From the NCBI GenBank assembly GCA_030530825.1, contig JAUMUF010000001.1, positions 124,001 to 188,000 on the forward strand: a stretch of 64,000 bases of DNA. The letters run 5' to 3'. This DNA comes from a bacterium (GTDB lineage Bacteria > Patescibacteriota > Saccharimonadia > Saccharimonadales > Saccharimonadaceae). A model generated the notes under the pieces. That model ran no database searches. It was not told the origin of the DNA and saw nothing but the letters and a program-made list of their open reading frames with translations. Positions 1 through 64,000 of the stretch are shown piece after piece. The position numbers and the translations under genes were made by a program. Each line of letters begins with the position of its first letter. Within the stretch, counting starts at the first letter, position 1.

Positions 1-1
1 A

Positions 2-844
2 AATCAAGACTCTTGGGGGCCAGCTGACAACTGGCGTAGTTTCGAAGATAATAAGGAGCGTTTTTATGATGGTGCTAATGATGATATGATTGATAGATTC
101 TATCAAAGTGGTCTATCTCAGGATGAAAAGATGGAAGCTATCAATTCTGGCAAGAATATTTCCGATTTTTTCGATTCGAATGGTAATTTTGCTGTAAATA
201 AAAATATAAAAATTGAAAGTGTCAAGAGATTTACTACTGACAGCGGAGTTGGTGATTCTTCTCAGGATTCTATTTACGAAAAGCAACCAGACGGAAGCTT
301 TAAGCGGTTCAAGAGGCTTGAGGGGGATGAGCAGTATGGTGAGCATGAGCCTTTTAAATTTACGGTTTTTACAGATTTCGAAGGGGCAAAGTTTAAATAT
401 TCTGGACAACCTGAGTCTATTGATATGAAATCATGGGAGGCTATCGATACTGTTAGTAGTGCAGCCAAGGGTGGTGTTGGCGATAAACTTCCTAAGAAGA
501 GGTTTTTCTGCACTGTAGATGAAGATACTGGTAAGCTTGTTGAGTTGAGTAGTCCATCTGATTATTTAAAAAGCGATGATAGGCCTCAAGCTTACTACGC
601 GCAGACTCAATGGATGTCATTAGGGTCTTTAAGGAATATAACCGAAGAGCAAAAGCGTAAGTATAATATTTATAAATATACAAACGCATATGATGGTGGA
701 GTTAGTGAAGTTGGTGTAGTTGAGAGACTGACTATGATTCCGGTTAAATTCGACATATCGATGGGTGATAGCGTTCTTGAATTAGATCCAGATACTGGCA
801 GGAGGCATGTGGGTCATAATGTTAATGGCGTAGATGTATTATAG
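2..844 (+). CDS. Hypothetical protein, 5' end outside window
   Basis: The reading frame is open from base 2 to a TAG stop at 842-844, so the gene starts upstream; the internal ATG at 86 is probably not the start. About 280 residues are visible. They are polar and acidic, rich in Asp, Gly, Lys and Tyr, with no transmembrane segment or domain I recognise. A good hairpin terminator follows at once, so this is the last gene of its transcript. No function is proposed. Confidence 0.6.
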   Translation, partial: NQDSWGPADNWRSFEDNKERFYDGANDDMIDRFYQSGLSQDEKMEAINSGKNISDFFDSNGNFAVNKNIKIESVKRFTTDSGVGDSSQDSIYEKQPDGSFKRFKRLEGDEQYGEHEPFKFTVFTDFEGAKFKYSGQPESIDMKSWEAIDTVSSAAKGGVGDKLPKKRFFCTVDEDTGKLVELSSPSDYLKSDDRPQAYYAQTQWMSLGSLRNITEEQKRKYNIYKYTNAYDGGVSEVGVVERLTMIPVKFDISMGDSVLELDPDTGRRHVGHNVNGVDVL

Positions 845-853
845 ATGCTATAT

Positions 854-882
854 GGCGACTTTCTAAGGAAGGTCGCTTTTTT
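854..882 (+). terminator. Rho-independent terminator
   Basis: A stem GCGACTTT / GGAAGGTCGC is followed by a run of six T, 10 bases after the stop codon of the preceding gene. Confidence 0.75.
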
Positions 883-895
883 CTATTTAATATGC

Positions 896-901
896 TAAAA
901 T
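896..901 (+). promoter_or_regulatory. Extended -10 promoter element of the CDF transporter gene
   Basis: TATGCTAAAAT: a TAAAAT hexamer preceded by TGC, ending ten bases before the ATG at 912. Any transcript from here has a leader of only a few bases, and no Shine-Dalgarno sequence is present. Confidence 0.6.
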
Positions 902-911
902 AGTTAAGGTT

Positions 912-1766
912 ATGTCGCACAATCACTTACACAAAATTCGAAAAGACAATCTTAAGATTGCGATTTTGCTTAATCTTGGATTTTCGATTTTTGAGTTTAT
1001 TTTTGGGCTGATCTTTAATTCTAAAATGATTTTGGCGGACGCAATTCATGATGCTGGAGACGCTGGTGTTTTGGCATCGATGTTTTTGGTGGATTTTTTC
1101 AGCAAGAAAAAGCCCACTCGAAAGTATAACTATGGATTTCGAAGATTGAGTGTTGTTGGTGCTGTCGTTACTTCTGGGCTGATTCTACTCGGCTCATATC
1201 AGGTTGCTCGGTATGTTTATTATGAATTTGCCCGTCCTCACTATCACCCATATGTTAACGTACCGGGTTTGATGGCTGTGTCTGCTATAGGTGTCGTGGT
1301 GAATCTCTGGTCTGCTAAAAAACTCCACGGCTCCAAGAGTCTACTCGATAAGGCAATTTTTACTCATATGCTTGAAGACCTGATGGGTTGGATTATGGCG
1401 TTTTTGTCATCTATTTTGATTTGGTTCACTGGGTTTCATCAGATTGATCGCGTGATGTCTTTGGTGATTTTGCTTATGGTTGGCTGGAATGCTATTGAGG
1501 TTATGGTTAAGAGTGTAAAAGTGCTTCTAAATTCTGCGCCAAGCGTCAAAGATTTTACAAAAATAGATGAAGAAATTCTGCGGATTGAAGGAATTTTACA
1601 GATTGAAAATTCTCATTTCTGGACTTTGGATGGCGAACAAAATATTTATACAGCGACAATTTTTATCGAAAAGGGCGTAAAAAAATCGAAGTCTCGAACA
1701 GAAATCTCCAAGATTTTGGCTGGATTTGGTGTGGTTGATTCTACTATAGAATTCTTCGAAAAATAA
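912..1766 (+). CDS. Cation diffusion facilitator (CDF) family metal transporter
   Basis: A 284-residue integral membrane protein that probably exports divalent metal (Zn, Mn or Fe class) in exchange for protons. The family signature is visible: LADAIHDAGD at residues 41-50 in the second membrane segment and HMLED at 152-156 in a later segment. These place the Asp/His ligands of the transport site in the usual HxxxD arrangement. About six hydrophobic segments are followed by a cytoplasmic domain (about 210-284) with the typical fold pattern HFWTLDGEQNIYTATIFIEKG. The metal cannot be assigned from sequence. It stands alone between a terminator and the tRNA cluster. Confidence 0.85.
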   Translation: MSHNHLHKIRKDNLKIAILLNLGFSIFEFIFGLIFNSKMILADAIHDAGDAGVLASMFLVDFFSKKKPTRKYNYGFRRLSVVGAVVTSGLILLGSYQVARYVYYEFARPHYHPYVNVPGLMAVSAIGVVVNLWSAKKLHGSKSLLDKAIFTHMLEDLMGWIMAFLSSILIWFTGFHQIDRVMSLVILLMVGWNAIEVMVKSVKVLLNSAPSVKDFTKIDEEILRIEGILQIENSHFWTLDGEQNIYTATIFIEKGVKKSKSRTEISKILAGFGVVDSTIEFFEK

Positions 1767-1769
1767 TCC

Positions 1770-1798
1770 TTGCGTTTTGAAAGAAAGTGCGGTATAAT
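1770..1798 (+). promoter_or_regulatory. Promoter of tRNA-Phe
   Basis: TTGCGT at 1770-1775 and TATAAT at 1793-1798 are separated by 17 bases; the tRNA begins 10 bases after the -10. The same unusual -35 TTGCGT recurs before tRNA-Thr and before the rsmH leader. Confidence 0.8.
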
Positions 1799-1808
1799 AA
1801 AAAGGCGT

Positions 1809-1884
1809 GGCTCTTTAGCTCAGTTGGTAGAGCAGAGGCCTGAAGAGCCTTGTGTCCCCAGTTCAAGTCTGGGAGGAGCCACCA
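1809..1884 (+). tRNA. tRNA-Phe (anticodon GAA)
   Basis: Full cloverleaf of 76 bases: acceptor GGCTCTT / AGGAGCC, D stem GCTC / GAGC, anticodon stem GAGGC / GCCTT with loop CTGAAGA (GAA at 1842-1844), T arm CCCAG TTCAAGT CTGGG, discriminator A and genome-encoded CCA. Confidence 0.97.
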
Positions 1885-1897
1885 AAATTATTTTATA

Positions 1898-1926
1898 GGT
1901 CGCTTTTCGGAAGAGGGCGATTTTTA
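1898..1926 (+). terminator. Terminator after tRNA-Phe
   Basis: A GTCGC / GCGAT hairpin with a purine-rich upper stem is followed by TTTTTATTTTAT, 14 bases after the tRNA. Confidence 0.6.
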
Positions 1927-1963
1927 TTTTATAAAAATATTTTCCTGAAATAATAAAAAGGGC

Positions 1964-1992
1964 TTGCGTTTTATAAAATTTTACGATATAAT
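1964..1992 (+). promoter_or_regulatory. Promoter of tRNA-Thr and tRNA-Tyr
   Basis: TTGCGT at 1964-1969, a 17-base spacer and TATAAT at 1987-1992 lie just ahead of the tRNA-Thr/tRNA-Tyr pair. Confidence 0.8.
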
Positions 1993-2010
1993 AAAAAAGT
2001 ATTTGGCTAT

Positions 2011-2087
2011 GCCACCTTAGCTCAGCTGGTTAGAGCAGCTGTTTTGTAAACAGCAGGCCTTCGGTTCGAATCCGAAAGGTGGCTCCA
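2011..2087 (+). tRNA. tRNA-Thr (anticodon TGT)
   Basis: Cloverleaf of 77 bases: acceptor GCCACCT / AGGTGGC, D stem GCTC / GAGC, anticodon stem GCTGT / ACAGC with loop TTTGTAA (TGT at 2045-2047), T arm TTCGG TTCGAAT CCGAA, encoded CCA. Confidence 0.97.
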
Positions 2088-2105
2088 AATACATTTTTTA
2101 TATCT

Positions 2106-2190
2106 GCTGGAATCGTGTAGCGGCAATCACAGGAGACTGTAAATCTCCCGCCTTTCGGCTTCGTAGGTTCGAGTCCTACTTCCAGCACCA
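2106..2190 (+). tRNA. tRNA-Tyr (anticodon GTA)
   Basis: Class II tRNA of 85 bases with a long variable arm, as bacterial tRNA-Tyr requires. Acceptor GCTGGAA / TTCCAGC, anticodon stem GGAGA / TCTCC with loop CTGTAAA (GTA at 2139-2141), encoded CCA. It is 18 bases from tRNA-Thr and probably co-transcribed with it. Confidence 0.97.
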
Positions 2191-2200
2191 AAATTATTTC

Positions 2201-2236
2201 AACACTACGCTTAAATTTGAGGGTAGTGTTATTTTG
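2201..2236 (+). terminator. Terminator after the tRNA-Thr/Tyr transcript
   Basis: AACACTAC (2201-2208) pairs perfectly with GTAGTGTT (2223-2230), followed by ATTTTGTT. Confidence 0.7.
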
Positions 2237-2239
2237 TTC

Positions 2240-2268
2240 TTGAAAATTTTTGCCATTAGCGGTATAAT
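2240..2268 (+). promoter_or_regulatory. Leaderless promoter of ftsA
   Basis: TTGAAA at 2240-2245, 17-base spacer, TATAAT at 2263-2268. Only six bases separate the -10 from the ATG at 2275, so transcription should begin at or beside the start codon. Confidence 0.8.
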
Positions 2269-2274
2269 AGTTGT

Positions 2275-3492
2275 ATGAATGAGCATTCTCGATATATAGC
2301 AGGTGTGGATATCGGTACGACTACTGTGAGAAGTATTGTGGCGAGTTTGGATTCACATAATCAGCCGACAATTGTGGGCATTAGTCAGTATGAAAACACA
2401 GGAATGAAGAAGGGTATTATCTCTCATCTTGAGGGTCCAGCCAAGGCGGTTGATGAATCATTGATTGAACTTGAAAATATCAGCGGTTATCAGATCGGCC
2501 GAGCAAGTTTTAGTATAAATGGATCACACCTTTTAAGTAATAAAGTTGAGGGCATGATTGCGCTTGCTTCGAGTGAGAATCGAGTGCTAGAGAGCGACAT
2601 TGAGCGACTTCGAGAAGTTTCTACTATAGGTAAAATCCCTGCTAATCGAGAAACAATTGATTTCATTCCTTATTCTTATATTTTAGACGGACAAGGTGGA
2701 ATATCTAATCCGTTGGATATGTCTGGATCTCGGCTTGAAGTCCGTGCTAATGTTGTGTCTTCTATGATACCTCACCAGAGTAATATTGAACAAATTGCTG
2801 ACCTTGCTGATTTAGAAGTTAACAGGATCATTCCTAGCGTCATGGCTGCTGGACGCGCTGTTTTAACTGAAAAACAAAGAGAAAGTGGCGTTGCTGTTAT
2901 TGATCTTGGTGCCACAACTACAGGAATTGCAATTTATGAAGATGGTGATCTTCAGTATCTCCGCGTGATTCCGATTGGTGGCGTTAATATCACTAACGAT
3001 CTTGCGATTTGTCTTAAGATTACGCCCGAGATTGCTGAAGAAATTAAACTTCGACATGCGATTGCTGGAAACCGTGAACAAGATGAAGATATTATGGTTA
3101 AAAAAGGTCGTGAGCATTATAGTTTCAATACTTCTGAAATTGATGAAATTATTCAGGCACGTCTCGAAGAAATTTTTGAAGAAGTTAGAAAAGAATTTAA
3201 GCGAGCAGGATTTGATAAACAGTTGCCAAGTGGCGTAGTACTCGTTGGTGGTGGCGCTAATATGAAAAATATTGCAGAATACTCAAAGTCTATGCTAGAA
3301 CTTGCATCACAAGTTGGTGAAATCCACCTTGAAAGTACTGTTTCTGATGAATTCAAAAAACCAGAATATGCGGCTGCCGTGGGGTTGATGCTCGAGGATA
3401 TGCGAGATTTGCCGACGGAAAATCGTCGCGAGCGAGCAGAAGTAAGCGGTTTTGGCGGAATTTTCGCTAAAATATTCGGAAAAAAGCGATAA
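2275..3492 (+). CDS. ftsA: Cell division protein FtsA
   Basis: Actin-like ATPase that tethers FtsZ filaments to the membrane and recruits later divisome proteins. The 405 residues show the actin-fold nucleotide motifs: phosphate-1 DIGTTTVRSIV near residue 12, phosphate-2 IDLGATTTGIAIY near 209 and the adenosine motif VLVGGGANMKN near 322. The SHS2/1C domain lies between about 85 and 165. The C-terminal GGIFAKIFGKKR is the expected amphipathic membrane-targeting helix. ftsZ follows after 33 bases, the classical order. The gene has no Shine-Dalgarno and starts directly at its promoter. Confidence 0.95.
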   Translation: MNEHSRYIAGVDIGTTTVRSIVASLDSHNQPTIVGISQYENTGMKKGIISHLEGPAKAVDESLIELENISGYQIGRASFSINGSHLLSNKVEGMIALASSENRVLESDIERLREVSTIGKIPANRETIDFIPYSYILDGQGGISNPLDMSGSRLEVRANVVSSMIPHQSNIEQIADLADLEVNRIIPSVMAAGRAVLTEKQRESGVAVIDLGATTTGIAIYEDGDLQYLRVIPIGGVNITNDLAICLKITPEIAEEIKLRHAIAGNREQDEDIMVKKGREHYSFNTSEIDEIIQARLEEIFEEVRKEFKRAGFDKQLPSGVVLVGGGANMKNIAEYSKSMLELASQVGEIHLESTVSDEFKKPEYAAAVGLMLEDMRDLPTENRRERAEVSGFGGIFAKIFGKKR

Positions 3493-3498
3493 AAATGT

Positions 3499-3504
3499 TA
3501 TAAT
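3499..3504 (+). promoter_or_regulatory. Probable internal promoter of ftsZ (-10 element)
   Basis: TGTTATAAT just after the ftsA stop is an extended -10 element; the -35 region is weak. A Shine-Dalgarno AAAGGAG precedes ftsZ. It would let ftsZ be made in excess of ftsA. Confidence 0.5.
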
Positions 3505-3525
3505 TGAGAGAAGTAAAGGAGTTTT

Positions 3526-4737
3526 ATGCCAGAGATTAAACCAAATGAAGTAGAAACATTCGCAAAAATTAAAGTTGTCGGAATCGGTGGTGCTGGAGGA
3601 AGCGCAGTTAACAGGATGAAAGATGTTGGCTTGAACAACATCGAATTCATCGCTATGAATACTGACGCACAGGCATTGTATAATTCTAAGGCGGACAAAA
3701 AGATCCACTTGGGCCGAGAAACTACCAACGGTCTTGGTGCGGGTGCTGATCCGCTTGTAGGAGAGGGTGCTGCAACTGAATCTCGTGAAGAAATCCGTGA
3801 GGCTCTTCAGGGCGCGGATATGATTTTTATTACTATTGGCGCGGGTGGTGGAACAGGCTCTGGTGCTGGTCATATCGTGGCGGAAATCGCTCGAGAAATG
3901 GGAATTTTGGTTGTCGGAGTCGCAACTCGTCCTTTTGCTTTTGAAGGCCAAAAGCGCAAGAAGAACGCAGACTGGGCGATTGAAAAACTTGCCGCAATGG
4001 TCGACACATTGATCACAATCCCTAATGATCGTCTTCTTCAGACTATAGATAGAAATATGCCCCTTCTCGAGACATTCAAGATTGCTGATGATGTTCTTCG
4101 CCAAGGTGTTCAGGGTATTTCTGAACTTATCACTGAGCACGGTATGATCAACCTTGACTTTGCAGACGTTAAATCTGTTATGAGTAACGCTGGATCTGCG
4201 CTTATGGGAATTGGCCGCGCAAGTGGTGAGGGTCGTGCTACCAAGGCTGCTGAGCAGGCGATAGAAAGTCCAATGATTGAAGTTTCTATCGATGGCGCAC
4301 GCGGAGTTCTCTTTAATATTGCTGGTGGCTATGATATGTCTATGGCTGAAATTCAGGAAGCGGCTGAAATCATCACCGGAGCGGTCTCTCCAGATGCCAA
4401 TATTATCTTTGGTACAACTCTCAAGCCAGAACTTGAAGATGAGATCGTGATTACTGTTGTGGCAACTGGCTTTGACCGTGAGTATAATAATCATACGACT
4501 TCGAGCCTTGATGACGCTGTGTCGAAGACTTTTGATCTCAAAGAAGATAAACCAGAAAAAATTGATGAAGCCATCTCTCAGGCGATTGATATGGAACTTG
4601 ACAAGGAAGAAGATTCTCCTGCAGCAGACTTTACCTCTGATATTCAGGGCGGTAATATCTGGACTGAAGCAGAAGATGATGACGAGAGTGACATTCCAGC
4701 GTTCCTTCGCCGCCGCAAGAAAAATCGAGAGAAATAA
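3526..4737 (+). CDS. ftsZ: Cell division protein FtsZ
   Basis: Tubulin-like GTPase that forms the division ring. The 403 residues carry [13 protein letters not shown] near 18, the tubulin signature [12 protein letters not shown] near 106-117 and NTDAQAL near 44. The T7-loop synergy region is [11 protein letters not shown] near 208. After a variable acidic linker the conserved C-terminal peptide [11 protein letters not shown] is present; it is the docking site for FtsA. Start is supported by AAAGGAG seven bases upstream of the ATG. Confidence 0.97.
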
Positions 4738-4757
4738 TCTTTCAAGGAGTTTCGAAA

Positions 4758-5192
4758 ATGTTCAATCTGGACGAAACTAAAGTTTTGGAAAGCCGAGTTT
4801 CGGCGGATGGGCAATCAATTCGCCGCCGCCGAGTTTCTGCTGACGGCGTGCGCTTTACGACTTATGAGCGGATTGAAAAGCCAAGCATCACCGTTCTCAA
4901 GTCTCACGGTGGGCGAGAGCATTTCGATCGAGACAAACTCAAAACTTCTATTGTTAGATCTGTTGGAAAATTCATTTCGGAAATTCAAATTGAAGAAATC
5001 ATCAATCGTGTGGAGAATTCTTTGATTGCGCGCGGTGGCAAAATACCTTCAAGAACTATCGGGGAAGAAGTTTTGTTAGCGCTTTTTGATATTGACAAGG
5101 TTGCTTATATTCGATTTGCGAGCGTTTTCAATGGGTTTGGAACAATCGATGACTTCGAAGAAATTTTAGAAAAAATCAGGAGCGAAAAGTGA
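4758..5192 (+). CDS. NrdR-like ATP-cone protein lacking the zinc ribbon
   Basis: A 144-residue relative of the ribonucleotide reductase repressor NrdR. The ATP-cone domain is well preserved (about 45-140: TVLKSHGGREHFDRDKLKTS, then VAYIRFASVFNGF), as is the SRVSADGQSIRRRR ... RFTTYER linker typical of NrdR. NrdR normally starts with a CPxC...CxxC zinc ribbon; here the first 40 residues contain no cysteine. The protein may have lost zinc-dependent DNA binding or may bind DNA differently. It lies 20 bases after ftsZ, has AAGGAG before the ATG, and overlaps the next gene by four bases. Confidence 0.75.
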   Translation: MFNLDETKVLESRVSADGQSIRRRRVSADGVRFTTYERIEKPSITVLKSHGGREHFDRDKLKTSIVRSVGKFISEIQIEEIINRVENSLIARGGKIPSRTIGEEVLLALFDIDKVAYIRFASVFNGFGTIDDFEEILEKIRSEK

Positions 5193-5449
5193 AAATAATT
5201 GCCGTTTATAAAGAATTTAGTGATCACGGGCGAGAAGTTGAGAGTTTTTTGCGCGACTTCGAAAAAAGAACCGGTCGAGAAATTGAAGTCCGCGACCCAG
5301 AAGACCGAGATAATGAGTTCTTCTTGCGCGGATATGATATTGTGGAGTATCCGACAATACTGGCGATCTCTGATGATGGAATGTTGCAAAATATGTGGAA
5401 AGGGCGACCTCTGCCTACTATAGATGAGGTTAGTTTTTACGCAAAATAG
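5189..5449 (+). CDS. Small thioredoxin-fold protein without redox cysteines
   Basis: 86 residues, GTG start overlapping the TGA of the preceding gene (GTGA), so translation is coupled. The layout KIIAVYKEFSDHGREVESFL ... DIVEYPTILAISDDGMLQNMWKG resembles the thioredoxin/glutaredoxin fold, including the cis-proline region EYPTI, but there is no cysteine at all. It cannot be a classical dithiol reductase. Coupling to the NrdR-like gene suggests a shared role, which is inference only. Confidence 0.6.
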   Translation: MKIIAVYKEFSDHGREVESFLRDFEKRTGREIEVRDPEDRDNEFFLRGYDIVEYPTILAISDDGMLQNMWKGRPLPTIDEVSFYAK

Positions 5450-5474
5450 GGCTGGATTTTCTGGCTCTTTTTTG
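5448..5474 (+). terminator. Terminator overlapping the end of the preceding gene
   Basis: Short stem AGGGCT / GGCTCT followed by six T; it begins inside the stop codon of the upstream gene. Confidence 0.5.
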
Positions 5475-5475
5475 T

Positions 5476-5481
5476 TAAAAT
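5476..5481 (+). promoter_or_regulatory. -10 element of the ileS T-box transcript
   Basis: TGTTAAAAT, an extended -10, lies just after the terminator T run; transcription would begin near 5488. Confidence 0.55.
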
Positions 5482-5487
5482 AGATTA

Positions 5488-5680
5488 AAGCGTTTGAGCG
5501 GCTATCACCCGCGAGCATTGGGAAGAACGGTTTGCTAAGAACTTATTAGAACCCAACGGGCAGGCTCCGAAAAAGCCAAAATTAAGGGCTGAAAAAGTGA
5601 AATCACTTCTTTTGGAATCGAGATGGTAACGCCAGCGAAAGCGGGTTCTCGAAGTTAAAAGAGGTGATTTTTAATTTTTT
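5488..5680 (+). promoter_or_regulatory. T-box leader with isoleucine specifier (ATC)
   Basis: The leader closely resembles actinobacterial ileS T-boxes as I remember them: GAGCGGCTATCACC with the specifier ATC at 5504-5506, the purine block GGGAAGAACGG, a second AGAACCCAACGGGC block, and the T-box TGGTAACGCC at 5624-5633 whose TGGT would pair with the tRNA acceptor end. Downstream, 5600-5613 can pair over 14 bp with 5657-5670 (containing GAGGTGAT), followed by TTAATTTTTT. A competing hairpin AAGTG-AAAT-CACTT (5595-5608) would free that element. Whether the switch ends transcription or hides a ribosome site is unresolved. It controls the small membrane gene and ileS. Confidence 0.85.
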
Positions 5681-5692
5681 GAAAGGAATCTT

Positions 5693-5977
5693 ATGAAAAA
5701 GACTATTAAAAGAGTTGCGAAAAAGACTCAAAAGAAGATGGGGCTTTCTAAGATGGAATTTATAGGTTGGTGTGGAGCGGTGCTTTTTCTCCTAAGTTAC
5801 TCTCTTGCCAGTCTTAAAATTATGAAAGTAGAATCGATAGAATATCAAATTATGAATTTGATCGGGGCGGCCATCGCAGTGATGATATCTCTAAGGCATG
5901 GTGTAAAGCAGACCGCAACGGTAAATATTGTTTGGGCTGTAGTTTCGGTAATTTCAATATTTAATATAATTTTTTAA
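5693..5977 (+). CDS. Small membrane protein, CBU_0592-like
   Basis: 94 residues: a Lys-rich cytoplasmic N-terminus (1-20) followed by three hydrophobic segments at about 23-41, 50-66 and 74-93. The pattern FIGWCGAVLFLLSYSL ... YQIMNLIGAA ... NIVWAVVS resembles the CBU_0592-type small membrane domain of unknown function. AAAGGA lies six bases before the ATG. It sits between the T-box and ileS (15-base gap), so isoleucine supply would control it as well; the reason is unknown. Confidence 0.6.
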   Translation: MKKTIKRVAKKTQKKMGLSKMEFIGWCGAVLFLLSYSLASLKIMKVESIEYQIMNLIGAAIAVMISLRHGVKQTATVNIVWAVVSVISIFNIIF

Positions 5978-5992
5978 TTTCAAGGAGGAATA

Positions 5993-8932
5993 ATGAAATT
6001 TCAAGCAAATTCAAGACGACGGGCTAAAGAGTATGAGGCAGGCATCGTCAAAAAGTGGAAGGCGGAAAAAACCTTCGAAAAATCAGTAGAAAATCGGAGC
6101 GAGGACAACGCCTTTGTCTTTTATGATGGTCCTCCATTCATCACGGGCGTGCCTCACCACGGAACGCTCCTTTCGAGTATCGTCAAAGATGCTGTGCCTC
6201 GCTACCAGACAATGCTCGGGCGTCGTGTTGAGCGTCGTTGGGGATGGGATACGCACGGTCTTCCAGCGGAAAACTTTGTAGAGAAGAAACTAGGCATCAA
6301 GACCCGTCACGAAGTTGGCTCCAAAATTTCGCTCGAAGAATACATAACTACGGCTCGAGAGAGTATGGTTTCTAACGCCGCTCTCTGGGAGAGTACCATT
6401 GATCGAGTTGGCCGTTGGGTTGAGTTCAAAAATGCTTATAAGACAATGGACAAAGAATTTATGGAATCCGTCTGGTGGGCATTCAAAACTCTTTACGAGA
6501 AGGGTAAGATCTATGAGGGTGAGCGTGTCTTGATGTATGACACCGCTTGGGCGACACCACTTTCCAAGAATGAAATGACGATGGACAATGATGCTTACCG
6601 GGTGGTGACCGATCCGAGTGTTTTTGTTAAATTCTGGCTTAAGAATTTTGAGGATTCTACTGGTGGCAAAGATAAGGTTGCGCTTCTTGCTTGGACGACC
6701 ACGCCTTGGACTTTGCCTGCCAATATGGGTCTTTTCATCAATCCAGAAATTACTTATGCCAAGGTAAAATTGGGTGATGAGTGTTTCATTTTAGCAAAAG
6801 ATTTGCTTGAAAAGGTCTTAGTCGATGAAAAGAAAAATCCCCTCGATTATGAACTTTTGGCGCTAGTTGACGGAAACGATCTGATTGGGCTTGAGTACGA
6901 TCCGATCTTGCCAGAGTATAAATTTGAAGGTAAGGGCGCCGAGAACGCTTACAAGGTGTGGCCTGCCGATTATGTTTCGACCGAATCTGGAACGGGAATT
7001 GTTCACTCTGCGCCGGCTTATGGAGAGGAAGACTTCGAATTTAGTAAGAAGTATGGCGTGCCGGTTTATCACACTTTGGATGAGTATGGAAAATATCTCA
7101 CGGGCGAATTTGCCGGTAACGATGTCTGGGAATTTAATAAACCTCTCGCTAAAATATTGAAAGAGCGCGGAATTGTCTGGAAGATTGATTATATCCGTCA
7201 CGATTATCCGCACAATCCTCGCACTGGTCATCGCTTGATGTATCGTGCTCACCCAAGTTGGTTCTTCGATATTCAGGGTCAAAAAGATCTTATGATCGAA
7301 CAGAATGAAAATATCAACTGGTTTCCATCTCACTTAAAACGCGGTCGTTTTGCTAAAAATATCGAAGCCGCACCAGATTGGAATTTGTCCCGTGACCGCT
7401 TCTGGGCTACTGCGATGCCAGTTTGGAAGTCTGAAAGTGGCAAAATCCGCGTTATTGGATCGTACGCAGAACTTAAAGAACTCTCCGGCGTTGAGCTCGA
7501 GGATTATCATCGTCCGTGGGTTGATGACATCACCTTCGAGATAGATGGAGAGATCTACACCCGCATCGACAAAGTCCTTGATTGTTGGTTTGAAAGTGGA
7601 TCTATGCCGTTTGCGCAGTTCCACTATCCTTTCGAAAATAAAGAAAAATTCGAAAAGAATTTCCCCGGTGACTTCATCGTCGAATATGTCGGTCAAGTCC
7701 GTGCGTGGTTCTATTATGTTCACGCAGTTAATACGGCGCTCTTTGGCAAAAATGCATTCAAAAATGTCATCACGACAGGTGTTGTCGCTGGCAATGACGG
7801 GCGAAAGATGTCCAAGTCTCTCGGCAATTACACGGATCCGAACGAGTTGATGGATAATTATTCTGCGGACAGTTTGCGCTTTTTGTTGCTTTCGAGCCCG
7901 CTCCTTAACGGTGAAGATTTTGCGCTTCACGACAAAGATGTTTCGGATGTGGCACGAAAACTCTCAATGATCTGGAATATGTATGATTTCTTCACGATGT
8001 ACGCCAGCGTCGACGGTTGGGAATTTAAGGGCGAATTGCGCGACCCTTCGAAAAACCTTGAGAATCCGCTCGATATTTGGATTGTGAGCCGCGTTCATCA
8101 ACTTCGAAATGAAATCACGGAGAACATGGACGCCTACAACATTCCGCGCGCTTTGGAAGGTGTTCTGCCGTTCCTCGACGATGCTTCGAACTGGTTTGTC
8201 CGCCGTTCGCGCCGCCGTTTCTGGAAGAGCGAGGACGATAGTGACAAAACGCAGGCGTATCAGACGCTTCACTATGTTCTCGGTTATCTGTCTCTGATTT
8301 TGGCTCCGTTTGTGCCGTTCCTCGCAGAAGAACTTTGGTCTAAGATGGTTGATGGGGAGACTTCGGTTCATCTTCAAGATTGGCCAGAGGCAGGCGAGAT
8401 CAACGAGAAAGTCATCGCTGAGATGGCGGAACTCCGTGGTTTTGTTAATGAAGCGTTGGCGCTTCGAGCAAAAAATGGTGTTAAGATTCGCCAGCCTTTA
8501 AGTAGCATAATAATTCCGCAGACTTCGAGCGAAATTAAGTGGTTTGTTGAAATTCTACAAGAAGAACTTAATGTTAAAAGTGTTCAGTATGTCGTGTTTG
8601 AAAAGGGCGATAATGGCGAAATTTTGAGCCATAAAAACGCTACGGAAGTCGATTTTGACTGGGAAATTACGCCAGAACTTCGTGATGAGGGATTGTCGCG
8701 CGAGATTATTCGCCACATTCAGGCTTCTCGCAAGAAGGCTGGACTAAATGTGGATGATAGAATTCTGCTTCAAATCCAATCTGAAAATCAAGAAATTCTA
8801 ACTGCGTATAAAAAATTTGTTCAAGAAATTTTGCGCGAAACTTTGGCAAGTGAGGGTGACTTCGAGTCAGAATTCTCGCAAAGTGTCAAAATCGAAGGCT
8901 TCGAAACTGAGATTAAGCTCAAAAAAGCGTAA
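5993..8932 (+). CDS. ileS: Isoleucyl-tRNA synthetase
   Basis: Class I aminoacyl-tRNA synthetase charging tRNA-Ile; 979 residues, within the usual size range. The HIGH-type motif is PHHGTLL near residue 55, preceded by FYDGPPFITG. The KMSKS loop is GRKMSKSLGN near 605. The central editing domain contains TTPWTLPANMG and GTGIVHSAPAYGEEDF. A C-terminal anticodon-binding and DUF5915-type region follows, with no zinc-binding cysteines at the end. SD AAGGAGG precedes the ATG. Regulation by the upstream isoleucine T-box is well supported. Confidence 0.97.
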   Translation: MKFQANSRRRAKEYEAGIVKKWKAEKTFEKSVENRSEDNAFVFYDGPPFITGVPHHGTLLSSIVKDAVPRYQTMLGRRVERRWGWDTHGLPAENFVEKKLGIKTRHEVGSKISLEEYITTARESMVSNAALWESTIDRVGRWVEFKNAYKTMDKEFMESVWWAFKTLYEKGKIYEGERVLMYDTAWATPLSKNEMTMDNDAYRVVTDPSVFVKFWLKNFEDSTGGKDKVALLAWTTTPWTLPANMGLFINPEITYAKVKLGDECFILAKDLLEKVLVDEKKNPLDYELLALVDGNDLIGLEYDPILPEYKFEGKGAENAYKVWPADYVSTESGTGIVHSAPAYGEEDFEFSKKYGVPVYHTLDEYGKYLTGEFAGNDVWEFNKPLAKILKERGIVWKIDYIRHDYPHNPRTGHRLMYRAHPSWFFDIQGQKDLMIEQNENINWFPSHLKRGRFAKNIEAAPDWNLSRDRFWATAMPVWKSESGKIRVIGSYAELKELSGVELEDYHRPWVDDITFEIDGEIYTRIDKVLDCWFESGSMPFAQFHYPFENKEKFEKNFPGDFIVEYVGQVRAWFYYVHAVNTALFGKNAFKNVITTGVVAGNDGRKMSKSLGNYTDPNELMDNYSADSLRFLLLSSPLLNGEDFALHDKDVSDVARKLSMIWNMYDFFTMYASVDGWEFKGELRDPSKNLENPLDIWIVSRVHQLRNEITENMDAYNIPRALEGVLPFLDDASNWFVRRSRRRFWKSEDDSDKTQAYQTLHYVLGYLSLILAPFVPFLAEELWSKMVDGETSVHLQDWPEAGEINEKVIAEMAELRGFVNEALALRAKNGVKIRQPLSSIIIPQTSSEIKWFVEILQEELNVKSVQYVVFEKGDNGEILSHKNATEVDFDWEITPELRDEGLSREIIRHIQASRKKAGLNVDDRILLQIQSENQEILTAYKKFVQEILRETLASEGDFESEFSQSVKIEGFETEIKLKKA

Positions 8933-8952
8933 TTTTCATTTTTCGAAAAACC

Positions 8953-8988
8953 AAAAATAAGCTCGATAGAAATTTCGGGCTTATTTTT
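8953..8988 (+). terminator. Terminator of the ileS operon
   Basis: AAAAATAAGCTCGA pairs with TCGGGCTTATTTTT over 14 bp; the T run is part of the stem, so it may act on both strands. Confidence 0.8.
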
Positions 8989-8989
8989 A

Positions 8990-9018
8990 TTGACATTTCA
9001 AAAAACTTATGCTATAAT
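8990..9018 (+). promoter_or_regulatory. Consensus sigma-70-type promoter
   Basis: TTGACA at 8990-8995, exactly 17 bases, TATAAT at 9013-9018 with TGC ahead of it (extended -10). It is the closest match to consensus in the window and drives the 162-residue protein gene. Confidence 0.9.
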
Positions 9019-9061
9019 ACAAGCATAATCAAGCAAAAATAAAAACAAAAAAGATAAGATT

Positions 9062-9550
9062 ATGGAAAATTTTAATAAGAATATTGAGCAAGAAATTAGT
9101 TCAAATCCGTGGGAGATTTCTGCGGATGAGTTTCAGAGTTTCTCTTTGGAATATCTGAATGAAACCGCTGTTGAGTCATTGAGTGAGCGGGAGAAGTCGG
9201 CGGATCAAATTCGTCAAAATCTCGAAAGCATCTTCGAGAAATCTGACCGCGAGAATGAAAGCGAAGCGCGAAAAGATATTTTTCAGAGAAATACGGAGCG
9301 TGGGCGAGAAACTTCTAATTTATTTAGCGATGGATTTGACAGCGAGCCAGTTGAGTATTGGCAAGATTATAGTGCGGGATTTGCTGAGTACGCCGGCCGT
9401 GAAAAATTTATCGCACGCAATCAGAACCGAGGAATGGATCACGAGAGTTTGTCGAGAGAGATTTCGCAAGTCAAAAGTGAAGTCCGAAGCGTCGACTTCT
9501 CTCAAAAAATGTCCAATTTGGGCCACGCGATAATCGGAAAAGTTGCTTAA
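9062..9550 (+). CDS. Hypothetical acidic protein
   Basis: 162 residues, rich in Glu, Ser, Arg and Asn, probably helical and cytoplasmic. No signal peptide, membrane segment or known motif. Repeated SEREKS / SDRENES-type charged stretches suggest coiled coil or disorder. It has its own consensus promoter and terminator, so it is probably made in quantity. Function unknown. The next gene also begins with an acidic, Gln/Glu-rich helical part, but I see no clear homology between them. Confidence 0.6.
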   Translation: MENFNKNIEQEISSNPWEISADEFQSFSLEYLNETAVESLSEREKSADQIRQNLESIFEKSDRENESEARKDIFQRNTERGRETSNLFSDGFDSEPVEYWQDYSAGFAEYAGREKFIARNQNRGMDHESLSREISQVKSEVRSVDFSQKMSNLGHAIIGKVA

Positions 9551-9563
9551 AAATAAAATCTTG

Positions 9564-9597
9564 AAAAAAGTTGAGCAAAATGCTTGACTTTTTTATT
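9564..9597 (+). terminator. Terminator
   Basis: AAAAAAGTTGAGCA pairs with TGCTTGACTTTTTT. Its 3' arm supplies the -35 box of the next promoter. Confidence 0.75.
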
Positions 9598-9613
9598 TTG
9601 TTTATGTTAAAAT
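9584..9613 (+). promoter_or_regulatory. Promoter of the 822- and 537-residue protein genes
   Basis: TTGACT at 9584-9589, 18-base spacer, TAAAAT at 9608-9613 with TG at 9605-9606. The -35 lies inside the preceding terminator stem. Confidence 0.75.
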
Positions 9614-9650
9614 ACGATAGTAAATAAAATATAAAATAAAAAGGACTAAA

Positions 9651-12119
9651 ATGAATCTCAACAGATTAAATCAATCTAGTCAAGAGCATTCGCCTCCAAG
9701 CGATTGGGATTTTGATGCTGAAGTTGAAAAGCAACAGCTCATCAATGAAGAAATTGCTCGTCGGCAAGAAGATCAGGCTCGATATGATGACTATATGGAG
9801 TCGCAAAGGCAAGATGCTTTAGAGTCGGTATTTAATAGTATTGACGGATCGAGAGCTCTTGAATCATATGCTCATAAGCTTAGATGGCTAGAGATAAGCA
9901 TAGATAATCTTGGCAAGGCTGTAATGTCTAATAAGACTCCAGGTCAAGATAAATTGATTGCTGAGCACGCAAGCGCATTAGCAGAAAAGGCCAATATTAT
10001 GAGGCGAGTTATTGACGAGAAATTATCTAAAATAGAATCTCTTGGTGGTGCCGCCAAAGGTAGGGTTGATATACTTCGAGATCATCTTAACGATATAATT
10101 GAAGGCAGGGTGGTGTCTAATAAGGCGGATAATGCAGATAAAGATATTGAGCCTGACAACAAAGAAGTCGCTCCTGAATCAGGTAAGGATATTGAAGTAG
10201 ATCCAGAAACTAAAAAAGACACACCTACCGCTCAAGATATGCTTGATGCAAAATTCAAAGAATTCCTTCAAGCTAAAAAATCTGGTGAATTGAAAGATTT
10301 TGAAAGCGTCAAAAAGATGTATGATGATTACCATGAGATGGCGTATAATGCTATTCAAAATGGAGAGGTCGAGAGTGGATATGCTCAGGCACAATTTGGT
10401 GCTTTTATGGATGAATATAAAAAATTCTCCAACAACAATCTTTCCAAAAATGGAGAAATCTCTTATGATGAGATTAAAAATCCAGAAAACTCTAAAGAAT
10501 CTAAAAAGTTTTTGTCTGGATTTCAAGAAGAATGGCAGAAAGCTTACGATAGAATTTTAGAGAAAGATTCTTTTTCGGAAGAAGATATTGATCGTCTTAT
10601 TAAACTTCGAAACACTTTTAGGAAGGATGGAATTTTTAGGTCTACCGTAAATGGTCGTTTGGATGAGGATAAATTTAAGCCTTTCAAGGATGCTTCTTCA
10701 GATATGTTTGACTTGGAGAATAAACTTCGAGATAAATTATTAGCGCAAGATAAAGATCCAGATCTAAAAAACTTCGGCCAAAACCTACCGGCTGAGATCA
10801 AAGCCGATCCGTTAGAAAGTAAAGAGAAAGAAGATCCTAAAGAAAAGCAGTCTTGGAGAAGTAGGATAATGAAATGGGGTGGAATTGCTATGCTTGGTGC
10901 AGTTTTATTTGGGGCTATGCGGTCAAATAGTTCTGAACCGAAATCTGATGATAGCGCTCCACGCACCGAACTCGTCACTAAGACTCAAGCAGAAGAGGTG
11001 AATGAGAATGAGAATGTAGATGGCGGTTTCAACCTAAATATAAATGAAAGCAACCAAGAAAAGCGGGAGAAGCTCTCTGGCAATAATCATTACGACGAAG
11101 AGGCTGATCCGTATTTTGCACAACATCCAGGAATTAATGGCTTATTTGATTCCGACGAGATAAAAGAAAGCCGTGAATCTCTTGGTCTTAATACGCAAAA
11201 CATGACACCAGAGGAATTTAAGGAGTACGCTCTTAGCGAGGATAATCCTGCGATCATACAAGAATTTTTGATGACCGAACCTGCTATGCTTGAGGCATTT
11301 GGCCTAACTGCGGAAAGCGCAGAGAAGCTCTTTGATGATTATCGAAGAGAAGATGAAGATGCGTTTAACAAGGTTGCCGAAATTAGGAAGGTTTTCGCTG
11401 AAACATTTACGCAAGAAGGTACTGGCAGTCTTGATGGAGAGGCCTTCAACTCTGTATACCTAAAAGATGTTAATGGTGATGGCTCTGATCTTAACTTTGC
11501 CTACGCAAGCGATCTAAACCTCGGCGGAACGACAAGGATTATGTCCGTTGAAATAGGTGGAGTTAAGTACACCAAAGAGCTTCGAGATCAGTGTGGTGGG
11601 CAAATTGTCTTCAGATTAAGTGATGGAACTATTGTTGAGATTCCACCATATATTAAGGAGATACCAGCACCGACTCCAACCCCACCAAACACACCTCCGG
11701 AAACCCCAAAAAATCCAAACTTAAAACCTCAGGATATAAAGGATAGCTCAACCGTACTTGACGCAGGGGAGCAAAAGAATGATGTTGCTCATGACCAGGA
11801 TGGTTACAAGGACCAAACCCCAGATGTTTCTCCCGGAACTGAAAGTAAAGACATTGACGCTGGCAATATAGATAATTCTCCTCGCGTTGATGTAGACAAA
11901 GAAGAGGATCAGGGGGCTAATCAAGCTGTCGAGAGTGACGAATCGCGTCAGCAAGATCTTCAAAACAAACAAGGAGAAGATCTACAGAGACAGGGAGAGA
12001 ATAATGCCGAGGTCGGCGAGAACACACAACTTACCGATATTGGCGGTGGAATAAAGATTGACCAACAGGGCAATGTCTACTTGCCTGACGGAAGTGTAGT
12101 TCCGTATAATGGAAATTAA
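9651..12119 (+). CDS. Large membrane-tethered protein with extracellular C-terminal half
   Basis: 822 residues. Residues 1-400 are charged, helical and probably cytoplasmic (Glu/Lys/Asp rich). One hydrophobic segment, MKWGGIAMLGAVLFGAM, lies at about 407-423 after a basic SWRSR. The second half contains a helical region (about 500-580), a small beta-rich domain (DVNGDGSDLNFAYASDLNLGG, about 605-665), a Pro/Thr linker PAPTPTPPNTPPETP and an acidic, Gln-rich tail. No signal peptide: a type II-like topology with the C-terminus outside is inferred. It is co-transcribed with the LPKTG protein 16 bases downstream. No family recognised. Confidence 0.6.
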   Translation: MNLNRLNQSSQEHSPPSDWDFDAEVEKQQLINEEIARRQEDQARYDDYMESQRQDALESVFNSIDGSRALESYAHKLRWLEISIDNLGKAVMSNKTPGQDKLIAEHASALAEKANIMRRVIDEKLSKIESLGGAAKGRVDILRDHLNDIIEGRVVSNKADNADKDIEPDNKEVAPESGKDIEVDPETKKDTPTAQDMLDAKFKEFLQAKKSGELKDFESVKKMYDDYHEMAYNAIQNGEVESGYAQAQFGAFMDEYKKFSNNNLSKNGEISYDEIKNPENSKESKKFLSGFQEEWQKAYDRILEKDSFSEEDIDRLIKLRNTFRKDGIFRSTVNGRLDEDKFKPFKDASSDMFDLENKLRDKLLAQDKDPDLKNFGQNLPAEIKADPLESKEKEDPKEKQSWRSRIMKWGGIAMLGAVLFGAMRSNSSEPKSDDSAPRTELVTKTQAEEVNENENVDGGFNLNINESNQEKREKLSGNNHYDEEADPYFAQHPGINGLFDSDEIKESRESLGLNTQNMTPEEFKEYALSEDNPAIIQEFLMTEPAMLEAFGLTAESAEKLFDDYRREDEDAFNKVAEIRKVFAETFTQEGTGSLDGEAFNSVYLKDVNGDGSDLNFAYASDLNLGGTTRIMSVEIGGVKYTKELRDQCGGQIVFRLSDGTIVEIPPYIKEIPAPTPTPPNTPPETPKNPNLKPQDIKDSSTVLDAGEQKNDVAHDQDGYKDQTPDVSPGTESKDIDAGNIDNSPRVDVDKEEDQGANQAVESDESRQQDLQNKQGEDLQRQGENNAEVGENTQLTDIGGGIKIDQQGNVYLPDGSVVPYNGN

Positions 12120-12135
12120 AAATAAAAGGTAAAAA

Positions 12136-13749
12136 ATGAAAATTTCAAAAATACTTTCATCAATTGGAATTTCGTTCTCTATTGCGGTGATCTCTACGGT
12201 CGCCGCATCGGCCTGGGGTCCGGAACGATCCACTTTTACAGTGGAGAACCCTGCAACTTACCCAACATTTAACTCTATAACCAATGATCCTCATATTGGT
12301 GACGAGAGAAATTTTGTCAGGATAAGGGAAGTTGGAGCGCCTAAATTTGTTGATAGTGTCGATATCGTTCCAGGTAAAGAATATGAAGTTCAAATCTACT
12401 ATCACAATAACGCCCGAAGCGATCTCAATGCTCAAGGTAGGGGTGCGGCTCTAAATTCAAAAATTAAAGCAACCCTGCCGAGTGTTGTAAAAAAGGGATC
12501 GAAAGTTGATGTATCTGGGGAGATTCTTTCTTCGAATGCTCGACCAAATAGAGTGTTCGATCATGCGACTATAAATTCCCCACAGAGAGATGTGGCGCTT
12601 CGATATATTATGGGTAGCGCTAATATCACCTCAAATGGTGCAATTAACGGAATGGCTTTGGACGCCAATCGCCTCTTTGGCGAAGGTCATCTGATTGGAT
12701 ATTCTGCATTAAATGGCGTTTTGCCTGGATGTTATCAATATTCTGGATCCGTTAAATTTAAATTTGTGGCAGACTATGCAGATTTCAACATTTCGAAAAC
12801 CGTATCCAAAACAAATGCTAATAGTTTCCAAAAATCCCAAGATGTTAATGCTGGATCTATAGTTGATTTCAAGATTCACTATAAAAATACTGGAACTACG
12901 ACGCAAAACAATGTTAATATTATGGATGTTCTTCCAAAAGGTATGACATATGTTGCGGGTTCGACTAAATTGTTTAATAATCTTTTACCTAACGGAAAAG
13001 TCTTGAATGATGCGGTCGTTACTGCTAATGGCGTAAATATTGGTGATTATAGAACAGGCGCAGAAGGCTATATAATCTTTAAGGCTAAGGTCGCCGAAGA
13101 AAAAGATTTGATTTGTGGAGTTAATACGCTAACTAATACAGCGCATATTCGAACAAATAATGGCAATAAGAATGATACTGCGACGGTCAATATTAGTAAA
13201 AAATGTACACCGCCACAAAAAGACTTCTGCCAAGTTATCGGCAAAACCCATCTCAAGAAAAATGACCCTAAATGTTTCGAGCCTTGCCAAATCAAGGGCA
13301 AAGAGCATTTGAAAAAAGACGATCCAAAATGTTTCGAACATTGTATTGTTAAGGGTAAAGAACATCTCAAAAAAGATGATCCTAAATGCAATGATCCGTG
13401 TCCAGTAAAGGGCAAGGAGCATCTCAAGGCTAACGATCCAAATTGTTACCAGCCTTGCGAAATTAAAGGTAAAGAGAATTTGAAATCTACTGATCCAAAT
13501 TGCTCAGAGCCTTGCCAAATCAAGGGTAAAGAAAATCTCAAATCTACAGATCCTCTCTGTGGTGAAACTCCTGCAGAACTTCCAAAAACTGGTCCAATGG
13601 AAGCCGCTATGATGATTATCGCAATGACGGCGCTCAGTGGTGCAGTAGCATACTGGTTCCGCAGTCGGGAAGAAATGAAAAAGATTACTAACCTTGGTGC
13701 AAAGAAGGAAATCAAGACTCCAGAAATTACGCCAAAGAAAGATAAATAA
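12136..13749 (+). CDS. Secreted wall protein with DUF11-like domain, Cys-rich repeats and LPKTG tail
   Basis: 537 residues. A signal peptide covers about 1-27 (KILSSIGISFSIAVISTVAASA). Two beta-rich regions follow; the second (about 225-355) has the DUF11-type pattern VDFKIHYKNTG ... NIMDVLPKGMTYVAGS. Residues 365-478 form six tandem 19-residue units. Then comes a sorting signal: LPKTG at 482-486, a hydrophobic stretch MIIAMTALSGAVAYWF, and a basic tail longer than usual (RSREEMKKI onward). Anchoring by a sortase is inferred; no sortase gene lies in the window. SD AAAAGG precedes the ATG. Confidence 0.75.
   Translation: MKISKILSSIGISFSIAVISTVAASAWGPERSTFTVENPATYPTFNSITNDPHIGDERNFVRIREVGAPKFVDSVDIVPGKEYEVQIYYHNNARSDLNAQGRGAALNSKIKATLPSVVKKGSKVDVSGEILSSNARPNRVFDHATINSPQRDVALRYIMGSANITSNGAINGMALDANRLFGEGHLIGYSALNGVLPGCYQYSGSVKFKFVADYADFNISKTVSKTNANSFQKSQDVNAGSIVDFKIHYKNTGTTTQNNVNIMDVLPKGMTYVAGSTKLFNNLLPNGKVLNDAVVTANGVNIGDYRTGAEGYIIFKAKVAEEKDLICGVNTLTNTAHIRTNNGNKNDTATVNISKKCTPPQKDFCQVIGKTHLKKNDPKCFEPCQIKGKEHLKKDDPKCFEHCIVKGKEHLKKDDPKCNDPCPVKGKEHLKANDPNCYQPCEIKGKENLKSTDPNCSEPCQIKGKENLKSTDPLCGETPAELPKTGPMEAAMMIIAMTALSGAVAYWFRSREEMKKITNLGAKKEIKTPEITPKKDK
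13228..13569 (+). repeat. Six tandem 57-bp units encoding CxIKGKExLKxxDPxC
   Basis: Each unit encodes 19 residues with two cysteines 15 apart and the core KGKE-x-LK-xx-DP. Units begin at 13228, 13285 and then every 57 bases. Units 2-4 end each core with HLKKDDP or HLKANDP; units 5-6 share NLKSTDP, suggesting recent duplication within subgroups. Confidence 0.9.
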
Positions 13750-13775
13750 TCTTTTCCATAAGTCCTAAATTTAGC

Positions 13776-13806
13776 AAAACTCCGCGCTCGCATGCGGGGT
13801 TTTGTT
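13776..13806 (+). terminator. Terminator of the LPKTG protein operon
   Basis: AAAACTCCGC pairs with GCGGGGTTTT around an 8-base loop, followed by TGTTCATTTTTT. Confidence 0.8.
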
Positions 13807-13842
13807 CATTTTTTGAGTAAAATGCTTATGTCGCACAATAAT

Positions 13843-13871
13843 AAAAATCTCCCTGAGTAGGGGAGATTTTT
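13843..13871 (-). terminator. Terminator of rplU (minus strand), possibly bidirectional
   Basis: AAAAATCTCCC pairs with GGGGAGATTTTT; it lies just past the rplU stop on the minus strand and is nearly symmetrical. Confidence 0.75.
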
Positions 13872-13893
13872 AAAATGGCTGGCCGCCTTAATA

Positions 13894-14202
13894 TTATTTA
13901 ATCGAAGTAATTTCGATTTTAGTGTATTTTTGACGATGTCCGTTTTCTTTGTGAACACGCTTTTTGGCTTTGTAGCGGATCACACGGATTTTTTCGCCCT
14001 TAACAAGTTCGTCAACAACTTTTGCGGAAACCTTCACGCCTTTCACAAAAGGTGTTCCAACTTCCACTTTGTCGCCATCAATAAGCATCAAAGCGTCGAG
14101 TTCGAGTTCTTTTGTTCCTTGCGGGAGGAGGTCCACCAGAAGGGTCTCTTTTTCGCTAACGATAAATTGCTTACCGCCAACTTTTACGACTGCTTTTTTC
14201 AT
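13894..14202 (-). CDS. rplU: Ribosomal protein bL21
   Basis: 102 residues, normal length. Starts MKKAVVKVGGKQFIVSEKE and ends RYKAKKRVHKENGHRQKYTKIEI, the family pattern that binds 23S rRNA. SD GAGGA lies before the ATG. It is monocistronic here; its usual neighbour rpmA is about 27 kb away in this window. Confidence 0.95.
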   Translation of the reverse strand: MKKAVVKVGGKQFIVSEKETLLVDLLPQGTKELELDALMLIDGDKVEVGTPFVKGVKVSAKVVDELVKGEKIRVIRYKAKKRVHKENGHRQKYTKIEITSIK

Positions 14203-14232
14203 AAAATCCTCATTAAAGTTAATATCTATACA

Positions 14233-14261
14233 ATTTTAACAAATTTTGGCTAAAAAATCAA
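14233..14261 (-). promoter_or_regulatory. Promoter of rplU
   Basis: On the minus strand: TTGATT (14261-14256), 17 bases, TAAAAT (14238-14233) with TGT ahead of it. Confidence 0.7.
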
Positions 14262-14272
14262 GACTAAAAATA

Positions 14273-14302
14273 TTGGCAAGCACGAGCGTTTTATGATATA
14301 AT
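14273..14302 (+). promoter_or_regulatory. Leaderless promoter of parA
   Basis: TTGGCA at 14273-14278, 18 bases, TATAAT at 14297-14302 with TGA ahead. Six bases separate the -10 from the ATG at 14309; no Shine-Dalgarno. Confidence 0.75.
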
Positions 14303-14308
14303 GGGCGT

Positions 14309-15079
14309 ATGAAGGTGATTTCGATTACGAATCAAAAGGGAGGCGTGGGCAAAACCACGAGTTCTATTAATATTGCTTTTTATTTGGCTAAAATGGGATT
14401 CAGGACGCTTTTACTTGATTTTGATCCTCAGGGAAATGCCACTAGTGGGCTTGGTGTAGATAAAAATACTTTAAGCGGAACGATGAGCGATGTTATCTCC
14501 GGCGAGAAATTTTTGAAAGATGTGATTTTGGATACCGAGTGGGATAATTTGAAGATTGCTCCAGCGACGCCAGTTCTCGCCAATACAGAAGTAGAACTTG
14601 CCAATGAAAAAGGGCGATTCTCTAAGTTGAAGGCGGCTCTTGCGAGCGTTAATGAGAGTTTTGATTTTGTGATTATCGACAGCCCGCCGAGCCTTTCTCT
14701 TTTGACTGTGAATGGATTTATTGCCAGTGATTTTTTGATTTTGCCAGTTCAAGCGGAATTTTACGCTATGGAGGGGCTAGGGCAATTGCTTGAGAGTATG
14801 AAACTAGTGAAAAAAGGTATGAATCCCGATCTTGAACTCTTGGGGGTTTTACCAACAATGGTTGATTCTCGGACCACTTTGAGCGGCCAAGTTTATGAAG
14901 AAATCAAGCGATTTTTCCCTGGTAAGGTATTTAACACGCCAATTCCGCGCAATATTCGTCTTGCTGAGGCGCCAAGTCATGGTGTGCCGGTTGGTGTTTA
15001 TGATAGATTTTCCAAAGGCGCAAGGGCGTATAAGGCCGTAACTAAAGAAATTATTCAACGCGTGAAAGGAGAAAAATAA
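14309..15079 (+). CDS. parA: Chromosome partitioning ATPase ParA (Soj)
   Basis: 256-residue deviant Walker ATPase that positions the chromosome origin together with ParB. The P-loop is KGGVGKTTSSIN (about 10-21) with the signature Lys; Walker A' region LLLDFDPQGNAT; Walker B FVIIDSPPS; later NIRLAEAPSHG. Length is typical of chromosomal Soj. Its stop shares one base with the parB start (TAATG), so the pair is translationally coupled. Confidence 0.95.
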   Translation: MKVISITNQKGGVGKTTSSINIAFYLAKMGFRTLLLDFDPQGNATSGLGVDKNTLSGTMSDVISGEKFLKDVILDTEWDNLKIAPATPVLANTEVELANEKGRFSKLKAALASVNESFDFVIIDSPPSLSLLTVNGFIASDFLILPVQAEFYAMEGLGQLLESMKLVKKGMNPDLELLGVLPTMVDSRTTLSGQVYEEIKRFFPGKVFNTPIPRNIRLAEAPSHGVPVGVYDRFSKGARAYKAVTKEIIQRVKGEK

Positions 15080-15966
15080 TGGCTAAAAAAGGTTTGGGGC
15101 GTGGGTTTTCTTCGCTTATACCTACAGATCTGCTAATTGACGATCAATTCGATCCCACATTAGGGGTTGATGTCGAAATCTCAAAGTTGATGGAAATTCC
15201 TCTTGCCAAAATTTCTGCCGACCCAGATCAGCCCCGCCGACATTTTGATGAAGAAGCATTGGCAGATCTGGCTAACTCTATCAAGGTTCATGGTGTTCTT
15301 CAGCCAATTGTAGTGATTAAAAAGGGTGATAAATTTGAGATTGTCGCTGGCGAAAGGCGTTTTCGCGCGTCTAAATTAGCAGGACTTGAAAAAATCCCTG
15401 CTATCATCAGAGAACTTTCCGACCAGAACCGCCTCGAACTCTCTCTTATTGAGAACCTCCAGCGTTCTGATCTCAACGTTCTTGAAACGGCGACCGCATA
15501 TCTCAAACTCCGTGAGCAATTCAATATGACCGCCAAGCAGATTGGCGAGCGTGTTGGTGGGCGGAGTGAGAGTGCGGTGCTCAACACACTTCGACTTCTT
15601 AATTTGCCGGACGAGGTTAAAAAACACGTTTATTCTGGCGAGTTGAAGGAGGGTCAGGTTAGGCCTCTCCTGAAAATAGATGAAGAAACTGTGCTAAAAA
15701 TTTTGCCAAAAATCATCGAAGAGGGCTGGACTGCGCGTAAATTAGAGCAATTTTTGGTTCAATATAAAAAAGAGTCCGAGAAATCTGGAGATAAAAAGCC
15801 TAAAGAGATCGTTAAGATGCCTTTCGAAAGCACCACAAGGCGCATCTCGAAATGGCTTAAAACTGATGTAAATATCAAGGCTTCCGCTCGTGGGTCTGGA
15901 CAGATCATCATTAAATTTAAGAGCGAAGAAGAGCTTAAGAGGCTCGAGGAAATTCTTTCTAAGTAA
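15079..15966 (+). CDS. parB: Chromosome partitioning protein ParB (Spo0J)
   Basis: 295-residue DNA-binding CTPase that loads at parS sites. Begins KKGLGRGFSSLIP, the family N-terminus that stimulates ParA. The nuclease-like ParB domain has DPDQPRRHFDEEALADLA and the CTP-binding GERRFRASKLAG, followed by an HTH region (FNMTAKQIGERVGGRSESAV) and a C-terminal dimerisation domain. I did not find a parS-like 16-mer in the immediate neighbourhood by eye. Confidence 0.95.
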   Translation: MAKKGLGRGFSSLIPTDLLIDDQFDPTLGVDVEISKLMEIPLAKISADPDQPRRHFDEEALADLANSIKVHGVLQPIVVIKKGDKFEIVAGERRFRASKLAGLEKIPAIIRELSDQNRLELSLIENLQRSDLNVLETATAYLKLREQFNMTAKQIGERVGGRSESAVLNTLRLLNLPDEVKKHVYSGELKEGQVRPLLKIDEETVLKILPKIIEEGWTARKLEQFLVQYKKESEKSGDKKPKEIVKMPFESTTRRISKWLKTDVNIKASARGSGQIIIKFKSEEELKRLEEILSK

Positions 15967-15999
15967 TCTAAACCCTCTCGAGAATGAGAGGGTTTAGAT
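15966..15999. terminator. Perfect hairpin between convergent parB and lepB
   Basis: A 14-bp perfect stem ATCTAAACCCTCTC / GAGAGGGTTTAGAT with a six-base loop spans the gap between the two stop codons. There is no T run on either side, so it may be a barrier or processing hairpin rather than a classical terminator. Confidence 0.5.
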
Positions 16000-16616
16000 T
16001 AGTAATCTTGAGAATACGTAAAATTCCTGATTCCATTGAAGGGGAAGATCCGCAAAGCAACTGGGCCGACTATCTGATATAGTGGGATTGTGCCAAGTCC
16101 GCTACGGGAGTCATACGATCCCGATCCCTCTCTATTATCTCCGGAGACAAAGATCTCGTCTTCAGGCACTGTCCATTCTCCATCGTGAGAGGTGTATTTT
16201 TTGGGCTCATTATTAAAGTTTTTGTCAACGTCAAAGCCATCCGGATGTTCTTTGTTATAAACAGTCATCTTGCCGTTTTCTACCTTGACTTTTTCTCCGG
16301 CAAAAGCGATAACTCGTTTAATTATATATTGATCTTTTTGTCCAGTGGTAAAGTGCGGATTTTTGAAAACAATTACATCTCCTCGGTTGGGTTTATAATT
16401 GGAATTGGTTAAATTGGCCCAAGTTGCAGGGATCCTGCTTACAATCACGCGATCGCCATCATGGAGCGTGTTTTCCATACTTCCGCCGACCACAGTATAG
16501 GTTTGAAAAAGAAATGAATTTATCAAAATCGTTCCTACGCTAACCGCAAAAACAAAACTAAAAATACCTAAAACATCGGATAAAAGCGGATGACGCTGCC
16601 AAAAATTACTCTTCAT
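15999..16616 (-). CDS. lepB: Signal peptidase I
   Basis: 205-residue membrane-bound serine protease that removes signal peptides from exported proteins. One N-terminal membrane helix (about 12-37). The catalytic Ser lies in GGSMENTL and the catalytic Lys in YIIKRVIAFAGE; the conserved GDNREGSGSYDSR box is near the end. It would process the signal peptides of the surface proteins encoded in this window. Confidence 0.95.
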   Translation of the reverse strand: MKSNFWQRHPLLSDVLGIFSFVFAVSVGTILINSFLFQTYTVVGGSMENTLHDGDRVIVSRIPATWANLTNSNYKPNRGDVIVFKNPHFTTGQKDQYIIKRVIAFAGEKVKVENGKMTVYNKEHPDGFDVDKNFNNEPKKYTSHDGEWTVPEDEIFVSGDNREGSGSYDSRSGLGTIPLYQIVGPVALRIFPFNGIRNFTYSQDY

Positions 16617-16622
16617 TATTCT

Positions 16623-16651
16623 ATTTTAACACAAGCAAAAAACTTTTTCAA
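16623..16651 (-). promoter_or_regulatory. Leaderless promoter of lepB
   Basis: On the minus strand: TTGAAA (16651-16646), 17 bases, TAAAAT (16628-16623) with TGT ahead. The -10 ends six bases before the ATG at 16616. Confidence 0.75.
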
Positions 16652-16691
16652 TTATGGTTAAAATTTTATAAGTGTGATATAATTATAAAAT

Positions 16692-17468
16692 ATGGAGTTT
16701 ATAAATCTTTCAAAAAAACATTCGTTGGCGAGTAGTATTTCTCACACCTTGCTTAATATTTTATTAGTTGGGGCGGTTTGGCTTTCAATTTATATTACCA
16801 AATTTCCGTTTATTGCGATTGGTCTTGTGTTGGTTTCAAAATGGCGTACTTTTGCTGTACGGCCACGATATTGGATTGTAAATGTTAAGTCTAACTTGGT
16901 AGATTTGATATTCTCGATTGGTATCGTCCTTTTGATGTGGCACAATGGCGCGGAGTATCTGTTGTCTACGGCAATCTTGGTGGGTCTTTATGTGATTTGG
17001 CTGACCTTTTTGAAGCCTCAAAGCACGGAAATTTATATGAAATTTCAAGCAATTTTGGCTGTTCTTATTGGATCGATGGCGTTAGTGTCAATCTCTTATG
17101 CTTGGAATCAAGAAGTGGTCGTTTTGATGGGATTCTTGATTGGATATGCGAGCCTTCGACATATTTTATCGGTTGATGGGGAGAAGAACATCGAGATTTT
17201 TAGTCTGTTCTGGGGTGTTATTGTTGCAGAAATGTTTTGGCTATTTAGTTTTTGGACTACTGGCTATGCGCTCTTTGGGATGAAGAACTTTATAGTTCCA
17301 CAAGTTTCGATTGTGGTGACTACGCTAAGTTTTGCGGTTTTCGAATTTATCCTTAATTTCAAAAATCCAGAAAAATCCAAAAAAGATTTATTGTTGCCGA
17401 TTGGTATGATGTTTTTGCTTTGCTTTATTTTGGTGGTGTTTTTCTCTGGAAGCGCAAGTGGGATTTAA
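16692..17468 (+). CDS. Multi-spanning membrane protein of unknown function
   Basis: 258 residues with about eight hydrophobic segments covering most of the length and short charged loops (KWRTFAVRPRYW; FKNPEKSKKD). No catalytic motif recognised. An extended -10 (TGATATAAT, 16678-16683) ends eight bases before the ATG, with no Shine-Dalgarno. The HtrA-like protease gene follows after 18 bases and is probably co-transcribed, hinting at envelope stress or quality control, which is inference. Confidence 0.6.
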   Translation: MEFINLSKKHSLASSISHTLLNILLVGAVWLSIYITKFPFIAIGLVLVSKWRTFAVRPRYWIVNVKSNLVDLIFSIGIVLLMWHNGAEYLLSTAILVGLYVIWLTFLKPQSTEIYMKFQAILAVLIGSMALVSISYAWNQEVVVLMGFLIGYASLRHILSVDGEKNIEIFSLFWGVIVAEMFWLFSFWTTGYALFGMKNFIVPQVSIVVTTLSFAVFEFILNFKNPEKSKKDLLLPIGMMFLLCFILVVFFSGSASGI

Positions 17469-17486
17469 TCAATAAGAAAGGTGGAT

Positions 17487-18614
17487 ATGAAAAAAGTTAA
17501 AAAGGACAAAAGTTTTATTATCGGGATTTTACTGGCGGGCGGATTTGGGTTGGTGCTAACTGGAGTTGTTGTTTCGAATAAGATCCTAAAGAGAGAGTTG
17601 GTGCAAAATTCAAACTCTTCGTTTCAGACAGTAGAAAATTCTGAATTTTCAAAAACTAATCATTCAGTTGAAGAAGTGGCGCAAAAAATTTCGCCAAGCG
17701 TTGTGTCTATTGTGGGGACTGGCTCTCGTAGCTCTATCTTTGGTGTTCGAGCGACGCAGAGTGCTGGAACAGGTGTCGTAGTATCTAAAAATGGCTATAT
17801 TGTTACCAATAAGCACGTTATTGAGGGTAAGAACTCAATTTCTGTAGTTATGAGCAATGGTGATATCTATGAAAATATTAAAATTGTCGCCAAAGATCCA
17901 CTAAATGATTTAGCATTCTTGAAGATCGACGGTGTAGACAATTTGACTCCAGCAGAACTTGGTGACAGTAAGAAATTAAAAGTCGGTCAGCAGGTTGTGG
18001 CTGTTGGGAATGCTTTGGGCCAATACCAAAATACTATCACTTCTGGAATTATCTCTGGAATGAATAGAAATGTTGAAGCATCCGATGGCAGTGGCGATGC
18101 GGAGTCGCTATCTGGTATGATCCAGACCGATGCGGCGATCAATTCTGGCAATTCTGGTGGGCCTTTGGTGAATTCTCGTGGCCAAGTTATCGGAATAAAC
18201 ACGGCCAAGGCTACAGATGGAGATGGTATTGGATTTGCGATCCCTATTTCTTCAATTAAAGGCATGCTTAAATCTTTAGTAGAAAAAGGTAGAGCAGACA
18301 GGGCGGTTTTGGGTGTGAGTTATCATGCGTTAACCCCAACTATTGCTAAATCTCAAAACTTGCCTATAAACTACGGTGCTTATCTTTATAGTCAAGATGG
18401 TCAGCGTGTAGTAGCGTCTGGCAGTCCGGCAGAGAAGGCAGGCTTGAAGAGCGGTGACATAATCACAGAAATCAACGGAGAAAAGATTGGCGAATCTGGG
18501 ACACTCCTAAGTCTTGTATCTGAGTACAGTGTTGGCGAAACTATCAAATTGACAATCTATCGCGGTCGGGAGCGACTCGAGAAGTCATTAACTCTGGAGG
18601 CGTACAGCAACTAA
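17487..18614 (+). CDS. HtrA/DegP-like serine protease with PDZ domain
   Basis: 375 residues from the ATG at 17487 (a GTG two codons earlier overlaps the AAAGG ribosome site). One N-terminal membrane anchor (about 10-28), then a trypsin-like domain facing outward: His110 in TNKHVIEG, Asp141 in NDLAFLKI, Ser223 in NSGNSGGPLV. A single PDZ domain (about 270-370) contains GAYLYSQDGQRV and AGLKSGDIITEING. Expected role: degradation or processing of misfolded exported proteins. Confidence 0.9.
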   Translation: MKKVKKDKSFIIGILLAGGFGLVLTGVVVSNKILKRELVQNSNSSFQTVENSEFSKTNHSVEEVAQKISPSVVSIVGTGSRSSIFGVRATQSAGTGVVVSKNGYIVTNKHVIEGKNSISVVMSNGDIYENIKIVAKDPLNDLAFLKIDGVDNLTPAELGDSKKLKVGQQVVAVGNALGQYQNTITSGIISGMNRNVEASDGSGDAESLSGMIQTDAAINSGNSGGPLVNSRGQVIGINTAKATDGDGIGFAIPISSIKGMLKSLVEKGRADRAVLGVSYHALTPTIAKSQNLPINYGAYLYSQDGQRVVASGSPAEKAGLKSGDIITEINGEKIGESGTLLSLVSEYSVGETIKLTIYRGRERLEKSLTLEAYSN

Positions 18615-18641
18615 AAATAGCAAGTTCTCGCTTGCTATTTT
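18614..18641. terminator. Bidirectional terminator between htrA-like and prmC
   Basis: AAAATAGCAAG pairs with CTTGCTATTTT around TTCTCG, with A and T tracts on both sides; its right arm covers the prmC stop codon. Confidence 0.75.
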
Positions 18642-19489
18642 ATTTTTTCAAAAACTAGAGTGTAATTTTGTTTTTGGACCAGCCGGAATTGGTGATTTTT
18701 TGCTACATCTTCCAAATCTTGGAATTGATCCGGGTCGGCTTCGATGAGTAAAAATTTTATACTTGGCAAGTTTTGTGCTTGCTGAAACAATTTTTTATAC
18801 AGGTCCAGGCCGCCATCTTCTGCGTAGAGAGCAATTTGTGGTTCATGATTAAGTTCATTTTCTTCAGAAAAGTCGATCCAGTTTTGGTCTACATAAGGTA
18901 AATTGGCAGTTAGGATTGTAATTTTTTGGAGAATGCCTTGAGGGATTTTCTCTAATAGATCACTCTCGAAAAGCGGAATTTCTTGATTGAGTATTTTTTT
19001 GGCGTTTAGATTGGCGACAGCAAGAGCGGACAGAGAAATATCGCTTGCGAATACTTCGAGATTTTTGTTATCTCCAAAATTTTTATGGAATTCTGCCAAG
19101 ATTGAAATAGGGATAATACCTGAGCCGGTACCGACATCCAATATAATATCTCCTTCGATGTATAAATTTTTTATACAGTCGATCAGAGTTTCAGTTTCTG
19201 GGCGCGGAACGAGTACACTATTATTTACAAAGAAATTTCTGCCGTAGAATTCTTTTTCCTGAAAAATATAAGCAAGTGGAACGCGTTTTGCCCGTAGATT
19301 GAGCCAATTATTGGCATGAAAGATTTGTTGCTTGGTGAGTTTTTTGTCGGGCTTGGCGTGAAGATAAGTGCGCTCACGACTAAGAACTTTAGACAAGATT
19401 AACTCGGCATCCAGATTGGCGGATGGAATTTGCGCTTGAGTAAGTTTTTTGTTCGCGCGAATGAGCCATTCTTGAATGGTGTTTTTCAT
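18635..19489 (-). CDS. prmC: Release factor glutamine methyltransferase PrmC (HemK)
   Basis: 284 residues. SAM-dependent enzyme that methylates the Gln of the GGQ motif in release factors. N-terminal helical domain (about 1-75), then a Rossmann methyltransferase with ILDVGTGSGIIPISIL (motif I) and NLPYVD in place of the usual NPPY catalytic loop. C-terminal EPQIALYAEDGGLDLYKKL is typical. It lies three bases downstream of prfA in the same operon, next to one of its substrates. Confidence 0.92.
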   Translation of the reverse strand: MKNTIQEWLIRANKKLTQAQIPSANLDAELILSKVLSRERTYLHAKPDKKLTKQQIFHANNWLNLRAKRVPLAYIFQEKEFYGRNFFVNNSVLVPRPETETLIDCIKNLYIEGDIILDVGTGSGIIPISILAEFHKNFGDNKNLEVFASDISLSALAVANLNAKKILNQEIPLFESDLLEKIPQGILQKITILTANLPYVDQNWIDFSEENELNHEPQIALYAEDGGLDLYKKLFQQAQNLPSIKFLLIEADPDQFQDLEDVAKNHQFRLVQKQNYTLVFEKIK

Positions 19490-19492
19490 CTG

Positions 19493-20566
19493 CTAATTCT
19501 TTGCGCCTTCCGCGAGAAGTTCAAGTTCGTAAGCATGGAGATGCTCGAAGATATCACCAATTTGACCGTTCATCGCTGCCGGGATGTTGCTTCGAGAGTA
19601 GCCAATGCGGTGATCTGTTATGCGATCTTGTGGGAAGTTGTAAGTTCGAATTTTCTCCGAGCGGTCGCCAGATCCAATGAGGTTACGGCGCTCTGCGGTG
19701 AGTTTGGCATTTTCTTCGTCGATTTTAGCCTGAAGAAGACGCGCACGCAAAATACCCATTGCCTTTTCTCGGTTTTTGATCTGGGATTTTTCATCTTGAT
19801 TGGTTACGACCATGCCTGTTGGAATGTGGGTGATTCGAACAGCGGAGTCGGTAGTGTTGACAGACTGTCCGCCGTGACCGCCACTTCTAAATACATCAAC
19901 GCGAATGTCGTTGGGTGCGATTTCGATTTCAGCCTCTTCAGCCTCTGGTAGAACGGCCACAGTAACGGTTGAAGTATGAATGCGACCTTGAGATTCTGTT
20001 GCAGGGATGCGCTGGACTCGGTGAACGCCACTTTCGAACTTCATTTTAGAGTAGGGCGCATCGCCTTTAACGCTAAAGACAACTTCTTTATAACCGCCCG
20101 CGTCGTTGGCGGATTCGTTCAATAGTTCGGTCTTGAGAGAATTTTGCTCGCAATATCGCAGATACATACGATAAAGTTCCGCCGCAAAAAGTGAAGCCTC
20201 GTCGCCGCCTGCACCTGCGCGGATTTCGACAATGACGTTTTTGTCGTCGTTGGGGTCTTTAGGGGTTAGCATCACGAAGAGTTCTTGCTCGAGTGCTTCG
20301 AGTTTTTCTTCGCTATCAATGATTTCTAGTTTGGCAAGTTCGGCAAGTTCACCGGTTTCGAGAGAGGCGAGTTCTCGGGCTTCTTGGATGTTTTTTTCGA
20401 GAGTTTCTCGCAGTTCTCCCTTTTCAATGATTTTTTCAAGTTCAGAAAAGCGCTTATTTTTGGCGGTAAAATCTGGACTAGAATATGCGGTTGGCATACT
20501 CAAAAAGTCGCGAATTTCCGCGTATTCCGCTCGAAGTTTATCAAGATTTAGTTCAATTTTTGGCAT
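19493..20566 (-). CDS. prfA: Peptide chain release factor 1
   Basis: 357 residues. Recognises UAA/UAG through the PAT tripeptide ([15 protein letters not shown]) and triggers peptide release through GGQ ([17 protein letters not shown]). [18 protein letters not shown] is the family signature. The -10 TATAAT (20580-20575, minus strand) ends eight bases before the ATG, so its leader is minimal. Confidence 0.96.
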
Positions 20567-20574
20567 ATAGAGTA

Positions 20575-20580
20575 ATTATA
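20575..20580 (-). promoter_or_regulatory. -10 element of prfA-prmC
   Basis: TGCTATAAT on the minus strand, an extended -10 close to the ATG at 20566; near-leaderless. Confidence 0.6.
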
Positions 20581-20606
20581 GCAGATTTGAGCAGAAAATT
20601 AAAGAG

Positions 20607-20635
20607 TTGAAAAACGGTTGTGGTTTTGGTATGAT
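20607..20635 (+). promoter_or_regulatory. Leaderless promoter of ung
   Basis: TTGAAA at 20607-20612, 17 bases, TATGAT at 20630-20635, then six bases to the ATG at 20642. Confidence 0.7.
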
Positions 20636-20641
20636 TTTAGT

Positions 20642-21301
20642 ATGAAAACGTGGCGAGAATTCATTGAAGCAGAGGCTGAGAAGTATTATTTTCGAAGGCT
20701 GATCAGAAGAGTCGATATGGAGCGCGAAACTAAAGAAATTTTTCCTTCGCGCGAAGAAATGTTTTCTTGCTTCCGAGCCTGTCCGCTCGAAAAAACAAAA
20801 GTTGTGATTATCGGTCAAGATCCGTATCACGGAGTGGGGCAAGCGCATGGAATGAGTTTTTCTGTTAAAAAGGGTGTTAAGATTCCGCCTTCTCTTCAAA
20901 ATATTTTCAAAGAGTTGCGTGATGATTTGGGGTGCGAGATTCCGCCGCACGGTAACCTTGAGGCGTGGGCAGAGCAGGGCGTGCTGCTTTTGAATACGGC
21001 TTTCAGCGTTGAAAAGGGTAAGCCTGCCAGTCACGCCAATCTTGACTGGATGGAATTTACGGAGAATATTCTTGATTTTTTGAATGAGTTTGAGCGGCCG
21101 TTGGTGTTTATTCTTTGGGGAGCACACGCGCAAAAAGTTGGTGCGCGGATTGCCAACCCGCAACATCTTAAGATTGAGAGCACCCACCCGTCGCCGTTTT
21201 CAGCCAGTCGCGGATTTTTCGGTTCAAGGCCGTTTTCGAAGACGAATGATTTTCTTCGAAAAAATAATCTGGAAGAAATCGATTGGCGGATAAAATACTA
21301 A
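20642..21301 (+). CDS. ung: Uracil-DNA glycosylase (family 1)
   Basis: 219 residues from ATG 20642 (MKTWREFIEAEAEKYYF); an in-frame ATG at 20618 lies ahead of the -10 box and is unlikely. Removes uracil from DNA. The water-activating motif GQDPYHG has Asp60; HPSPFSASRGFFG has the leucine-loop region with His182; LLLNTAFSVEKGKPASH is also typical. Family-1 length is normal. Confidence 0.95.
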   Translation: MKTWREFIEAEAEKYYFRRLIRRVDMERETKEIFPSREEMFSCFRACPLEKTKVVIIGQDPYHGVGQAHGMSFSVKKGVKIPPSLQNIFKELRDDLGCEIPPHGNLEAWAEQGVLLLNTAFSVEKGKPASHANLDWMEFTENILDFLNEFERPLVFILWGAHAQKVGARIANPQHLKIESTHPSPFSASRGFFGSRPFSKTNDFLRKNNLEEIDWRIKY

Positions 21302-21312
21302 GAATACGACAG

Positions 21313-21349
21313 AACAAAAATCTCGCCCGAATTGGACGAGATTTTTGTT
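21313..21349. terminator. Bidirectional terminator between ung and rpmE2
   Basis: AACAAAAATCTCG pairs with CGAGATTTTTGTT between convergent genes. Confidence 0.75.
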
Positions 21350-21356
21350 CTTATCG

Positions 21357-21677
21357 CTATCGCTCTGCTTTTTTGGCTGCTTGAGCGGCTGCTTTTTTGG
21401 CTTTGTTTGCCAATGCTTCTTTTCGAGCCTGAGCCATTTCTTGTGCGCGTTTGAATCGGTCCACGCGACCTTCGGTGTCGATGATTTTTTCTTCACCGGT
21501 GAAGAATGGGTGGGATGCGCTAGAAATATGGATTTTTACCAAAGGATATTCTTGGCCGTCTTCCCATTTGATAGTTTCTTTTGAATCTGCTGTTGAGCGA
21601 GTCAAGAAAGCAAATCCAGCCACCTCGTCGCTAAATACGACAGGGCGATATTCGGTTGGATGTAAATTCTTTTTCAT
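21357..21677 (-). CDS. rpmE2: Ribosomal protein bL31, type B (zinc-free)
   Basis: 106 residues. [28 protein letters not shown] and [13 protein letters not shown] ... GRVDRF are the type B pattern; the CxxC zinc ligands of type A are absent. An extra Ala/Lys-rich tail (about 80-106) extends past the usual end. The -10 TAAAAT (21692-21687, minus strand) ends nine bases before the ATG, again with almost no leader. Confidence 0.93.
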
Positions 21678-21727
21678 AACTTTTCTATTTTAGCATATTT
21701 TTTGAAGAAATAAAAGCCCTAAATTTC

Positions 21728-21756
21728 TTGCTTTTTTCTCCAAAATTTGCTAAAAT
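21728..21756 (+). promoter_or_regulatory. Promoter of rpsB-tsf
   Basis: TTGCTT at 21728-21733, 17 bases, TAAAAT at 21751-21756 with TGC ahead; it leaves a leader of about 100 bases before rpsB. Confidence 0.7.
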
Positions 21757-21775
21757 ATTCAAGTAATATAAACTA

Positions 21776-21844
21776 ATGAAACAATTTTTGGGAAAATTCC
21801 TTTCGAAAAGTGCGAAATCTATTTCGAAAATCTCCCAAAAATAA
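21776..21844 (+). other. rpsB leader: structured RNA and/or 22-codon upstream ORF
   Basis: ATTTTTGGGA (21784-21793) pairs perfectly with TCCCAAAAAT (21833-21842), enclosing hairpins TTTCG/CGAAA and ATTT/AAAT. This looks like a three-way junction just upstream of the rpsB ribosome site. The same bases form an ORF from ATG 21776 to TAA 21844 encoding a basic amphipathic peptide (MKQFLGKFLSKSAKSI...). Autogenous control by S2 through an rpsB leader is known in other bacteria; which reading applies here is open. Confidence 0.45.
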
Positions 21845-21860
21845 AGACAAAGGAGTTACA

Positions 21861-22553
21861 ATGTCTGTAGAAGTTGACATCAAGCAATTGCTTGAAGCAG
21901 GTGTTCACTTCGGTCACAAAACACACCGATGGCACCCAAAAATGGCGCCTTACATCCACAGCAAGCGCCAAGATAGCCACATTATTGATTTGACAAAAAC
22001 TGTCGAAGCGCTCGAAAAGGCTCTTCCAGTTATCACTAAGACTGTCGAATCTGGCAAAAAAGTTCTCTTTGTTGGAACTAAAAAGCAAGTTAAAGATACT
22101 GTTCGTGAAGCGGCTCAATCTGTAAATCAACCTTTTGTTGTTGAGCGATGGGTTGGCGGTATGCTCACCAACGCCGGCACAATCAACCAGCAAATCAAGA
22201 AACTAAAAACTCTTGAAAAGCGAATGGAATCCGGTGAACTCGCAAAGCGCTACTCCAAGTTGGAGGTTCAACGCTACGCTGAAGAAATCGAAGTTTTGAA
22301 CACTCGCTATGGCGGTATCAAAGATTTGATGGGCAAGCCTGGAATTGTTTTTGTAACTGATGCGATCGCCGACGCTAACGCAATCCGCGAGGCTAAAGTT
22401 CTTGGTATTCCAGTAGTTGCGCTTGTTGATACCAATGTCAACCCAGATGGTATCGATTTCGTAATACCTGCTAACGATGACGCAATCAAGGGCGTAAAAT
22501 TGCTTGTTGATTATGTTGTTGAAGCAGTAAAATCTGCAAAGACTGAAAAATAA
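21861..22553 (+). CDS. rpsB: Ribosomal protein uS2
   Basis: 230 residues from ATG 21861, with AAAGGAG eight bases upstream. MSVEVDIKQLLEAGVHFGHKT is the universal S2 start; FVGTKKQ, RWVGGMLTN and PGIVFVTDAIADANAIREA are conserved. Followed 22 bases later by tsf, the universal rpsB-tsf pair. Confidence 0.97.
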   Translation: MSVEVDIKQLLEAGVHFGHKTHRWHPKMAPYIHSKRQDSHIIDLTKTVEALEKALPVITKTVESGKKVLFVGTKKQVKDTVREAAQSVNQPFVVERWVGGMLTNAGTINQQIKKLKTLEKRMESGELAKRYSKLEVQRYAEEIEVLNTRYGGIKDLMGKPGIVFVTDAIADANAIREAKVLGIPVVALVDTNVNPDGIDFVIPANDDAIKGVKLLVDYVVEAVKSAKTEK

Positions 22554-22575
22554 TTTTCGAATTTAAGGAGAAAAA

Positions 22576-23172
22576 ATGGCTGTTTCTATTGAAGAAATCA
22601 AAAAACTCAAAGAATTGACAGGTCTTGGTCTTACCGACGCTAAAGCCGCTTTGGTTGATGCAGATGGTGACTTCGACAAGGCTCTTGAGGCGCTTCGAAA
22701 GAAGGGTTTGACCAAGGCTGAAAAGAAGGGTGACCGCGAAGCGCGAGAAGGTTTAGTTGAATCATACGTTCACGGTGGCCGAATCGGCGTAATCGTTGAA
22801 GTTAACTGTGAAACCGACTTTGTTGCGCGAACTGACGACTTCAAAAACTTTGCGCACCAAATCGCAATGCAAATCGCTGCAATGGCGCCAACTTACGCCA
22901 ACGAATCCGACATTCCTGCAGAAGAAGTTGCTCGTGTCCGAGCGGAAGCAGAAGAGCGAGTTACTAAAGAAGGTAAGCCAGCCGACATCGCTGAAAAAAT
23001 CGTTGACGGTCAGGTTAAAAAATACTTCGCTGAAAAAGTTTTGTTGTCCCAATCTTACATTATGGATGATAGCAAAACTGTTGAGCAATTCTTGAAAGAA
23101 ACTATCGCAAAACTTGGTGAAAACATCGTTGTGCGACAATTCTCAAGAATTGAACTTGGCGTTAATGAATAA
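22576..23172 (+). CDS. tsf: Elongation factor Ts
   Basis: 198 residues, the short form of EF-Ts, the nucleotide exchange factor for EF-Tu. The N-terminal UBA-like domain has LKELTGLGLTDAKAAL; the core has GRIGVIVEVNCETDFVART. AAGGAG precedes the ATG. Terminator follows. Confidence 0.96.
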   Translation: MAVSIEEIKKLKELTGLGLTDAKAALVDADGDFDKALEALRKKGLTKAEKKGDREAREGLVESYVHGGRIGVIVEVNCETDFVARTDDFKNFAHQIAMQIAAMAPTYANESDIPAEEVARVRAEAEERVTKEGKPADIAEKIVDGQVKKYFAEKVLLSQSYIMDDSKTVEQFLKETIAKLGENIVVRQFSRIELGVNE

Positions 23173-23200
23173 AATCCATAAGGGATTTATATAAATACTG

Positions 23201-23236
23201 AAATCAATCGCTAAAATGCGGTTGATTTTATTTTTG
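23201..23236 (+). terminator. Terminator of rpsB-tsf
   Basis: AAATCAATCGC pairs with GCGGTTGATTT (11 bp with one G-T), followed by TATTTTTG. Confidence 0.75.
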
Positions 23237-23256
23237 TAAAAAATTATAAAATTTTG

Positions 23257-23285
23257 TTGACTTTATTAAAAGCTTATGCTAAAAT
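23257..23285 (+). promoter_or_regulatory. Promoter of the 1232-residue surface protein
   Basis: TTGACT at 23257-23262, 17 bases, TAAAAT at 23280-23285 with TGC ahead. It leaves an untranslated leader of about 115 bases, in contrast to the leaderless housekeeping genes; the leader is A+T-rich with no clear fold by eye. Confidence 0.8.
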
Positions 23286-23405
23286 TATAATACTGCGAGA
23301 GAAAACAATACAAAAATAAATTCAAATAAATTAAGTGCTATTAATATTGTTTAATTTTTGTAGAGTTTTCTTTCGAAATTCTACTTTAGGGAGATAAAAT
23401 TTTTA

Positions 23406-26400
23406 ATGAAAGTTAAAAGAGCTAGACTAAAGTCTTTTGTGGCTGTTGGTGTTATATGCTTTGGTGTTGCGGCTGGCTTAGCTTTGCGTAATAATTTTGC
23501 TAAAAATAATGACGAGAGCGCAAAAGCCTCGGTCGCTAATGTGGGGTCGATTTATGCTGATTTAGGCGAAATCATGAGCGGTAATTATGGTGAGAAAGCT
23601 CTCGAAATATCACTTGTTGGAACTCGCTATAAATTTGACATGTCTCCGCAAAATCAAGCGGTAATAAAGAGTCTTTTTAGTATATCCAGCGGTACCGGAA
23701 TAAGATCTTCAGTTGGATATAAGTATTTTACTTTCGACAATAGTAGATCGGTGATAATCACGGAAAAGAAGGTATACATTGATATTAATCACCTGAAATC
23801 TCAATTGTCCGACATAAATTATTTATGTAGCGGCAATACGGCTTGTGGTCCCACAGAGCCAGCAATCTTTGAACACAGTCTTACTGGTGACCTTTCCAAG
23901 ATTAAAATAATCGATGATTCAAGCAATCCTGGATTTAATAGCGGAGATATTAATGTTTCCGTAAGTAGAGTTAACCTTAATGAAAGAAAGGCTGTTCAGC
24001 TCACCGTTAAGGGTTTGGATAATGTTAGACCCAATCAGGTTTCACTTAACGGCACCGAGAATGCCATAATACAGTCCTACATTACAGATAATGGAGAAGT
24101 TAAACCTGAAGAGTTCTTTGATAAGGAATTGATTAAAAGAGGGGGTCTTAAGCTTGAATGGTATGGTAATCCAATAGAGAAACAATATCTCGGATATCAT
24201 CAGGGCGTTGTGCGAGTTTCTCGTGTTGGTGATGGCGGAACTTTTTATAGAGATTATACTGTTTCTGCTCGCATTGAGAGGGCTGTTGATACCACTGCTC
24301 CAGTATTTAGCGAGGCTTTCCCGCATCCAATTATATCCAGAAAGGGCAGGGCTATATCTATTGACGATTTGAGAGCTGAAGATCCAGAAACTACGATTGT
24401 TCAATTTAGCAATAACTCTCGCGCCATAAATCTCAATACTGTGAATCCTGCTGTAGGCAACTATAACTTGGTTTATACGGCTAAAAATGGAGAGGGCTTA
24501 ATATCTACTTTAGAAAGGCAAGTTGAAATAACTGATGCGGACAATCTTCAGTCTAGGATTGAGGAGTCTAAGAAGCTTCTAGCTAAGAATAAGAAGCTGG
24601 GTGTTTTCCATGATACTTTTAAGTCTATAGTTGATGAAGCCCAAAAAATCTTGGATAATAATGAGTCGTCCCAATCAGGAATTGATCAAGCTGTGGAAAA
24701 CCTAACTGAGGGCTTGATTTATAAAAGGTTTGTTGGTTTTATTAAATTTCAAGAGCTTATTGAATCTTTAGAAAAGGAAAGTCAAGCCGTAAGGCAGGAT
24801 CCATCTGTGGTCGGGGCTTTAAATATTGCAAATATGTTTGTCGAACGGCAATCGAGGGGTCCTAGTCATGATGGCGGTGGCACTGACCCAATGGTTGCTA
24901 GTTGGTATGACGACTTGAATAATGCCATAACTTCAGCTAAAGAAAGAATCCGTGCGCAAGAAGAGGCTGCTGAGCGTGAGCGACAAGCTGAGCAGAATCG
25001 CCAAGATCAAGCTCGTCAGGCTGTCGAAAAAGCAACTCAGACTCTTCTTCCTGCGGATATTCAGTCTGCGAAGGATAAAGTTTCTGCGGTAAAAACTGAG
25101 AATATCAAAAATGAACTTAACGCTAAAATTCAACAAGTTGAATCTCTCCTAAATAAAAGAAATGAGCTTCAAGCTGAAATTTCTCGCGCGGAATCCGCTT
25201 CGACTATCGGAATGACGCCACAAAGCAGTGAGGCTCTGGTTAATGCTATTAAAGAAGCTAAAGCCAAATTGTCAGATAAGACGATTCCGCAAGACCAAAT
25301 TCAGTCTCAGATCGACTCCGTAAAGAGTGCGATTTCTGGACTAAAAGTAGATAAATCCGCTCTCCAGGCATCTATACAAAATGCTGAATCTCAGCCTGAT
25401 CAAATAAAAAATTCAGTCAAACAGGCCCTCGATGCGGCTAAATCCATTGATTCAAATCCGAATCCAACAGTCAAACAAGTTAGCGATGCTAAAAATAACC
25501 TTGACAATGCTTTAAGGAATGCCATTGCTGAGGCTGAAGAAAAAGCTCGTCAGCAAAAAGCAAAAGAAGCTGTCGATGCTGCCACGTCTGGAGATCTCGC
25601 GAAAATCAACCAAGCTCAAGAGGCCGTCAATCAGGTCAATAACCCAGAAGCAAAAGCCAAGTTCCAATCTGAGCTTGACTCCGTAAAGTCTCGCCGAGAT
25701 GAGACTGTCAAATCTCTTCGTGAGGCTATTGCGAGAGCTAAAGCAACCTCTGTCGACGGAATGACTCAAGAATCTTCTGACAAGTTAAAACAAGCAATTT
25801 CTTCCGCTGAAAATATTGTTGGATCTGCGTCTGATATTCGAACGATCGAAGAATCTAAAAACTCTATCGAGTCTGCCGTAAATAATCTTAGAGCTGATAA
25901 GACTCAGCTGAAAGAGGCTATTCGAAATGCGATAAATCAGCCAGGGTACGTCAAATCGGAGATCGATTCTGCTCTAAATGATGCTAAGTCTGTTGAGCAG
26001 AGTACCAATCCGAGCGTAAGTGAAGTTTCTGTTGCCAAAAATAAACTTGAAGAGGTCGTCAGAAACTCTCTTCAATCAGAGAGCAATCGCCAGCAAAAGG
26101 CAAAGCAGGCGCTTCAATACATTGAGGCTTCTGACCGGCCTACAGACACTGATTCGGCGCAGAATTTAATCAATGTCGTCAAAGACCCTAAAGTTAAGCA
26201 AGAACTACAATCGGCCCTTGATGAGCGCAAAGCCTTCTTCGAAAAATACAATAAGACTCGAGAGGAGCTGGGTAAATTGATCGAGAAAGCTAAAAATATT
26301 TCAACAGAAGGCAAGACATCTGCGTCCGTCAACGCCTTAAAAGAAGCTCTTGAGGTTGCAGAGCTGGATTACGTAGACCGTTCTTCGACGATTGATGCTT

Positions 26401-27104
26401 TCGAGATTTCTATACAAAATCTCAATAACGCTCTTTCTGGTCTTAAAACCGACAAAGCTGACCTTATCGATGCGATAGTTAAGTTCGACTCACAGCCAGA
26501 ATATGTTAAGAATTCGGATGAAGCTAAAAAAGCGCTCCAAGCCGCTAAGGCCGTTAGCTCGCAAGATAATCCATCCGTCGAAGATGTCGAAGAGAAGACA
26601 CGAGCGCTTATCGACGCAATCAATAAACAAATTCGAAGTGAAAATTCACGCCAAGAAGATGCCAAGAAGTTAATCGAAGGCGCCAAAACTGAAATCGAAA
26701 ACAACCTTAAAAACAAAGATGAGCTTCCTGCTGTTGATGTTGAAAAACTCAAAAATGCGATTGAGGCCGTTCAAGATTCAAACAAAAAATCTGAATTGGA
26801 AGAACAACTCAAACAAATTGAAAAAGCTATCGAAGACAAGCGTCTGAAAATTGAAGAGGACAAGCGAGTCCAAGCTGAAAATAAGCTTCAAGAAGAGCTA
26901 AAGAGGCGTCGAGAAGAAGATGCTCGTCGTTTGGCAGAGGAGGCGGAAAAGAAAAACGCAGAAAAACAACTTTCTATTCCAAACACAGGCCACCAAAGAC
27001 AAGATGACGGATTCGATTTTGCGCCAATCTTAGCAATTATTGGCGGAATCGGAATAAGTGGGACGATTTTTGCTAAAAGTAAATTTCGAAAAGTAAAATT
27101 CTAA
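23406..27104 (+). CDS. Large repeat-containing surface fibre protein with IPNTG tail
   Basis: 1232 residues. An N-terminal signal/anchor (about 9-27), a beta-rich N-terminal region to about 380 including an Ig-like segment (TTAPVFSEAFPHPI ... YNLVYTAKNGEG), then a long helical part. From about 530 to 1155 three tandem units of about 183 residues alternate helical modules; modules such as KSLREAIARAKATSVDGM resemble FIVAR repeats of Gram-positive surface proteins. A charged coiled coil (1130-1185) leads to IPNTG at 1191-1195, a hydrophobic stretch and KFRKVKF. Inferred role: wall-anchored, elongated adhesin. Confidence 0.75.
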   Translation: MKVKRARLKSFVAVGVICFGVAAGLALRNNFAKNNDESAKASVANVGSIYADLGEIMSGNYGEKALEISLVGTRYKFDMSPQNQAVIKSLFSISSGTGIRSSVGYKYFTFDNSRSVIITEKKVYIDINHLKSQLSDINYLCSGNTACGPTEPAIFEHSLTGDLSKIKIIDDSSNPGFNSGDINVSVSRVNLNERKAVQLTVKGLDNVRPNQVSLNGTENAIIQSYITDNGEVKPEEFFDKELIKRGGLKLEWYGNPIEKQYLGYHQGVVRVSRVGDGGTFYRDYTVSARIERAVDTTAPVFSEAFPHPIISRKGRAISIDDLRAEDPETTIVQFSNNSRAINLNTVNPAVGNYNLVYTAKNGEGLISTLERQVEITDADNLQSRIEESKKLLAKNKKLGVFHDTFKSIVDEAQKILDNNESSQSGIDQAVENLTEGLIYKRFVGFIKFQELIESLEKESQAVRQDPSVVGALNIANMFVERQSRGPSHDGGGTDPMVASWYDDLNNAITSAKERIRAQEEAAERERQAEQNRQDQARQAVEKATQTLLPADIQSAKDKVSAVKTENIKNELNAKIQQVESLLNKRNELQAEISRAESASTIGMTPQSSEALVNAIKEAKAKLSDKTIPQDQIQSQIDSVKSAISGLKVDKSALQASIQNAESQPDQIKNSVKQALDAAKSIDSNPNPTVKQVSDAKNNLDNALRNAIAEAEEKARQQKAKEAVDAATSGDLAKINQAQEAVNQVNNPEAKAKFQSELDSVKSRRDETVKSLREAIARAKATSVDGMTQESSDKLKQAISSAENIVGSASDIRTIEESKNSIESAVNNLRADKTQLKEAIRNAINQPGYVKSEIDSALNDAKSVEQSTNPSVSEVSVAKNKLEEVVRNSLQSESNRQQKAKQALQYIEASDRPTDTDSAQNLINVVKDPKVKQELQSALDERKAFFEKYNKTREELGKLIEKAKNISTEGKTSASVNALKEALEVAELDYVDRSSTIDAFEISIQNLNNALSGLKTDKADLIDAIVKFDSQPEYVKNSDEAKKALQAAKAVSSQDNPSVEDVEEKTRALIDAINKQIRSENSRQEDAKKLIEGAKTEIENNLKNKDELPAVDVEKLKNAIEAVQDSNKKSELEEQLKQIEKAIEDKRLKIEEDKRVQAENKLQEELKRRREEDARRLAEEAEKKNAEKQLSIPNTGHQRQDDGFDFAPILAIIGGIGISGTIFAKSKFRKVKF
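24999..26870 (+). repeat. Tandem helical repeats, period about 183 codons
   Basis: Three copies of a composite unit: FIVAR-like modules starting near residues 588, 768 and 952; second modules with the core QPxxxKS starting near 650, 832 and 1017; and linkers starting RQxxAK near 531, 715, 898 and 1082. The order is C-A-B-C-A-B-C-A-B-C. Divergence between copies is moderate, so expansion is not very recent. Confidence 0.8.
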
Positions 27105-27120
27105 AAACTCCCCTCATTAA

Positions 27121-27151
27121 AAAAGAACTCTCTAGATATGAGAGTTCTTTT
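27121..27151. terminator. Bidirectional terminator between convergent genes
   Basis: AAAAGAACTCTC pairs perfectly with GAGAGTTCTTTT. Confidence 0.8.
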
Positions 27152-27154
27152 AAT

Positions 27155-27475
27155 TTATAGAACTGCTTTTTCTACCGCCGCGATAATGCGGATATCGCGT
27201 GCCTCGAGATCGCTGTCTTCATCAAGGCTTGTCAGACCGAAGAGTTCTTCTGCGCCTTGACCGAATTTTGCCCGCAAGTGCTTCTTCCAGCCACCTTTGG
27301 CGTCGCGTTTTAACTCGACTTTCTCTTCGAATTCTACTCCACGAAAGAAACTTTTTTCGACTGGCAGAGCCACGCGTAGGGCGGTGCGACCAATTTTTTC
27401 GATGCGGATTTTGTAAGTTTGCTCTAAAATTGGATCTTTAAAATTGATAATTTTTACTGATTTTTTGTTTTTCAT
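27155..27475 (-). CDS. Hypothetical protein
   Basis: 106 residues, soluble, mixed charge, no cysteine and no motif recognised. The first part looks beta-rich (YKIRIEKIGRTALRVALPVEKSFF), the end acidic and helical. AAAGGAA precedes the ATG. A promoter is visible on the minus strand: TTGACT (27542-27537), 17 bases, TAATAT (27519-27514). Function unknown. Confidence 0.6.
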   Translation of the reverse strand: MKNKKSVKIINFKDPILEQTYKIRIEKIGRTALRVALPVEKSFFRGVEFEEKVELKRDAKGGWKKHLRAKFGQGAEELFGLTSLDEDSDLEARDIRIIAAVEKAVL

Positions 27476-27580
27476 TTGATTCCTTTTGTTTATTTTTCTT
27501 AAAAACTAATTATATATTAACACAAAAAGCCTAAAAAGTCAATATCTGACCGCCATCAAAAAGATTTTTCTTAAAAACCC

Positions 27581-27616
27581 TTGACAAAGCCAACTACTTG
27601 GTATAACATAGAAGTA
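27581..27616 (+). promoter_or_regulatory. Promoter and candidate PadR operator
   Basis: TTGACA (27581-27586) and TATAAC (27602-27607) precede padR. The inverted repeat TACTT (27595-27599) / AAGTA (27612-27616), with flanking TAT / ATA also symmetric, covers the -10 and touches the start codon. This position suits autorepression by the PadR product. Confidence 0.55.
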
Positions 27617-27957
27617 TGAATAACAAGGAAGAAGTCCAAAAATATGCGGCACAAATGTCCACTCAGATGAGAAAGGGCTTTGTGGCGTTTTGCGTGCTGA
27701 AGGTCTGCGCTAAGAAGCCAATCTATACCAGCGACATCATCAAGGAGTTGAAGGACGCTGAGTTGGTGGTGGTCGAGGGGACGATTTATCCGTTGCTTTC
27801 TCGGCTTCAAAAGGATGGACTTTTGAGCCACGAGTGGCAAGAGAGCGAGCAAGGCCCTCCACGCAAATACTATCAAATTACAGACTTTGGACAAGAAATT
27901 GTCCGTGTCGTGGGGCAAGAAATTGCTCAACTCAACCAAACTATGGAGAAATTATAG
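27616..27957 (+). CDS. PadR-family transcriptional regulator
   Basis: 113 residues, a winged-helix repressor of the PadR type. The pattern GFVAFCVLKVCAKKPIYTSDIIKEL ... VVEGTIYPLLSRLQKDGLLSHEWQES ... PPRKYYQIT is diagnostic: the recognition helix contains EGTIYPLLSRL and the wing the PRKYY tract. PadR regulators often control exporters, and this one heads an operon with an ABC exporter. The ligand is unknown. Confidence 0.9.
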   Translation: MNNKEEVQKYAAQMSTQMRKGFVAFCVLKVCAKKPIYTSDIIKELKDAELVVVEGTIYPLLSRLQKDGLLSHEWQESEQGPPRKYYQITDFGQEIVRVVGQEIAQLNQTMEKL

Positions 27958-27965
27958 GAGATTTT

Positions 27966-28967
27966 ATGAAAGAAATTACCAGAATTCATCTCGCCAAAGT
28001 GCCTTTCGAGATTGAAATTGAAGCCAAAAAGCAATTCGAAAAATATTTTCTTGAACTAAAAAAGTGTTCGAATGAAGAAATTTTGAGCGATGTTGAGATC
28101 AGGATTGTCGAGATTTTGGCGGAAAATGGCGTTACGGCTGGCGGAATAATTACAGAGGCGGAAATCACCAAAATTCGCGCACAAATTGGAGAGCCAGAAG
28201 TGTTCTTGGGCGAGGATTTTGCTGCTTCCGCTAAGTCTGAAGATCTCGAGCAAGAAGAAGTTGACCAAGCGATTCGCAGTACATTTCGAACAAAAAAGTT
28301 ATACAGGGATCCCAAGAATGCGGTTTTGGCAGGTGTTTTTTCTGGATTGGGTGAGTATTTTGGCGTAGAGGCGACTTGGTTGCGCATAGCCTTTGTCATC
28401 TTGGCGATACCGACATTTGGCACTTCGCTGATGATTTATATTCTGCTCAGTGTCATTATTCCGCAGGCTCGATCGGCCTCTGACATTTTGCAATTAAGGG
28501 GAGAAAAATTAACCGCCAAAAATCTCCAATCCGTCAATCAAGAATACGACTTTGAGAAGTTAGAACTTCGAAATAAAAAAATAACTCGCGCCGGCGGAAT
28601 AATTGGCGGAACTGTGGCGCTTCTTGGCGCACTTGGCGGAATTTTCTTGCTGTTTTATGGAAACAACATTTTGATTGCTGGATTTAATGAGCGGACGGCG
28701 TATTTTGCTGAGTCCAGTAAGGTTGTGATTTTCGCATTTTCTAACCTCGCAGGAATAGCATTTGTGGCGTTTTGGGCCAACTTGGCGGTTGCCGGCTTCT
28801 CTAATAAATTTTCGAAGAAGAATTTGGCCGCGCTGATTGCTTCGATTTTGATAGGATTTTCATCAATTTTTGGCCTGATGGTTGGAATGAATTTTGTCCA
28901 ACGCGATTATGACAAGCACGTCAAGCATAATATCGAAGTTCAAGAGTATAAAGGAGGAAATTTATGA
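27966..28967 (+). CDS. PspC-domain membrane protein
   Basis: 333 residues from ATG 27966 (SD TAGGAG). An N-terminal soluble helical part (1-100) has the HAAS-like look of proteins that accompany PadR regulators (KEITRIHLAKVPFEIEIEAKKQFEKYF). A PspC domain follows at about 113-170 (KLYRDPKNAVLAGVFSGLGEYFGVEATWLRIAFVI), then further membrane segments (about 205-230, 250-275, 290-310). It overlaps the ABC gene by four bases. Expected role: envelope stress sensing or partner of the exporter; inferred. Confidence 0.75.
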   Translation: MKEITRIHLAKVPFEIEIEAKKQFEKYFLELKKCSNEEILSDVEIRIVEILAENGVTAGGIITEAEITKIRAQIGEPEVFLGEDFAASAKSEDLEQEEVDQAIRSTFRTKKLYRDPKNAVLAGVFSGLGEYFGVEATWLRIAFVILAIPTFGTSLMIYILLSVIIPQARSASDILQLRGEKLTAKNLQSVNQEYDFEKLELRNKKITRAGGIIGGTVALLGALGGIFLLFYGNNILIAGFNERTAYFAESSKVVIFAFSNLAGIAFVAFWANLAVAGFSNKFSKKNLAALIASILIGFSSIFGLMVGMNFVQRDYDKHVKHNIEVQEYKGGNL

Positions 28968-29647
28968 TAAAAGTTAAAAATTTGTCCAAAATTTATGGCA
29001 AAAAGAATAATCAATTTACCGCGCTTAAGAATGTCAATTTCGAAATTCCGGAAGGCAAGATCGTGGCAATTGTCGGTAAATCCGGTTCAGGAAAATCCAC
29101 GCTGATCCACGCAATGAGCGGTCTCGATAAGCCCAACAGCGGTGAGGTTTATGTTGATGGCGTGGATATAATCTCGATGAGCCAGAAGAAGATCGACACA
29201 TTTCGGGCGGAGAAAATGGGATTTATTTTTCAGAGTTTCTTTGTTCAGGGTAATGAAACTTGCTTCGAAAATGTCAGCCTGCCTCTCGAAATCGCGGAAG
29301 TGCCAATTTCGAAAAGAAAATATCTTGTCGAATCTGCGCTTAAGGCGGTCGAATTGAGCGACAAAATCCATACCAGAGCGCGCGATCTATCTGGTGGGCA
29401 AAAGCAACGGCTGGCGATTGCGCGGGCGATCGTCAATGCGCCTTCGATAATCTTTGCTGATGAGCCGACGGGAAATCTCGACTCTACTACTGGAGAGAAG
29501 ATTGAGCAACTTTTGTTTTCGCACAATAAAAACAACGGCACGACGATTTTTATCATTACTCACGACGAAGATCTGGCGGAAAAATGCGATATTAAAATTT
29601 ATATTAAAGATGGCCAAATAGCCAAAATGGAGGAGAAAAATGCGTAG
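28964..29647 (+). CDS. ABC transporter ATP-binding protein (MacB/LolD type)
   Basis: 227 residues. Walker [10 protein letters not shown] (about 38-46), Q-loop FIFQSFF, signature [15 protein letters not shown], Walker [15 protein letters not shown]-loop IITHDED. The pattern matches the MacB/LolD group that works with FtsX-fold permeases rather than importers. It overlaps the permease gene by eight bases. Confidence 0.92.
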
Positions 29648-30923
29648 AATCGACATCGCCAAGAGGGCAGGAAAAAACTTAAAACTCGCCAAAGTTAGGA
29701 CGATTTTGACTGCGCTGGCAATTGCTGTTGGCGGCACGACTATTACTATGGCTTTGGCGGCTGGGCGTGGCGGTCGGGCGTACATCGACGGAATGGCAAG
29801 TCGCGTAGGTGATATGGACTCGATTAGTGTTTCGAGAAAAGTTGAGACTGTAGAAAAAGAAAAATCTTCAGGCCCTAAAAAATTAAGTCAGGTTGAAGCA
29901 GAGATAACTCAACAATTATCTGAAGAAAGTTATACTTTGAACGATGAAGATCTTAAGAAAATCTCCGCCGTTCAAGGTGTTGAGCGCGCCAATCCGCAAG
30001 TTGATATTCAAGCCAAATCTTTGACCGTCGATGGCGAAGAGTATGAAGCGACGGTAAAAGTAAAATACGACAAAAAGTCGCTTCAATTGTCTGCTGGTGA
30101 ACTCAAAAACAATCTCGTTGGCACTGGCGAAATCGTGGCGCCCAAGAGTTATGTTCAACTTCTTGGCGGCCAAAAACCGAGCGATATTCTTGGCAAAACT
30201 GTTCGGATTAAATTTTCAAAAAGAGATCAATCTACTTTCGAAAAGACCTTTAAGATCTCAGCGGTCGACAACGGAACCGACGACGATCTTCGTTTTTCCT
30301 ACCAGAATGAGTTTTTGATTTCCAGCGAAGACGCTACTGAAATTGCGGGTATTTCTAATGGCGGAAAGGTTGCTATATATGGAGTGATTTTTGTTCAAAC
30401 CAAGAAGGGCGAAAAGCCTGCGGAAGTCAAAAATCGAATCCTCGCGCTCGGTGATCGCTACAATGTTAGCACTTTTGAAGAAGAACGCGCAAGCATTATG
30501 AATTCAGTTAATGTTGCGGCTGCAGGGTTGGCGGCGTTTGGTGGGTTGGCGATTTTGGCGAGCGTCTTTGGCATCGTAAATACACAATATATTAGCGTTT
30601 TGGAGAGAACTTCTCAGATAGGATTGATGAAATCTCTCGGTGCTAAAAAGTCTGATATCGCTAAACTTTTCCGATATGAGGCAGCACTGATTGGCTTTCT
30701 CGGTGGCGTTATTGGCGTGGCGATTGCGGCGATTTTGGCGACAATTTTCAATCCAATGATTAGTAATATGTTTAGGACCAACGGCGTTAATTTGCTTCAA
30801 ATTGATCTGATTGGATCAGCAATTTTGGTGGCTGGCTTGATGCTTGTGGCGGTAGTTTCTGGATTTTTCCCCGCCCGAAAGGCCGCACGACTCAACCCAA
30901 TTGATGCTCTCCGTGTTGAGTAA
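29640..30923 (+). CDS. ABC transporter permease (MacB/FtsX fold)
   Basis: 427 residues. One membrane segment near the N-terminus (about 22-42), a large external domain (about 45-285) and three C-terminal segments with the FtsX/MacB pattern (AAGLAAFGGLAILASVFGIVN ... ERTSQIGLMKSLGAKKSDIAKLF ... GFFPARKAARLNPIDALR). With the ATPase it would form a tripartite-independent exporter or mechanotransmission complex; the substrate, possibly an antimicrobial peptide, is not known. Confidence 0.88.
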   Translation: MRRIDIAKRAGKNLKLAKVRTILTALAIAVGGTTITMALAAGRGGRAYIDGMASRVGDMDSISVSRKVETVEKEKSSGPKKLSQVEAEITQQLSEESYTLNDEDLKKISAVQGVERANPQVDIQAKSLTVDGEEYEATVKVKYDKKSLQLSAGELKNNLVGTGEIVAPKSYVQLLGGQKPSDILGKTVRIKFSKRDQSTFEKTFKISAVDNGTDDDLRFSYQNEFLISSEDATEIAGISNGGKVAIYGVIFVQTKKGEKPAEVKNRILALGDRYNVSTFEEERASIMNSVNVAAAGLAAFGGLAILASVFGIVNTQYISVLERTSQIGLMKSLGAKKSDIAKLFRYEAALIGFLGGVIGVAIAAILATIFNPMISNMFRTNGVNLLQIDLIGSAILVAGLMLVAVVSGFFPARKAARLNPIDALRVE

Positions 30924-30942
30924 AATCTTCGAAAATTTTATA

Positions 30943-30976
30943 AAAGAAAATCTCGCATTTTGGCGGGGTTTTCTTT
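30943..30976 (+). terminator. Terminator of the PadR/ABC operon
   Basis: AAAGAAAATCTCGC pairs with GCGGGGTTTTCTTT around ATTTTG. Confidence 0.8.
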
Positions 30977-31011
30977 ACTTTTGGCGCAAAGTGTGATTAA
31001 ATATAAGCATT

Positions 31012-33735
31012 ATGAAGTTTGGTGGAAATTTTGGAAAAATTCTTGTTGGCGCTATTGCTTTTGCTCTAATTGGTATTAATAGTATAAGCGCTTTGGCTAC
31101 TACCGGGCCTGGGAATAGCTATATTATCGACCCCAATAAGCCTCAAAACAATAACCAAGGAAATAATAATCAGGGGAATGGAGGAAATAACTCGTCTGAA
31201 GATTTGACTATTTTATGTCAAAATACTCCAAAAGATCCTAAATGCGAACAACTCAAAATTCAAAAAAATAAACAGGATCAAGACGCCAACAACAAGATTA
31301 ATGAAATATTGAAGAAGAACAAGCCGATACAGGAATGTATGCGGCGCAATCTTAGCAATTATCTTTCCTCTAAAAATATACCATCAAGCAGCGAGGGTAG
31401 ACTCAAGTCGGATATCAGTAGTCTAACAGATAGAAGTTTTATAGCTAATAATAAACAAATTGACGAAAATTTAAAAGATCTCAAATCTCAATGCGAAAAA
31501 AACTCATCTCTAACTATTGACTCTGCGGAAAATGGAGACAGCAAGAATGATACTGAATGCGCCGTCCAATATTTCGGTTGGATAATATGCCCTGGCGCTC
31601 GAATAGGCACATCTGTTGTGATTGGTATTTACAGCGCTATGGCTAAAAATCTTTTAGAGATTAAATCCGCTGAGATTTTTAATACTAGTGGTGGTGCTTT
31701 TACCTATTGGATTATCTTCAGAGATATTGCTAACGTCTTGCTTGCTATAATTGTTGCAGTTATTGTATTTTCTCAGTCAACTAATCTGGGGATTTCTAAC
31801 TATGGGATTAAAAAGATGCTACCGCGTTTAATAATCTTTGCGGTGATAATTAACATTTCTTTTTGGCTTGTTGCTGGCTTAGTTGATCTTTCTAACATTA
31901 TAGGCTACTGGTCGTTCAGTTCACTTTCTGGAGTGGATGGGTGGAATGCACACAATACGCTTGGTAGCGACGTTGATTCACTGCTTAGAGGTAAGGCCTC
32001 TATGGGGGGTGAGTTTGCTACAGGAGTTCTTGTTGCTGGAGTCGGGCTTGTTACTGCTCTTTCTGGGGCTCTTCTGGCGATGATTCTAATCGCGATGGTT
32101 GCTCTGTTCTTGATGTTTGTGATTTTGACTGGACGCCAGGCGGTAGTTATTATGCTCTTGGTTGTATCTCCTATTGCTTTTGCATCTGCGATATTGCCAA
32201 ATACCGATGGATTCTTCAATAAGTGGAAGAGTTTCCTCAAGTCTATGCTCATGATTTATCCTATTTGTTCTCTTATGATTGGAGGCCTAATCTTGACTTC
32301 TGATATTTTATATGAGATGGCCGCACAGGATAAAAATGTAGCTTTTCAGGTTATTTATGGACTTCTCCCAATGATTGGACTATTTGCTACATATTCCGTT
32401 ATCAAGGGGACTCTTTCTCTAATCGACAAAATTACTGGCGGAACTGGTACTCTTTCGGGCGCGCTCAAGAATATCGAGAAGGGCGGTATGGGTATCGCTA
32501 AGGATAATCGGTTGGTGAATATGAATAAAAATCTTGGCGGAAGAATTGGTCTTAATGCACGCAAAGGTCTTGATAAGTTTGTTAATGGCAAGAGTGTTAC
32601 TGGATTCGGTATTAGGAGGAAAACTTTGGGTCGACTATACAACATGGGGACCACAGCTCGCCTTAAACAACAAGCTTACGAAGCTGATCAAAAAATTTAT
32701 AAGCAAGATCAAGAAATTGCCAGCTATGAGCGTAAAGGCGTTGAAAAACTCACTGACTCTGAAAGAAGAAATTACTCTCGTCTTATGACTGAACGCCGTA
32801 AGCGCAAAGCTCAAGAAACTACAGATGGAGCTGAAAGGATTAAGTCTAATATTTCTGATGTTAAAGAATATACTAACATGCTTACAAACGCCATTCAGTC
32901 TGGTAATTCTGAATTAGCTAAGCAAATACTCCAAGCCGCACATACCGATCCTAATGTTGGCGGAAAATTAAGAAAAGAAGTCAACCAAGCTATGATTGAC
33001 AACCTTAATTCTAATTCAATTAACGGAAATATGGGTGATCTTTTGAAGTTTGCTCAGTCGGAATTTGGTGGCAAGATTAAAGAGGCCGATGCTGTTCAGG
33101 GAAAGTCGCTATCTAACCTTATCCAAGGTCAAGACTCTTATTCAGCTCAAGAGGCTAATGTCCAAACTCTTCAAGAAAGGGAAAACTTTGCCGCTAAGCT
33201 AAATCAAGAAGTTTATAGCAATATGTCCAATGTTGATCTGTCTAAGCAGTTTAGCCTTGAAACTTGGGCTAAAAATGCCAATGACTTGCCAGAAGCTCAA
33301 CGAGCTAAAGAAGTCGCGCGCGCCAATCAGATTTTAGCTGATGATAAGCTTCTTCAAAGTATGACTGGCGAGAACATAGAGCACTTGCAGAAAGTTGCTG
33401 GGATGACAGTATCTTCTTCAATATCTATGGAGCAGGAATATTTGAAGCAAGAAGCTGAAATGCAAAAACTTAAAACCAATCTTAAAGCTGAAGTTTCCGC
33501 TGGAAGAATGACCGATGAGGAATACAATCAAAGGGTTTATACTGCGCAAAAACTCGCCAACCAAGCAGCAGAAATGCGTCTATATCAAGATGCTAGAAAA
33601 GAGCAATCTGATGCCGAAGACATCTCTCGACAAGCCCAAAATCAAGGCAATCTCCAAGAAGCCAAGGACTACCAAGAAGTAGCCCAAAAGGCGCAAGAGT
33701 CTAGAGATTATTGGAATCAGAATAATTTTCGATAA
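31012..33735 (+). CDS. VirB6/TrbL-like polytopic membrane protein with long helical tail
   Basis: 907 residues. Signal peptide-like start (about 8-28), an external Asn/Gln-rich and Cys-containing region to about 190, then five to seven hydrophobic segments (about 195-480), among them LLVVSPIAFASAILPNTDGFFNKWKSFLKSML, which resembles the VirB6/TrbL family of type IV secretion. The last 400 residues are charged, helical and Gln-rich, probably cytoplasmic. Extended -10 TGATTAAAT ends nine bases before the ATG. No VirB4 or other secretion gene is nearby, so its partners lie elsewhere or its role differs. Confidence 0.5.
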   Translation: MKFGGNFGKILVGAIAFALIGINSISALATTGPGNSYIIDPNKPQNNNQGNNNQGNGGNNSSEDLTILCQNTPKDPKCEQLKIQKNKQDQDANNKINEILKKNKPIQECMRRNLSNYLSSKNIPSSSEGRLKSDISSLTDRSFIANNKQIDENLKDLKSQCEKNSSLTIDSAENGDSKNDTECAVQYFGWIICPGARIGTSVVIGIYSAMAKNLLEIKSAEIFNTSGGAFTYWIIFRDIANVLLAIIVAVIVFSQSTNLGISNYGIKKMLPRLIIFAVIINISFWLVAGLVDLSNIIGYWSFSSLSGVDGWNAHNTLGSDVDSLLRGKASMGGEFATGVLVAGVGLVTALSGALLAMILIAMVALFLMFVILTGRQAVVIMLLVVSPIAFASAILPNTDGFFNKWKSFLKSMLMIYPICSLMIGGLILTSDILYEMAAQDKNVAFQVIYGLLPMIGLFATYSVIKGTLSLIDKITGGTGTLSGALKNIEKGGMGIAKDNRLVNMNKNLGGRIGLNARKGLDKFVNGKSVTGFGIRRKTLGRLYNMGTTARLKQQAYEADQKIYKQDQEIASYERKGVEKLTDSERRNYSRLMTERRKRKAQETTDGAERIKSNISDVKEYTNMLTNAIQSGNSELAKQILQAAHTDPNVGGKLRKEVNQAMIDNLNSNSINGNMGDLLKFAQSEFGGKIKEADAVQGKSLSNLIQGQDSYSAQEANVQTLQERENFAAKLNQEVYSNMSNVDLSKQFSLETWAKNANDLPEAQRAKEVARANQILADDKLLQSMTGENIEHLQKVAGMTVSSSISMEQEYLKQEAEMQKLKTNLKAEVSAGRMTDEEYNQRVYTAQKLANQAAEMRLYQDARKEQSDAEDISRQAQNQGNLQEAKDYQEVAQKAQESRDYWNQNNFR

Positions 33736-33752
33736 TCCAAGAGAAGTTGTGG

Positions 33753-33758
33753 TAAAAT
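33753..33758 (+). promoter_or_regulatory. -10 element of leaderless serS
   Basis: TAAAAT with TGG ahead, exactly six bases before the ATG at 33765; no Shine-Dalgarno. Confidence 0.65.
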
Positions 33759-33764
33759 AGTTAT

Positions 33765-35042
33765 ATGTTAGATATCAAATTCATTCGTGAAAATATTAAA
33801 AAAGTCAAAGGTGACTCACTTAAAAAGGGCTACAAAATGGCTGATGTTGATGGTGTTTTGTCTTTGGATGAAGAAAGAAAGCGCTTAAATCAACAGATTG
33901 ATGAACTTAGAACTCGTCGCAACCAAATTGCCGATACTATGAAAAAGTCCGCTGACAAGCCTGCGCCAGAACTTATCGAAGAAGGCAAAAAAATTAAAGA
34001 AGGCCTCTCTCAAATGGAGAGCAAACTTCGCGAGTTTGAAGAAGAAATTTCACAAAAACTCGCCGGTATTCCAAATATTCTTCAATCAGATGTGCCGATT
34101 GGCGAAGAGGGCGATGATGAGGTTGTCCGCGTTTGGGGCGAGGATCTCGCTATTTCTAAATTTGGTGAAAGTCGCACGGGCGCAGAAGACCATCTAGATT
34201 TTGCCGTTAAAAAAGATTGGGTGGACTTTGACCGTGGGGCCAAGGTTGCGGGAAGTAAGTTTTACTTCTTGAAGGGTGATTTGGCACTTCTCGAAAACGC
34301 AATTTATCAATACGCTCTCAATAAACTTATTGCCAAAGACTTCAAATTTATGACTGTTCCGCATATGGTTAACGGCAAGGTTGCTACTGGAACTGGTTTT
34401 GCTCCGCGATCCAGCGATCAGTCTGATGAGTATTTTATCGAGAATGAAGACCTAAGTTTGATTGCTACGGCAGAAATGTCGCTCACTGGTTATCACGCCA
34501 ATGAAATTCTGAACGAAGAAGACCTTCCGCTTTTCTATGCTGGGTATTCTCCGTGCTATCGCAAAGAGGCCGGCGCAAGTGGTAAGCACACCAGGGGTCT
34601 TTTCCGAGTTCACCAATTCAATAAACTTGAGATGTATGCCTATACTTTGCCGGAGCAATCTGTTCAGGCGCACGAGAAAATTCTTCAAGTTGAAGAAGAA
34701 ATTTATCAAGAATTAGGCTTGCCTTACCGTGTAATCAATATCGCCAGCGGTGATCTTGGCGCTCCTGCTTCTAAAAAATATGATATCGAATATTGGAGTC
34801 CAGTTGACGGAATATACCGCGAGATTACTTCTTGCTCCAACTGTACCGACTATCAGGCGAGAAATCTCAATATCCGCGTGCGTCGCGCAGATGGCTCGCT
34901 TCAGGTTGTTCACACGCTCAACGGTACGGCTGTGTCGCTCGCACGATGTTTAGTGGCGATTCTTGAGAATTTCCAAAAGGGTGAAAACCTGGAGATTCCA
35001 ACAGTTCTTCAGCCATTCATGGGTGGCCGAACAGAAATCTAA
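33765..35042 (+). CDS. serS: Seryl-tRNA synthetase
   Basis: 425 residues, class II synthetase. The N-terminal coiled-coil arm that grips the tRNA-Ser variable arm spans about 30-100. Motif 2 is SPCYRKEAGASGKHTRGLFRVHQFNKLEM; motif 3 is LNGTAVSLARCLVAILEN near the C-terminus. TAEMSLTGYHANEIL is the serine-site region. Length normal. Confidence 0.97.
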   Translation: MLDIKFIRENIKKVKGDSLKKGYKMADVDGVLSLDEERKRLNQQIDELRTRRNQIADTMKKSADKPAPELIEEGKKIKEGLSQMESKLREFEEEISQKLAGIPNILQSDVPIGEEGDDEVVRVWGEDLAISKFGESRTGAEDHLDFAVKKDWVDFDRGAKVAGSKFYFLKGDLALLENAIYQYALNKLIAKDFKFMTVPHMVNGKVATGTGFAPRSSDQSDEYFIENEDLSLIATAEMSLTGYHANEILNEEDLPLFYAGYSPCYRKEAGASGKHTRGLFRVHQFNKLEMYAYTLPEQSVQAHEKILQVEEEIYQELGLPYRVINIASGDLGAPASKKYDIEYWSPVDGIYREITSCSNCTDYQARNLNIRVRRADGSLQVVHTLNGTAVSLARCLVAILENFQKGENLEIPTVLQPFMGGRTEI

Positions 35043-35066
35043 AACACTATATATAGCGTTATTGTA

Positions 35067-35097
35067 AAAAATACAACACTAAATGTGTTGTATTTTT
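35067..35097 (+). terminator. Terminator of serS
   Basis: AAAAATACAACAC pairs perfectly with GTGTTGTATTTTT around TAAAT. Confidence 0.85.
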
Positions 35098-35110
35098 ATT
35101 ATGCTTGTGC

Positions 35111-35116
35111 TAAAAT
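35111..35116 (+). promoter_or_regulatory. -10 element upstream of the NrdH-like redoxin
   Basis: TGCTAAAAT, extended -10. The leader (about 90 bases) contains two copies of a TTCGAAAATA-like tract that could pair with each other; no known motif recognised. Confidence 0.5.
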
Positions 35117-35206
35117 AAAGATAAGTTCATTGAGAATCCAAAATTCGAAAATAGTGTCACAATTATCGGCAATTTTCGAAAATAAATTATAAAGGAGGAA
35201 TTCAAA

Positions 35207-35506
35207 ATGGCTAAAAAAATTGTTCTTTTCGTTAAAGAGAATTGTCGTCAGTGTGATATGACTAAAAAATATCTCACAGAAAATGGGGCCGACTTCGAGA
35301 TTCGTTCCCTTGAAGAACGGGGTAATATTGATGAAGTTAAGTCTCTTGGCTACTCCGCTGCACCCGTTACTATTTTTGGTGACACGGTTGATATTGATGG
35401 AACTGAGGCAATTCTTAAAGAAGGCTTGCTTCATTTTGCTGGTTTTGCTCCAGGCAAGCTTGCACAGGTCGTTGCGGATTATAAAAAATCCCTTCAAGTA
35501 TCATAA
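35207..35506 (+). CDS. NrdH-like glutaredoxin
   Basis: 99 residues. Thioredoxin-fold dithiol protein with active site CRQC (residues 14-17), cis-Pro motif AAPVTIFG and the C-terminal FAGFAPGKL that recalls the W/FSGFRPDKL ending of NrdH redoxins. NrdH reduces class Ib ribonucleotide reductase. Strong SD AAAGGAGG. The NrdR-like protein near 5 kb may belong to the same pathway; no reductase gene lies in the window. Confidence 0.8.
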   Translation: MAKKIVLFVKENCRQCDMTKKYLTENGADFEIRSLEERGNIDEVKSLGYSAAPVTIFGDTVDIDGTEAILKEGLLHFAGFAPGKLAQVVADYKKSLQVS

Positions 35507-35511
35507 TTTTT

Positions 35512-35538
35512 AACCACTTTTTCGAAAGTGGTTTTTCT
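35512..35538 (+). terminator. Terminator of the redoxin gene
   Basis: AACCACTTT pairs with AAAGTGGTT around TTCG, followed by TTTTC. Confidence 0.85.
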
Positions 35539-35543
35539 TCCTC

Positions 35544-35572
35544 TTGACAAATCAAAAAGTTTATGCTAATAT
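35544..35572 (+). promoter_or_regulatory. Promoter of the hibernation factor gene
   Basis: TTGACA at 35544-35549, 17 bases, TAATAT at 35567-35572 with TGC ahead. Confidence 0.8.
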
Positions 35573-35600
35573 TGAACTATAAGTTAATAAAAGGAAAAAT

Positions 35601-35969
35601 ATGATTTCACAGATTGACATTACAGGAAATAAATACGAAATTGACGAAAATACCCGCAAATATGCTGAAAAACACATTGGAAAACTTGATAAATATTTGC
35701 CACGTCACGCTAAAAAATCTGCTTCAGCTAAGGTTGTGATCGAAGAAATTAACGGCGCGCACGACAATAAGTATGAAGTCGAAGCAATCTTGACCGTGCC
35801 GGACAAGACTTTAGTCGCAAAAGACCAATCTTCTAATGTTTTGGCTGCGATAGATATCGTTCAGGCCAAATTGGACGGCCAAATCCGCCGATACAAAACA
35901 GAGAAGAATCCTCGTCTCGGCAAGTCTGGATTGATGGCGCGATTTAAGCGGTCGTTCAAGCGCGGATAA
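35601..35969 (+). CDS. hpf: Ribosome hibernation promoting factor, short form
   Basis: 122 residues, the HPF/YfiA fold: QIDITGNKYEIDENTRKYAEKHIGKLDKYLPR at the start, VEAILTVPDKTLVAKDQSSNVLAAIDIVQAKLDGQIRRYK later. The C-terminal dimerisation domain of long HPF is missing; a basic tail (LMARFKRSFKRG) takes its place. Binds the decoding centre of idle ribosomes. SD AAAAGGA. Confidence 0.9.
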   Translation: MISQIDITGNKYEIDENTRKYAEKHIGKLDKYLPRHAKKSASAKVVIEEINGAHDNKYEVEAILTVPDKTLVAKDQSSNVLAAIDIVQAKLDGQIRRYKTEKNPRLGKSGLMARFKRSFKRG

Positions 35970-35983
35970 TTTTTAAGAAGTAA

Positions 35984-36016
35984 AAATCGCTCGAGTTTCG
36001 GGCGATTTGCTTTTTA
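35984..36016 (+). terminator. Terminator of hpf
   Basis: AAATCGCTCGA pairs with TCGGGCGATTT, followed by GCTTTTTATTT. Confidence 0.75.
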
Positions 36017-36042
36017 TTTCAAAAAATGTTATAATTTTCAAA

Positions 36043-36072
36043 ATGCGTAAAAAAGGGAGGTGGTTCAGATGA
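36043..36072 (+). CDS. Possible nine-codon leader ORF overlapping the next gene
   Basis: ATG at 36043 lies seven bases after TATAAT (36030-36035), as in the leaderless genes. It encodes MRKKGRWFR and stops with TGA at 36070-36072, overlapping the next ATG (ATGA). The Shine-Dalgarno GGGAGG of the next gene lies inside it, so leaderless entry here could feed translation of that gene. Real translation is unproven. Confidence 0.35.
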   Translation: MRKKGRWFR

Positions 36073-36476
36073 ATACGCAAGAACTTTTTGAAAAATTTGG
36101 CCGTCGTTTTGCGATCGTTGAGATTGGCGAGTCTGGCTTTTTCGACTTTTTTGAGATTTGCGCAGTTAAAAATGAGCCGCCGATTATCAAGAATATCAAG
36201 GCTACAATTACCCGGAACTCTGCTTTGCCGATATGGGGTCAAGATCTCGAGATTGAGGATTTTGAGGTGATCTTAGAAAATTACGCTCACTTTGAGGTCC
36301 TTAATCTGGCTGAAGATAAGCCGAAAAATCGCGTGATTGGGCAGATTTGCTCGGCGTGCAGCAAAATATTGCATTCCGAGGCTGGAAGCGATGAGTTTCG
36401 AAACGCGGAAAATCAAGCGATTCAACTTTTTACTCGACTTTTGCCTCGGAAGCGGATCAAATTTTTCAAAAAATAA
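36069..36476 (+). CDS. Hypothetical protein with a CxxC pair
   Basis: 135 residues from ATG 36069 (GGGAGG upstream; a GTG at 36060 is in frame but overlaps that site). Soluble, with CSAC in RVIGQICSACSKILHSEAGS, reminiscent of a metal or redox site but only one pair is present. Basic C-terminus RLLPRKRIKFFKK. No family recognised. It ends directly in a terminator. Confidence 0.55.
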   Translation: MNTQELFEKFGRRFAIVEIGESGFFDFFEICAVKNEPPIIKNIKATITRNSALPIWGQDLEIEDFEVILENYAHFEVLNLAEDKPKNRVIGQICSACSKILHSEAGSDEFRNAENQAIQLFTRLLPRKRIKFFKK

Positions 36477-36498
36477 CCCCATCAAGGGGTTTTTTTTC
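36475..36498 (+). terminator. Terminator
   Basis: AACCCC / GGGGTT with loop ATCAA and eight T; the left arm starts in the stop codon. Confidence 0.8.
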
Positions 36499-36557
36499 GG
36501 CCTTGATTATGTTAAAATGGTAGCAGAATTTATACTGTTTTTGAAGGAAAGGGAGAA

Positions 36558-39233
36558 ATGTCTAAGAAAACTGATAAGAAAAAGAAGAATGTTTTGGTTG
36601 AAGAAAACAAGGTGGAGAAGTTTTTGACCAAAGTTTTTGGTGATCCTCAGAAAAAGATTTTGAAGGATTTGCAAAAAAAAGTTGACGAAATCAACGCGCT
36701 CGAAGATAAAATCAAGAAGTTGAGCGATGAAGAAATTCGCGCAAAATTTGAAAAATTGACCAAGCAAGTTCGAAGTGAGAAAAAGACGCTCGACGAAGTT
36801 TTGGTTGAAGTTTTTGCGATCGTTCGAGAAGTGTCGGTCAGGACGCTCGGCATGCGCCATTTTGATGTTCAGTTGATTGGTGGTATGGTGCTTCACCAAG
36901 GTAAAGTTGCCGAAATGAAAACTGGTGAAGGTAAGACTCTTGTGGCGACTTTGCCAGTTGTTCTCAACTCGATGGAAGGTCGCGGCGTTCATGTTGTGAC
37001 TGTTAACGACTACCTTGCTCAGCGTGACGCCAGCGAAATGGGCGCGATTTATGATTTTCTAGGGCTATCTGTTGGTGCGATTATTAATGAGGCTTCGTTT
37101 ATTTTTGATAAAAACTTCGACAATGAAGCGCACGAAAACGAAGATATGCGAAAACTTCGCCCAGCAACTCGAAAGGACGCTTACGCGGCGGATATCACTT
37201 ATGGAACTAATAATGAGTTTGGCTTCGACTATCTTCGCGACAACATGGTTAACGAGACGGATCTTCTTCGACAGCGCGAATTGAATTTTGCAATTGTTGA
37301 CGAAGTCGACTCAATCTTGATCGACGAGGCTCGAACTCCGCTCATTATCTCTGCGCCTGCCGCTGATAATCCAGATGCTTATATTCAATTTGCTAAAATC
37401 GCCGCGCAACTCGTTCCGGAAGATTACGACTTGGACGAAAAACGCCGAAGCGTTGCGCTCACAGATGAGGGTATCGACAAGGTTGAAAAACTTCTCGGAA
37501 TGAAGAATCTCTACACTCCAGAGCATACTCGTGCGGTGTACCATATAGAGCAGGCTCTTCGCGCGGAAACTCTCTTCAAGCGCGATCGGGATTATGTTGT
37601 TTCTAACGACGGCGAAGTTATCATTGTTGACGAGCATACTGGTCGTTTGATGAATGGTCGTCGTTATAATGAGGGTCTTCACCAAGCGATCGAAGCCAAA
37701 GAAAAAGTGCCAGTTCTCAATGAATCGCAGACTCTAGCGACGATTTCGTTCCAGAATTTCTTCCGCCTTTATAATAAATTGAGCGGTATGACCGGAACAG
37801 CGTTTACTGAGGCTGAAGAATTTCAGCAGATTTATGCTTTGGATGTAGTTCAAATTCCACCCAATAAGCCTGTGATTCGTGATGACAAAGAAGATCTTAT
37901 CTTCAAAACTGAAAAAGCCAAGTTGAAGGCTGTTGCAGAAGAAATTAAAAAACATCATAAGGCTGGCCGTCCAGTTTTGGTTGGTTCCGCAACGATCGAA
38001 AAGAACGAGCAAATCGCCAAATATTTGGATAAAGAAGGTATAAAATACAACCTTCTCAATGCCAAAAATAACGAGCATGAGGCTTCGATCGTAGCTAAGG
38101 CTGGTGAAAAGGGTGCGATCACGCTCGCAACCAACATTGCCGGTCGTGGTACCGACATTAAACTCGGTAAAGGGGTTAAAGAACTCGGCGGTCTTGTTGT
38201 TCTTGGCTCAGAGCGCCACGAGAGTCGTCGAATTGACAATCAGTTCCGTGGTCGTGGTGGTCGTCAGGGTGACCCAGGTGAAACACAATTCTTTGTATCT
38301 ACTGAAGATGATCTGATGCGAATTTTCCAAGGAGAGAAGATCGCCGTTTTGATGGATCGTCTTGGCGTGCCAGAAGATCAGCCAATTCAGCATAAATCTG
38401 TTTCGAAAATGCTTGAAAATTCACAAAAAATGGTTGAAGGCTTTAATTTCGACACTCGTAAGAATGTTGTTCAATACGACAATGTCATTAACCGTCACCG
38501 CAAGGTTGTTTACACTATGCGCCGCAAAATCCTTGAAGGCGAGGATATCACACCACAAATCAAACAATTATTGAACGAAAAAGTCCAAGAATTGGTTGAA
38601 CTTCCTTCAAAAAACAATCCAGATTTTGTCAAAAACTTTATCCAGACTTTCCCCGTTGAAGAAGACACAGCGGAAGCACTCGGCTCGATTAAAAACGACA
38701 AAAAGCGTCTTGAAATTGCCAACCAGATCGTTGAAGACATTTATCTCGACAAAAGGGCTGAGATTGGTGAAGAAGATCTCCAAAAAGTTGAACGAGAAGT
38801 TTATCTTCAAGTTCTTGATACGCTTTGGATGAATCACCTTGAAAATATGGGTCACCTTCGTGAGGGCATCCACTGGCGCAGTGTTGGTCAGCGCGATCCG
38901 CTTGTTGAGTATCGTGAAGAATCACAAAAATTGTTCGAGGGTCTTCAAAATACGCTTCGAGATGAAGTTATTCGTGTGATTTTGAATGTTCGAAAGACTG
39001 ATGTGCTTGTTCGAAGCGAGGAAGGCCACGAGACTGAACTCACTCGACTCGCGGAGACTGCCGTTGAAAAGGGCGTCAATGAAATCCAAAAGGGTGATAG
39101 TTTCCACGATGATGATTTTTCTACTTCAAATGTGAAGAAATCAGATAGCAAAAACGCCAAAAATGCCAAGAAAAATTCAGCCAAAAAAGCCAAAAAGGCT
39201 CAGCGCCAAAACAAGAAAAAGGGTCGCAGATAA
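36558..39233 (+). CDS. secA: Protein translocase ATPase SecA
   Basis: 891 residues. Motor that drives exported proteins through SecYEG. Walker A MKTGEGKTLVATLP near 120-133, Walker B region VDEVDSILIDEARTPLIIS near 245, NIAGRGTDIKLGKGV and FRGRGGRQGDPG in the second helicase lobe. The C-terminus is a Lys/Ala-rich tail; the usual CxC...CH zinc-binding end for SecB/ribosome contact is missing. The first base of the next ATG is the last base of its stop (TAATG), so the peptidase is coupled to it. Confidence 0.96.
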   Translation: MSKKTDKKKKNVLVEENKVEKFLTKVFGDPQKKILKDLQKKVDEINALEDKIKKLSDEEIRAKFEKLTKQVRSEKKTLDEVLVEVFAIVREVSVRTLGMRHFDVQLIGGMVLHQGKVAEMKTGEGKTLVATLPVVLNSMEGRGVHVVTVNDYLAQRDASEMGAIYDFLGLSVGAIINEASFIFDKNFDNEAHENEDMRKLRPATRKDAYAADITYGTNNEFGFDYLRDNMVNETDLLRQRELNFAIVDEVDSILIDEARTPLIISAPAADNPDAYIQFAKIAAQLVPEDYDLDEKRRSVALTDEGIDKVEKLLGMKNLYTPEHTRAVYHIEQALRAETLFKRDRDYVVSNDGEVIIVDEHTGRLMNGRRYNEGLHQAIEAKEKVPVLNESQTLATISFQNFFRLYNKLSGMTGTAFTEAEEFQQIYALDVVQIPPNKPVIRDDKEDLIFKTEKAKLKAVAEEIKKHHKAGRPVLVGSATIEKNEQIAKYLDKEGIKYNLLNAKNNEHEASIVAKAGEKGAITLATNIAGRGTDIKLGKGVKELGGLVVLGSERHESRRIDNQFRGRGGRQGDPGETQFFVSTEDDLMRIFQGEKIAVLMDRLGVPEDQPIQHKSVSKMLENSQKMVEGFNFDTRKNVVQYDNVINRHRKVVYTMRRKILEGEDITPQIKQLLNEKVQELVELPSKNNPDFVKNFIQTFPVEEDTAEALGSIKNDKKRLEIANQIVEDIYLDKRAEIGEEDLQKVEREVYLQVLDTLWMNHLENMGHLREGIHWRSVGQRDPLVEYREESQKLFEGLQNTLRDEVIRVILNVRKTDVLVRSEEGHETELTRLAETAVEKGVNEIQKGDSFHDDDFSTSNVKKSDSKNAKNAKKNSAKKAKKAQRQNKKKGRR

Positions 39234-40528
39234 TGCGTCATCAAGTCAGCGAAGTCCGTCTGAAAAACGGCGGACGCGGGCTTCTTGTTGATGTTCCAGA
39301 TGCGACCGTGATGAGTTTTAGTTTTAATTTTAGGGCTGGCAATCTTTATGTTAAGAGCCCAGAAATTTACGAAACCGCACACATTATGGAACATATGGCT
39401 TTTGGCGCCAACGCACGATTTGATTCTGAGCACGATTTTGAGTTAGAATTCACCAAAAACGGCGCCTACCACAACGCTTCTACCTCTGATACGGGTATGA
39501 CTTATGTGGCGGATTGTGCTGATTTTGAATGGGAGAGGATTTTCGACCTTCAAGTTTTATCTATCAGTGAACCTCGATTTAATGAAGTTGAGTTCGAATC
39601 CGAAAAAGGAAATGTTAGAAATGAACTAACTGGCTACCTCAACAATAACGCAAGGCTTCTTTGGCCTAAGATCCAGCAGGCATTCGGTGAAAGTGTGAAG
39701 ACTTACGAAGAACGCTTGGAGACGATTTCTAATATCAGGCTTGAAGATATTATTGAGCATCATCAACGCACGCATACTACTGATAATTTGCGATTTGTGA
39801 TTTCTGGTAAAATTACGCCCGAGCGTCGACAAAAGATCATTGACAGGCTCGAGAGTTTACCACTTCCGAGAGGTGAGCGCTTTGAGATTGTGGAAAACGA
39901 TTTACTTAATCCGAGTGAGCCGATCTTCATCCCGAGAAGTGATTTGAAGAATATCAGTTTTGGGTTTTCTATTGTCTTGCCGAGACAATTTTCAACTGAA
40001 GAAATGGACGCGTTTCAGGCGCTTAACCATATCTTGACAGGGACGATGCATTCAAGGATTTTTGGTAAGGCACGAAAGGGCGGCCTGACTTATGGCACTT
40101 ACAGTGGCGTGTCGCGGGGAATGCGATCAACCTCTTGGGATTTTGAAGGGCAGGCCAACTTTGATACCGCTGAGCCGCTTTTTGATCTAATTGTCCAAGA
40201 ACTTCAGAAAGTGATTGAGGGTGACATAACGCAAGAAGAAGTTGATGCGATGAAGTCTTATGCGCTTGGTAGTTTCCAGATGAGTGGTCAGACGGTTGGC
40301 GCAACGGGCGGATTCTATGCTGGGCGCTACTACTGGGATGGCACGATTAAAAATCACTCAGCGCAAGCAGAATTGATTAAGAAAATCTCTGGTGACAAAA
40401 TGATTGAATTGGCGCGAGAATTCTTGCGCGAGGGTTTGTTCGTTCTAGGCGCTGTGAGTGGTGGTGATCAGAGACAGATAGAAATCCTATCTCGTAAAAT
40501 TGAAGTTTTACTAGAAAATAACCGTTAG
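39233..40528 (+). CDS. M16-family zinc peptidase
   Basis: 431 residues, pitrilysin/processing-peptidase family. The inverted zinc motif HIMEH is at 50-54 with the third ligand expected at Glu131 (RNEL), at the family spacing. A second, inactive-type domain (about 220-431) includes GGLTYGTYSGVSRGMRS and FYAGRYYWDG. Coupling to secA suggests handling of exported or signal peptides; it has no signal peptide and is probably cytoplasmic. Confidence 0.85.
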   Translation: MRHQVSEVRLKNGGRGLLVDVPDATVMSFSFNFRAGNLYVKSPEIYETAHIMEHMAFGANARFDSEHDFELEFTKNGAYHNASTSDTGMTYVADCADFEWERIFDLQVLSISEPRFNEVEFESEKGNVRNELTGYLNNNARLLWPKIQQAFGESVKTYEERLETISNIRLEDIIEHHQRTHTTDNLRFVISGKITPERRQKIIDRLESLPLPRGERFEIVENDLLNPSEPIFIPRSDLKNISFGFSIVLPRQFSTEEMDAFQALNHILTGTMHSRIFGKARKGGLTYGTYSGVSRGMRSTSWDFEGQANFDTAEPLFDLIVQELQKVIEGDITQEEVDAMKSYALGSFQMSGQTVGATGGFYAGRYYWDGTIKNHSAQAELIKKISGDKMIELAREFLREGLFVLGAVSGGDQRQIEILSRKIEVLLENNR

Positions 40529-40534
40529 CAAAAC

Positions 40535-40569
40535 AAAATCGAGCCAATCATTACGAAAGGCTCGATTTT
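40535..40569. terminator. Bidirectional terminator between convergent genes
   Basis: AAAATCGAGCC pairs perfectly with GGCTCGATTTT around a 13-base loop. Confidence 0.8.
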
Positions 40570-40570
40570 A

Positions 40571-40849
40571 TTACGCTGCTACAACTTCTACAACTGTTCG
40601 ACGAACTGTCTTGCCAGTGAAAAGTTTTTTCTTAACTTGCTTGAATTGAACAACGCCTGCTTGTTCAGCGTGGATTGTAAAATTCTGGCTCATGTAAGTA
40701 CCGTTGCCAGCCAATTTGGTTGCGCCAGTTTGTCGGACGAGGACTTCTCCCGCGTTGACTTTTTGGCCGCCAAATCGTTTCACGCCAAGGCGTGCGCCGG
40801 CATTGTTTCGAGTGTTCTTACTTGAACCACCTGCTTTAACTTTTGACAT
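40571..40849 (-). CDS. rpmA: Ribosomal protein bL27
   Basis: 92 residues: KAGGSSKNTRNNAGARLGVKRFGGQKVNAGEVLVRQTGATKLAGNGTYM is the L27 core near the peptidyl transferase centre. It overlaps the end of the methyltransferase gene by 14 bases, and its Shine-Dalgarno (AAGGAG) lies inside that gene, so translation is probably coupled. Its usual partner rplU is elsewhere. Confidence 0.94.
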   Translation of the reverse strand: MSKVKAGGSSKNTRNNAGARLGVKRFGGQKVNAGEVLVRQTGATKLAGNGTYMSQNFTIHAEQAGVVQFKQVKKKLFTGKTVRRTVVEVVAA

Positions 40850-42065
40850 TTTTACTCCTTATTAGTACTAATAATTCACGCGCCACCACTTGATTTTCGC
40901 GATAATAAATCAAGTCTTGCGGTTTAACGCGCAGAAATTCTTTTCTATTATACCCGAGTTGAGGTAAAAAGTCAACAAGTGGAAGGTGAGAAAATTCACC
41001 ATTTTGCGTTTTCCAGGCGGGGACGGCGATACAGATCTGTGTGCCTTCTGGGATTTGGCTGGCGAGATTTTTCAAAAAGTTGGAAATTATGCGGTTACAG
41101 TTCTCGCGCACCTCAGTTAATTTTTTAGGCGAAGGTGGTGCCGAGAAGGGCTGGCCAAGATAAGTTTCGCAAATTACACTAGTGAGATTGGGCGCAAAGT
41201 CCCATTTTTGCTCGGTTGCGTCTGCGGTGAAAATATCGCCGATTTGGCCGTATGGTCGAAAAGTTTCTTCAACCCAGCGCGAATTCTCTTTCGAAAATTC
41301 TACCATTTTTTCACTCAAGTCTGTACCATGTGCGGTCAAGCCTTTTAGCGCCGCCTCTTGAAGAACTGTGCCGGTTCCACAGAAAGGATCCAAGATCTCG
41401 AAGTTCTTGCCTTCAATTTTTTGATTTTTCGAAAGAATTATCTGCGGTTGGCTGTCGCCGAGAGCAAGATTGAGCATCGTCTGAGCGAGTTTTGGCGGAA
41501 GCATTCCGACAAAGGCATCTCGCTTGGGGCGATTTTGATCTCGACGAGCGTAGGCGGTTATATTTTGCGCGCCTTCACTGAGTGCTACTACTGTTTTTTG
41601 CCCGCCACGGACGGCGAGAATTTCGATTTTTTTATCGCTCAAACCGAGCTTGTTGTTGTGCGAAACTGCCGTCGAAAGTGCTGAATCCTTACTCGAAATC
41701 ACTCGCACACTGACGCCTTTTTCTCGAAGTTTAGATTTGATAATTGTGCCAGTTTTGGCTATGTCCGCCCCTCGCGCTAATAAGCCGTAGGCGGAGATCC
41801 CGAGAGTAATTTTACCTGTTGTGTTGGCAAAATCTCGCTCAAAGGCACTTACGATTTTTTTTGAGATTTCTCGCCAGTCTGTAGAGTTGACCTCAAAGGC
41901 GACCTCGCCGCTCTTTAAGATTGAGCCAAAATGAGAAATGTTGAGTTTTTCCGCATCTACCAAGGCGGCGTGCGTACCGAGAATGCGGATGTTTTCTCCT
42001 CCAAAAACACTTTCAAGTTCCGCGATTCCGATGGCGGGCTGTCGCCCCAAGATTGCAATTTTCAT
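40836..42065 (-). CDS. Trm11/TrmG10-like tRNA guanosine methyltransferase
   Basis: 409 residues. N-terminal half (1-180) has the THUMP-like arrangement of tRNA/rRNA modification enzymes; the C-terminal half is a SAM methyltransferase with DPFCGTGTVLQEAALKG (motif I) preceded by KRDAFVGMLPPKLAQTMLNLAL, as in Trm11-type m2G10 enzymes. The catalytic DPPY motif is replaced by ETYLGQP, so substrate or activity may differ. Leaderless promoter on the minus strand. Overlaps rpmA. Confidence 0.7.
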   Translation of the reverse strand: MKIAILGRQPAIGIAELESVFGGENIRILGTHAALVDAEKLNISHFGSILKSGEVAFEVNSTDWREISKKIVSAFERDFANTTGKITLGISAYGLLARGADIAKTGTIIKSKLREKGVSVRVISSKDSALSTAVSHNNKLGLSDKKIEILAVRGGQKTVVALSEGAQNITAYARRDQNRPKRDAFVGMLPPKLAQTMLNLALGDSQPQIILSKNQKIEGKNFEILDPFCGTGTVLQEAALKGLTAHGTDLSEKMVEFSKENSRWVEETFRPYGQIGDIFTADATEQKWDFAPNLTSVICETYLGQPFSAPPSPKKLTEVRENCNRIISNFLKNLASQIPEGTQICIAVPAWKTQNGEFSHLPLVDFLPQLGYNRKEFLRVKPQDLIYYRENQVVARELLVLIRSKNVKS

Positions 42066-42071
42066 TCTTAA

Positions 42072-42077
42072 ATTATA
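42072..42077 (-). promoter_or_regulatory. -10 element of the leaderless methyltransferase gene
   Basis: TGATATAAT on the minus strand; six bases separate it from the ATG at 42065. Confidence 0.65.
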
Positions 42078-42115
42078 TCACGCACAGATAGTTTTAACAA
42101 ATTTTATAAAAACCC

Positions 42116-42145
42116 TTGACGTTTAGGGGGGGGGTATGGTAAAAT
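42116..42145 (+). promoter_or_regulatory. Promoter with a G9 tract in its spacer (candidate phase-variable)
   Basis: TTGACG at 42116-42121 and TAAAAT at 42140-42145 (TGG ahead) are 18 bases apart. Nine consecutive G (42126-42134) fill the middle of the spacer. Loss of one G would give the optimal 17-base spacing; gain would weaken it. This is the classic design of slipped-strand phase-variable promoters. Confidence 0.7.
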
Positions 42146-42186
42146 AAAAGCACAAGTATTTTATAAAAATATGAAAAGGAGATGAA

Positions 42187-42594
42187 ATGAAAAAAATATT
42201 TTTGCCGATACTGGCTATGATATCGCTTTTTGGTATGGTCGGCGCGTTTTCAGCCTCTGCTTTCGCAGATAGGGTTCCAGATGGTGAGGAATGTGATGTC
42301 CTTGTTCGGTTTGCTCGAGTTGCTCGCCAATGGGATGATGAAAAGTCTGAATGGGTTGAGAAGGGTGTAATTGACTTCGAGACAAAGGTATTTAAGAGTC
42401 GAGGTAACAGAAAAGAAGATCTGGCCAAGATTGAAGAAATGATTAAAGAGCAAAAGATTTATTATTTTGGGGTTGAAAACTTTTTCTTTGATGAAAAATC
42501 TGAAATAAAACAGCCGGAGGAGTGTGACGAGTATCAAGTTTACACCGTTTTGCCCTCCAAAATAGAGCTTAATGAATCCAACCTTCCCCAGTAG
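42187..42594 (+). CDS. Small secreted protein
   Basis: 135 residues with a clear signal peptide (KKIFLPILAMISLFGMVGAFSASAFA, cleavage probably before Asp28). The mature part is charged, with two cysteines (ECDVLV and EECDEYQ) that could form a disulfide. No family recognised. AAAGGAGATG gives the ribosome site. It lacks its own anchor; the next small gene, eight bases on, encodes an APDTG-type tail. Confidence 0.7.
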   Translation: MKKIFLPILAMISLFGMVGAFSASAFADRVPDGEECDVLVRFARVARQWDDEKSEWVEKGVIDFETKVFKSRGNRKEDLAKIEEMIKEQKIYYFGVENFFFDEKSEIKQPEECDEYQVYTVLPSKIELNESNLPQ

Positions 42595-42602
42595 GAGTTT
42601 AT

Positions 42603-42836
42603 ATGAATGATCAAGTAAAAACTAATGAACAACTTTTCAAAGAATTAAAACTCAAGACTCTGGTTTGTAAAGAGAAACCCCCAGAAGCTAAAGACGCTCC
42701 CGTTGAAGCTATTAAGACCGTAGTGGAAAATATTTTGGGCGCGCCAGACACTGGCTTTTCAGCAAATCAAATTACTGGAATTGGTTTAATCGGTCTAAGT
42801 TTGGCAATTCTATTGGCTATCTTTATTAAAAAATAA
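42603..42836 (+). CDS. Small protein with APDTG motif and C-terminal membrane segment
   Basis: 77 residues, no signal peptide. C-terminal APDTG (47-51), a hydrophobic segment ITGIGLIGLSLAILLAIFI and KK resemble a sortase sorting signal. Either it is a tail-anchored protein or it was once the 3' end of the preceding gene: its frame is open back to 42576, overlapping the upstream coding end. SD AGGAG with five-base spacing supports separate translation today. Confidence 0.6.
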   Translation: MNDQVKTNEQLFKELKLKTLVCKEKPPEAKDAPVEAIKTVVENILGAPDTGFSANQITGIGLIGLSLAILLAIFIKK

Positions 42837-42843
42837 CTGTAGC

Positions 42844-42883
42844 ACGCCCAAAACGCTCGAGATTTTTTGTCTTGGGCGTTTTA
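42844..42883 (+). terminator. Terminator
   Basis: ACGCCCAA (42844-42851) pairs with TTGGGCGT (42872-42879), followed by TTTAC and further T. Confidence 0.65.
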
Positions 42884-42933
42884 CTTTTCTTATAAAATTT
42901 GCTAAAATAGAGAAAAGAATTTAAGAGGAAAAT

Positions 42934-44283
42934 ATGGATAAAAATGTAACTTTGGAAAAAATCGTCAGCCTGGCTAAGCGTCGAGGCTTTATCTGGCAGG
43001 GTAGCGAGGTTTATGGCGGAATGCGCGGAACTTGGGACTATGGTCCGCTTGGATTGTCTCTCAAGCGTAAAATTATGAATGAATGGTGGCAGTTTTTTGT
43101 TGATAATCGCAGTGATATGTACGGTGTTGATGCGGCGATTATTATGAACCCTAAAACTTGGCACGCCAGTGGTCACGCGGCGACTTTTGCCGATCCTTTG
43201 GTTGAAGATCTCAAGACTGGTGAGCGATACCGCGCAGACCACCTCCTTAAAGATAATGGGATTGATGCGGAAGGCCTTTCTAACGAAAAAATCACCGAAA
43301 TCATCCGTGAAAAAGGCTTGAAATCGCCCAAAGGCAACGATCTTAGCGAGGTCCGCAGTTTTAATATGATGTTCCAGACCAATGTTGGTGCCGTTGTTAA
43401 TGACAACTCTGTGGCGTTTCTTCGTCCTGAAACAGCCCAAGGTATTTTCACCAATTACAAAAATGTGGTTGACGCGTTTTATCCAGATCTGCCATTTGGC
43501 TTGGCGCAACAGGGCAAGGCGTTTCGAAACGAGATTTCTCCGCGTGATTTTGTCTTCAGGAGCCGTGAGTTTGAGCAAATGGAGATCGAATATTTTGTCC
43601 ATCCAGAAAAGTGGGAAGAGAATTTTGAAGGTCTGCTCGCCGACACGCTCGAATTTTTGACTGAAAAGATGGGGCTTAAGAAAGAAAATCTTCATCTTCT
43701 CGAAGTTCCAGAAGAAGACCGCGCACACTACTCCAAGCGAACGGTTGATCTTGAGTATAATTATCCGATCGGCAAGGAAGAGTTGATGGGAATTGCTTAC
43801 CGTACGGATTTTGATCTTGGCAATATTGAGCGAGCGAGCGGTAAGAATATGGCGTATGTTGATAAAAATTCTAAGGAGAAATTTATTCCGCATGTGATTG
43901 AGCCGAGTTTTGGCGTTGAACGATTACTGATGGCTGTCTTGACGGAAAGTTATCGCGAGATTGAAACTGATGGCAAAATTCGCACATTTTTGGCTTTGCC
44001 TGAAAACTTGGCGCCAGTTAAAATCATCGTCGCGCCACTCCTTAAAAATAAGGAGAATCTGGTTGAAGAGGCTCGCCGAGTTTATGCGATTTTGAAGAAA
44101 AAATACGGCAATGTTGAACTTGACCTCAGCGGAAAGGTTGGTAAAGTTTATGCCAAAGCGGACGAGATTGGTGTGCCGCGCGTGGTGGTGATTGACTTTG
44201 ATACGATTGAGGGCGACGGGCTTGTGAGTGTCAGGAATCGCGATGATGCGAGCCAGATTCGTGTGGAATTGGAAGAGATTTAG
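42934..44283 (+). CDS. glyS: Glycyl-tRNA synthetase (alpha2 type)
   Basis: 449 residues, class II homodimeric GlyRS. Start DKNVTLEKIVSLAKRRGFIWQGSEVYGGMRGTWDYGP; motif 2 RNEISPRDFVFRSREFEQMEIE; motif 3 EPSFGVERLLMAVL; C-terminal anticodon domain from about 340. This is the type of archaea, eukaryotes and some bacteria, not the alpha2beta2 form. Extended -10 TGCTAAAAT and SD AGAGGAAA precede it. The methyltransferase ATG follows its stop directly. Confidence 0.95.
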   Translation: MDKNVTLEKIVSLAKRRGFIWQGSEVYGGMRGTWDYGPLGLSLKRKIMNEWWQFFVDNRSDMYGVDAAIIMNPKTWHASGHAATFADPLVEDLKTGERYRADHLLKDNGIDAEGLSNEKITEIIREKGLKSPKGNDLSEVRSFNMMFQTNVGAVVNDNSVAFLRPETAQGIFTNYKNVVDAFYPDLPFGLAQQGKAFRNEISPRDFVFRSREFEQMEIEYFVHPEKWEENFEGLLADTLEFLTEKMGLKKENLHLLEVPEEDRAHYSKRTVDLEYNYPIGKEELMGIAYRTDFDLGNIERASGKNMAYVDKNSKEKFIPHVIEPSFGVERLLMAVLTESYREIETDGKIRTFLALPENLAPVKIIVAPLLKNKENLVEEARRVYAILKKKYGNVELDLSGKVGKVYAKADEIGVPRVVVIDFDTIEGDGLVSVRNRDDASQIRVELEEI

Positions 44284-45069
44284 ATGGAGAAAATCACTTC
44301 TGCGCAAAATCCATTGATCAAAAAACTTGTTCGACTGAATGAAAAGCAGAGTTTTAGAAGTCGTGAAGGTTTGACAATTTTAGATGGGGTGCATCTTTGC
44401 AGTGAGTATTTTTCTAAGATTGGCGTTCCAGAAATTTGTGTCGTAGCGGAAAATTCCAAGAGTCAAGAAGTATCTGAGATTATTGAAAAATGTCGTTCTG
44501 CTGGTGTAAAAACAGTTGAGATTACGCAAAGTCTTTTTCGAAAAATCTCACCAGTTATTGATGGCGTTGGCATAGTTTTTGTGGCTAAAACACCACAAAG
44601 TCAAGGTCCGATTGAAACTCAAAAAGAAACCTTAATCTTGGAAAATATCCAAGATCCTGGCAATCTCGGAACGATTTTGCGCAGTGCGGCTGCGTTTGGT
44701 GTTGAACAAATTATTTGTTCGCGTGGGGCTGTTTCTGCGTGGTCGCCCAAGGTGCTTAGAGCAGGGATGGGCGCGCATTTTAGCCTGCAGATTTTTGAAG
44801 ATCGCGACTTGGCTCAAGATATTCAACTTATAGATGTTCCAATTTTTGCCACTAGCCTTGAAGCCAAGAAAAGTATTTTCGAAGAAGATTTAAGCGGTAG
44901 TAAGGCATGGATTTTTGGTAACGAGGGCAAGGGTGTTTCGAAAGAGATTCTTGATTTGGCGGATAAAAAAGTAATTATTCCGCACGATCCAAAGGTGGAG
45001 AGTTTGAATGTGGCGATGGCGGCAAGTGTGTGTTTGAGCGAGGCTTGGCGACAGAAAGATGCTAAGTAA
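44284..45069 (+). CDS. SpoU (TrmH)-family RNA 2'-O-methyltransferase
   Basis: 261 residues. N-terminal substrate-binding domain (1-100) and SPOUT knot domain with the three family motifs: NIQDPGNLGTILRSAAAFGV, AWIFGNEGKGVS and IIPHDPKVESLNVAMAASVCL. Acts on tRNA or 23S rRNA ribose; exact target not determinable. No gap after glyS, so they are translated together. Confidence 0.88.
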   Translation: MEKITSAQNPLIKKLVRLNEKQSFRSREGLTILDGVHLCSEYFSKIGVPEICVVAENSKSQEVSEIIEKCRSAGVKTVEITQSLFRKISPVIDGVGIVFVAKTPQSQGPIETQKETLILENIQDPGNLGTILRSAAAFGVEQIICSRGAVSAWSPKVLRAGMGAHFSLQIFEDRDLAQDIQLIDVPIFATSLEAKKSIFEEDLSGSKAWIFGNEGKGVSKEILDLADKKVIIPHDPKVESLNVAMAASVCLSEAWRQKDAK

Positions 45070-45084
45070 ATTTATGGCTGCAAT

Positions 45085-45113
45085 TTGCTAAAACATTTTG
45101 CTTATGATAAAAT
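45085..45113 (+). promoter_or_regulatory. Leaderless promoter of the CYTH gene
   Basis: TTGCTA at 45085-45090, 17 bases, TAAAAT at 45108-45113 with TGA ahead; six bases to the ATG at 45120. Confidence 0.7.
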
Positions 45114-45119
45114 AGAGTT

Positions 45120-45674
45120 ATGAAAACTGTTATCGTTAAGGCAAAAGTTAAAAATAAGATTGAGTTTATGAAGAATATCCAGGCTGCAGGACATGATTTT
45201 GGCCAGCCCATATTTCAAAATGATCGGATTTTTTTGCCGAGAAATCGTCAATTGAATGAGAATTTTCCTAAAATGATTGTGCGTACAGAGATGGTTGACC
45301 CTAAGCGAAAGCCGTGGTTTCAACTTATCCAAAAGCGCCATATTGCGGCTGAAAATGTCGATTTGATCCATATGACACCAATTTTGAACTACTCAGAAAC
45401 GGCACATATTGTCCAACAACTTGGCTTTGAACTTCAGGCTGAGGTTATGCGCAATCGCCAGAAACTTCAGGTTGAAGACACTATTTTTTACCTTGATGAA
45501 GTTGAGGGATTGGGCACATATATCAAGCTCGAGCGAGAAGTTAAAAAGGGCGACAATACTGAGACTGTCCGTCAAGAACTCTGGGATGTGCTTAGAGTTT
45601 TAGGTATTGATGAGGATGCTAATGAGCCTAACACCTATACCTCTCAATTAGTTAAGAGAAATAGCGGTCGATAA
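45120..45674 (+). CDS. CYTH-like domain protein (class IV adenylate cyclase / triphosphatase fold)
   Basis: 184 residues. The arrangement KTVIVKAKVKNK ... RTEMVDP ... LIQKRHIAAENVDL ... VEDTIFYLDEVEGLGTYIKLEREV ... ELWDVLRVLGI matches CYTH proteins that bind triphosphates in a tunnel. The N-terminal ExExK metal motif is not conserved: the two Glu are Thr3 and Ile5, with Lys7 kept. Catalysis is therefore doubtful or altered. It has its own leaderless promoter. Confidence 0.65.
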   Translation: MKTVIVKAKVKNKIEFMKNIQAAGHDFGQPIFQNDRIFLPRNRQLNENFPKMIVRTEMVDPKRKPWFQLIQKRHIAAENVDLIHMTPILNYSETAHIVQQLGFELQAEVMRNRQKLQVEDTIFYLDEVEGLGTYIKLEREVKKGDNTETVRQELWDVLRVLGIDEDANEPNTYTSQLVKRNSGR

Positions 45675-45702
45675 ATTACCGTTATTTTTTTTAAAAAAAC
45701 TA

Positions 45703-45731
45703 TTGACCAACTAAAATGCTTATGATAAAAT
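45703..45731 (+). promoter_or_regulatory. Promoter of the thioester adhesin gene
   Basis: TTGACC at 45703-45708, 17 bases, TAAAAT at 45726-45731 with TGA ahead. It gives a leader of about 170 bases, A+T-rich, with no fold I can support. Confidence 0.75.
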
Positions 45732-45910
45732 TAGATAATCAGGTATTTTAGGAGATATCAGAAAGGAAAAAGGTAGAAATTAAACATATATTATAATAAC
45801 TCCACGTTTTAAATCATAAATATAACAATATAAAATAAATTTTGTTTTGAATTTTTAAATAAAATGTATAAGTGCTAAAACTTCTGAACAAAATAAAAGG
45901 GAAATAACAA

Positions 45911-48900
45911 ATGAAAATTAAACAAATTTCTAAGAAGAAAATCTTCCGGATTTTTTCTGCTATTGCAATTTTTTTGGTGGCGGGAAGCTTTCTGCTTAAT
46001 GCTGCTGTGACGAAACTTAAGAGTAGTGCGGCATCTACGACTTTCAGTTCTGGTATTGGTCACTATTTTGGCGGTTATACAATACCTTATATCACTGGAG
46101 CTGATGGGTCTGTTGCTTATTGCTTAAACCATGCGTTGCTTTTTCCGACTGGGCAGAATTTTAACGGAGTGGACGGATCAGATGTCTATAATTCTCCAGA
46201 GGTGAAGGGTATCCTTTATTATGGATATGCAGGCGCTGGCCATAATGAATTAATGCAAAAACATGGACTTGGAGCACACGATGCTCGGTTGGCTACCCAG
46301 TTGGCTATCTGGAAGTATGGCCGACGAACTGGAAGTATCCCTGGAAATCAAGGTATTAGCCCGGATATTAATACTGGTAATGTTCAGATCGATAACTATA
46401 TAAATGAGCTTATTGGTAAGACCTATAATGGTAACACTGCTACTCCTGTGAGTGTAACTCAAAATGTGTCTACTCGAGTTGATGGAGACAGGCAAGTTTC
46501 GGATATTATAAGTCTTGGAGATGGATTAAATCATGGAAACGTGCAAATTACTTATTCTGGAGATAATGGCCAGGCTCGACAAGATAACATTTCGCCGACA
46601 TCATTTACTGTTTCTCTGCCGAAAGATTTTAGTGGAAATGTTGTCGCTACTATAACTGGTCCTGCTGGAAAAAACTTTACGCCAGTTGTATGGACTAGTG
46701 GGAATGGTGCTGTTCAGAATTTAATTTCAAGTGGCGGAATGGTTAATTCCTCAGCAAACACAGCATCTACTAATATAAATTTTGACGGGGTTGCATATGC
46801 ATCTGAAGTTTCTTATAGGATTAAGAAGACTGATGTTAATGGCGTTGCTAAGCAGGGTGCTATTTTTGAAGTAGCAACAGATGAAAACTTCACTCAAATT
46901 ATTAAAACACTAACTTCTAGGGATGATGGATATACTCCGGTTCAAGAATATACTTTTCCTGAATCTCCGCGATCAGCTGCGTTAAGATCAATTACGCTAT
47001 ATGTTCGAGAAAAAGCCGCACCGACGGGTATGACTAAAAGTGACGAGGTCAAAAGAATTGTTCTCAATCGAAACCAGGAGAGTGTTTCTGAGATTTCTTA
47101 TGAAAATCAATATAAGCCCATCACTCTAAAAATTGTCAAAAAAGATGAGTCTGGCCAAGTTGTTCCAAATGTTAGATTTATAGTCTCTGAGTTTTCGGAT
47201 TTCTCCAAGGGTACTATATCTATTATTACTCGAGGAAATGGTGAAGCTTCTGTGGATCTTCCATATAATACAGACAGAAAGACTCTCTATGTTCGCGAAG
47301 AGTCTGTTCCTGATCATCTTGTTCTTTCGACAGAAGTTAAAAGTGTTCGAATAGAAGCAGGCCAGACTGGAGTTGTTGAATTCGTGAACCAGTTCAAGAC
47401 TTCTAACTCTATAGCTAAAATCATCAAAAAAGATGCATCTGGTTCACTTATTCAAGGTGTTGTATTTGAAATAGCTACTAACCAACAATTTACTGATGCC
47501 GAAGAATTTACAACTAATGCACAAGGTGAAATTTCTAAAACATTTACAGTAGCCGGCCTTCAACAATTCCCAACTGTTTATGTTCGAGAAAAATCAACCC
47601 TTGCACACCTAATTAAATCGAATGAAGTTAAAACTGTAACTCTTCGTGCTGGTGAAACTTCATCTGTTGAATTTGTGAACCAGTTCAAAGGCGCTCTGGC
47701 GAAAATTGTCAAGAAAGATGCCAGCAATCGAGCTATTCAAGGTGTTCGATTCGAGATTGCAACAAATCCGCAATTCACCAATTCAGAAACTTTGACTACT
47801 GGTGTAAATGGTGAAATCTCCAAGAGCTTCCAGATCACAACCGTAACTCCTCCGACTATCTATGTCCGAGAAGTGTCTGCTCCGAGCTACCTCGTAGTTG
47901 ATAATCGAGTTCAAAGCAAACCACTTGTAATTGATGGAGCTGTAGATTTTGAGTTCGTAAACCAGTTCAATCAGGCGCCTATAACTATTCGAAAAACTGA
48001 CGAAAAGGGTAAAAACATCGCTGGCGTTGTATTTGAACTTTCGGAAACTCGCGACTTTGCTCGAATTTTCGACACAGTTACAACTAACGCTCAGGGTTTG
48101 GTGAATAAAACATACCCGACAACTCAGCTAACAAAAGTTCTTTACATTCGAGAAAAATCTGTACCTTCACACTTGGTTCTTTCGAAAGAAATTAAAGAAA
48201 TTACCCTCGCACCAAATACAACTCCGACCGTGACATTCGTCAATGATTTTGTTGAGCGAGATGTCGAGCTTTCGAAGAGTGATTTGTCGTCTGCTGATCC
48301 AATTGAAGGTGTGACTTTGACAATTTATGATGCAAGTGATGAAAATAACCGAACTAAGATTTACGAAAATATCACCAATAAAGACGGAAAACTTCCTGGA
48401 TTGAAGTTGAAGCCAGGTAAATATAAATTTATCGAAACTCACGCCACAATCGGCTACAAGATCAATCCAAACCCTCACTTCTTTGAAGTTTTGGAAGATG
48501 GGACAATTCTCGGTTCAACGGTTATGACTGACGAGCGTGAAGAATATGAATTCGAGATAGATAAAGTCGACAACAAGGGAAATAAGGTTCGTGGTGTTGT
48601 ATTCGAAGCTAAAAATAAATTAACTGGCGAAATTTTGACTGCAACTACTGATGAAAATGGTGTAGCAAAATTCAAAGGTATTTGGGCAGACTATGAAATT
48701 AAAGAAAAATCTGCTCCAGAAGGATATATTAAGGATGAAAATACCTATGTCCTTCAACTTAAAAAAGATGGAACTTACGAAAGAATGAAAGTCGTTAACA
48801 ATAAAGTTGAAGCGCCAAATACTGGTGCCGAAAACGGAGGAATCTTGCCAATTTTGGTAAGTGTTGGCTCAATTCTCTTTGCGGGAACAGCTTTCCTCAT

Positions 48901-48916
48901 TAAACGGCGAGCATAA
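45911..48916 (+). CDS. Thioester-domain adhesin with seven SpaA-like repeats and APNTG tail
   Basis: 1001 residues. N-terminal membrane/signal segment (about 11-33). Residues 45-165 match a thioester domain: Cys71 in AYCLNHALLFPTG and Gln130 in TQLAIWKYGR are placed to form the internal Cys-Gln thioester that can bond covalently to host surface amines. From about 301 come seven prealbumin-like (SpaA/Cna B) repeats of about 95 residues starting I/VKKxD, with YVREK near each end; isopeptide cross-links are expected. Sorting signal APNTG (968-972), hydrophobic segment and KRRA. Inferred role: covalent attachment to a host. Confidence 0.85.
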   Translation: MKIKQISKKKIFRIFSAIAIFLVAGSFLLNAAVTKLKSSAASTTFSSGIGHYFGGYTIPYITGADGSVAYCLNHALLFPTGQNFNGVDGSDVYNSPEVKGILYYGYAGAGHNELMQKHGLGAHDARLATQLAIWKYGRRTGSIPGNQGISPDINTGNVQIDNYINELIGKTYNGNTATPVSVTQNVSTRVDGDRQVSDIISLGDGLNHGNVQITYSGDNGQARQDNISPTSFTVSLPKDFSGNVVATITGPAGKNFTPVVWTSGNGAVQNLISSGGMVNSSANTASTNINFDGVAYASEVSYRIKKTDVNGVAKQGAIFEVATDENFTQIIKTLTSRDDGYTPVQEYTFPESPRSAALRSITLYVREKAAPTGMTKSDEVKRIVLNRNQESVSEISYENQYKPITLKIVKKDESGQVVPNVRFIVSEFSDFSKGTISIITRGNGEASVDLPYNTDRKTLYVREESVPDHLVLSTEVKSVRIEAGQTGVVEFVNQFKTSNSIAKIIKKDASGSLIQGVVFEIATNQQFTDAEEFTTNAQGEISKTFTVAGLQQFPTVYVREKSTLAHLIKSNEVKTVTLRAGETSSVEFVNQFKGALAKIVKKDASNRAIQGVRFEIATNPQFTNSETLTTGVNGEISKSFQITTVTPPTIYVREVSAPSYLVVDNRVQSKPLVIDGAVDFEFVNQFNQAPITIRKTDEKGKNIAGVVFELSETRDFARIFDTVTTNAQGLVNKTYPTTQLTKVLYIREKSVPSHLVLSKEIKEITLAPNTTPTVTFVNDFVERDVELSKSDLSSADPIEGVTLTIYDASDENNRTKIYENITNKDGKLPGLKLKPGKYKFIETHATIGYKINPNPHFFEVLEDGTILGSTVMTDEREEYEFEIDKVDNKGNKVRGVVFEAKNKLTGEILTATTDENGVAKFKGIWADYEIKEKSAPEGYIKDENTYVLQLKKDGTYERMKVVNNKVEAPNTGAENGGILPILVSVGSILFAGTAFLIKRRA
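46813..48800 (+). repeat. Seven SpaA/Cna B-type repeats, period about 95 codons
   Basis: Repeat starts lie near residues 301, 405, 501, 596, 690, 784 and 877. Repeats 3 and 4 are closest to each other (KKDAS ... IQGV.FEIA). The last two diverge toward the SpaA consensus (GVTLTIYDA; GVVFEAKNKLTGE). Confidence 0.85.
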
Positions 48917-48946
48917 ATACTAACTTTCTAATATCTCCATTCTTAT

Positions 48947-48978
48947 AAGTCGCCCTCATTAAGAGGGTGGCTTTTTTA
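48947..48978 (+). terminator. Terminator of the adhesin gene
   Basis: AAGTCGCCCTC pairs with GAGGGTGGCTT around ATTAA, followed by six T. Confidence 0.85.
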
Positions 48979-48990
48979 TTCGCTACGTGA

Positions 48991-48996
48991 TATAAT
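48991..48996 (+). promoter_or_regulatory. -10 element of leaderless murD
   Basis: TGATATAAT, with the hexamer ending six bases before the ATG at 49003. Confidence 0.7.
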
Positions 48997-49002
48997 TATC
49001 TT

Positions 49003-50358
49003 ATGAAAAGTTTGAAGAAAATTGCTCTTATTGGCTTTGGATTGGAGGCAAAAAGTGCTTACGAATTCTTAAAAAATAAAAATCCAGACGCCATATTTGA
49101 TATATACGACCAAAATAAAACTACAAAAGTTGAACTGCCGGAAGGTGTCAACTTTTATGGTGGAGTGACCGATTTTTCTGAGGTTTGGGCGGATTTAATC
49201 GTTCGTACGCCAGCCGTAAGGCCGGATAGACTGCCGCACGATGTAGAAGTTACATCTGTTACCAATCTATTTTTTGAAAATTGCTCAGCACCAATCATTG
49301 GCGTGACTGGCACCAAAGGCAAAGGGACGACTTCGAGCCTGATTGCTTCGATTTTGCGTGCTTCTGGCAGAAAAGTTCATCTCGTGGGAAATATCGGATT
49401 GGCTGCACTGGATATTTTGGCGGAAATCTCTCCCGAAGATACGGTTGTCTACGAGATGAGCAGTTTTCAGTTATGGGATCTTAAGACCTCACCGCAGGTG
49501 GCTGTAATTTTGATGATCGAGCCAGACCACTTAGATGTCCACGCTGATTTTGAAGAATATTTGACGGCCAAAGCGCAGATTCGCGCGCATCAAAACTCGC
49601 AAGATTATTGTATTTTCAACAACAAAAATCAATTTTCAAAGCAGATAGGCTTACTTGATACAGCCAAAAATCTTAAAAATTCGTTCGGGTATGGAGATGA
49701 AGAGGGTAAAATTTTTGTTCGAAATAATGAATTTATACTTCGAAACGAAGATGGTAGTGAGCAAAAAATTTGTTCAACTGATGCCGTAAAATTGCCTGGC
49801 ACGCACAATCTTGATAACGCCTGTGCTGCAATTTTGGCGGCTAAATGCTTTGACAAAAATATCTCTGGTGAGATTATAGAAAAGGGCTTGGCGGATTTTA
49901 CAGGATTGCCTCATCGTTTGAAGTTTGTTCGAGAAGTCCGTGGCGTTAAATTCTATGATGATAGTATTTCTACTACGCCAGGCAGTGCGATTGCTGCGAT
50001 TAAGGCTTTTTCTGAAAATAAAATCCTACTCCTTGGCGGAAGTGATAAGGGTGCTGATTTGAGTAAACTTTTTGATGAGATTTTGAGTTCAGACTCGATT
50101 AAAAAAGTTGTGATTTATGGTGCGCAAAGTGGCAAATTGGCGGAAGAATTTAGAAAGCGCAACTATGATAATTTCCAAAATTTTGGAGAAAAGCCGGACT
50201 TTGAAGAAGTCGTCAAAAGTGCTTTTGAAGCAGCGGAAAGTGGCGAGTCGGTGATCTTAAGTCCAGCGCATGCAAGTTTTGATATGTTTTCGAGTTATGC
50301 CGACCGTGGTGAAAAATTCGTAAAAATTGTCGAAAAATTAGCGCACGAAAATCAGTAA
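49003..50358 (+). CDS. murD: UDP-N-acetylmuramoylalanine--D-glutamate ligase
   Basis: 451 residues. Adds D-Glu to UDP-MurNAc-L-Ala in cytoplasmic peptidoglycan synthesis. N-terminal Rossmann domain (IALIGFGLEAKSAYEFL), ATP-binding GVTGTKGKGTTSS near 101-113, central YEMSSFQLWDL, and the C-terminal ligase domain with LPHRLKFVREVRGVKFYDDSISTTPGS and LLLGGSDKGADLS, which fits MurD better than other Mur ligases. It stands away from the rsmH-ftsI cluster. Confidence 0.92.
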   Translation: MKSLKKIALIGFGLEAKSAYEFLKNKNPDAIFDIYDQNKTTKVELPEGVNFYGGVTDFSEVWADLIVRTPAVRPDRLPHDVEVTSVTNLFFENCSAPIIGVTGTKGKGTTSSLIASILRASGRKVHLVGNIGLAALDILAEISPEDTVVYEMSSFQLWDLKTSPQVAVILMIEPDHLDVHADFEEYLTAKAQIRAHQNSQDYCIFNNKNQFSKQIGLLDTAKNLKNSFGYGDEEGKIFVRNNEFILRNEDGSEQKICSTDAVKLPGTHNLDNACAAILAAKCFDKNISGEIIEKGLADFTGLPHRLKFVREVRGVKFYDDSISTTPGSAIAAIKAFSENKILLLGGSDKGADLSKLFDEILSSDSIKKVVIYGAQSGKLAEEFRKRNYDNFQNFGEKPDFEEVVKSAFEAAESGESVILSPAHASFDMFSSYADRGEKFVKIVEKLAHENQ

Positions 50359-50363
50359 AATCG

Positions 50364-50392
50364 TTGTAATTTTGGCATATCTGTGGTAAAAT
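50364..50392 (+). promoter_or_regulatory. Leaderless promoter of mscL
   Basis: TTGTAA at 50364-50369, 17 bases, TAAAAT at 50387-50392 with TGG ahead; six bases to the ATG at 50399. Confidence 0.7.
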
Positions 50393-50398
50393 TTTAGC

Positions 50399-50758
50399 AT
50401 GAGTAAAAAACTATCTACAAAACAATTGAAGGCTCAAATGGAAGGCTTCAAAAACTTTATTAAAGATCAAGGTTTGGTTGGTATGGCTATCGGTCTCGTG
50501 ATCGGTGGTGCTTCAGCAACTTTGGTTAAATCATTGATCGACAACGTAATTATGCCGCCACTTGGCTTTTTGCTTGGTTCTGCTGATGGCCTCAAAGGCT
50601 TGACTTGGAAAATGGGTAAAACCGCTTCTGGACAAATCGCAGAGTTGAAATACGGTCTATTTTTGAACGATCTTATCAACTTTTTGATCATTGCGGCGGT
50701 TGTTTACTTTATCGCTAGTGCTTTGGCTAAATTCTTTGGTGGCGAAGAGAAAAAATAG
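50399..50758 (+). CDS. mscL: Large-conductance mechanosensitive channel
   Basis: 119 residues with two membrane helices (about 24-47 and 84-109). The first contains the pore pattern VGMAIGLVIGGASATLVKSLIDNVIMPPLG. An amphipathic N-terminal helix and a charged C-terminal bundle are present. Opens under high membrane tension to relieve hypo-osmotic shock. prfB begins three bases after its stop. Confidence 0.95.
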   Translation: MSKKLSTKQLKAQMEGFKNFIKDQGLVGMAIGLVIGGASATLVKSLIDNVIMPPLGFLLGSADGLKGLTWKMGKTASGQIAELKYGLFLNDLINFLIIAAVVYFIASALAKFFGGEEKK

Positions 50759-50761
50759 TCG

Positions 50762-51838
50762 ATGGACAAACTTCGAGTTCGTGCTAAGCAGATTTTAGTT
50801 GAAGTCGAAAAAGCCGACTCGAAGTTGAATTTTGATAATATCAAGAGCGAAATTTCGAAATTAGAAGAAGAAACTTCGCAACCAGAAATTTGGAATAATC
50901 CGCAAGTTGCGCAAGATAAATTGCGTGCGCTTGCGGATTTTCAAAAGTCTCTGCGACCTTGGGAGACCTTGCGTGTTCAGGCGCAGGACTTGATTGAATT
51001 GATGGAGTTTGGTGACGATTTAGCGGAAGAATTTGAAGAACAGATTTCTGCTTTCGAGGCTGAACTCGATCAATTGAAGAAGAATTTACTTTTTGATGGG
51101 GAGTTCGATTCGTGCGACGCGATTGTTAGAATTACCTCTGGCGTTGGTGGTTTGGATGCGCAAGATTTTGCTGAAATGCTTGAACGGATGTATCTTCGTT
51201 GGGCAGAAAAAAATGATTTCAAAACTACACAAATCGAGCGGAGTGTTGGTGAAGAGGCTGGCATAAAAACTACTGTTTTTGAGATCTCTGGCAATAATAT
51301 TTTTGGTCGTCTTAGGAGCGAGAATGGCGTTCATCGGCTTGTTCGAATTTCGCCATTCAATAGTGGTGGAAGTCGTGAAACTTCTTTTGCTCTAGTTGAA
51401 GTCTTGCCCAAAATTGATACCCCAGAAGAGGTTGAGATTCTTGATAAAGATATTAAAATTGATGTTTTTCGAAGTGGCGGAAAGGGCGGACAATCTGTTA
51501 ATACTACAGATTCCGCTGTTCGCATGATGCACATTCCGACAGGAATTGTGGTGGCTATTCAAAATGAGCGCTCGCAAATCCAGAATCGTGAGACAGCCAT
51601 GAAGATTTTGCGAGGTAAATTGGCTCAACTTCAACTTGAGCAACATGCTAAAACTATAAGTGAACTTCAAGCCGGTAAGTCAGCGGAGTGGGGCGCGCAG
51701 ATAAGAAATTATGTTTTGAATCCGTACAAAATGGTAAAAGATACGCGGACAAAGTATGAAGAGAAGGATGTCGATAAGGTCTTGAATGGTGATATTGACG
51801 GGTTTATTTTTGCATATCTTGAAATTTCAGAAAAGTAA
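50762..51838 (+). CDS. prfB: Peptide chain release factor 2
   Basis: 358 residues. Stop-codon tripeptide SPF (RISPFNSGGSRETSF) marks it as RF2, reading UAA and UGA; GGQ is in [35 protein letters not shown] is the usual domain start. The frame is continuous: the programmed +1 frameshift found near codon 25 in many bacteria is absent. It shows that UGA is a stop in this organism. Confidence 0.96.
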   Translation: MDKLRVRAKQILVEVEKADSKLNFDNIKSEISKLEEETSQPEIWNNPQVAQDKLRALADFQKSLRPWETLRVQAQDLIELMEFGDDLAEEFEEQISAFEAELDQLKKNLLFDGEFDSCDAIVRITSGVGGLDAQDFAEMLERMYLRWAEKNDFKTTQIERSVGEEAGIKTTVFEISGNNIFGRLRSENGVHRLVRISPFNSGGSRETSFALVEVLPKIDTPEEVEILDKDIKIDVFRSGGKGGQSVNTTDSAVRMMHIPTGIVVAIQNERSQIQNRETAMKILRGKLAQLQLEQHAKTISELQAGKSAEWGAQIRNYVLNPYKMVKDTRTKYEEKDVDKVLNGDIDGFIFAYLEISEK

Positions 51839-51873
51839 TTTTCGAAAAACTTGAACACGAACAAAAATTCTGT

Positions 51874-51879
51874 TATAAT
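51874..51879 (+). promoter_or_regulatory. -10 element of ftsE-ftsX
   Basis: TGTTATAAT upstream of ftsE, with the hexamer ending 11 bases before the ATG at 51891. A TTG in frame at 51879 lies inside the hexamer and is rejected as start. Confidence 0.6.
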
Positions 51880-51890
51880 TGAAAGTGATT

Positions 51891-52574
51891 ATGATTTTAT
51901 TGGATCGTGTAACTAAAGTTTATGGAAAATCTTCACACCCTGCGGTGAATAGGGTGAGTCTTCATATTAAGCCTAAAGAATTTGTGATTTTGGTCGGTAC
52001 TTCTGGTGCTGGTAAGTCAACTTTGCTTAAACTTCTAACTAGAGAAGAAAAACCGACCAGCGGCAAAATCGTTGTTGGTGGTATAGATTACGAGAAATTA
52101 AACGATAAAGATATTCCACTTTTGCGCCGTAGAATTGGTGTGATTTTTCAGGATTTCAAACTTTTGCCCAATAGGACAGTTTTTGAGAATGTGGCTTTTG
52201 CGCTTGAAATTGCCGGAATGACCAATCAGGAGATTAAGGCGACTGTACCCAAGGTGATAAAATTGGTTGGACTGAGTGGCAAAGAGGGTAATTTTCCGCA
52301 TCAATTGAGTGGTGGAGAGCGTCAGCGGGTGGCAATTGCGCGTGCGCTTGTTCGTCAGCCCAAGATTTTGATTGCCGATGAGCCAACAGGAAACCTCGAC
52401 CCTAAGCACAGTTGGGATATTATTCGACTTCTTGAAAAAATCAATTCTTACGGAACTACGGTTCTTCTAACTACACACAATGTCGAAATTGTTAACAAAT
52501 TGAAGCGACGCGTGATTACTCTTAACGGGGGTAAGGTGACGCATGACCAATCAGAAGGGAGTTATAAACAATAA
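51891..52574 (+). CDS. ftsE: Cell division ABC ATPase FtsE
   Basis: 227 residues from ATG 51891 (MILLDRVTKVYG). Walker A GTSGAGKSTLLKLL, Q-loop VIFQDFKLLPNRTVFENV (typical FtsE), signature LSGGERQRVAIARAL, Walker [18 protein letters not shown]-loop TTHN. With FtsX it does not transport but transmits a signal to peptidoglycan hydrolases at the septum. Stop and ftsX start share a base. Confidence 0.95.
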   Translation: MILLDRVTKVYGKSSHPAVNRVSLHIKPKEFVILVGTSGAGKSTLLKLLTREEKPTSGKIVVGGIDYEKLNDKDIPLLRRRIGVIFQDFKLLPNRTVFENVAFALEIAGMTNQEIKATVPKVIKLVGLSGKEGNFPHQLSGGERQRVAIARALVRQPKILIADEPTGNLDPKHSWDIIRLLEKINSYGTTVLLTTHNVEIVNKLKRRVITLNGGKVTHDQSEGSYKQ

Positions 52575-53554
52575 TGGCTCAGAAAAAGCAAAATTCAAAA
52601 GTTATAATGGAACAAAAACGACGCAGGCGGGCGGTTTTAACCTTTGGGCGTATTCTGAAATACGGAGGCAACAGTTTTTTAAGAAACGCTTGGCTATCTG
52701 TAGCGGCAACTGCCGTGATGACAATTACATTGCTTATTGTTTTTAGTTCTTATTTTGCGGGTTCCGTCTTGAAGAACACAGTTGATGGTTTCAGGGATAA
52801 GGTTGACATGTCTATTTACCTTAAAAAGGGCGCTAAAGATGAAGATGTCAAAAAAATAGAGGCTTCCCTAAAAAAATTAACTACCGTTAAGGAAGTTTCT
52901 TATGTTTCAGCAGAACAAGCCAAAGAAAAATTGGCGGTAGACAATGCGGATATTGAGGGTTTTACAGAGGCCCTTTCTGAGTCTGGCAATGAATTCTTCG
53001 GCAGATTCAATGTTAAGATGGTTGATATTGGTAACACATCAGAACTCAAGAATTTTGTAGAGAGCGACAAAACAATCAAGAGTAATCTTAATCCAAATCA
53101 CCCTCCAACATACGCAAGCAAGAGAAAAGAGGTTATAGACAATCTCTCTAACAGTTTTAATTTTGTTGAAAAGGTAGGCCTTGTTGCTGCTGTAATCTTT
53201 ACTGTAATTTCTGGTCTTATAATCTTTAACACTATTAGGATGGCTATTTTTAACCGTAGAGAAGAGATCTATATGATGAAACTCATCGGGGCAAATCGCA
53301 GTTTTATCAGTGGTCCGTTTTTGGTAGAGTCTGTAATTTGTGGAATTTTGGCTTCGATTTTTGCGACAGGGCTTGGTTATGCTATCGTAAATCTTGCTCG
53401 TCCAAAACTAGAGACATACGGTATTGCAATTTCGGCAGATTTTGGTCAAATTGGCTTCTATCTATTGGTAGTCTTGCCTATTTTGATGCTTATTGGTGCG
53501 GTGATTGGAGTGCTTTCTTCGATATTTGCTACAAGAAAATACCTGAAAATTTAA
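52574..53554 (+). CDS. ftsX: Cell division protein FtsX
   Basis: 326 residues. Cytoplasmic basic N-terminus, first membrane segment (about 38-62), an extracellular domain (about 65-190: VDMSIYLKKGAKDEDVKKIEASL ... VSYVSAEQAKEKL), then three segments with NRREEIYMMKLIGANRSFISGPFLVESVI, the FtsX signature. It would bind a hydrolase with a coiled coil outside the membrane; the next gene encodes exactly such a protein. Confidence 0.93.
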   Translation: MAQKKQNSKVIMEQKRRRRAVLTFGRILKYGGNSFLRNAWLSVAATAVMTITLLIVFSSYFAGSVLKNTVDGFRDKVDMSIYLKKGAKDEDVKKIEASLKKLTTVKEVSYVSAEQAKEKLAVDNADIEGFTEALSESGNEFFGRFNVKMVDIGNTSELKNFVESDKTIKSNLNPNHPPTYASKRKEVIDNLSNSFNFVEKVGLVAAVIFTVISGLIIFNTIRMAIFNRREEIYMMKLIGANRSFISGPFLVESVICGILASIFATGLGYAIVNLARPKLETYGIAISADFGQIGFYLLVVLPILMLIGAVIGVLSSIFATRKYLKI

Positions 53555-53562
53555 CAAAACTA

Positions 53563-53591
53563 TTGTCAAAGGAGGGTGGATATGGTAAAAT
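53563..53591 (+). promoter_or_regulatory. Promoter of the CHAP hydrolase
   Basis: TTGTCA at 53563-53568, 17 bases, TAAAAT at 53586-53591 with TGG ahead. Confidence 0.7.
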
Positions 53592-53617
53592 GGTTATGTA
53601 AAAAAGGAAAAACAAAA

Positions 53618-54796
53618 ATGACAAAGAATAAAATTTTAATAAACAGCGGAATTTCTGTTGCGATGGCGGTTGCCAGTGTTGTTGCAATCGCGGTTCAAAT
53701 CAATAAGCCTGCTACCGCAAGGACAGCAGAGGAGATTGGCGCAGAGATTCAGCAGATTCAAACCCAAATAGATCAGGCCCAAAAGCATGCGAGTGAACTT
53801 CGTTCTAAATCTGATGGCCTCAAAGCAGAACTTGACAGTGTCGCATCTCAGAGAACGGCTCTTGAAGGTCAAATTAAGGTAACTAAAGCGCAGTACGAGA
53901 AACTTCTTCTTGAAATTAAAGAAACAGAAGAAAATATCGAGAAGAACCGCAAAACTCTTGGCTCTCTTCTCGCTAAAATGTCAATAGAAGATGATCTGTC
54001 TCCGATTGAACGTATAGCGGGTAGTGACAATATCTCTAGCGCACTTGATAATTTTGAGTATCAAAGTTCTGCCAAGACCAAACTTACAGAGCGCGTTAAA
54101 CTGATTAAGAAGCAGAAAAAGACCCTCGAAGAAAAACGAGATCAGGTCAAGAAAACTCTTGAAGATCAACAGAAATTTGAGCGAGAACTTCAGTCCAAAA
54201 TCGCTGAGCAAAACCGCTTAATCCAGATTACGCAAGGTGAAGAAGCAGAATATAATAAATATGCTGCGGAGAAAAATTCGCAAAAGGTTAAACTCCAAGA
54301 AGAGCAAAGGCGAGCATTTGAAGAGGCTCAAAGGCGTGCACGTCAGGCGACTGGTGGAAGTTTTAGCCTTAGCGGCTCGGACTCTGGCGGTGGCTATACT
54401 TGGGGTGATGGCTGTTGGGTCGGAAATGACCTCTCCAGCAACGGGCCAAATGGTGGTGTAGATCCACTCGGATACGGTTGTAGGCAATGTGTGAGTTATA
54501 CAGCGTTTAAGGCTCTTCAAGTGCATGGCGTTAAAGCCCTTTGGTGGGGAAATGCTAATATGTGGCCGGCAAGTGCTCGATCTCGTGGATTTAGGACAGG
54601 AACAACACCAAAGGCTAACTCTGTTGGAGTGCAATATATCGGCTACTATGGCCACGTTGTATGGGTAGATAGTGTAAACCCTAATGGAACAGTTAATATC
54701 AGCCAGTACAATTATCCAGTTAACGGAAGATGGGGCATGTATAGTACGATGACTGTTTCGGCGTCTGCATTTCAAGAGTATATCTACTTCGACTAA
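53618..54796 (+). CDS. Secreted coiled-coil CHAP peptidoglycan hydrolase (PcsB-like)
   Basis: 392 residues from ATG 53618 (SD AAAAAGGA); an upstream in-frame ATG at 53582 lies inside the promoter. Signal peptide about 1-34 (ISVAMAVASVVAIAV ... ATA). A long coiled coil (about 35-250) precedes a Ser/Gly linker and a CHAP domain with Cys291 (GCRQCVSYTAF) and His346 (YGHVVWVDSV). In streptococci FtsEX controls PcsB, which has the same architecture; adjacency to ftsEX supports the same partnership here. Cuts peptidoglycan peptides or amide bonds. Confidence 0.88.
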   Translation: MTKNKILINSGISVAMAVASVVAIAVQINKPATARTAEEIGAEIQQIQTQIDQAQKHASELRSKSDGLKAELDSVASQRTALEGQIKVTKAQYEKLLLEIKETEENIEKNRKTLGSLLAKMSIEDDLSPIERIAGSDNISSALDNFEYQSSAKTKLTERVKLIKKQKKTLEEKRDQVKKTLEDQQKFERELQSKIAEQNRLIQITQGEEAEYNKYAAEKNSQKVKLQEEQRRAFEEAQRRARQATGGSFSLSGSDSGGGYTWGDGCWVGNDLSSNGPNGGVDPLGYGCRQCVSYTAFKALQVHGVKALWWGNANMWPASARSRGFRTGTTPKANSVGVQYIGYYGHVVWVDSVNPNGTVNISQYNYPVNGRWGMYSTMTVSASAFQEYIYFD

Positions 54797-54801
54797 TTTT
54801 G

Positions 54802-54834
54802 AAATAATCGTCAGAAATGGCGATTATTTTTTTC
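54802..54834 (+). terminator. Terminator of the CHAP hydrolase
   Basis: AAATAATCG pairs with CGATTATTT, followed by a T run. Confidence 0.75.
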
Positions 54835-54864
54835 TAAAATCTACAAACCTTGAGCGATTTATGC

Positions 54865-54870
54865 TATAAT
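54865..54870 (+). promoter_or_regulatory. -10 element of the ctp-sialylation operon
   Basis: TTATGCTATAAT: the hexamer ends seven bases before the ATG at 54878, so the five-gene transcript is nearly leaderless. Confidence 0.65.
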
Positions 54871-54877
54871 TATATAC

Positions 54878-56050
54878 ATGATAAGAGATGGGAGAGAGAA
54901 AAATTCCTTCAATTTGGCTGTAGTTATTGCGGCGATGGTTGTCGGGATTTTCATAGGTATTTATAGGTTTGAGATTCTGCAGTTAGCGGCTTCAGTTTTT
55001 GGTAGAAAGGTAGACAAAAAGCCACTTAATCTTAGTTCTGTTCAAGAAACCTACAATCAGATTTTTGCTAATTTTGATGGTAAGATTGACCGTGATAAAT
55101 TGATTGATGGCGCCTCCAAAGGGCTTGTTGAGGCTTTAGGTGATGAACACACAGATTTTATGACACATCAAGAGTATGATGAGTTCGAAAAGCATCTCTC
55201 TGGGGATGTTGGTGTTGGAATTGGTGTTGAATTGGGGCTTCGAAATAAAGTTCCTACTGTAATCAGAGCGCTGAGAGGTAATCCTGCGATTGCTGCGGGC
55301 ATTCGTGCTGGGGATATAATTACGGAAGTCAACGGTGAGAAAATTTTAGATAAGTCTATTAAAGAAATCACAACCAAGATTAAGGGCGAGGATGGAACCA
55401 CCGTTAAGATTAAAGTTATTAGAGGCGGAGAAGAGAAAGAATTCTCGATTATTCGTCAAAAAATAAATAATCCAAGTGTGGAGTTGGATTTTGATGGGTC
55501 CAATGCAATTTTGACTATCTCTCGATTTGATAGTGAAACGGGTTCTTTGGCGAAGAAATTCGCACAAGAAATTAAAGAGAAGGGTTCTTCTAGAGTAATT
55601 TTGGATCTTCGTGGGAATGGTGGCGGATATGTGAGTGCTGCTCAGGCGGTGGCGAGTTTGTGGTTGCCGCAAAATTCTGTGATAGTTAAGCAAAAAACTG
55701 GTGATAAAATAACGGATGAGACTAGGGCTACGGGCGGAAATATATTGGATGGAATTGAGACTGTTGTGCTTGGAGATGAGGGGAGTGCTAGCGCTAGCGA
55801 GATCGTGATTGGTGCGCTAAAATCTCATAAAAAAGCCAGATTTATAGGTGTAAAAACTTATGGAAAAGGGAGTGTTCAGTCAACATTTAAGACATCTAGA
55901 GGTGTTGTAAAGATCACGATCGCTAAGTGGTTCACTCCAGATGATAAGAATATCGACAAGCAAGGCATTCAACCTGATAAAGAGGTTAAAATATCTGAAG
56001 AAGATAGAGATTCTGGTCGTGATACACAGATGGAAGAGGCTAAAAAATGA
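54878..56050 (+). CDS. C-terminal processing peptidase (S41, CtpA type)
   Basis: 390 residues. N-terminal membrane anchor (about 11-35), helical region, PDZ domain (about 105-185: VGIGVELGLRNKVPTVIRAL ... AGIRAGDIITEVNGEK), then the S41 domain with the catalytic Ser in GSASASEIVIGAL and Lys in TYGKGSVQSTF. Faces outward; trims the C-termini of envelope proteins. Its stop overlaps the sialyltransferase start (ATGA). Confidence 0.92.
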   Translation: MIRDGREKNSFNLAVVIAAMVVGIFIGIYRFEILQLAASVFGRKVDKKPLNLSSVQETYNQIFANFDGKIDRDKLIDGASKGLVEALGDEHTDFMTHQEYDEFEKHLSGDVGVGIGVELGLRNKVPTVIRALRGNPAIAAGIRAGDIITEVNGEKILDKSIKEITTKIKGEDGTTVKIKVIRGGEEKEFSIIRQKINNPSVELDFDGSNAILTISRFDSETGSLAKKFAQEIKEKGSSRVILDLRGNGGGYVSAAQAVASLWLPQNSVIVKQKTGDKITDETRATGGNILDGIETVVLGDEGSASASEIVIGALKSHKKARFIGVKTYGKGSVQSTFKTSRGVVKITIAKWFTPDDKNIDKQGIQPDKEVKISEEDRDSGRDTQMEEAKK

Positions 56051-56973
56051 GATTTTTATATATATGCCACACGGTCTATCATCTAATGATGACTATCGCA
56101 AGAATGAACAGGGTCGACCGCAATTCTGTCTGTCTTGTTGATACTATAGCCGATGCGGAAGAATTTGCTAAGAGGCTGGAGCGGACAGAATATTTCGAGT
56201 TTATTAGGGTTTTGCGTGCGGCAGATTTTGATATTGATGGTGAATATCCTGAAGATTTTAAGACTAAAAACTCTGATTTTTTCAAAAAATTTGATAAAAT
56301 TGGTGTGTATAATGATGATACGTATATTTCTCACTTCTTATATCAGCAAGGGCTAAGATATACTCTTTTTGAAGATGGTTACAATTACTTTCAGTTTCCT
56401 TTTGATTATCTGTCGCATTATAACTGGTGGAGCAGACAACGACCTAATTATAAATATTCACTAGTGAGAGGTCATAGCGAGACTTGCGATAGGATAGAAA
56501 TTAATAGTTTTGATGGGGTGGAAAAAGACGATCGTTACGAAAAAATGGTTGAAGTACCACAGGCGGAAATTTTTTCACGAATAGATAATGAGAAATTAAA
56601 TATTTTATCTACTGTCTTTCCTTTTGATAGGGTACGCATAAAAAATAATTCTACATTGATATTGACTCAACCTCTTTTTATGGATGGAATAATGAAAACA
56701 GAAGAGGAGCAGAAGCAATATTTTTATAAATTATGTAAAGAAAACTCTAAATTTTTCAAATCGGTTTATTTTAAGCCTCATCCAAGAGATAATATAGATT
56801 ACCCTCATATGAAGCGAGTTTATTTATTACCCAAGAATATTCCGCTCGAAGTTATGGCGCTACTGAACGAAAATTTTAGATTCAAAAAAGGAATTACACA
56901 TTCATCTACCGCCATGGATTTTGCTGACTTTATTGATGAGAAAATAATTTTGGAGGATTTAAAAAATGTCTAA
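56047..56973 (+). CDS. Sialyltransferase (GT52 / polysialyltransferase-like)
   Basis: 308 residues. Starts RFLYICHTVYHLMMTI, a pattern of GT52 lipooligosaccharide sialyltransferases. The three motifs of bacterial sialyltransferases are present: EDG at 109-111 (general base region), KPHPRD at 243-248 (HP motif, CMP binding) and HSSTAM around Ser286-Ser287 (S/ST motif). Cytoplasmic, no membrane segment. The adjacent gene supplies the CMP-sialic acid donor, strongly supporting the call. The acceptor (glycolipid, wall glycan or glycoprotein) is unknown. Confidence 0.75.
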   Translation: MRFLYICHTVYHLMMTIARMNRVDRNSVCLVDTIADAEEFAKRLERTEYFEFIRVLRAADFDIDGEYPEDFKTKNSDFFKKFDKIGVYNDDTYISHFLYQQGLRYTLFEDGYNYFQFPFDYLSHYNWWSRQRPNYKYSLVRGHSETCDRIEINSFDGVEKDDRYEKMVEVPQAEIFSRIDNEKLNILSTVFPFDRVRIKNNSTLILTQPLFMDGIMKTEEEQKQYFYKLCKENSKFFKSVYFKPHPRDNIDYPHMKRVYLLPKNIPLEVMALLNENFRFKKGITHSSTAMDFADFIDEKIILEDLKNV

Positions 56974-58237
56974 ACCAATTTGTATTATTACCGCAAGATC
57001 TGGATCTAAAGGGTTGCCGCATAAAAATATGCTATTTTTTGCTGGAAAACCGCTACTGGTTCACTCTATAGATGCCGCTATAGGCTCTGGGTTTTTTGAT
57101 GCTGAAAATATTTATGTTTCAACTGATTCCGAAAAATACAAGAAGATTATCGAGGCTCTAAGACCAGGGGTTAAGGTTGTTATCAGAAAACCTGAACTGG
57201 CATTAGACACAACGACTTCTTTCGAGGTCCTTGAGGATTTTTTGGCAGGTTTTGAAGATGATCAGATATTTTTGCTTCTTCAGCCCACCTCTCCGTTAAG
57301 AGCAGCAGATGACATCAAGAATGCTTTTAAAATGCTCGAAGAAGGTGCTGGAGCGGTGGTTAGTTTTTCTGCTTTTGATAAGGGTTTGGATTTTTATACT
57401 AAACTAGACAAACAAGGTCGTCCTGTAGATTTGATTGGAAGCCAAGGCAATTACCGTAGGCAAGACAAAGAGGTTGTTTATATACCAAATGGCAGTATTT
57501 ATTTAACTAACAAAAAAGATTATTTGAGAGAGAAAACCTTCTTTTATGGAGAAACGCGCGCACTGATTACGCCACCACAGAACTCTGTTGATATTGATAA
57601 TATTGATGATTTTCGAAAAGCGATAGGGATGTTAGATTTTGATTTTTTGAATGAGAAAAATCATAGAAGTAGGCTCTTGAGGCCGATCGTTTCTAAAGTC
57701 CACGATGCCGCCAATTTGGTGATTTGTGACGAGAGAAATGATTTTTTGCGGCTGAGCGGTTTTAGGAAAATATTTTGTGGCGATTTGACTACGGAGGAGA
57801 TTTTAGAGACTTTGCCAAAACAAGTTTCAGTATATGATAAGGTCGTGGTTGCGCTTGGCATTAATGATTTAATCAGAGGGGTTGACTCGGACAAATTTGC
57901 TCAAAATTATAAAAGCATATTAGATAAGATTTCTGGAGAGAGTTCAAAAATTGTAGTTATCCCAATTTTGCCGGTTCTGTTTAGGGCGGAAATAAAGAAT
58001 GAAACTATAGATGTCTATAACCAGAAACTCCGCGACCTGTGTCAAGAATTGGGCGCGGAGTATACTGAAACTCCTGAGAGTATCTTCGAAGATGGTGAAT
58101 TGAGTGTTTGTTTTACAGAAGATGGGCTTATGCTCAATAAAGATGGTCGTCGAATAATTCAAGATTTATTCAGTGATAAAAAAGTGATAAAAAATAATTT
58201 TAAGGAGAAGTATGACAGAAATTACAGAAAATGTTGA
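56966..58237 (+). CDS. neuA: CMP-sialic acid synthetase with degenerate SGNH esterase domain
   Basis: 423 residues. N-terminal 1-225: acylneuraminate cytidylyltransferase with ITARSGSKGLPHKNM (CTP loop), LLLQPTSPLRAADDI and PNGSIYLTN; it joins CMP to sialic acid or a close nonulosonate. C-terminal 245-420: SGNH-hydrolase fold, as in NeuA of group B Streptococcus, which removes O-acetyl groups. Here the nucleophile position in block I reads CDERND (Glu256 instead of Ser) and the histidine block reads DGLMLN (Met389 instead of His), while GIND is kept. The esterase is probably inactive. Overlaps both neighbours. Confidence 0.82.
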   Translation: MSKPICIITARSGSKGLPHKNMLFFAGKPLLVHSIDAAIGSGFFDAENIYVSTDSEKYKKIIEALRPGVKVVIRKPELALDTTTSFEVLEDFLAGFEDDQIFLLLQPTSPLRAADDIKNAFKMLEEGAGAVVSFSAFDKGLDFYTKLDKQGRPVDLIGSQGNYRRQDKEVVYIPNGSIYLTNKKDYLREKTFFYGETRALITPPQNSVDIDNIDDFRKAIGMLDFDFLNEKNHRSRLLRPIVSKVHDAANLVICDERNDFLRLSGFRKIFCGDLTTEEILETLPKQVSVYDKVVVALGINDLIRGVDSDKFAQNYKSILDKISGESSKIVVIPILPVLFRAEIKNETIDVYNQKLRDLCQELGAEYTETPESIFEDGELSVCFTEDGLMLNKDGRRIIQDLFSDKKVIKNNFKEKYDRNYRKC

Positions 58238-59294
58238 AAATTCGAAAGAAGAACAAAATATAGAAACAGTGGAAGAAAATATGGAGTCTGCCGAGATGAA
58301 AGATTCTGCAGATAATCAAGAGGAAAAGACAGATATTTTCCAGTGGGCCAATTTGACTGACGGCGTTAAAAATGATCTCGATGTGGAATTTTTCCTCTTC
58401 AATAAGAATTTTACACCTTTCACAACGCGCTTTTCAAGCGAATTGAATTCACAGATTAAGCCTCTTTTCTTGTTCGATATGATAAATTTTGTTAATATGG
58501 GCGCTGGTACTGGGCTTAGCGTGCGTGATTACGAGATGGATGGCGGAAGTTCCAAGGATGTCTTACTTCGAACAGAGGTCGAGAAAGTCCGAAACGCAGA
58601 TATTTTGCTCAATATTATCGAAACGCAATACCCTGATATTGTTGAATTTTCAGAGAACGAGCACGGATTTAAGCGGATGAAGGGGATTGTAGCGCGTTTT
58701 ACCGGACGAAATGGTGAGAAATTTTATGTGGCTAAGCAGATTGCGCAGGCCCAAGTTTTGGCTGGCGCTACGGCGTGGGAATTTCGAGACGGCAAATTTG
58801 CTGCTTTCGAGCCAGAATTTGGCCTAAAAATCCAGCCCGACAATCAAGTGCTAATTGTTGGCGGAGATATTTTTGCTTTCAATCCTTCTAAGTTCGAAAA
58901 ACTTTTCAATTACGATTATAAAAAACAAGTGATCGCTGATAAAAAAGTTGTCGAAATTGAAAAATCTTACAAATTGAGTTTTCCGGACGGCTTGGATCTT
59001 CAAACGATGGTTCGAGAAAAGCGAAAGATCGCTTCGAAACTCGAAAAGATGGAAAATATTGGTGAAATCTCTCAAGAAAAAGTGGTTGAATATGCCGATG
59101 AGATGCAACTTGAACTTATGACCGACGATGATGGATCGATAATTATTATGGATGCGAGTGACCTCGATATGTTTGTTAACCTAATAAATGAGGACTATAT
59201 TGTAAGTGAAATTACTGGCAGGCGATATGAGATTAAGAGTAAAAAACTCCTTGATGAGCCAGAAGGTGAACCGCCAAGGATGGTGGGTGAGTAG
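58212..59294 (+). CDS. DUF4868 (KwaB-like) protein
   Basis: 360 residues. An acidic, low-complexity N-terminus (1-42) leads to a domain whose C-terminal half has the DUF4868 pattern: IFAFNPSKFEKLFNYDYKKQ, YKLSFPDGLDL, YADEMQLELMTDDDGSIII, LINEDYIVSEITGRRYEIKSKK. DUF4868 defines KwaB of the Kiwa anti-phage system, which normally works with the membrane protein KwaA; no KwaA-like gene is adjacent. It overlaps neuA by 26 bases (SD AAGGAG inside neuA) and is followed by a helicase gene. Defence or DNA-related function is inference. Confidence 0.7.
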   Translation: MTEITENVENSKEEQNIETVEENMESAEMKDSADNQEEKTDIFQWANLTDGVKNDLDVEFFLFNKNFTPFTTRFSSELNSQIKPLFLFDMINFVNMGAGTGLSVRDYEMDGGSSKDVLLRTEVEKVRNADILLNIIETQYPDIVEFSENEHGFKRMKGIVARFTGRNGEKFYVAKQIAQAQVLAGATAWEFRDGKFAAFEPEFGLKIQPDNQVLIVGGDIFAFNPSKFEKLFNYDYKKQVIADKKVVEIEKSYKLSFPDGLDLQTMVREKRKIASKLEKMENIGEISQEKVVEYADEMQLELMTDDDGSIIIMDASDLDMFVNLINEDYIVSEITGRRYEIKSKKLLDEPEGEPPRMVGE

Positions 59295-59304
59295 AATCTA
59301 GAAA

Positions 59305-60849
59305 ATGAAACAAAATCTCGCTCTCGAAATAATGCTTTCTGGCCAAAATGTTTTTTTGACTGGGGCGGCTGGGTCTGGTAAGACTTTTACGCTCAACCAG
59401 TTTATTAAACTTGCTAAAAATTCAGGCAAGAAGGTGAGCGTGACGGCGACAACTGGGTTAGCTGCCACGCATCTTGGTGGTAATACCATTCACGCGTGGA
59501 GTGGTATGGGCGTCAATGATTTTTTGTACAAAAATTTTGCTGAAAAACTCTCCAAATCGCGCGCCGACATCATTAAATCAACAGATATTTTGATTATCGA
59601 TGAGATTTCGATGCTTCATGATTTTCGGCTTGATATGGTTGACGAGATTTGTCGGACAGTTCGACAGAATTTCGAAGCACCGTTTGGTGGGATTCAGGTT
59701 ATTTTGTGCGGAGATTTCTTCCAGTTACCTCCAATTAATCGCGCGGGAAGTAAAGAGGGCGGCTTTGTGGTTCATTCTAACGCTTGGCATGAGGCGGAAT
59801 TTTCAATCTGTTACTTGGAAGAAAATCACCGTCAATCGGATGAAAATTTGACGGAAATTCTCAATGCTATGCGCTCTGGTGATGTGCGTAGGCGTCACGC
59901 CGAGGCTTTGCTCGAGCGACTTAATGTTGTGCCGGATGATCTTGAAAATCTAACAGAACTTCATACTACCAACATCGATGTCGATATTATTAACGATGAA
60001 AAACTTTTTAATCTTGAGGGTGAAGAAAAGACTTTCGCACAGACTTCTACTGGAGCGCAAAATTATGTCCAGACACTCCAGCGATCAGTTCTTGCGCCAG
60101 ATCTATTGAGGCTCAAAAAGGGTGCTCTTGTGATGGCTGTGAAAAATGCGCAAAATCGACAATATGTCAATGGATCGATTGGGCGAGTGATTGACTTTGA
60201 GCCGATGACGGACTATCCGTTGGTTGAATTCCAGAACGGGCGGACAGTTTTAGTTGTGCCCGACTCTTGGGAGATGCGCGATGGCGATAAAAAGCGGGCT
60301 TCAATTACGCAGATTCCGCTTCGTCTTGCTTATGCGATCACTGTTCATAAATCTCAGGGGATGACTTTAGACGCGGCGCGGATTGATCTAAGCAAGGCGT
60401 TCGCTGAGGGCATGGGCTATGTGGCGCTATCTCGTGTGCGCGATTTGGAAAATTTGTTTTTGCTTGGAATTAACAAGACTGCATTGAAGGTGAGTGAAGA
60501 AGCACTTATTTTGGATGAAGAATTTCGAAAAAGGTCGCTTGAAGCGGAGAGAACATTCTCTGATTTACTCGAAGTTGCCGAGAAGCGTGCCAAAAATCAA
60601 CTTGAAAAAGCAGAAAAATCATCTCCAAAATCCAACTCTTGGGCAGAAAAACTTGCTCGGATGCGAGAAGAATATCCCAACGCCTATCGCCCGTGGAAAT
60701 ACGCCGACGATGCCGTGCTTCAAGAGGTTATTTTTCAAAAAGGCAGATTGGATGAAGATTTGGTAGCCGAACTTAGTCAAAAATTAGGTCGTCACAAAGG
60801 CTCAATTATCGCCCGCGTCAAAAAACTTTACGGCGACGATGCTGTATAA
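59305..60849 (+). CDS. Pif1/RecD-like superfamily 1B helicase
   Basis: 514 residues. Walker A GAAGSGKTFTLNQF near 18-31, motif Ia VTATTGLAATHLGG, Walker B ILIIDEISMLHDF, motif III GDFFQLPPI, the UvrD-type C-terminal box RLAYAITVHKSQGMTLD and GYVALSRVR. It is the Pif1 pattern: 5'-to-3' DNA helicase resolving structured DNA. The C-terminal 120 residues add a charged helical region and an HTH-like end (LVAELSQKLGRHKGSIIARVKKL). Only ten bases after the DUF4868 gene. Confidence 0.9.
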   Translation: MKQNLALEIMLSGQNVFLTGAAGSGKTFTLNQFIKLAKNSGKKVSVTATTGLAATHLGGNTIHAWSGMGVNDFLYKNFAEKLSKSRADIIKSTDILIIDEISMLHDFRLDMVDEICRTVRQNFEAPFGGIQVILCGDFFQLPPINRAGSKEGGFVVHSNAWHEAEFSICYLEENHRQSDENLTEILNAMRSGDVRRRHAEALLERLNVVPDDLENLTELHTTNIDVDIINDEKLFNLEGEEKTFAQTSTGAQNYVQTLQRSVLAPDLLRLKKGALVMAVKNAQNRQYVNGSIGRVIDFEPMTDYPLVEFQNGRTVLVVPDSWEMRDGDKKRASITQIPLRLAYAITVHKSQGMTLDAARIDLSKAFAEGMGYVALSRVRDLENLFLLGINKTALKVSEEALILDEEFRKRSLEAERTFSDLLEVAEKRAKNQLEKAEKSSPKSNSWAEKLARMREEYPNAYRPWKYADDAVLQEVIFQKGRLDEDLVAELSQKLGRHKGSIIARVKKLYGDDAV

Positions 60850-60870
60850 TTTCGAAATTAGATAAAAAGA

Positions 60871-60899
60871 AAGCCACCCGATTGGGTGGTTGTTTTTTT
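60871..60899. terminator. Terminator between convergent genes
   Basis: CCACCC / GGGTGG stem with flanking A and T tracts, ending in seven T on the plus strand. Confidence 0.7.
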
Positions 60900-61092
60900 A
60901 TTCCTCCTCTTTGGAAATGTAGCTATGTATAGAATGTGCGGCGATAAGTGACAGGGCTGCCACTGACGCATAATATGAGAGTGTTAGCTTTGATGAAGGG
61001 TTGATCGTTGTCGCGTAGGATATTGTGATCTTCAACATGAAGAATAAGTTCAAAATACCTGTCGCTAAATGAAGGGTTCTTTTGATTTTCAT
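60898..61092 (-). CDS. Small membrane protein
   Basis: 64 residues from the ATG at 61092 (SD AAGAGGT nine bases upstream); an ATG further upstream overlaps the promoter. Two hydrophobic segments (about 8-28 and 35-56), ending SKEEE. Function unknown. A good promoter precedes it on the minus strand. Confidence 0.6.
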   Translation of the reverse strand: MKIKRTLHLATGILNLFFMLKITISYATTINPSSKLTLSYYASVAALSLIAAHSIHSYISKEEE

Positions 61093-61129
61093 AAGGTTCG
61101 ACCTCTTTTCTATAACAAGATATAAAGTT

Positions 61130-61158
61130 ATTTTACCATAAAACACAGAAGAACTCAA
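61130..61158 (-). promoter_or_regulatory. Promoter of the 64-residue membrane protein
   Basis: Minus strand: TTGAGT (61158-61153), 17 bases, TAAAAT (61135-61130) with TGG ahead. Confidence 0.7.
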
Positions 61159-61239
61159 GTAATATTCAAAAATATTTTATTTTTTTGTCAAGCGAACAAA
61201 AGGGCTGGCGGGTTTTTGTAAAATATTTTATAAAAACTA

Positions 61240-61268
61240 TTGACATAAGCGTTATTTTGTGATAATAT
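61240..61268 (+). promoter_or_regulatory. Promoter of the 86-residue membrane protein
   Basis: TTGACA at 61240-61245, 17 bases, TAATAT at 61263-61268 with TGA ahead. Confidence 0.8.
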
Positions 61269-61325
61269 AAAAACATACAAAACAATTAAGATTAAATAAA
61301 TCAAATAAAACAAAAAAGGAATAAA

Positions 61326-61586
61326 ATGAAAAAATCACAAACTAAAACTGAGAAGATTTCAAAAAAAGAATTAGAAATCTCTAAGGCAAAATCACTTCTT
61401 CTTAAGAATGGAATTTCTGTTGCAGAGAGCGGAGAAGTGGTAGTTGACCAGATGACTCAAGATTTCAGAAGTTCAGTAATCATCTTGTCGGTAGCAGTAA
61501 ATATGGTCGTATTTTTAACTTGGCTGATCTTAAATATCACAACTAAATACGATACTGCACTTATTCAAGCGCTTCTTCAGCGCTAA
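61326..61586 (+). CDS. Small single-pass membrane protein
   Basis: 86 residues. Lys-rich N-terminal half (1-48), one membrane helix (about 51-72: VIILSVAVNMVVFLTWLIL) and a short outside tail. AAAAAGGA ribosome site. It has a strong promoter and its own terminator, so probably abundant; unknown function. Confidence 0.65.
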   Translation: MKKSQTKTEKISKKELEISKAKSLLLKNGISVAESGEVVVDQMTQDFRSSVIILSVAVNMVVFLTWLILNITTKYDTALIQALLQR

Positions 61587-61610
61587 AATCCACAAATTTT
61601 CAACAACTTT

Positions 61611-61663
61611 GAAAAGCAAGCCCAATCTGTTATAGGGCTTGCTTTTCCACAGTTTTTGTGGAA
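61611..61663 (+). terminator. Terminator with a second hairpin
   Basis: GAAAAGCAAGCCC pairs perfectly with GGGCTTGCTTTTC (13 bp). A second hairpin TCCACA / TGTGGA (61647-61663) follows. Confidence 0.8.
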
Positions 61664-61712
61664 AAACTATAATTTGCTCAACACAAATTTTACAAAAAGT
61701 CAAAAATAGGTC

Positions 61713-61741
61713 TTGCGTAAAATAAAAATAAGCGGTAAAAT
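61713..61741 (+). promoter_or_regulatory. Promoter of the rsmH leader
   Basis: TTGCGT at 61713-61718, 17 bases, TAAAAT at 61736-61741. The same TTGCGT box drives the two tRNA transcripts near 1.8-2.0 kb. Confidence 0.7.
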
Positions 61742-61747
61742 AAGTTC

Positions 61748-62071
61748 AGTGGAACAAGCAGAAAGCGACTGAAACAAAAACCACTGCTAAAAATAAAAAG
61801 AGCACATTAAAAAATTGTAGTTAAACTTAAAGTCGAATATCTGGTGGTTAAACAACTGGACAAAATCCAGTAACCAGTATAAAATAAATGCTGGAGTACA
61901 TTCTAAAAAACCTCCCAAAATAAAACTCCACCTCATATATAAGTCTCTCAAACGGTAAATATGGTTGGCTATACGCCGAGCAAATACCGAACTTATAATG
62001 TAAAATCAAAAACAAAAACTTACAAAAACAAAAAGTTTAGCCATCAGTTATTAGACTTTAAGGAAATTACA
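61748..62071 (+). other. Long structured leader upstream of rsmH
   Basis: About 320 bases without a convincing gene (an in-frame upstream ATG at 61961 would add 37 residues unlike any RsmH). Several helices can be drawn: CAGTGG / CCACTG competing with TTCAGT / ACTGAA near 61745-61785; ACTGGA / TCCAGT nested under GTTA / TAAC and CTG / CAG near 61840-61880; TGGAGT / ACTCCA near 61890-61935. It may be a regulatory leader or a small RNA; I do not recognise it. Confidence 0.45.
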
Positions 62072-62959
62072 ATGAAAGAATCAGTTCACATACCAGTTTT
62101 ATTAGAAGCCAGTTTGCGAGAAATGCGTCCCAAGAAGGGCGAATCTTATCTCGATTTGACCGCGGGTTATGGCGGGCATGCTGGCGAGTTTTTGCGTATT
62201 ACGGGTAATTTCGAAAATTCCGTTCTGGTGGATAGAGATGAAAATGCGATTTTGACCCTTTCGAGATTTAAAGAAAATGGCGTCGAAATTCTCCATATGG
62301 ATTTTCTATCTGCTGCGCGTCATCTGATAAAGCAGGGTAGAAAATTTGATTTAATTCTGGCCGACTTGGGCGTTTCTTCTCCGCAACTTGATATTGCGGA
62401 AAGGGGATTTTCGTTCCAAAAAGACGGCCCGCTCGATATGAGAATGAATCCGAGCCAAGAAAAAACGGCTTCGAAAATCATAAATTCATATTCGAAAAAA
62501 GAATTGATGAGAATTTTGCTGGAATTTGGCGAAGAAAAGCGCGGTTTTGCCGAGCGAATTGTCGATGAGATTATCAAAACTCGCAAAAAAACTCCGCTCA
62601 CAACCACTAAGCAGTTGGCTGATTTGATTTTAAGTGTTCATAAGGGTGGATGGCAGAAAACGCATCCAGCGACACGCACCTTTCAGGCGGTTAGAATTGC
62701 CGTGAATGAGGAACTTTGGCAAGTTGAAGAAACTCTGAAGCTTTTACCAAAATTACTCAACACAGGCGGCAGGGTTGGAATTATCACTTTCCATAGCCTT
62801 GAAGATAAACTTGTTAAGCAATATTTTGCTCAAGATGTCAAAAAGGGCTTGGAGGCGAGTTTTCAAATTCTTACCAAAAAACCACTTGATGGTAGCATTG
62901 AAGACGCTCACAATCCGCGAGCACGGAGCGCGAAACTTCGTGTAAGCATTAAGAAATAA
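62072..62959 (+). CDS. rsmH: 16S rRNA m4C1402 methyltransferase RsmH (MraW)
   Basis: 295 residues from ATG 62072 (SD AAGGAAA). MKESVHIPVLLEASLREM and LDLTAGYGGHAGEFL are the RsmH start and SAM site; ILADLGVSSPQLDIAERGFSFQKDGPLDMRMN and HPATRTFQAVRIAVNEEL are diagnostic. Methylates the P-site cytosine of 16S rRNA. It opens the division cluster rsmH-ftsL-ftsI; mraZ is not visible upstream. Confidence 0.95.
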   Translation: MKESVHIPVLLEASLREMRPKKGESYLDLTAGYGGHAGEFLRITGNFENSVLVDRDENAILTLSRFKENGVEILHMDFLSAARHLIKQGRKFDLILADLGVSSPQLDIAERGFSFQKDGPLDMRMNPSQEKTASKIINSYSKKELMRILLEFGEEKRGFAERIVDEIIKTRKKTPLTTTKQLADLILSVHKGGWQKTHPATRTFQAVRIAVNEELWQVEETLKLLPKLLNTGGRVGIITFHSLEDKLVKQYFAQDVKKGLEASFQILTKKPLDGSIEDAHNPRARSAKLRVSIKK

Positions 62960-62980
62960 AAACAAAAAGAAGGAGGCGAA

Positions 62981-63046
62981 ATGCCAAAATCAATCAAAGT
63001 GAATTACGCTGGACGAAAAGCGGGCGTAAAAGTTCGAATTCGATAA
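62981..63046 (+). CDS. Possible 21-residue basic protein
   Basis: ATG at 62981 preceded by AGGAGG at seven-base spacing, the strongest ribosome site in the window. It encodes MPKSIKVNYAGRKAGVKVRIR and ends with TAA at 63044-63046. Very basic, no homologue recognised. The excellent start signal argues for translation; a role could be in coupling rsmH to ftsL or in binding RNA. Confidence 0.5.
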   Translation: MPKSIKVNYAGRKAGVKVRIR

Positions 63047-63244
63047 TTTTGAGCCTTTGTGGCTTCGAGATTTTTTGACGGAAGTGATTTTCTTTCGATT
63101 TTTAGGCGCGGAAAAATTATACTGGCCGCTGAGTTTTCGACAAGAGAAGAATTTTTCGTCATAATTCGAAAATAAAAAGAAGATCTGGGTGGATGAAGAA
63201 TAAGTAGTCTGCCCAGCCAAAATATCAACCTAACCAAAAGAAAA
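63047..63244 (+). other. Intergenic stretch before ftsL
   Basis: No gene seen. AGCC / GGCT with a short loop (63050-63063) followed later by TTTTTT may be a weak terminator; CTGGG / CCCAG bracket 63186-63218. The Shine-Dalgarno for the next gene is poor. Confidence 0.35.
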
Positions 63245-63610
63245 ATGTACCAAAACAGAAATACAGTTTACACTAGTCGTCGCCGACAAGGGTCAGCGCC
63301 CGCGCGGAATTATGGACGCAACAGCAACATAGCAGGATTTCAGCCGAGCGTTAAACTTGGGCCGGTGATGAGTATTTTGTTGATTGTTGGAGTTTTTGCT
63401 TCGCTTGGTTTGATGTATCTTCAAAATATGAACAAGCCCAATGTTTACGGTGCGGAAATTCAAGAGATTGATGAAAGAATCGCTGAGAGTGAGCGGATTA
63501 AGTCTGACCTCGAAGTTGAAAATGCGCGACTCACCTCTTTGAATTCTATTGAAAATAGCCAAGTTGCTCAAAAAATGGTTAAGCCTGCCTCGGTCAATTA
63601 TGCCGAATAA
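63245..63610 (+). CDS. ftsL: FtsL/DivIC-like division protein
   Basis: 121 residues. Basic cytoplasmic N-terminus (1-38, YTSRRRQGSAPARNYGRN), one membrane helix (about 42-61: VMSILLIVGVFASLGLMYL), then a coiled coil outside (YGAEIQEIDERIAESERIKSDLEVENARL). Sequence is too divergent for a firm match, but size, topology and position between rsmH and ftsI fit FtsL. Confidence 0.75.
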   Translation: MYQNRNTVYTSRRRQGSAPARNYGRNSNIAGFQPSVKLGPVMSILLIVGVFASLGLMYLQNMNKPNVYGAEIQEIDERIAESERIKSDLEVENARLTSLNSIENSQVAQKMVKPASVNYAE

Positions 63611-63636
63611 AGTTTATGTTTTTTGAAAAAGTGTGG

Positions 63637-63642
63637 TATAAT
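63637..63642 (+). promoter_or_regulatory. -10 element of ftsI
   Basis: TGGTATAAT, hexamer ending seven bases before the ATG at 63650; leaderless pattern, no Shine-Dalgarno. Confidence 0.6.
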
Positions 63643-63649
63643 TTAAGAT

Positions 63650-64000
63650 ATGAATTCATCTAAAAAAAGTCGAACGGATATTTTGACAATGCTCATTTTG
63701 AGCGCGTTTGTCATCATAGTCGTCCGACTTTTTTTCTTGCAAATTATTGATGGTAAAAAATATCGCACGCTCGCCAACGAATCGCAGATGCGACAGTTTA
63801 ATCTACCGGCAGAGCGTGGGGTTATTTATGTTATGGATGGCAAAAACCCAATTAAATTTGTAATGAATGAGACCGTATATTCTTTGTTTATCGACCCGCA
63901 AATTATCGATGACAAAAAACGGCCAGAAATTATTTCAGAAATGAAAAAAATCGCTGGCGGCAATCTGATAGATAACTTCGAGAATCTTTTTGAAGAAAAA
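63650..64000 (+). CDS. ftsI: Class B penicillin-binding protein FtsI, 3' end outside window
   Basis: 117 codons are visible and open to the window end. A short cytoplasmic start (MNSSKKSRTDIL), one membrane helix (about 13-32: MLILSAFVIIVVRLFFLQ) and the start of the dimerisation domain with the family pattern QMRQFNLPAERGVIYVMDG (RG-I/V-IYD type). Septal transpeptidase role is inferred from position after ftsL; the catalytic domain lies beyond the window. Confidence 0.85.
   Translation, partial: MNSSKKSRTDILTMLILSAFVIIVVRLFFLQIIDGKKYRTLANESQMRQFNLPAERGVIYVMDGKNPIKFVMNETVYSLFIDPQIIDDKKRPEIISEMKKIAGGNLIDNFENLFEEK

Follow-up and report, generated by a model that had tools for sequence, protein, structure and literature searches.

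Animal cells are coated with sialic acid, a sugar, and bacteria are known to evade immunity and to manage adhesion by sialylating their own surfaces. In group B Streptococcus, NeuA is a synthetase fused to an SGNH O-acetylesterase. Single gene clusters in Tenacibaculum (L066), Shewanella (L080) and a member of the Bacteroidales (L117) encode NeuB, NeuC, NeuA and a GT52-family glycosyltransferase, and this clustering indicates that GT52 plus NeuA is a functional combination that recurs where Neu5Ac-type sugars are handled. Nontypeable Haemophilus influenzae carries out no sialic acid synthesis; it scavenges the host sugar, and SiaB and sialyltransferases decorate its LOS (PMC6509186).

Here, we compare these systems with a locus in a 64,000-nucleotide stretch of DNA (the window) from a probably parasitic bacterium with a reduced genome. 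The locus encodes NeuA together with a homologous GT52 protein, as the L066, L080 and L117 clusters do, but those clusters also encode NeuB and NeuC, which are absent from the present genome, and their NeuA proteins (227-229 amino acids) are without the SGNH extension found here. In domain order, synthetase followed by SGNH, the present NeuA resembles that of group B Streptococcus, although its SGNH domain has neither the catalytic Ser nor the catalytic His. The pair also resembles H. influenzae SiaB and the LOS sialyltransferases LsgB and Lic3A in combining a CMP-Neu5Ac synthetase with a sialyltransferase without de novo synthesis (PMC6509186); however, the H. influenzae system includes a TRAP importer and a catabolic nan cluster and uses LOS as the acceptor, whereas neither a TRAP importer nor an acceptor glycan locus was identified in the present genome. 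The gene pair is real and unusual, of a known biochemical kind in a lineage whose other sampled members lack it. No description of surface sialylation in Patescibacteria was found in the literature searched. We think it likely that the pair is a two-gene cassette gained by horizontal transfer, which adds scavenged sialic acid to a presumed acceptor.

Table 1. Features of the gene run at positions 54878-60849 of the window.
Feature	Coordinates	Strand	Family evidence
ctp protease (S41, PDZ)	54878..56050	+	Pfam/NCBIfam, S41/PDZ 2.3e-39
GT52-family glycosyltransferase, probable sialyltransferase, 308 aa	56047..56973	+	Glyco_transf_52 PF07922 9.4e-19, PF07388 9.8e-9
CMP-N-acylneuraminate synthetase domain (NeuA), N-terminal part of 423-aa protein	56966..57640	+	CTP_transf_3 PF02348 3.8e-29
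SGNH/GDSL-hydrolase domain, C-terminal in NeuA 423-aa protein	57641..58237	+	Lipase_GDSL_2 PF13472 5e-12
KwaB-like (DUF4868) protein	58212..59294	+	KwaB PF16162 4.3e-11
Pif1/RecD-like helicase	59305..60849	+	PIF1 PF05970 2.7e-38

The glycosyltransferase and the synthetase

The product of the GT52 gene is a probable sialyltransferase by its sequence. It scores 68.1 bits against PF07922 (cut-off 26.1), and the three sialyltransferase motifs that the sequence-only reading had recognized in it are indeed present and in order: EDG at E109, KPHPRD at 243-248 and SST at S286. Of the 42 ORFs in the window with 150 or more amino acids, this is the only one with the spaced EDG/HP/SST motif set. Five independent GT52 proteins, all from other phyla, share its motif columns, and the catalytic Glu, the His-Pro and the Ser of SS/T are invariant across the six-sequence alignment. 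These five relatives are located among genes flanking neuA, and the four that were scanned singly score above the PF07922 cut-off. Common to GT38, GT52 and GT80 enzymes are an acidic motif that provides the catalytic base and an HP motif that serves the CMP leaving group (PMC5517516). A profile of the six sequences reaches the Pasteurella GT80 enzyme PM0188 at the HP(R) and SS motifs, a match (E 0.007) that we take as supportive only. Direct sequence searches of the PDB, plasmids, phages, viral contigs and genome contigs returned no close GT52 relatives, and the relatives at hand are so distant (19-26% identity) that the sequence gives no guide to the linkage or the donor.

We modelled the GT52 protein from the six-sequence alignment and found a two-lobed structure (pLDDT 70.9, pTM 0.71); a single-sequence prediction (pLDDT 34) was discarded. 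Foldseek with this model returned GT-B-type proteins, UDP-GlcNAc 2-epimerases first (E 3e-6), which are general matches that speak to fold class only, and no sialyltransferase was among the best 50 matches. A DALI search with a solved GT38 polysialyltransferase likewise returned 2-epimerases (PMC5517516). In our working model, the GT52 protein would be a cytosolic enzyme of the GT-B type.

The downstream gene had been read as a CMP-sialic acid synthetase, and this assignment stands with the addition of a C-terminal SGNH domain. The best PDB sequence matches of its first 225 residues are the NeuA enzymes 6ifd and 1eyr (E ~1e-24). We checked eleven positions of 1eyr, which in the meningococcal NeuA structure serve catalysis or bind the donor, the metal or the sialate, and all 11 are kept (R12, K21, N22, Q104, R165, N175, Y179, F192, F193, D209 and D211). 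The conserved residues, including Phe192-Phe193 and Arg165, favour an N-acylneuraminate substrate. We asked whether the pair might instead handle legionaminic acid, pseudaminic acid or another CMP-sugar from a bacterial partner. PseF is the top NCBIfam model for the synthetase, though the 123 bits fall far short of the 206-bit cut-off; NeuA-PseG fusions, and hence a pseudaminic-type pathway, occur in two further family members; and the surroundings of an epibiont would offer bacterial rather than animal sugars. Against this, the best relatives of solved structure are NeuA enzymes, the synthetase retains Phe192-Phe193 and Arg165 as in the Neu5Ac enzyme, and the related GT52-neuA clusters include neuC and neuB; we therefore regard a sugar other than Neu5Ac as unlikely.

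The remaining 198 residues of the NeuA protein form an SGNH domain related to the sialate O-acetylesterase 6njc. The PF13472 match begins at profile position 43, and the GxND block is intact, while alignment with 6njc places DGLML where DGLHL is expected, so that the catalytic His is replaced by Met. Neither G[DN]S (the catalytic Ser) nor DxxH (the His) was found anywhere in the protein, and the domain is apparently catalytically dead. If group B Streptococcus NeuA is taken as the model, the ancestral fusion would have removed O-acetyl groups before activation, an activity that has probably been lost here. An SGNH domain without Ser and His, in a genome from which TRAP, SSS and ABC importers are absent, is what would be expected if the cassette were a decaying acquisition that is presently functionless. 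Yet both frames are full length, their catalytic motifs are intact and their codon usage is resident-like, which makes decay an improbable account of the pair.

Source of the sugar and possible surface display

We reasoned from targeted family searches of the genome, which comprises 687 kb and is 99.5% complete, with an estimated contamination of 0.01; its size and gene content suggest a saccharibacterial or other patescibacterial epibiont. The NeuB family (PF03102) is absent from the window and from the rest of the genome, and positive controls were detected by the same search. The family of NeuC-type UDP-GlcNAc 2-epimerases (PF02350) is likewise absent from the genome, while control genomes give matches. 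The lack of a neuB- or neuC-type synthesis gene, claimed earlier for the window, thus extends to a nearly complete genome. Since both families are absent, the sialic acid must be external, and the support for this is good.

That the sugar is scavenged had been suggested on the same grounds, and the external source bears out this part of the suggestion. Family searches of the genome found no importers of the TRAP (DctM), SSS or ABC (BPD_transp_1) families. The one MFS protein in the genome, encoded (G000:C1, about 475820-476809) adjoining a typA-like translation GTPase gene, matched neither a sialate transporter model nor any other specific model. A cassette accompanied by neither synthesis genes nor a TRAP, SSS or ABC importer raises the question of where the sugar comes from and what carries it. 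As an observation in its own right, zero BPD_transp_1 ABC importer permeases and a single MFS protein in a genome of this completeness amount to an extreme loss of uptake systems.

If the pair works as we propose, free sialic acid, presumably Neu5Ac and released by partner bacteria or elsewhere in the habitat, would enter the cell. NeuA would then use CTP to convert it to CMP-sialic acid, and GT52 would act at the cytoplasmic face, transferring the sugar to a glycan or a lipid-linked (glycolipid) precursor. The sialylated glycan or glycolipid would later be exported and displayed, presumably to the benefit of the cell. A broader and more tentative proposal is that a patescibacterial parasite might sialylate its own surface by means of this stripped two-gene cassette, with sugar from animal mucosa or from a bacterial partner and with uptake outside the TRAP, SSS and ABC routes. 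Surface sialylation, if true, would be a direct link between the epibiont and the glycans of an animal or bacterial host. Mimicry of animal glycans, proposed earlier on the sequence alone, is a hypothetical role for such a surface.

Synteny and origin of the five-gene run

The ORF check of the window, together with Pfam and NCBIfam families, confirmed the coordinates and overlaps of all five ORFs, and the Pfam assignments exceed their curated cut-offs. The ctp and GT52 genes overlap by ATGA, GT52 and NeuA by 8 bp, and NeuA and the DUF4868 gene by 26 bp; the Pif1 gene follows after a 10-bp gap. Such tight spacing among all five genes would suit a functional system joining surface sialylation to proteolysis and to DNA handling or defence, and a system of five functions had been put forward on the sequence alone. 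However, all four sister species carry ctp, the kwaB-like gene and pif1 but not the GT52-NeuA pair, and have other neighbours at these genes; ctp occurs in 5/5 genus genomes. Where ctp and kwaB-pif1 share one contig, they lie about 15 kb (G001) and 9.5 kb (G003) apart, and in G004 they are on separate contigs. The gene order of G003 and G004 runs secA, M16 peptidase, murD, further genes, mscL, prfB, further genes, ftsE, ftsX, CHAP and ctp, and continues after ctp with a response regulator, a nuclease (-), a methyltransferase (-) and others. G003 then proceeds through glyS, an rRNA methyltransferase and CYTH to the kwaB-like gene, pif1 and mraW. In the window, the nuclease-to-CYTH block instead stands between the M16 gene and murD, and ctp abuts GT52-neuA, followed by kwaB-pif1.

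Because synteny in the sisters places the block elsewhere and lacks the pair, our data indicate that the five-gene run arose by a block move and the gain of GT52-NeuA, and that the neighbourhood of ctp and kwaB is derived. The cassette was probably inserted behind ctp, at the junction left by the departing gene block. The five-gene order is not conserved in the sister species, and the genes upstream of kwaB-pif1 vary across the family. This synteny is strong evidence against a five-function system, which we rejected and consider highly implausible; the ctp, kwaB-like and pif1 genes are bystanders, linked to the pair by no more than a common transcription unit.

Two further observations concern the rearranged region. 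At positions 40571-45674 and 45911-48916 of the window, the genes that adjoin ctp and kwaB in G003 (nuclease, methyltransferase, glyS, rRNA methyltransferase and CYTH) have moved to between the M16 peptidase gene and murD, and a gene for a large LPXTG-like surface protein is found at the other junction. The ftsE, ftsX, CHAP amidase and ctp genes (51879-56050) keep their synteny as a cluster in those sister genomes that we examined, and the cluster probably represents a division-linked wall hydrolase with its processing protease.

We found the pair to be narrowly distributed. A search of 100 relatives for the GT52 protein found none, and in a phylum-wide sample of 380 genomes the GT52 Pfam family occurs in one and is absent from the 379 others. 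The synthetase is present in one of 394 family genomes sampled and an orthologous NeuA in 0/393 others, a count from which we excluded an unrelated SGNH match and two NeuA-PseG fusions. In the two family members that carry the fusions (L003:1492-3096 and L004:1495-3108), a flippase-like gene adjoins the gene for a cytidylyltransferase that carries a fused PseG-like domain; by their sequence, these fusions are an independent pathway of the pseudaminic type in the lineage. The GT52 gene is A+T-rich (G+C 33%, against 41% for the window), and the codon usage of the pair is resident-like rather than foreign. No donor lineage was identified; a scan with a single short pattern from the NeuA alignment gave at least 80 loci. 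In these samples the pair is lineage-specific, and in the explanation that we favour it was horizontally acquired by one species of Patescibacteria with a reduced genome.

An assembly chimera or contamination might also account for a pair whose GT52 gene departs in G+C from the window and has no relative in the phylum sample. The pair, however, is embedded in a contig of 578 kb, and the resident genes on either side have orthologues in the sister species at about 51-81% identity. It overlaps both neighbours, its codon usage matches that of the residents, and the estimated contamination is very low. Because its location is an otherwise syntenic core locus on so long a contig, contamination is unlikely, and synteny is strong evidence against it; we give an artefactual origin very little credence.

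The DUF4868 assignment of the gene downstream of NeuA was also upheld, and we could add that its product is KwaB-like. The gene is found in 70/121 relatives with a varying upstream gene, while pif1 lies directly 3' of it in 5/5 genus genomes and in several other genera, so that kwaB-pif1 is, by sequence comparison, an old pair with variable upstream neighbours. The product shares the DUF4868/KwaB domain with KwaB of Kiwa, but the present gene is a chromosomal family gene that is paired with Pif1 and has no KwaA. We rejected its identification as Kiwa since it scores 51 bits against the KwaB equivalog NF041623 (cut-off 200) and no KwaA is adjacent: its neighbours in the window are NeuA and Pif1, and relatives show no constant upstream partner. 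The kwaB-like and pif1 genes (58212-60849) may serve DNA maintenance as a housekeeping pair with kinship to the DNA-binding subunit of Kiwa.
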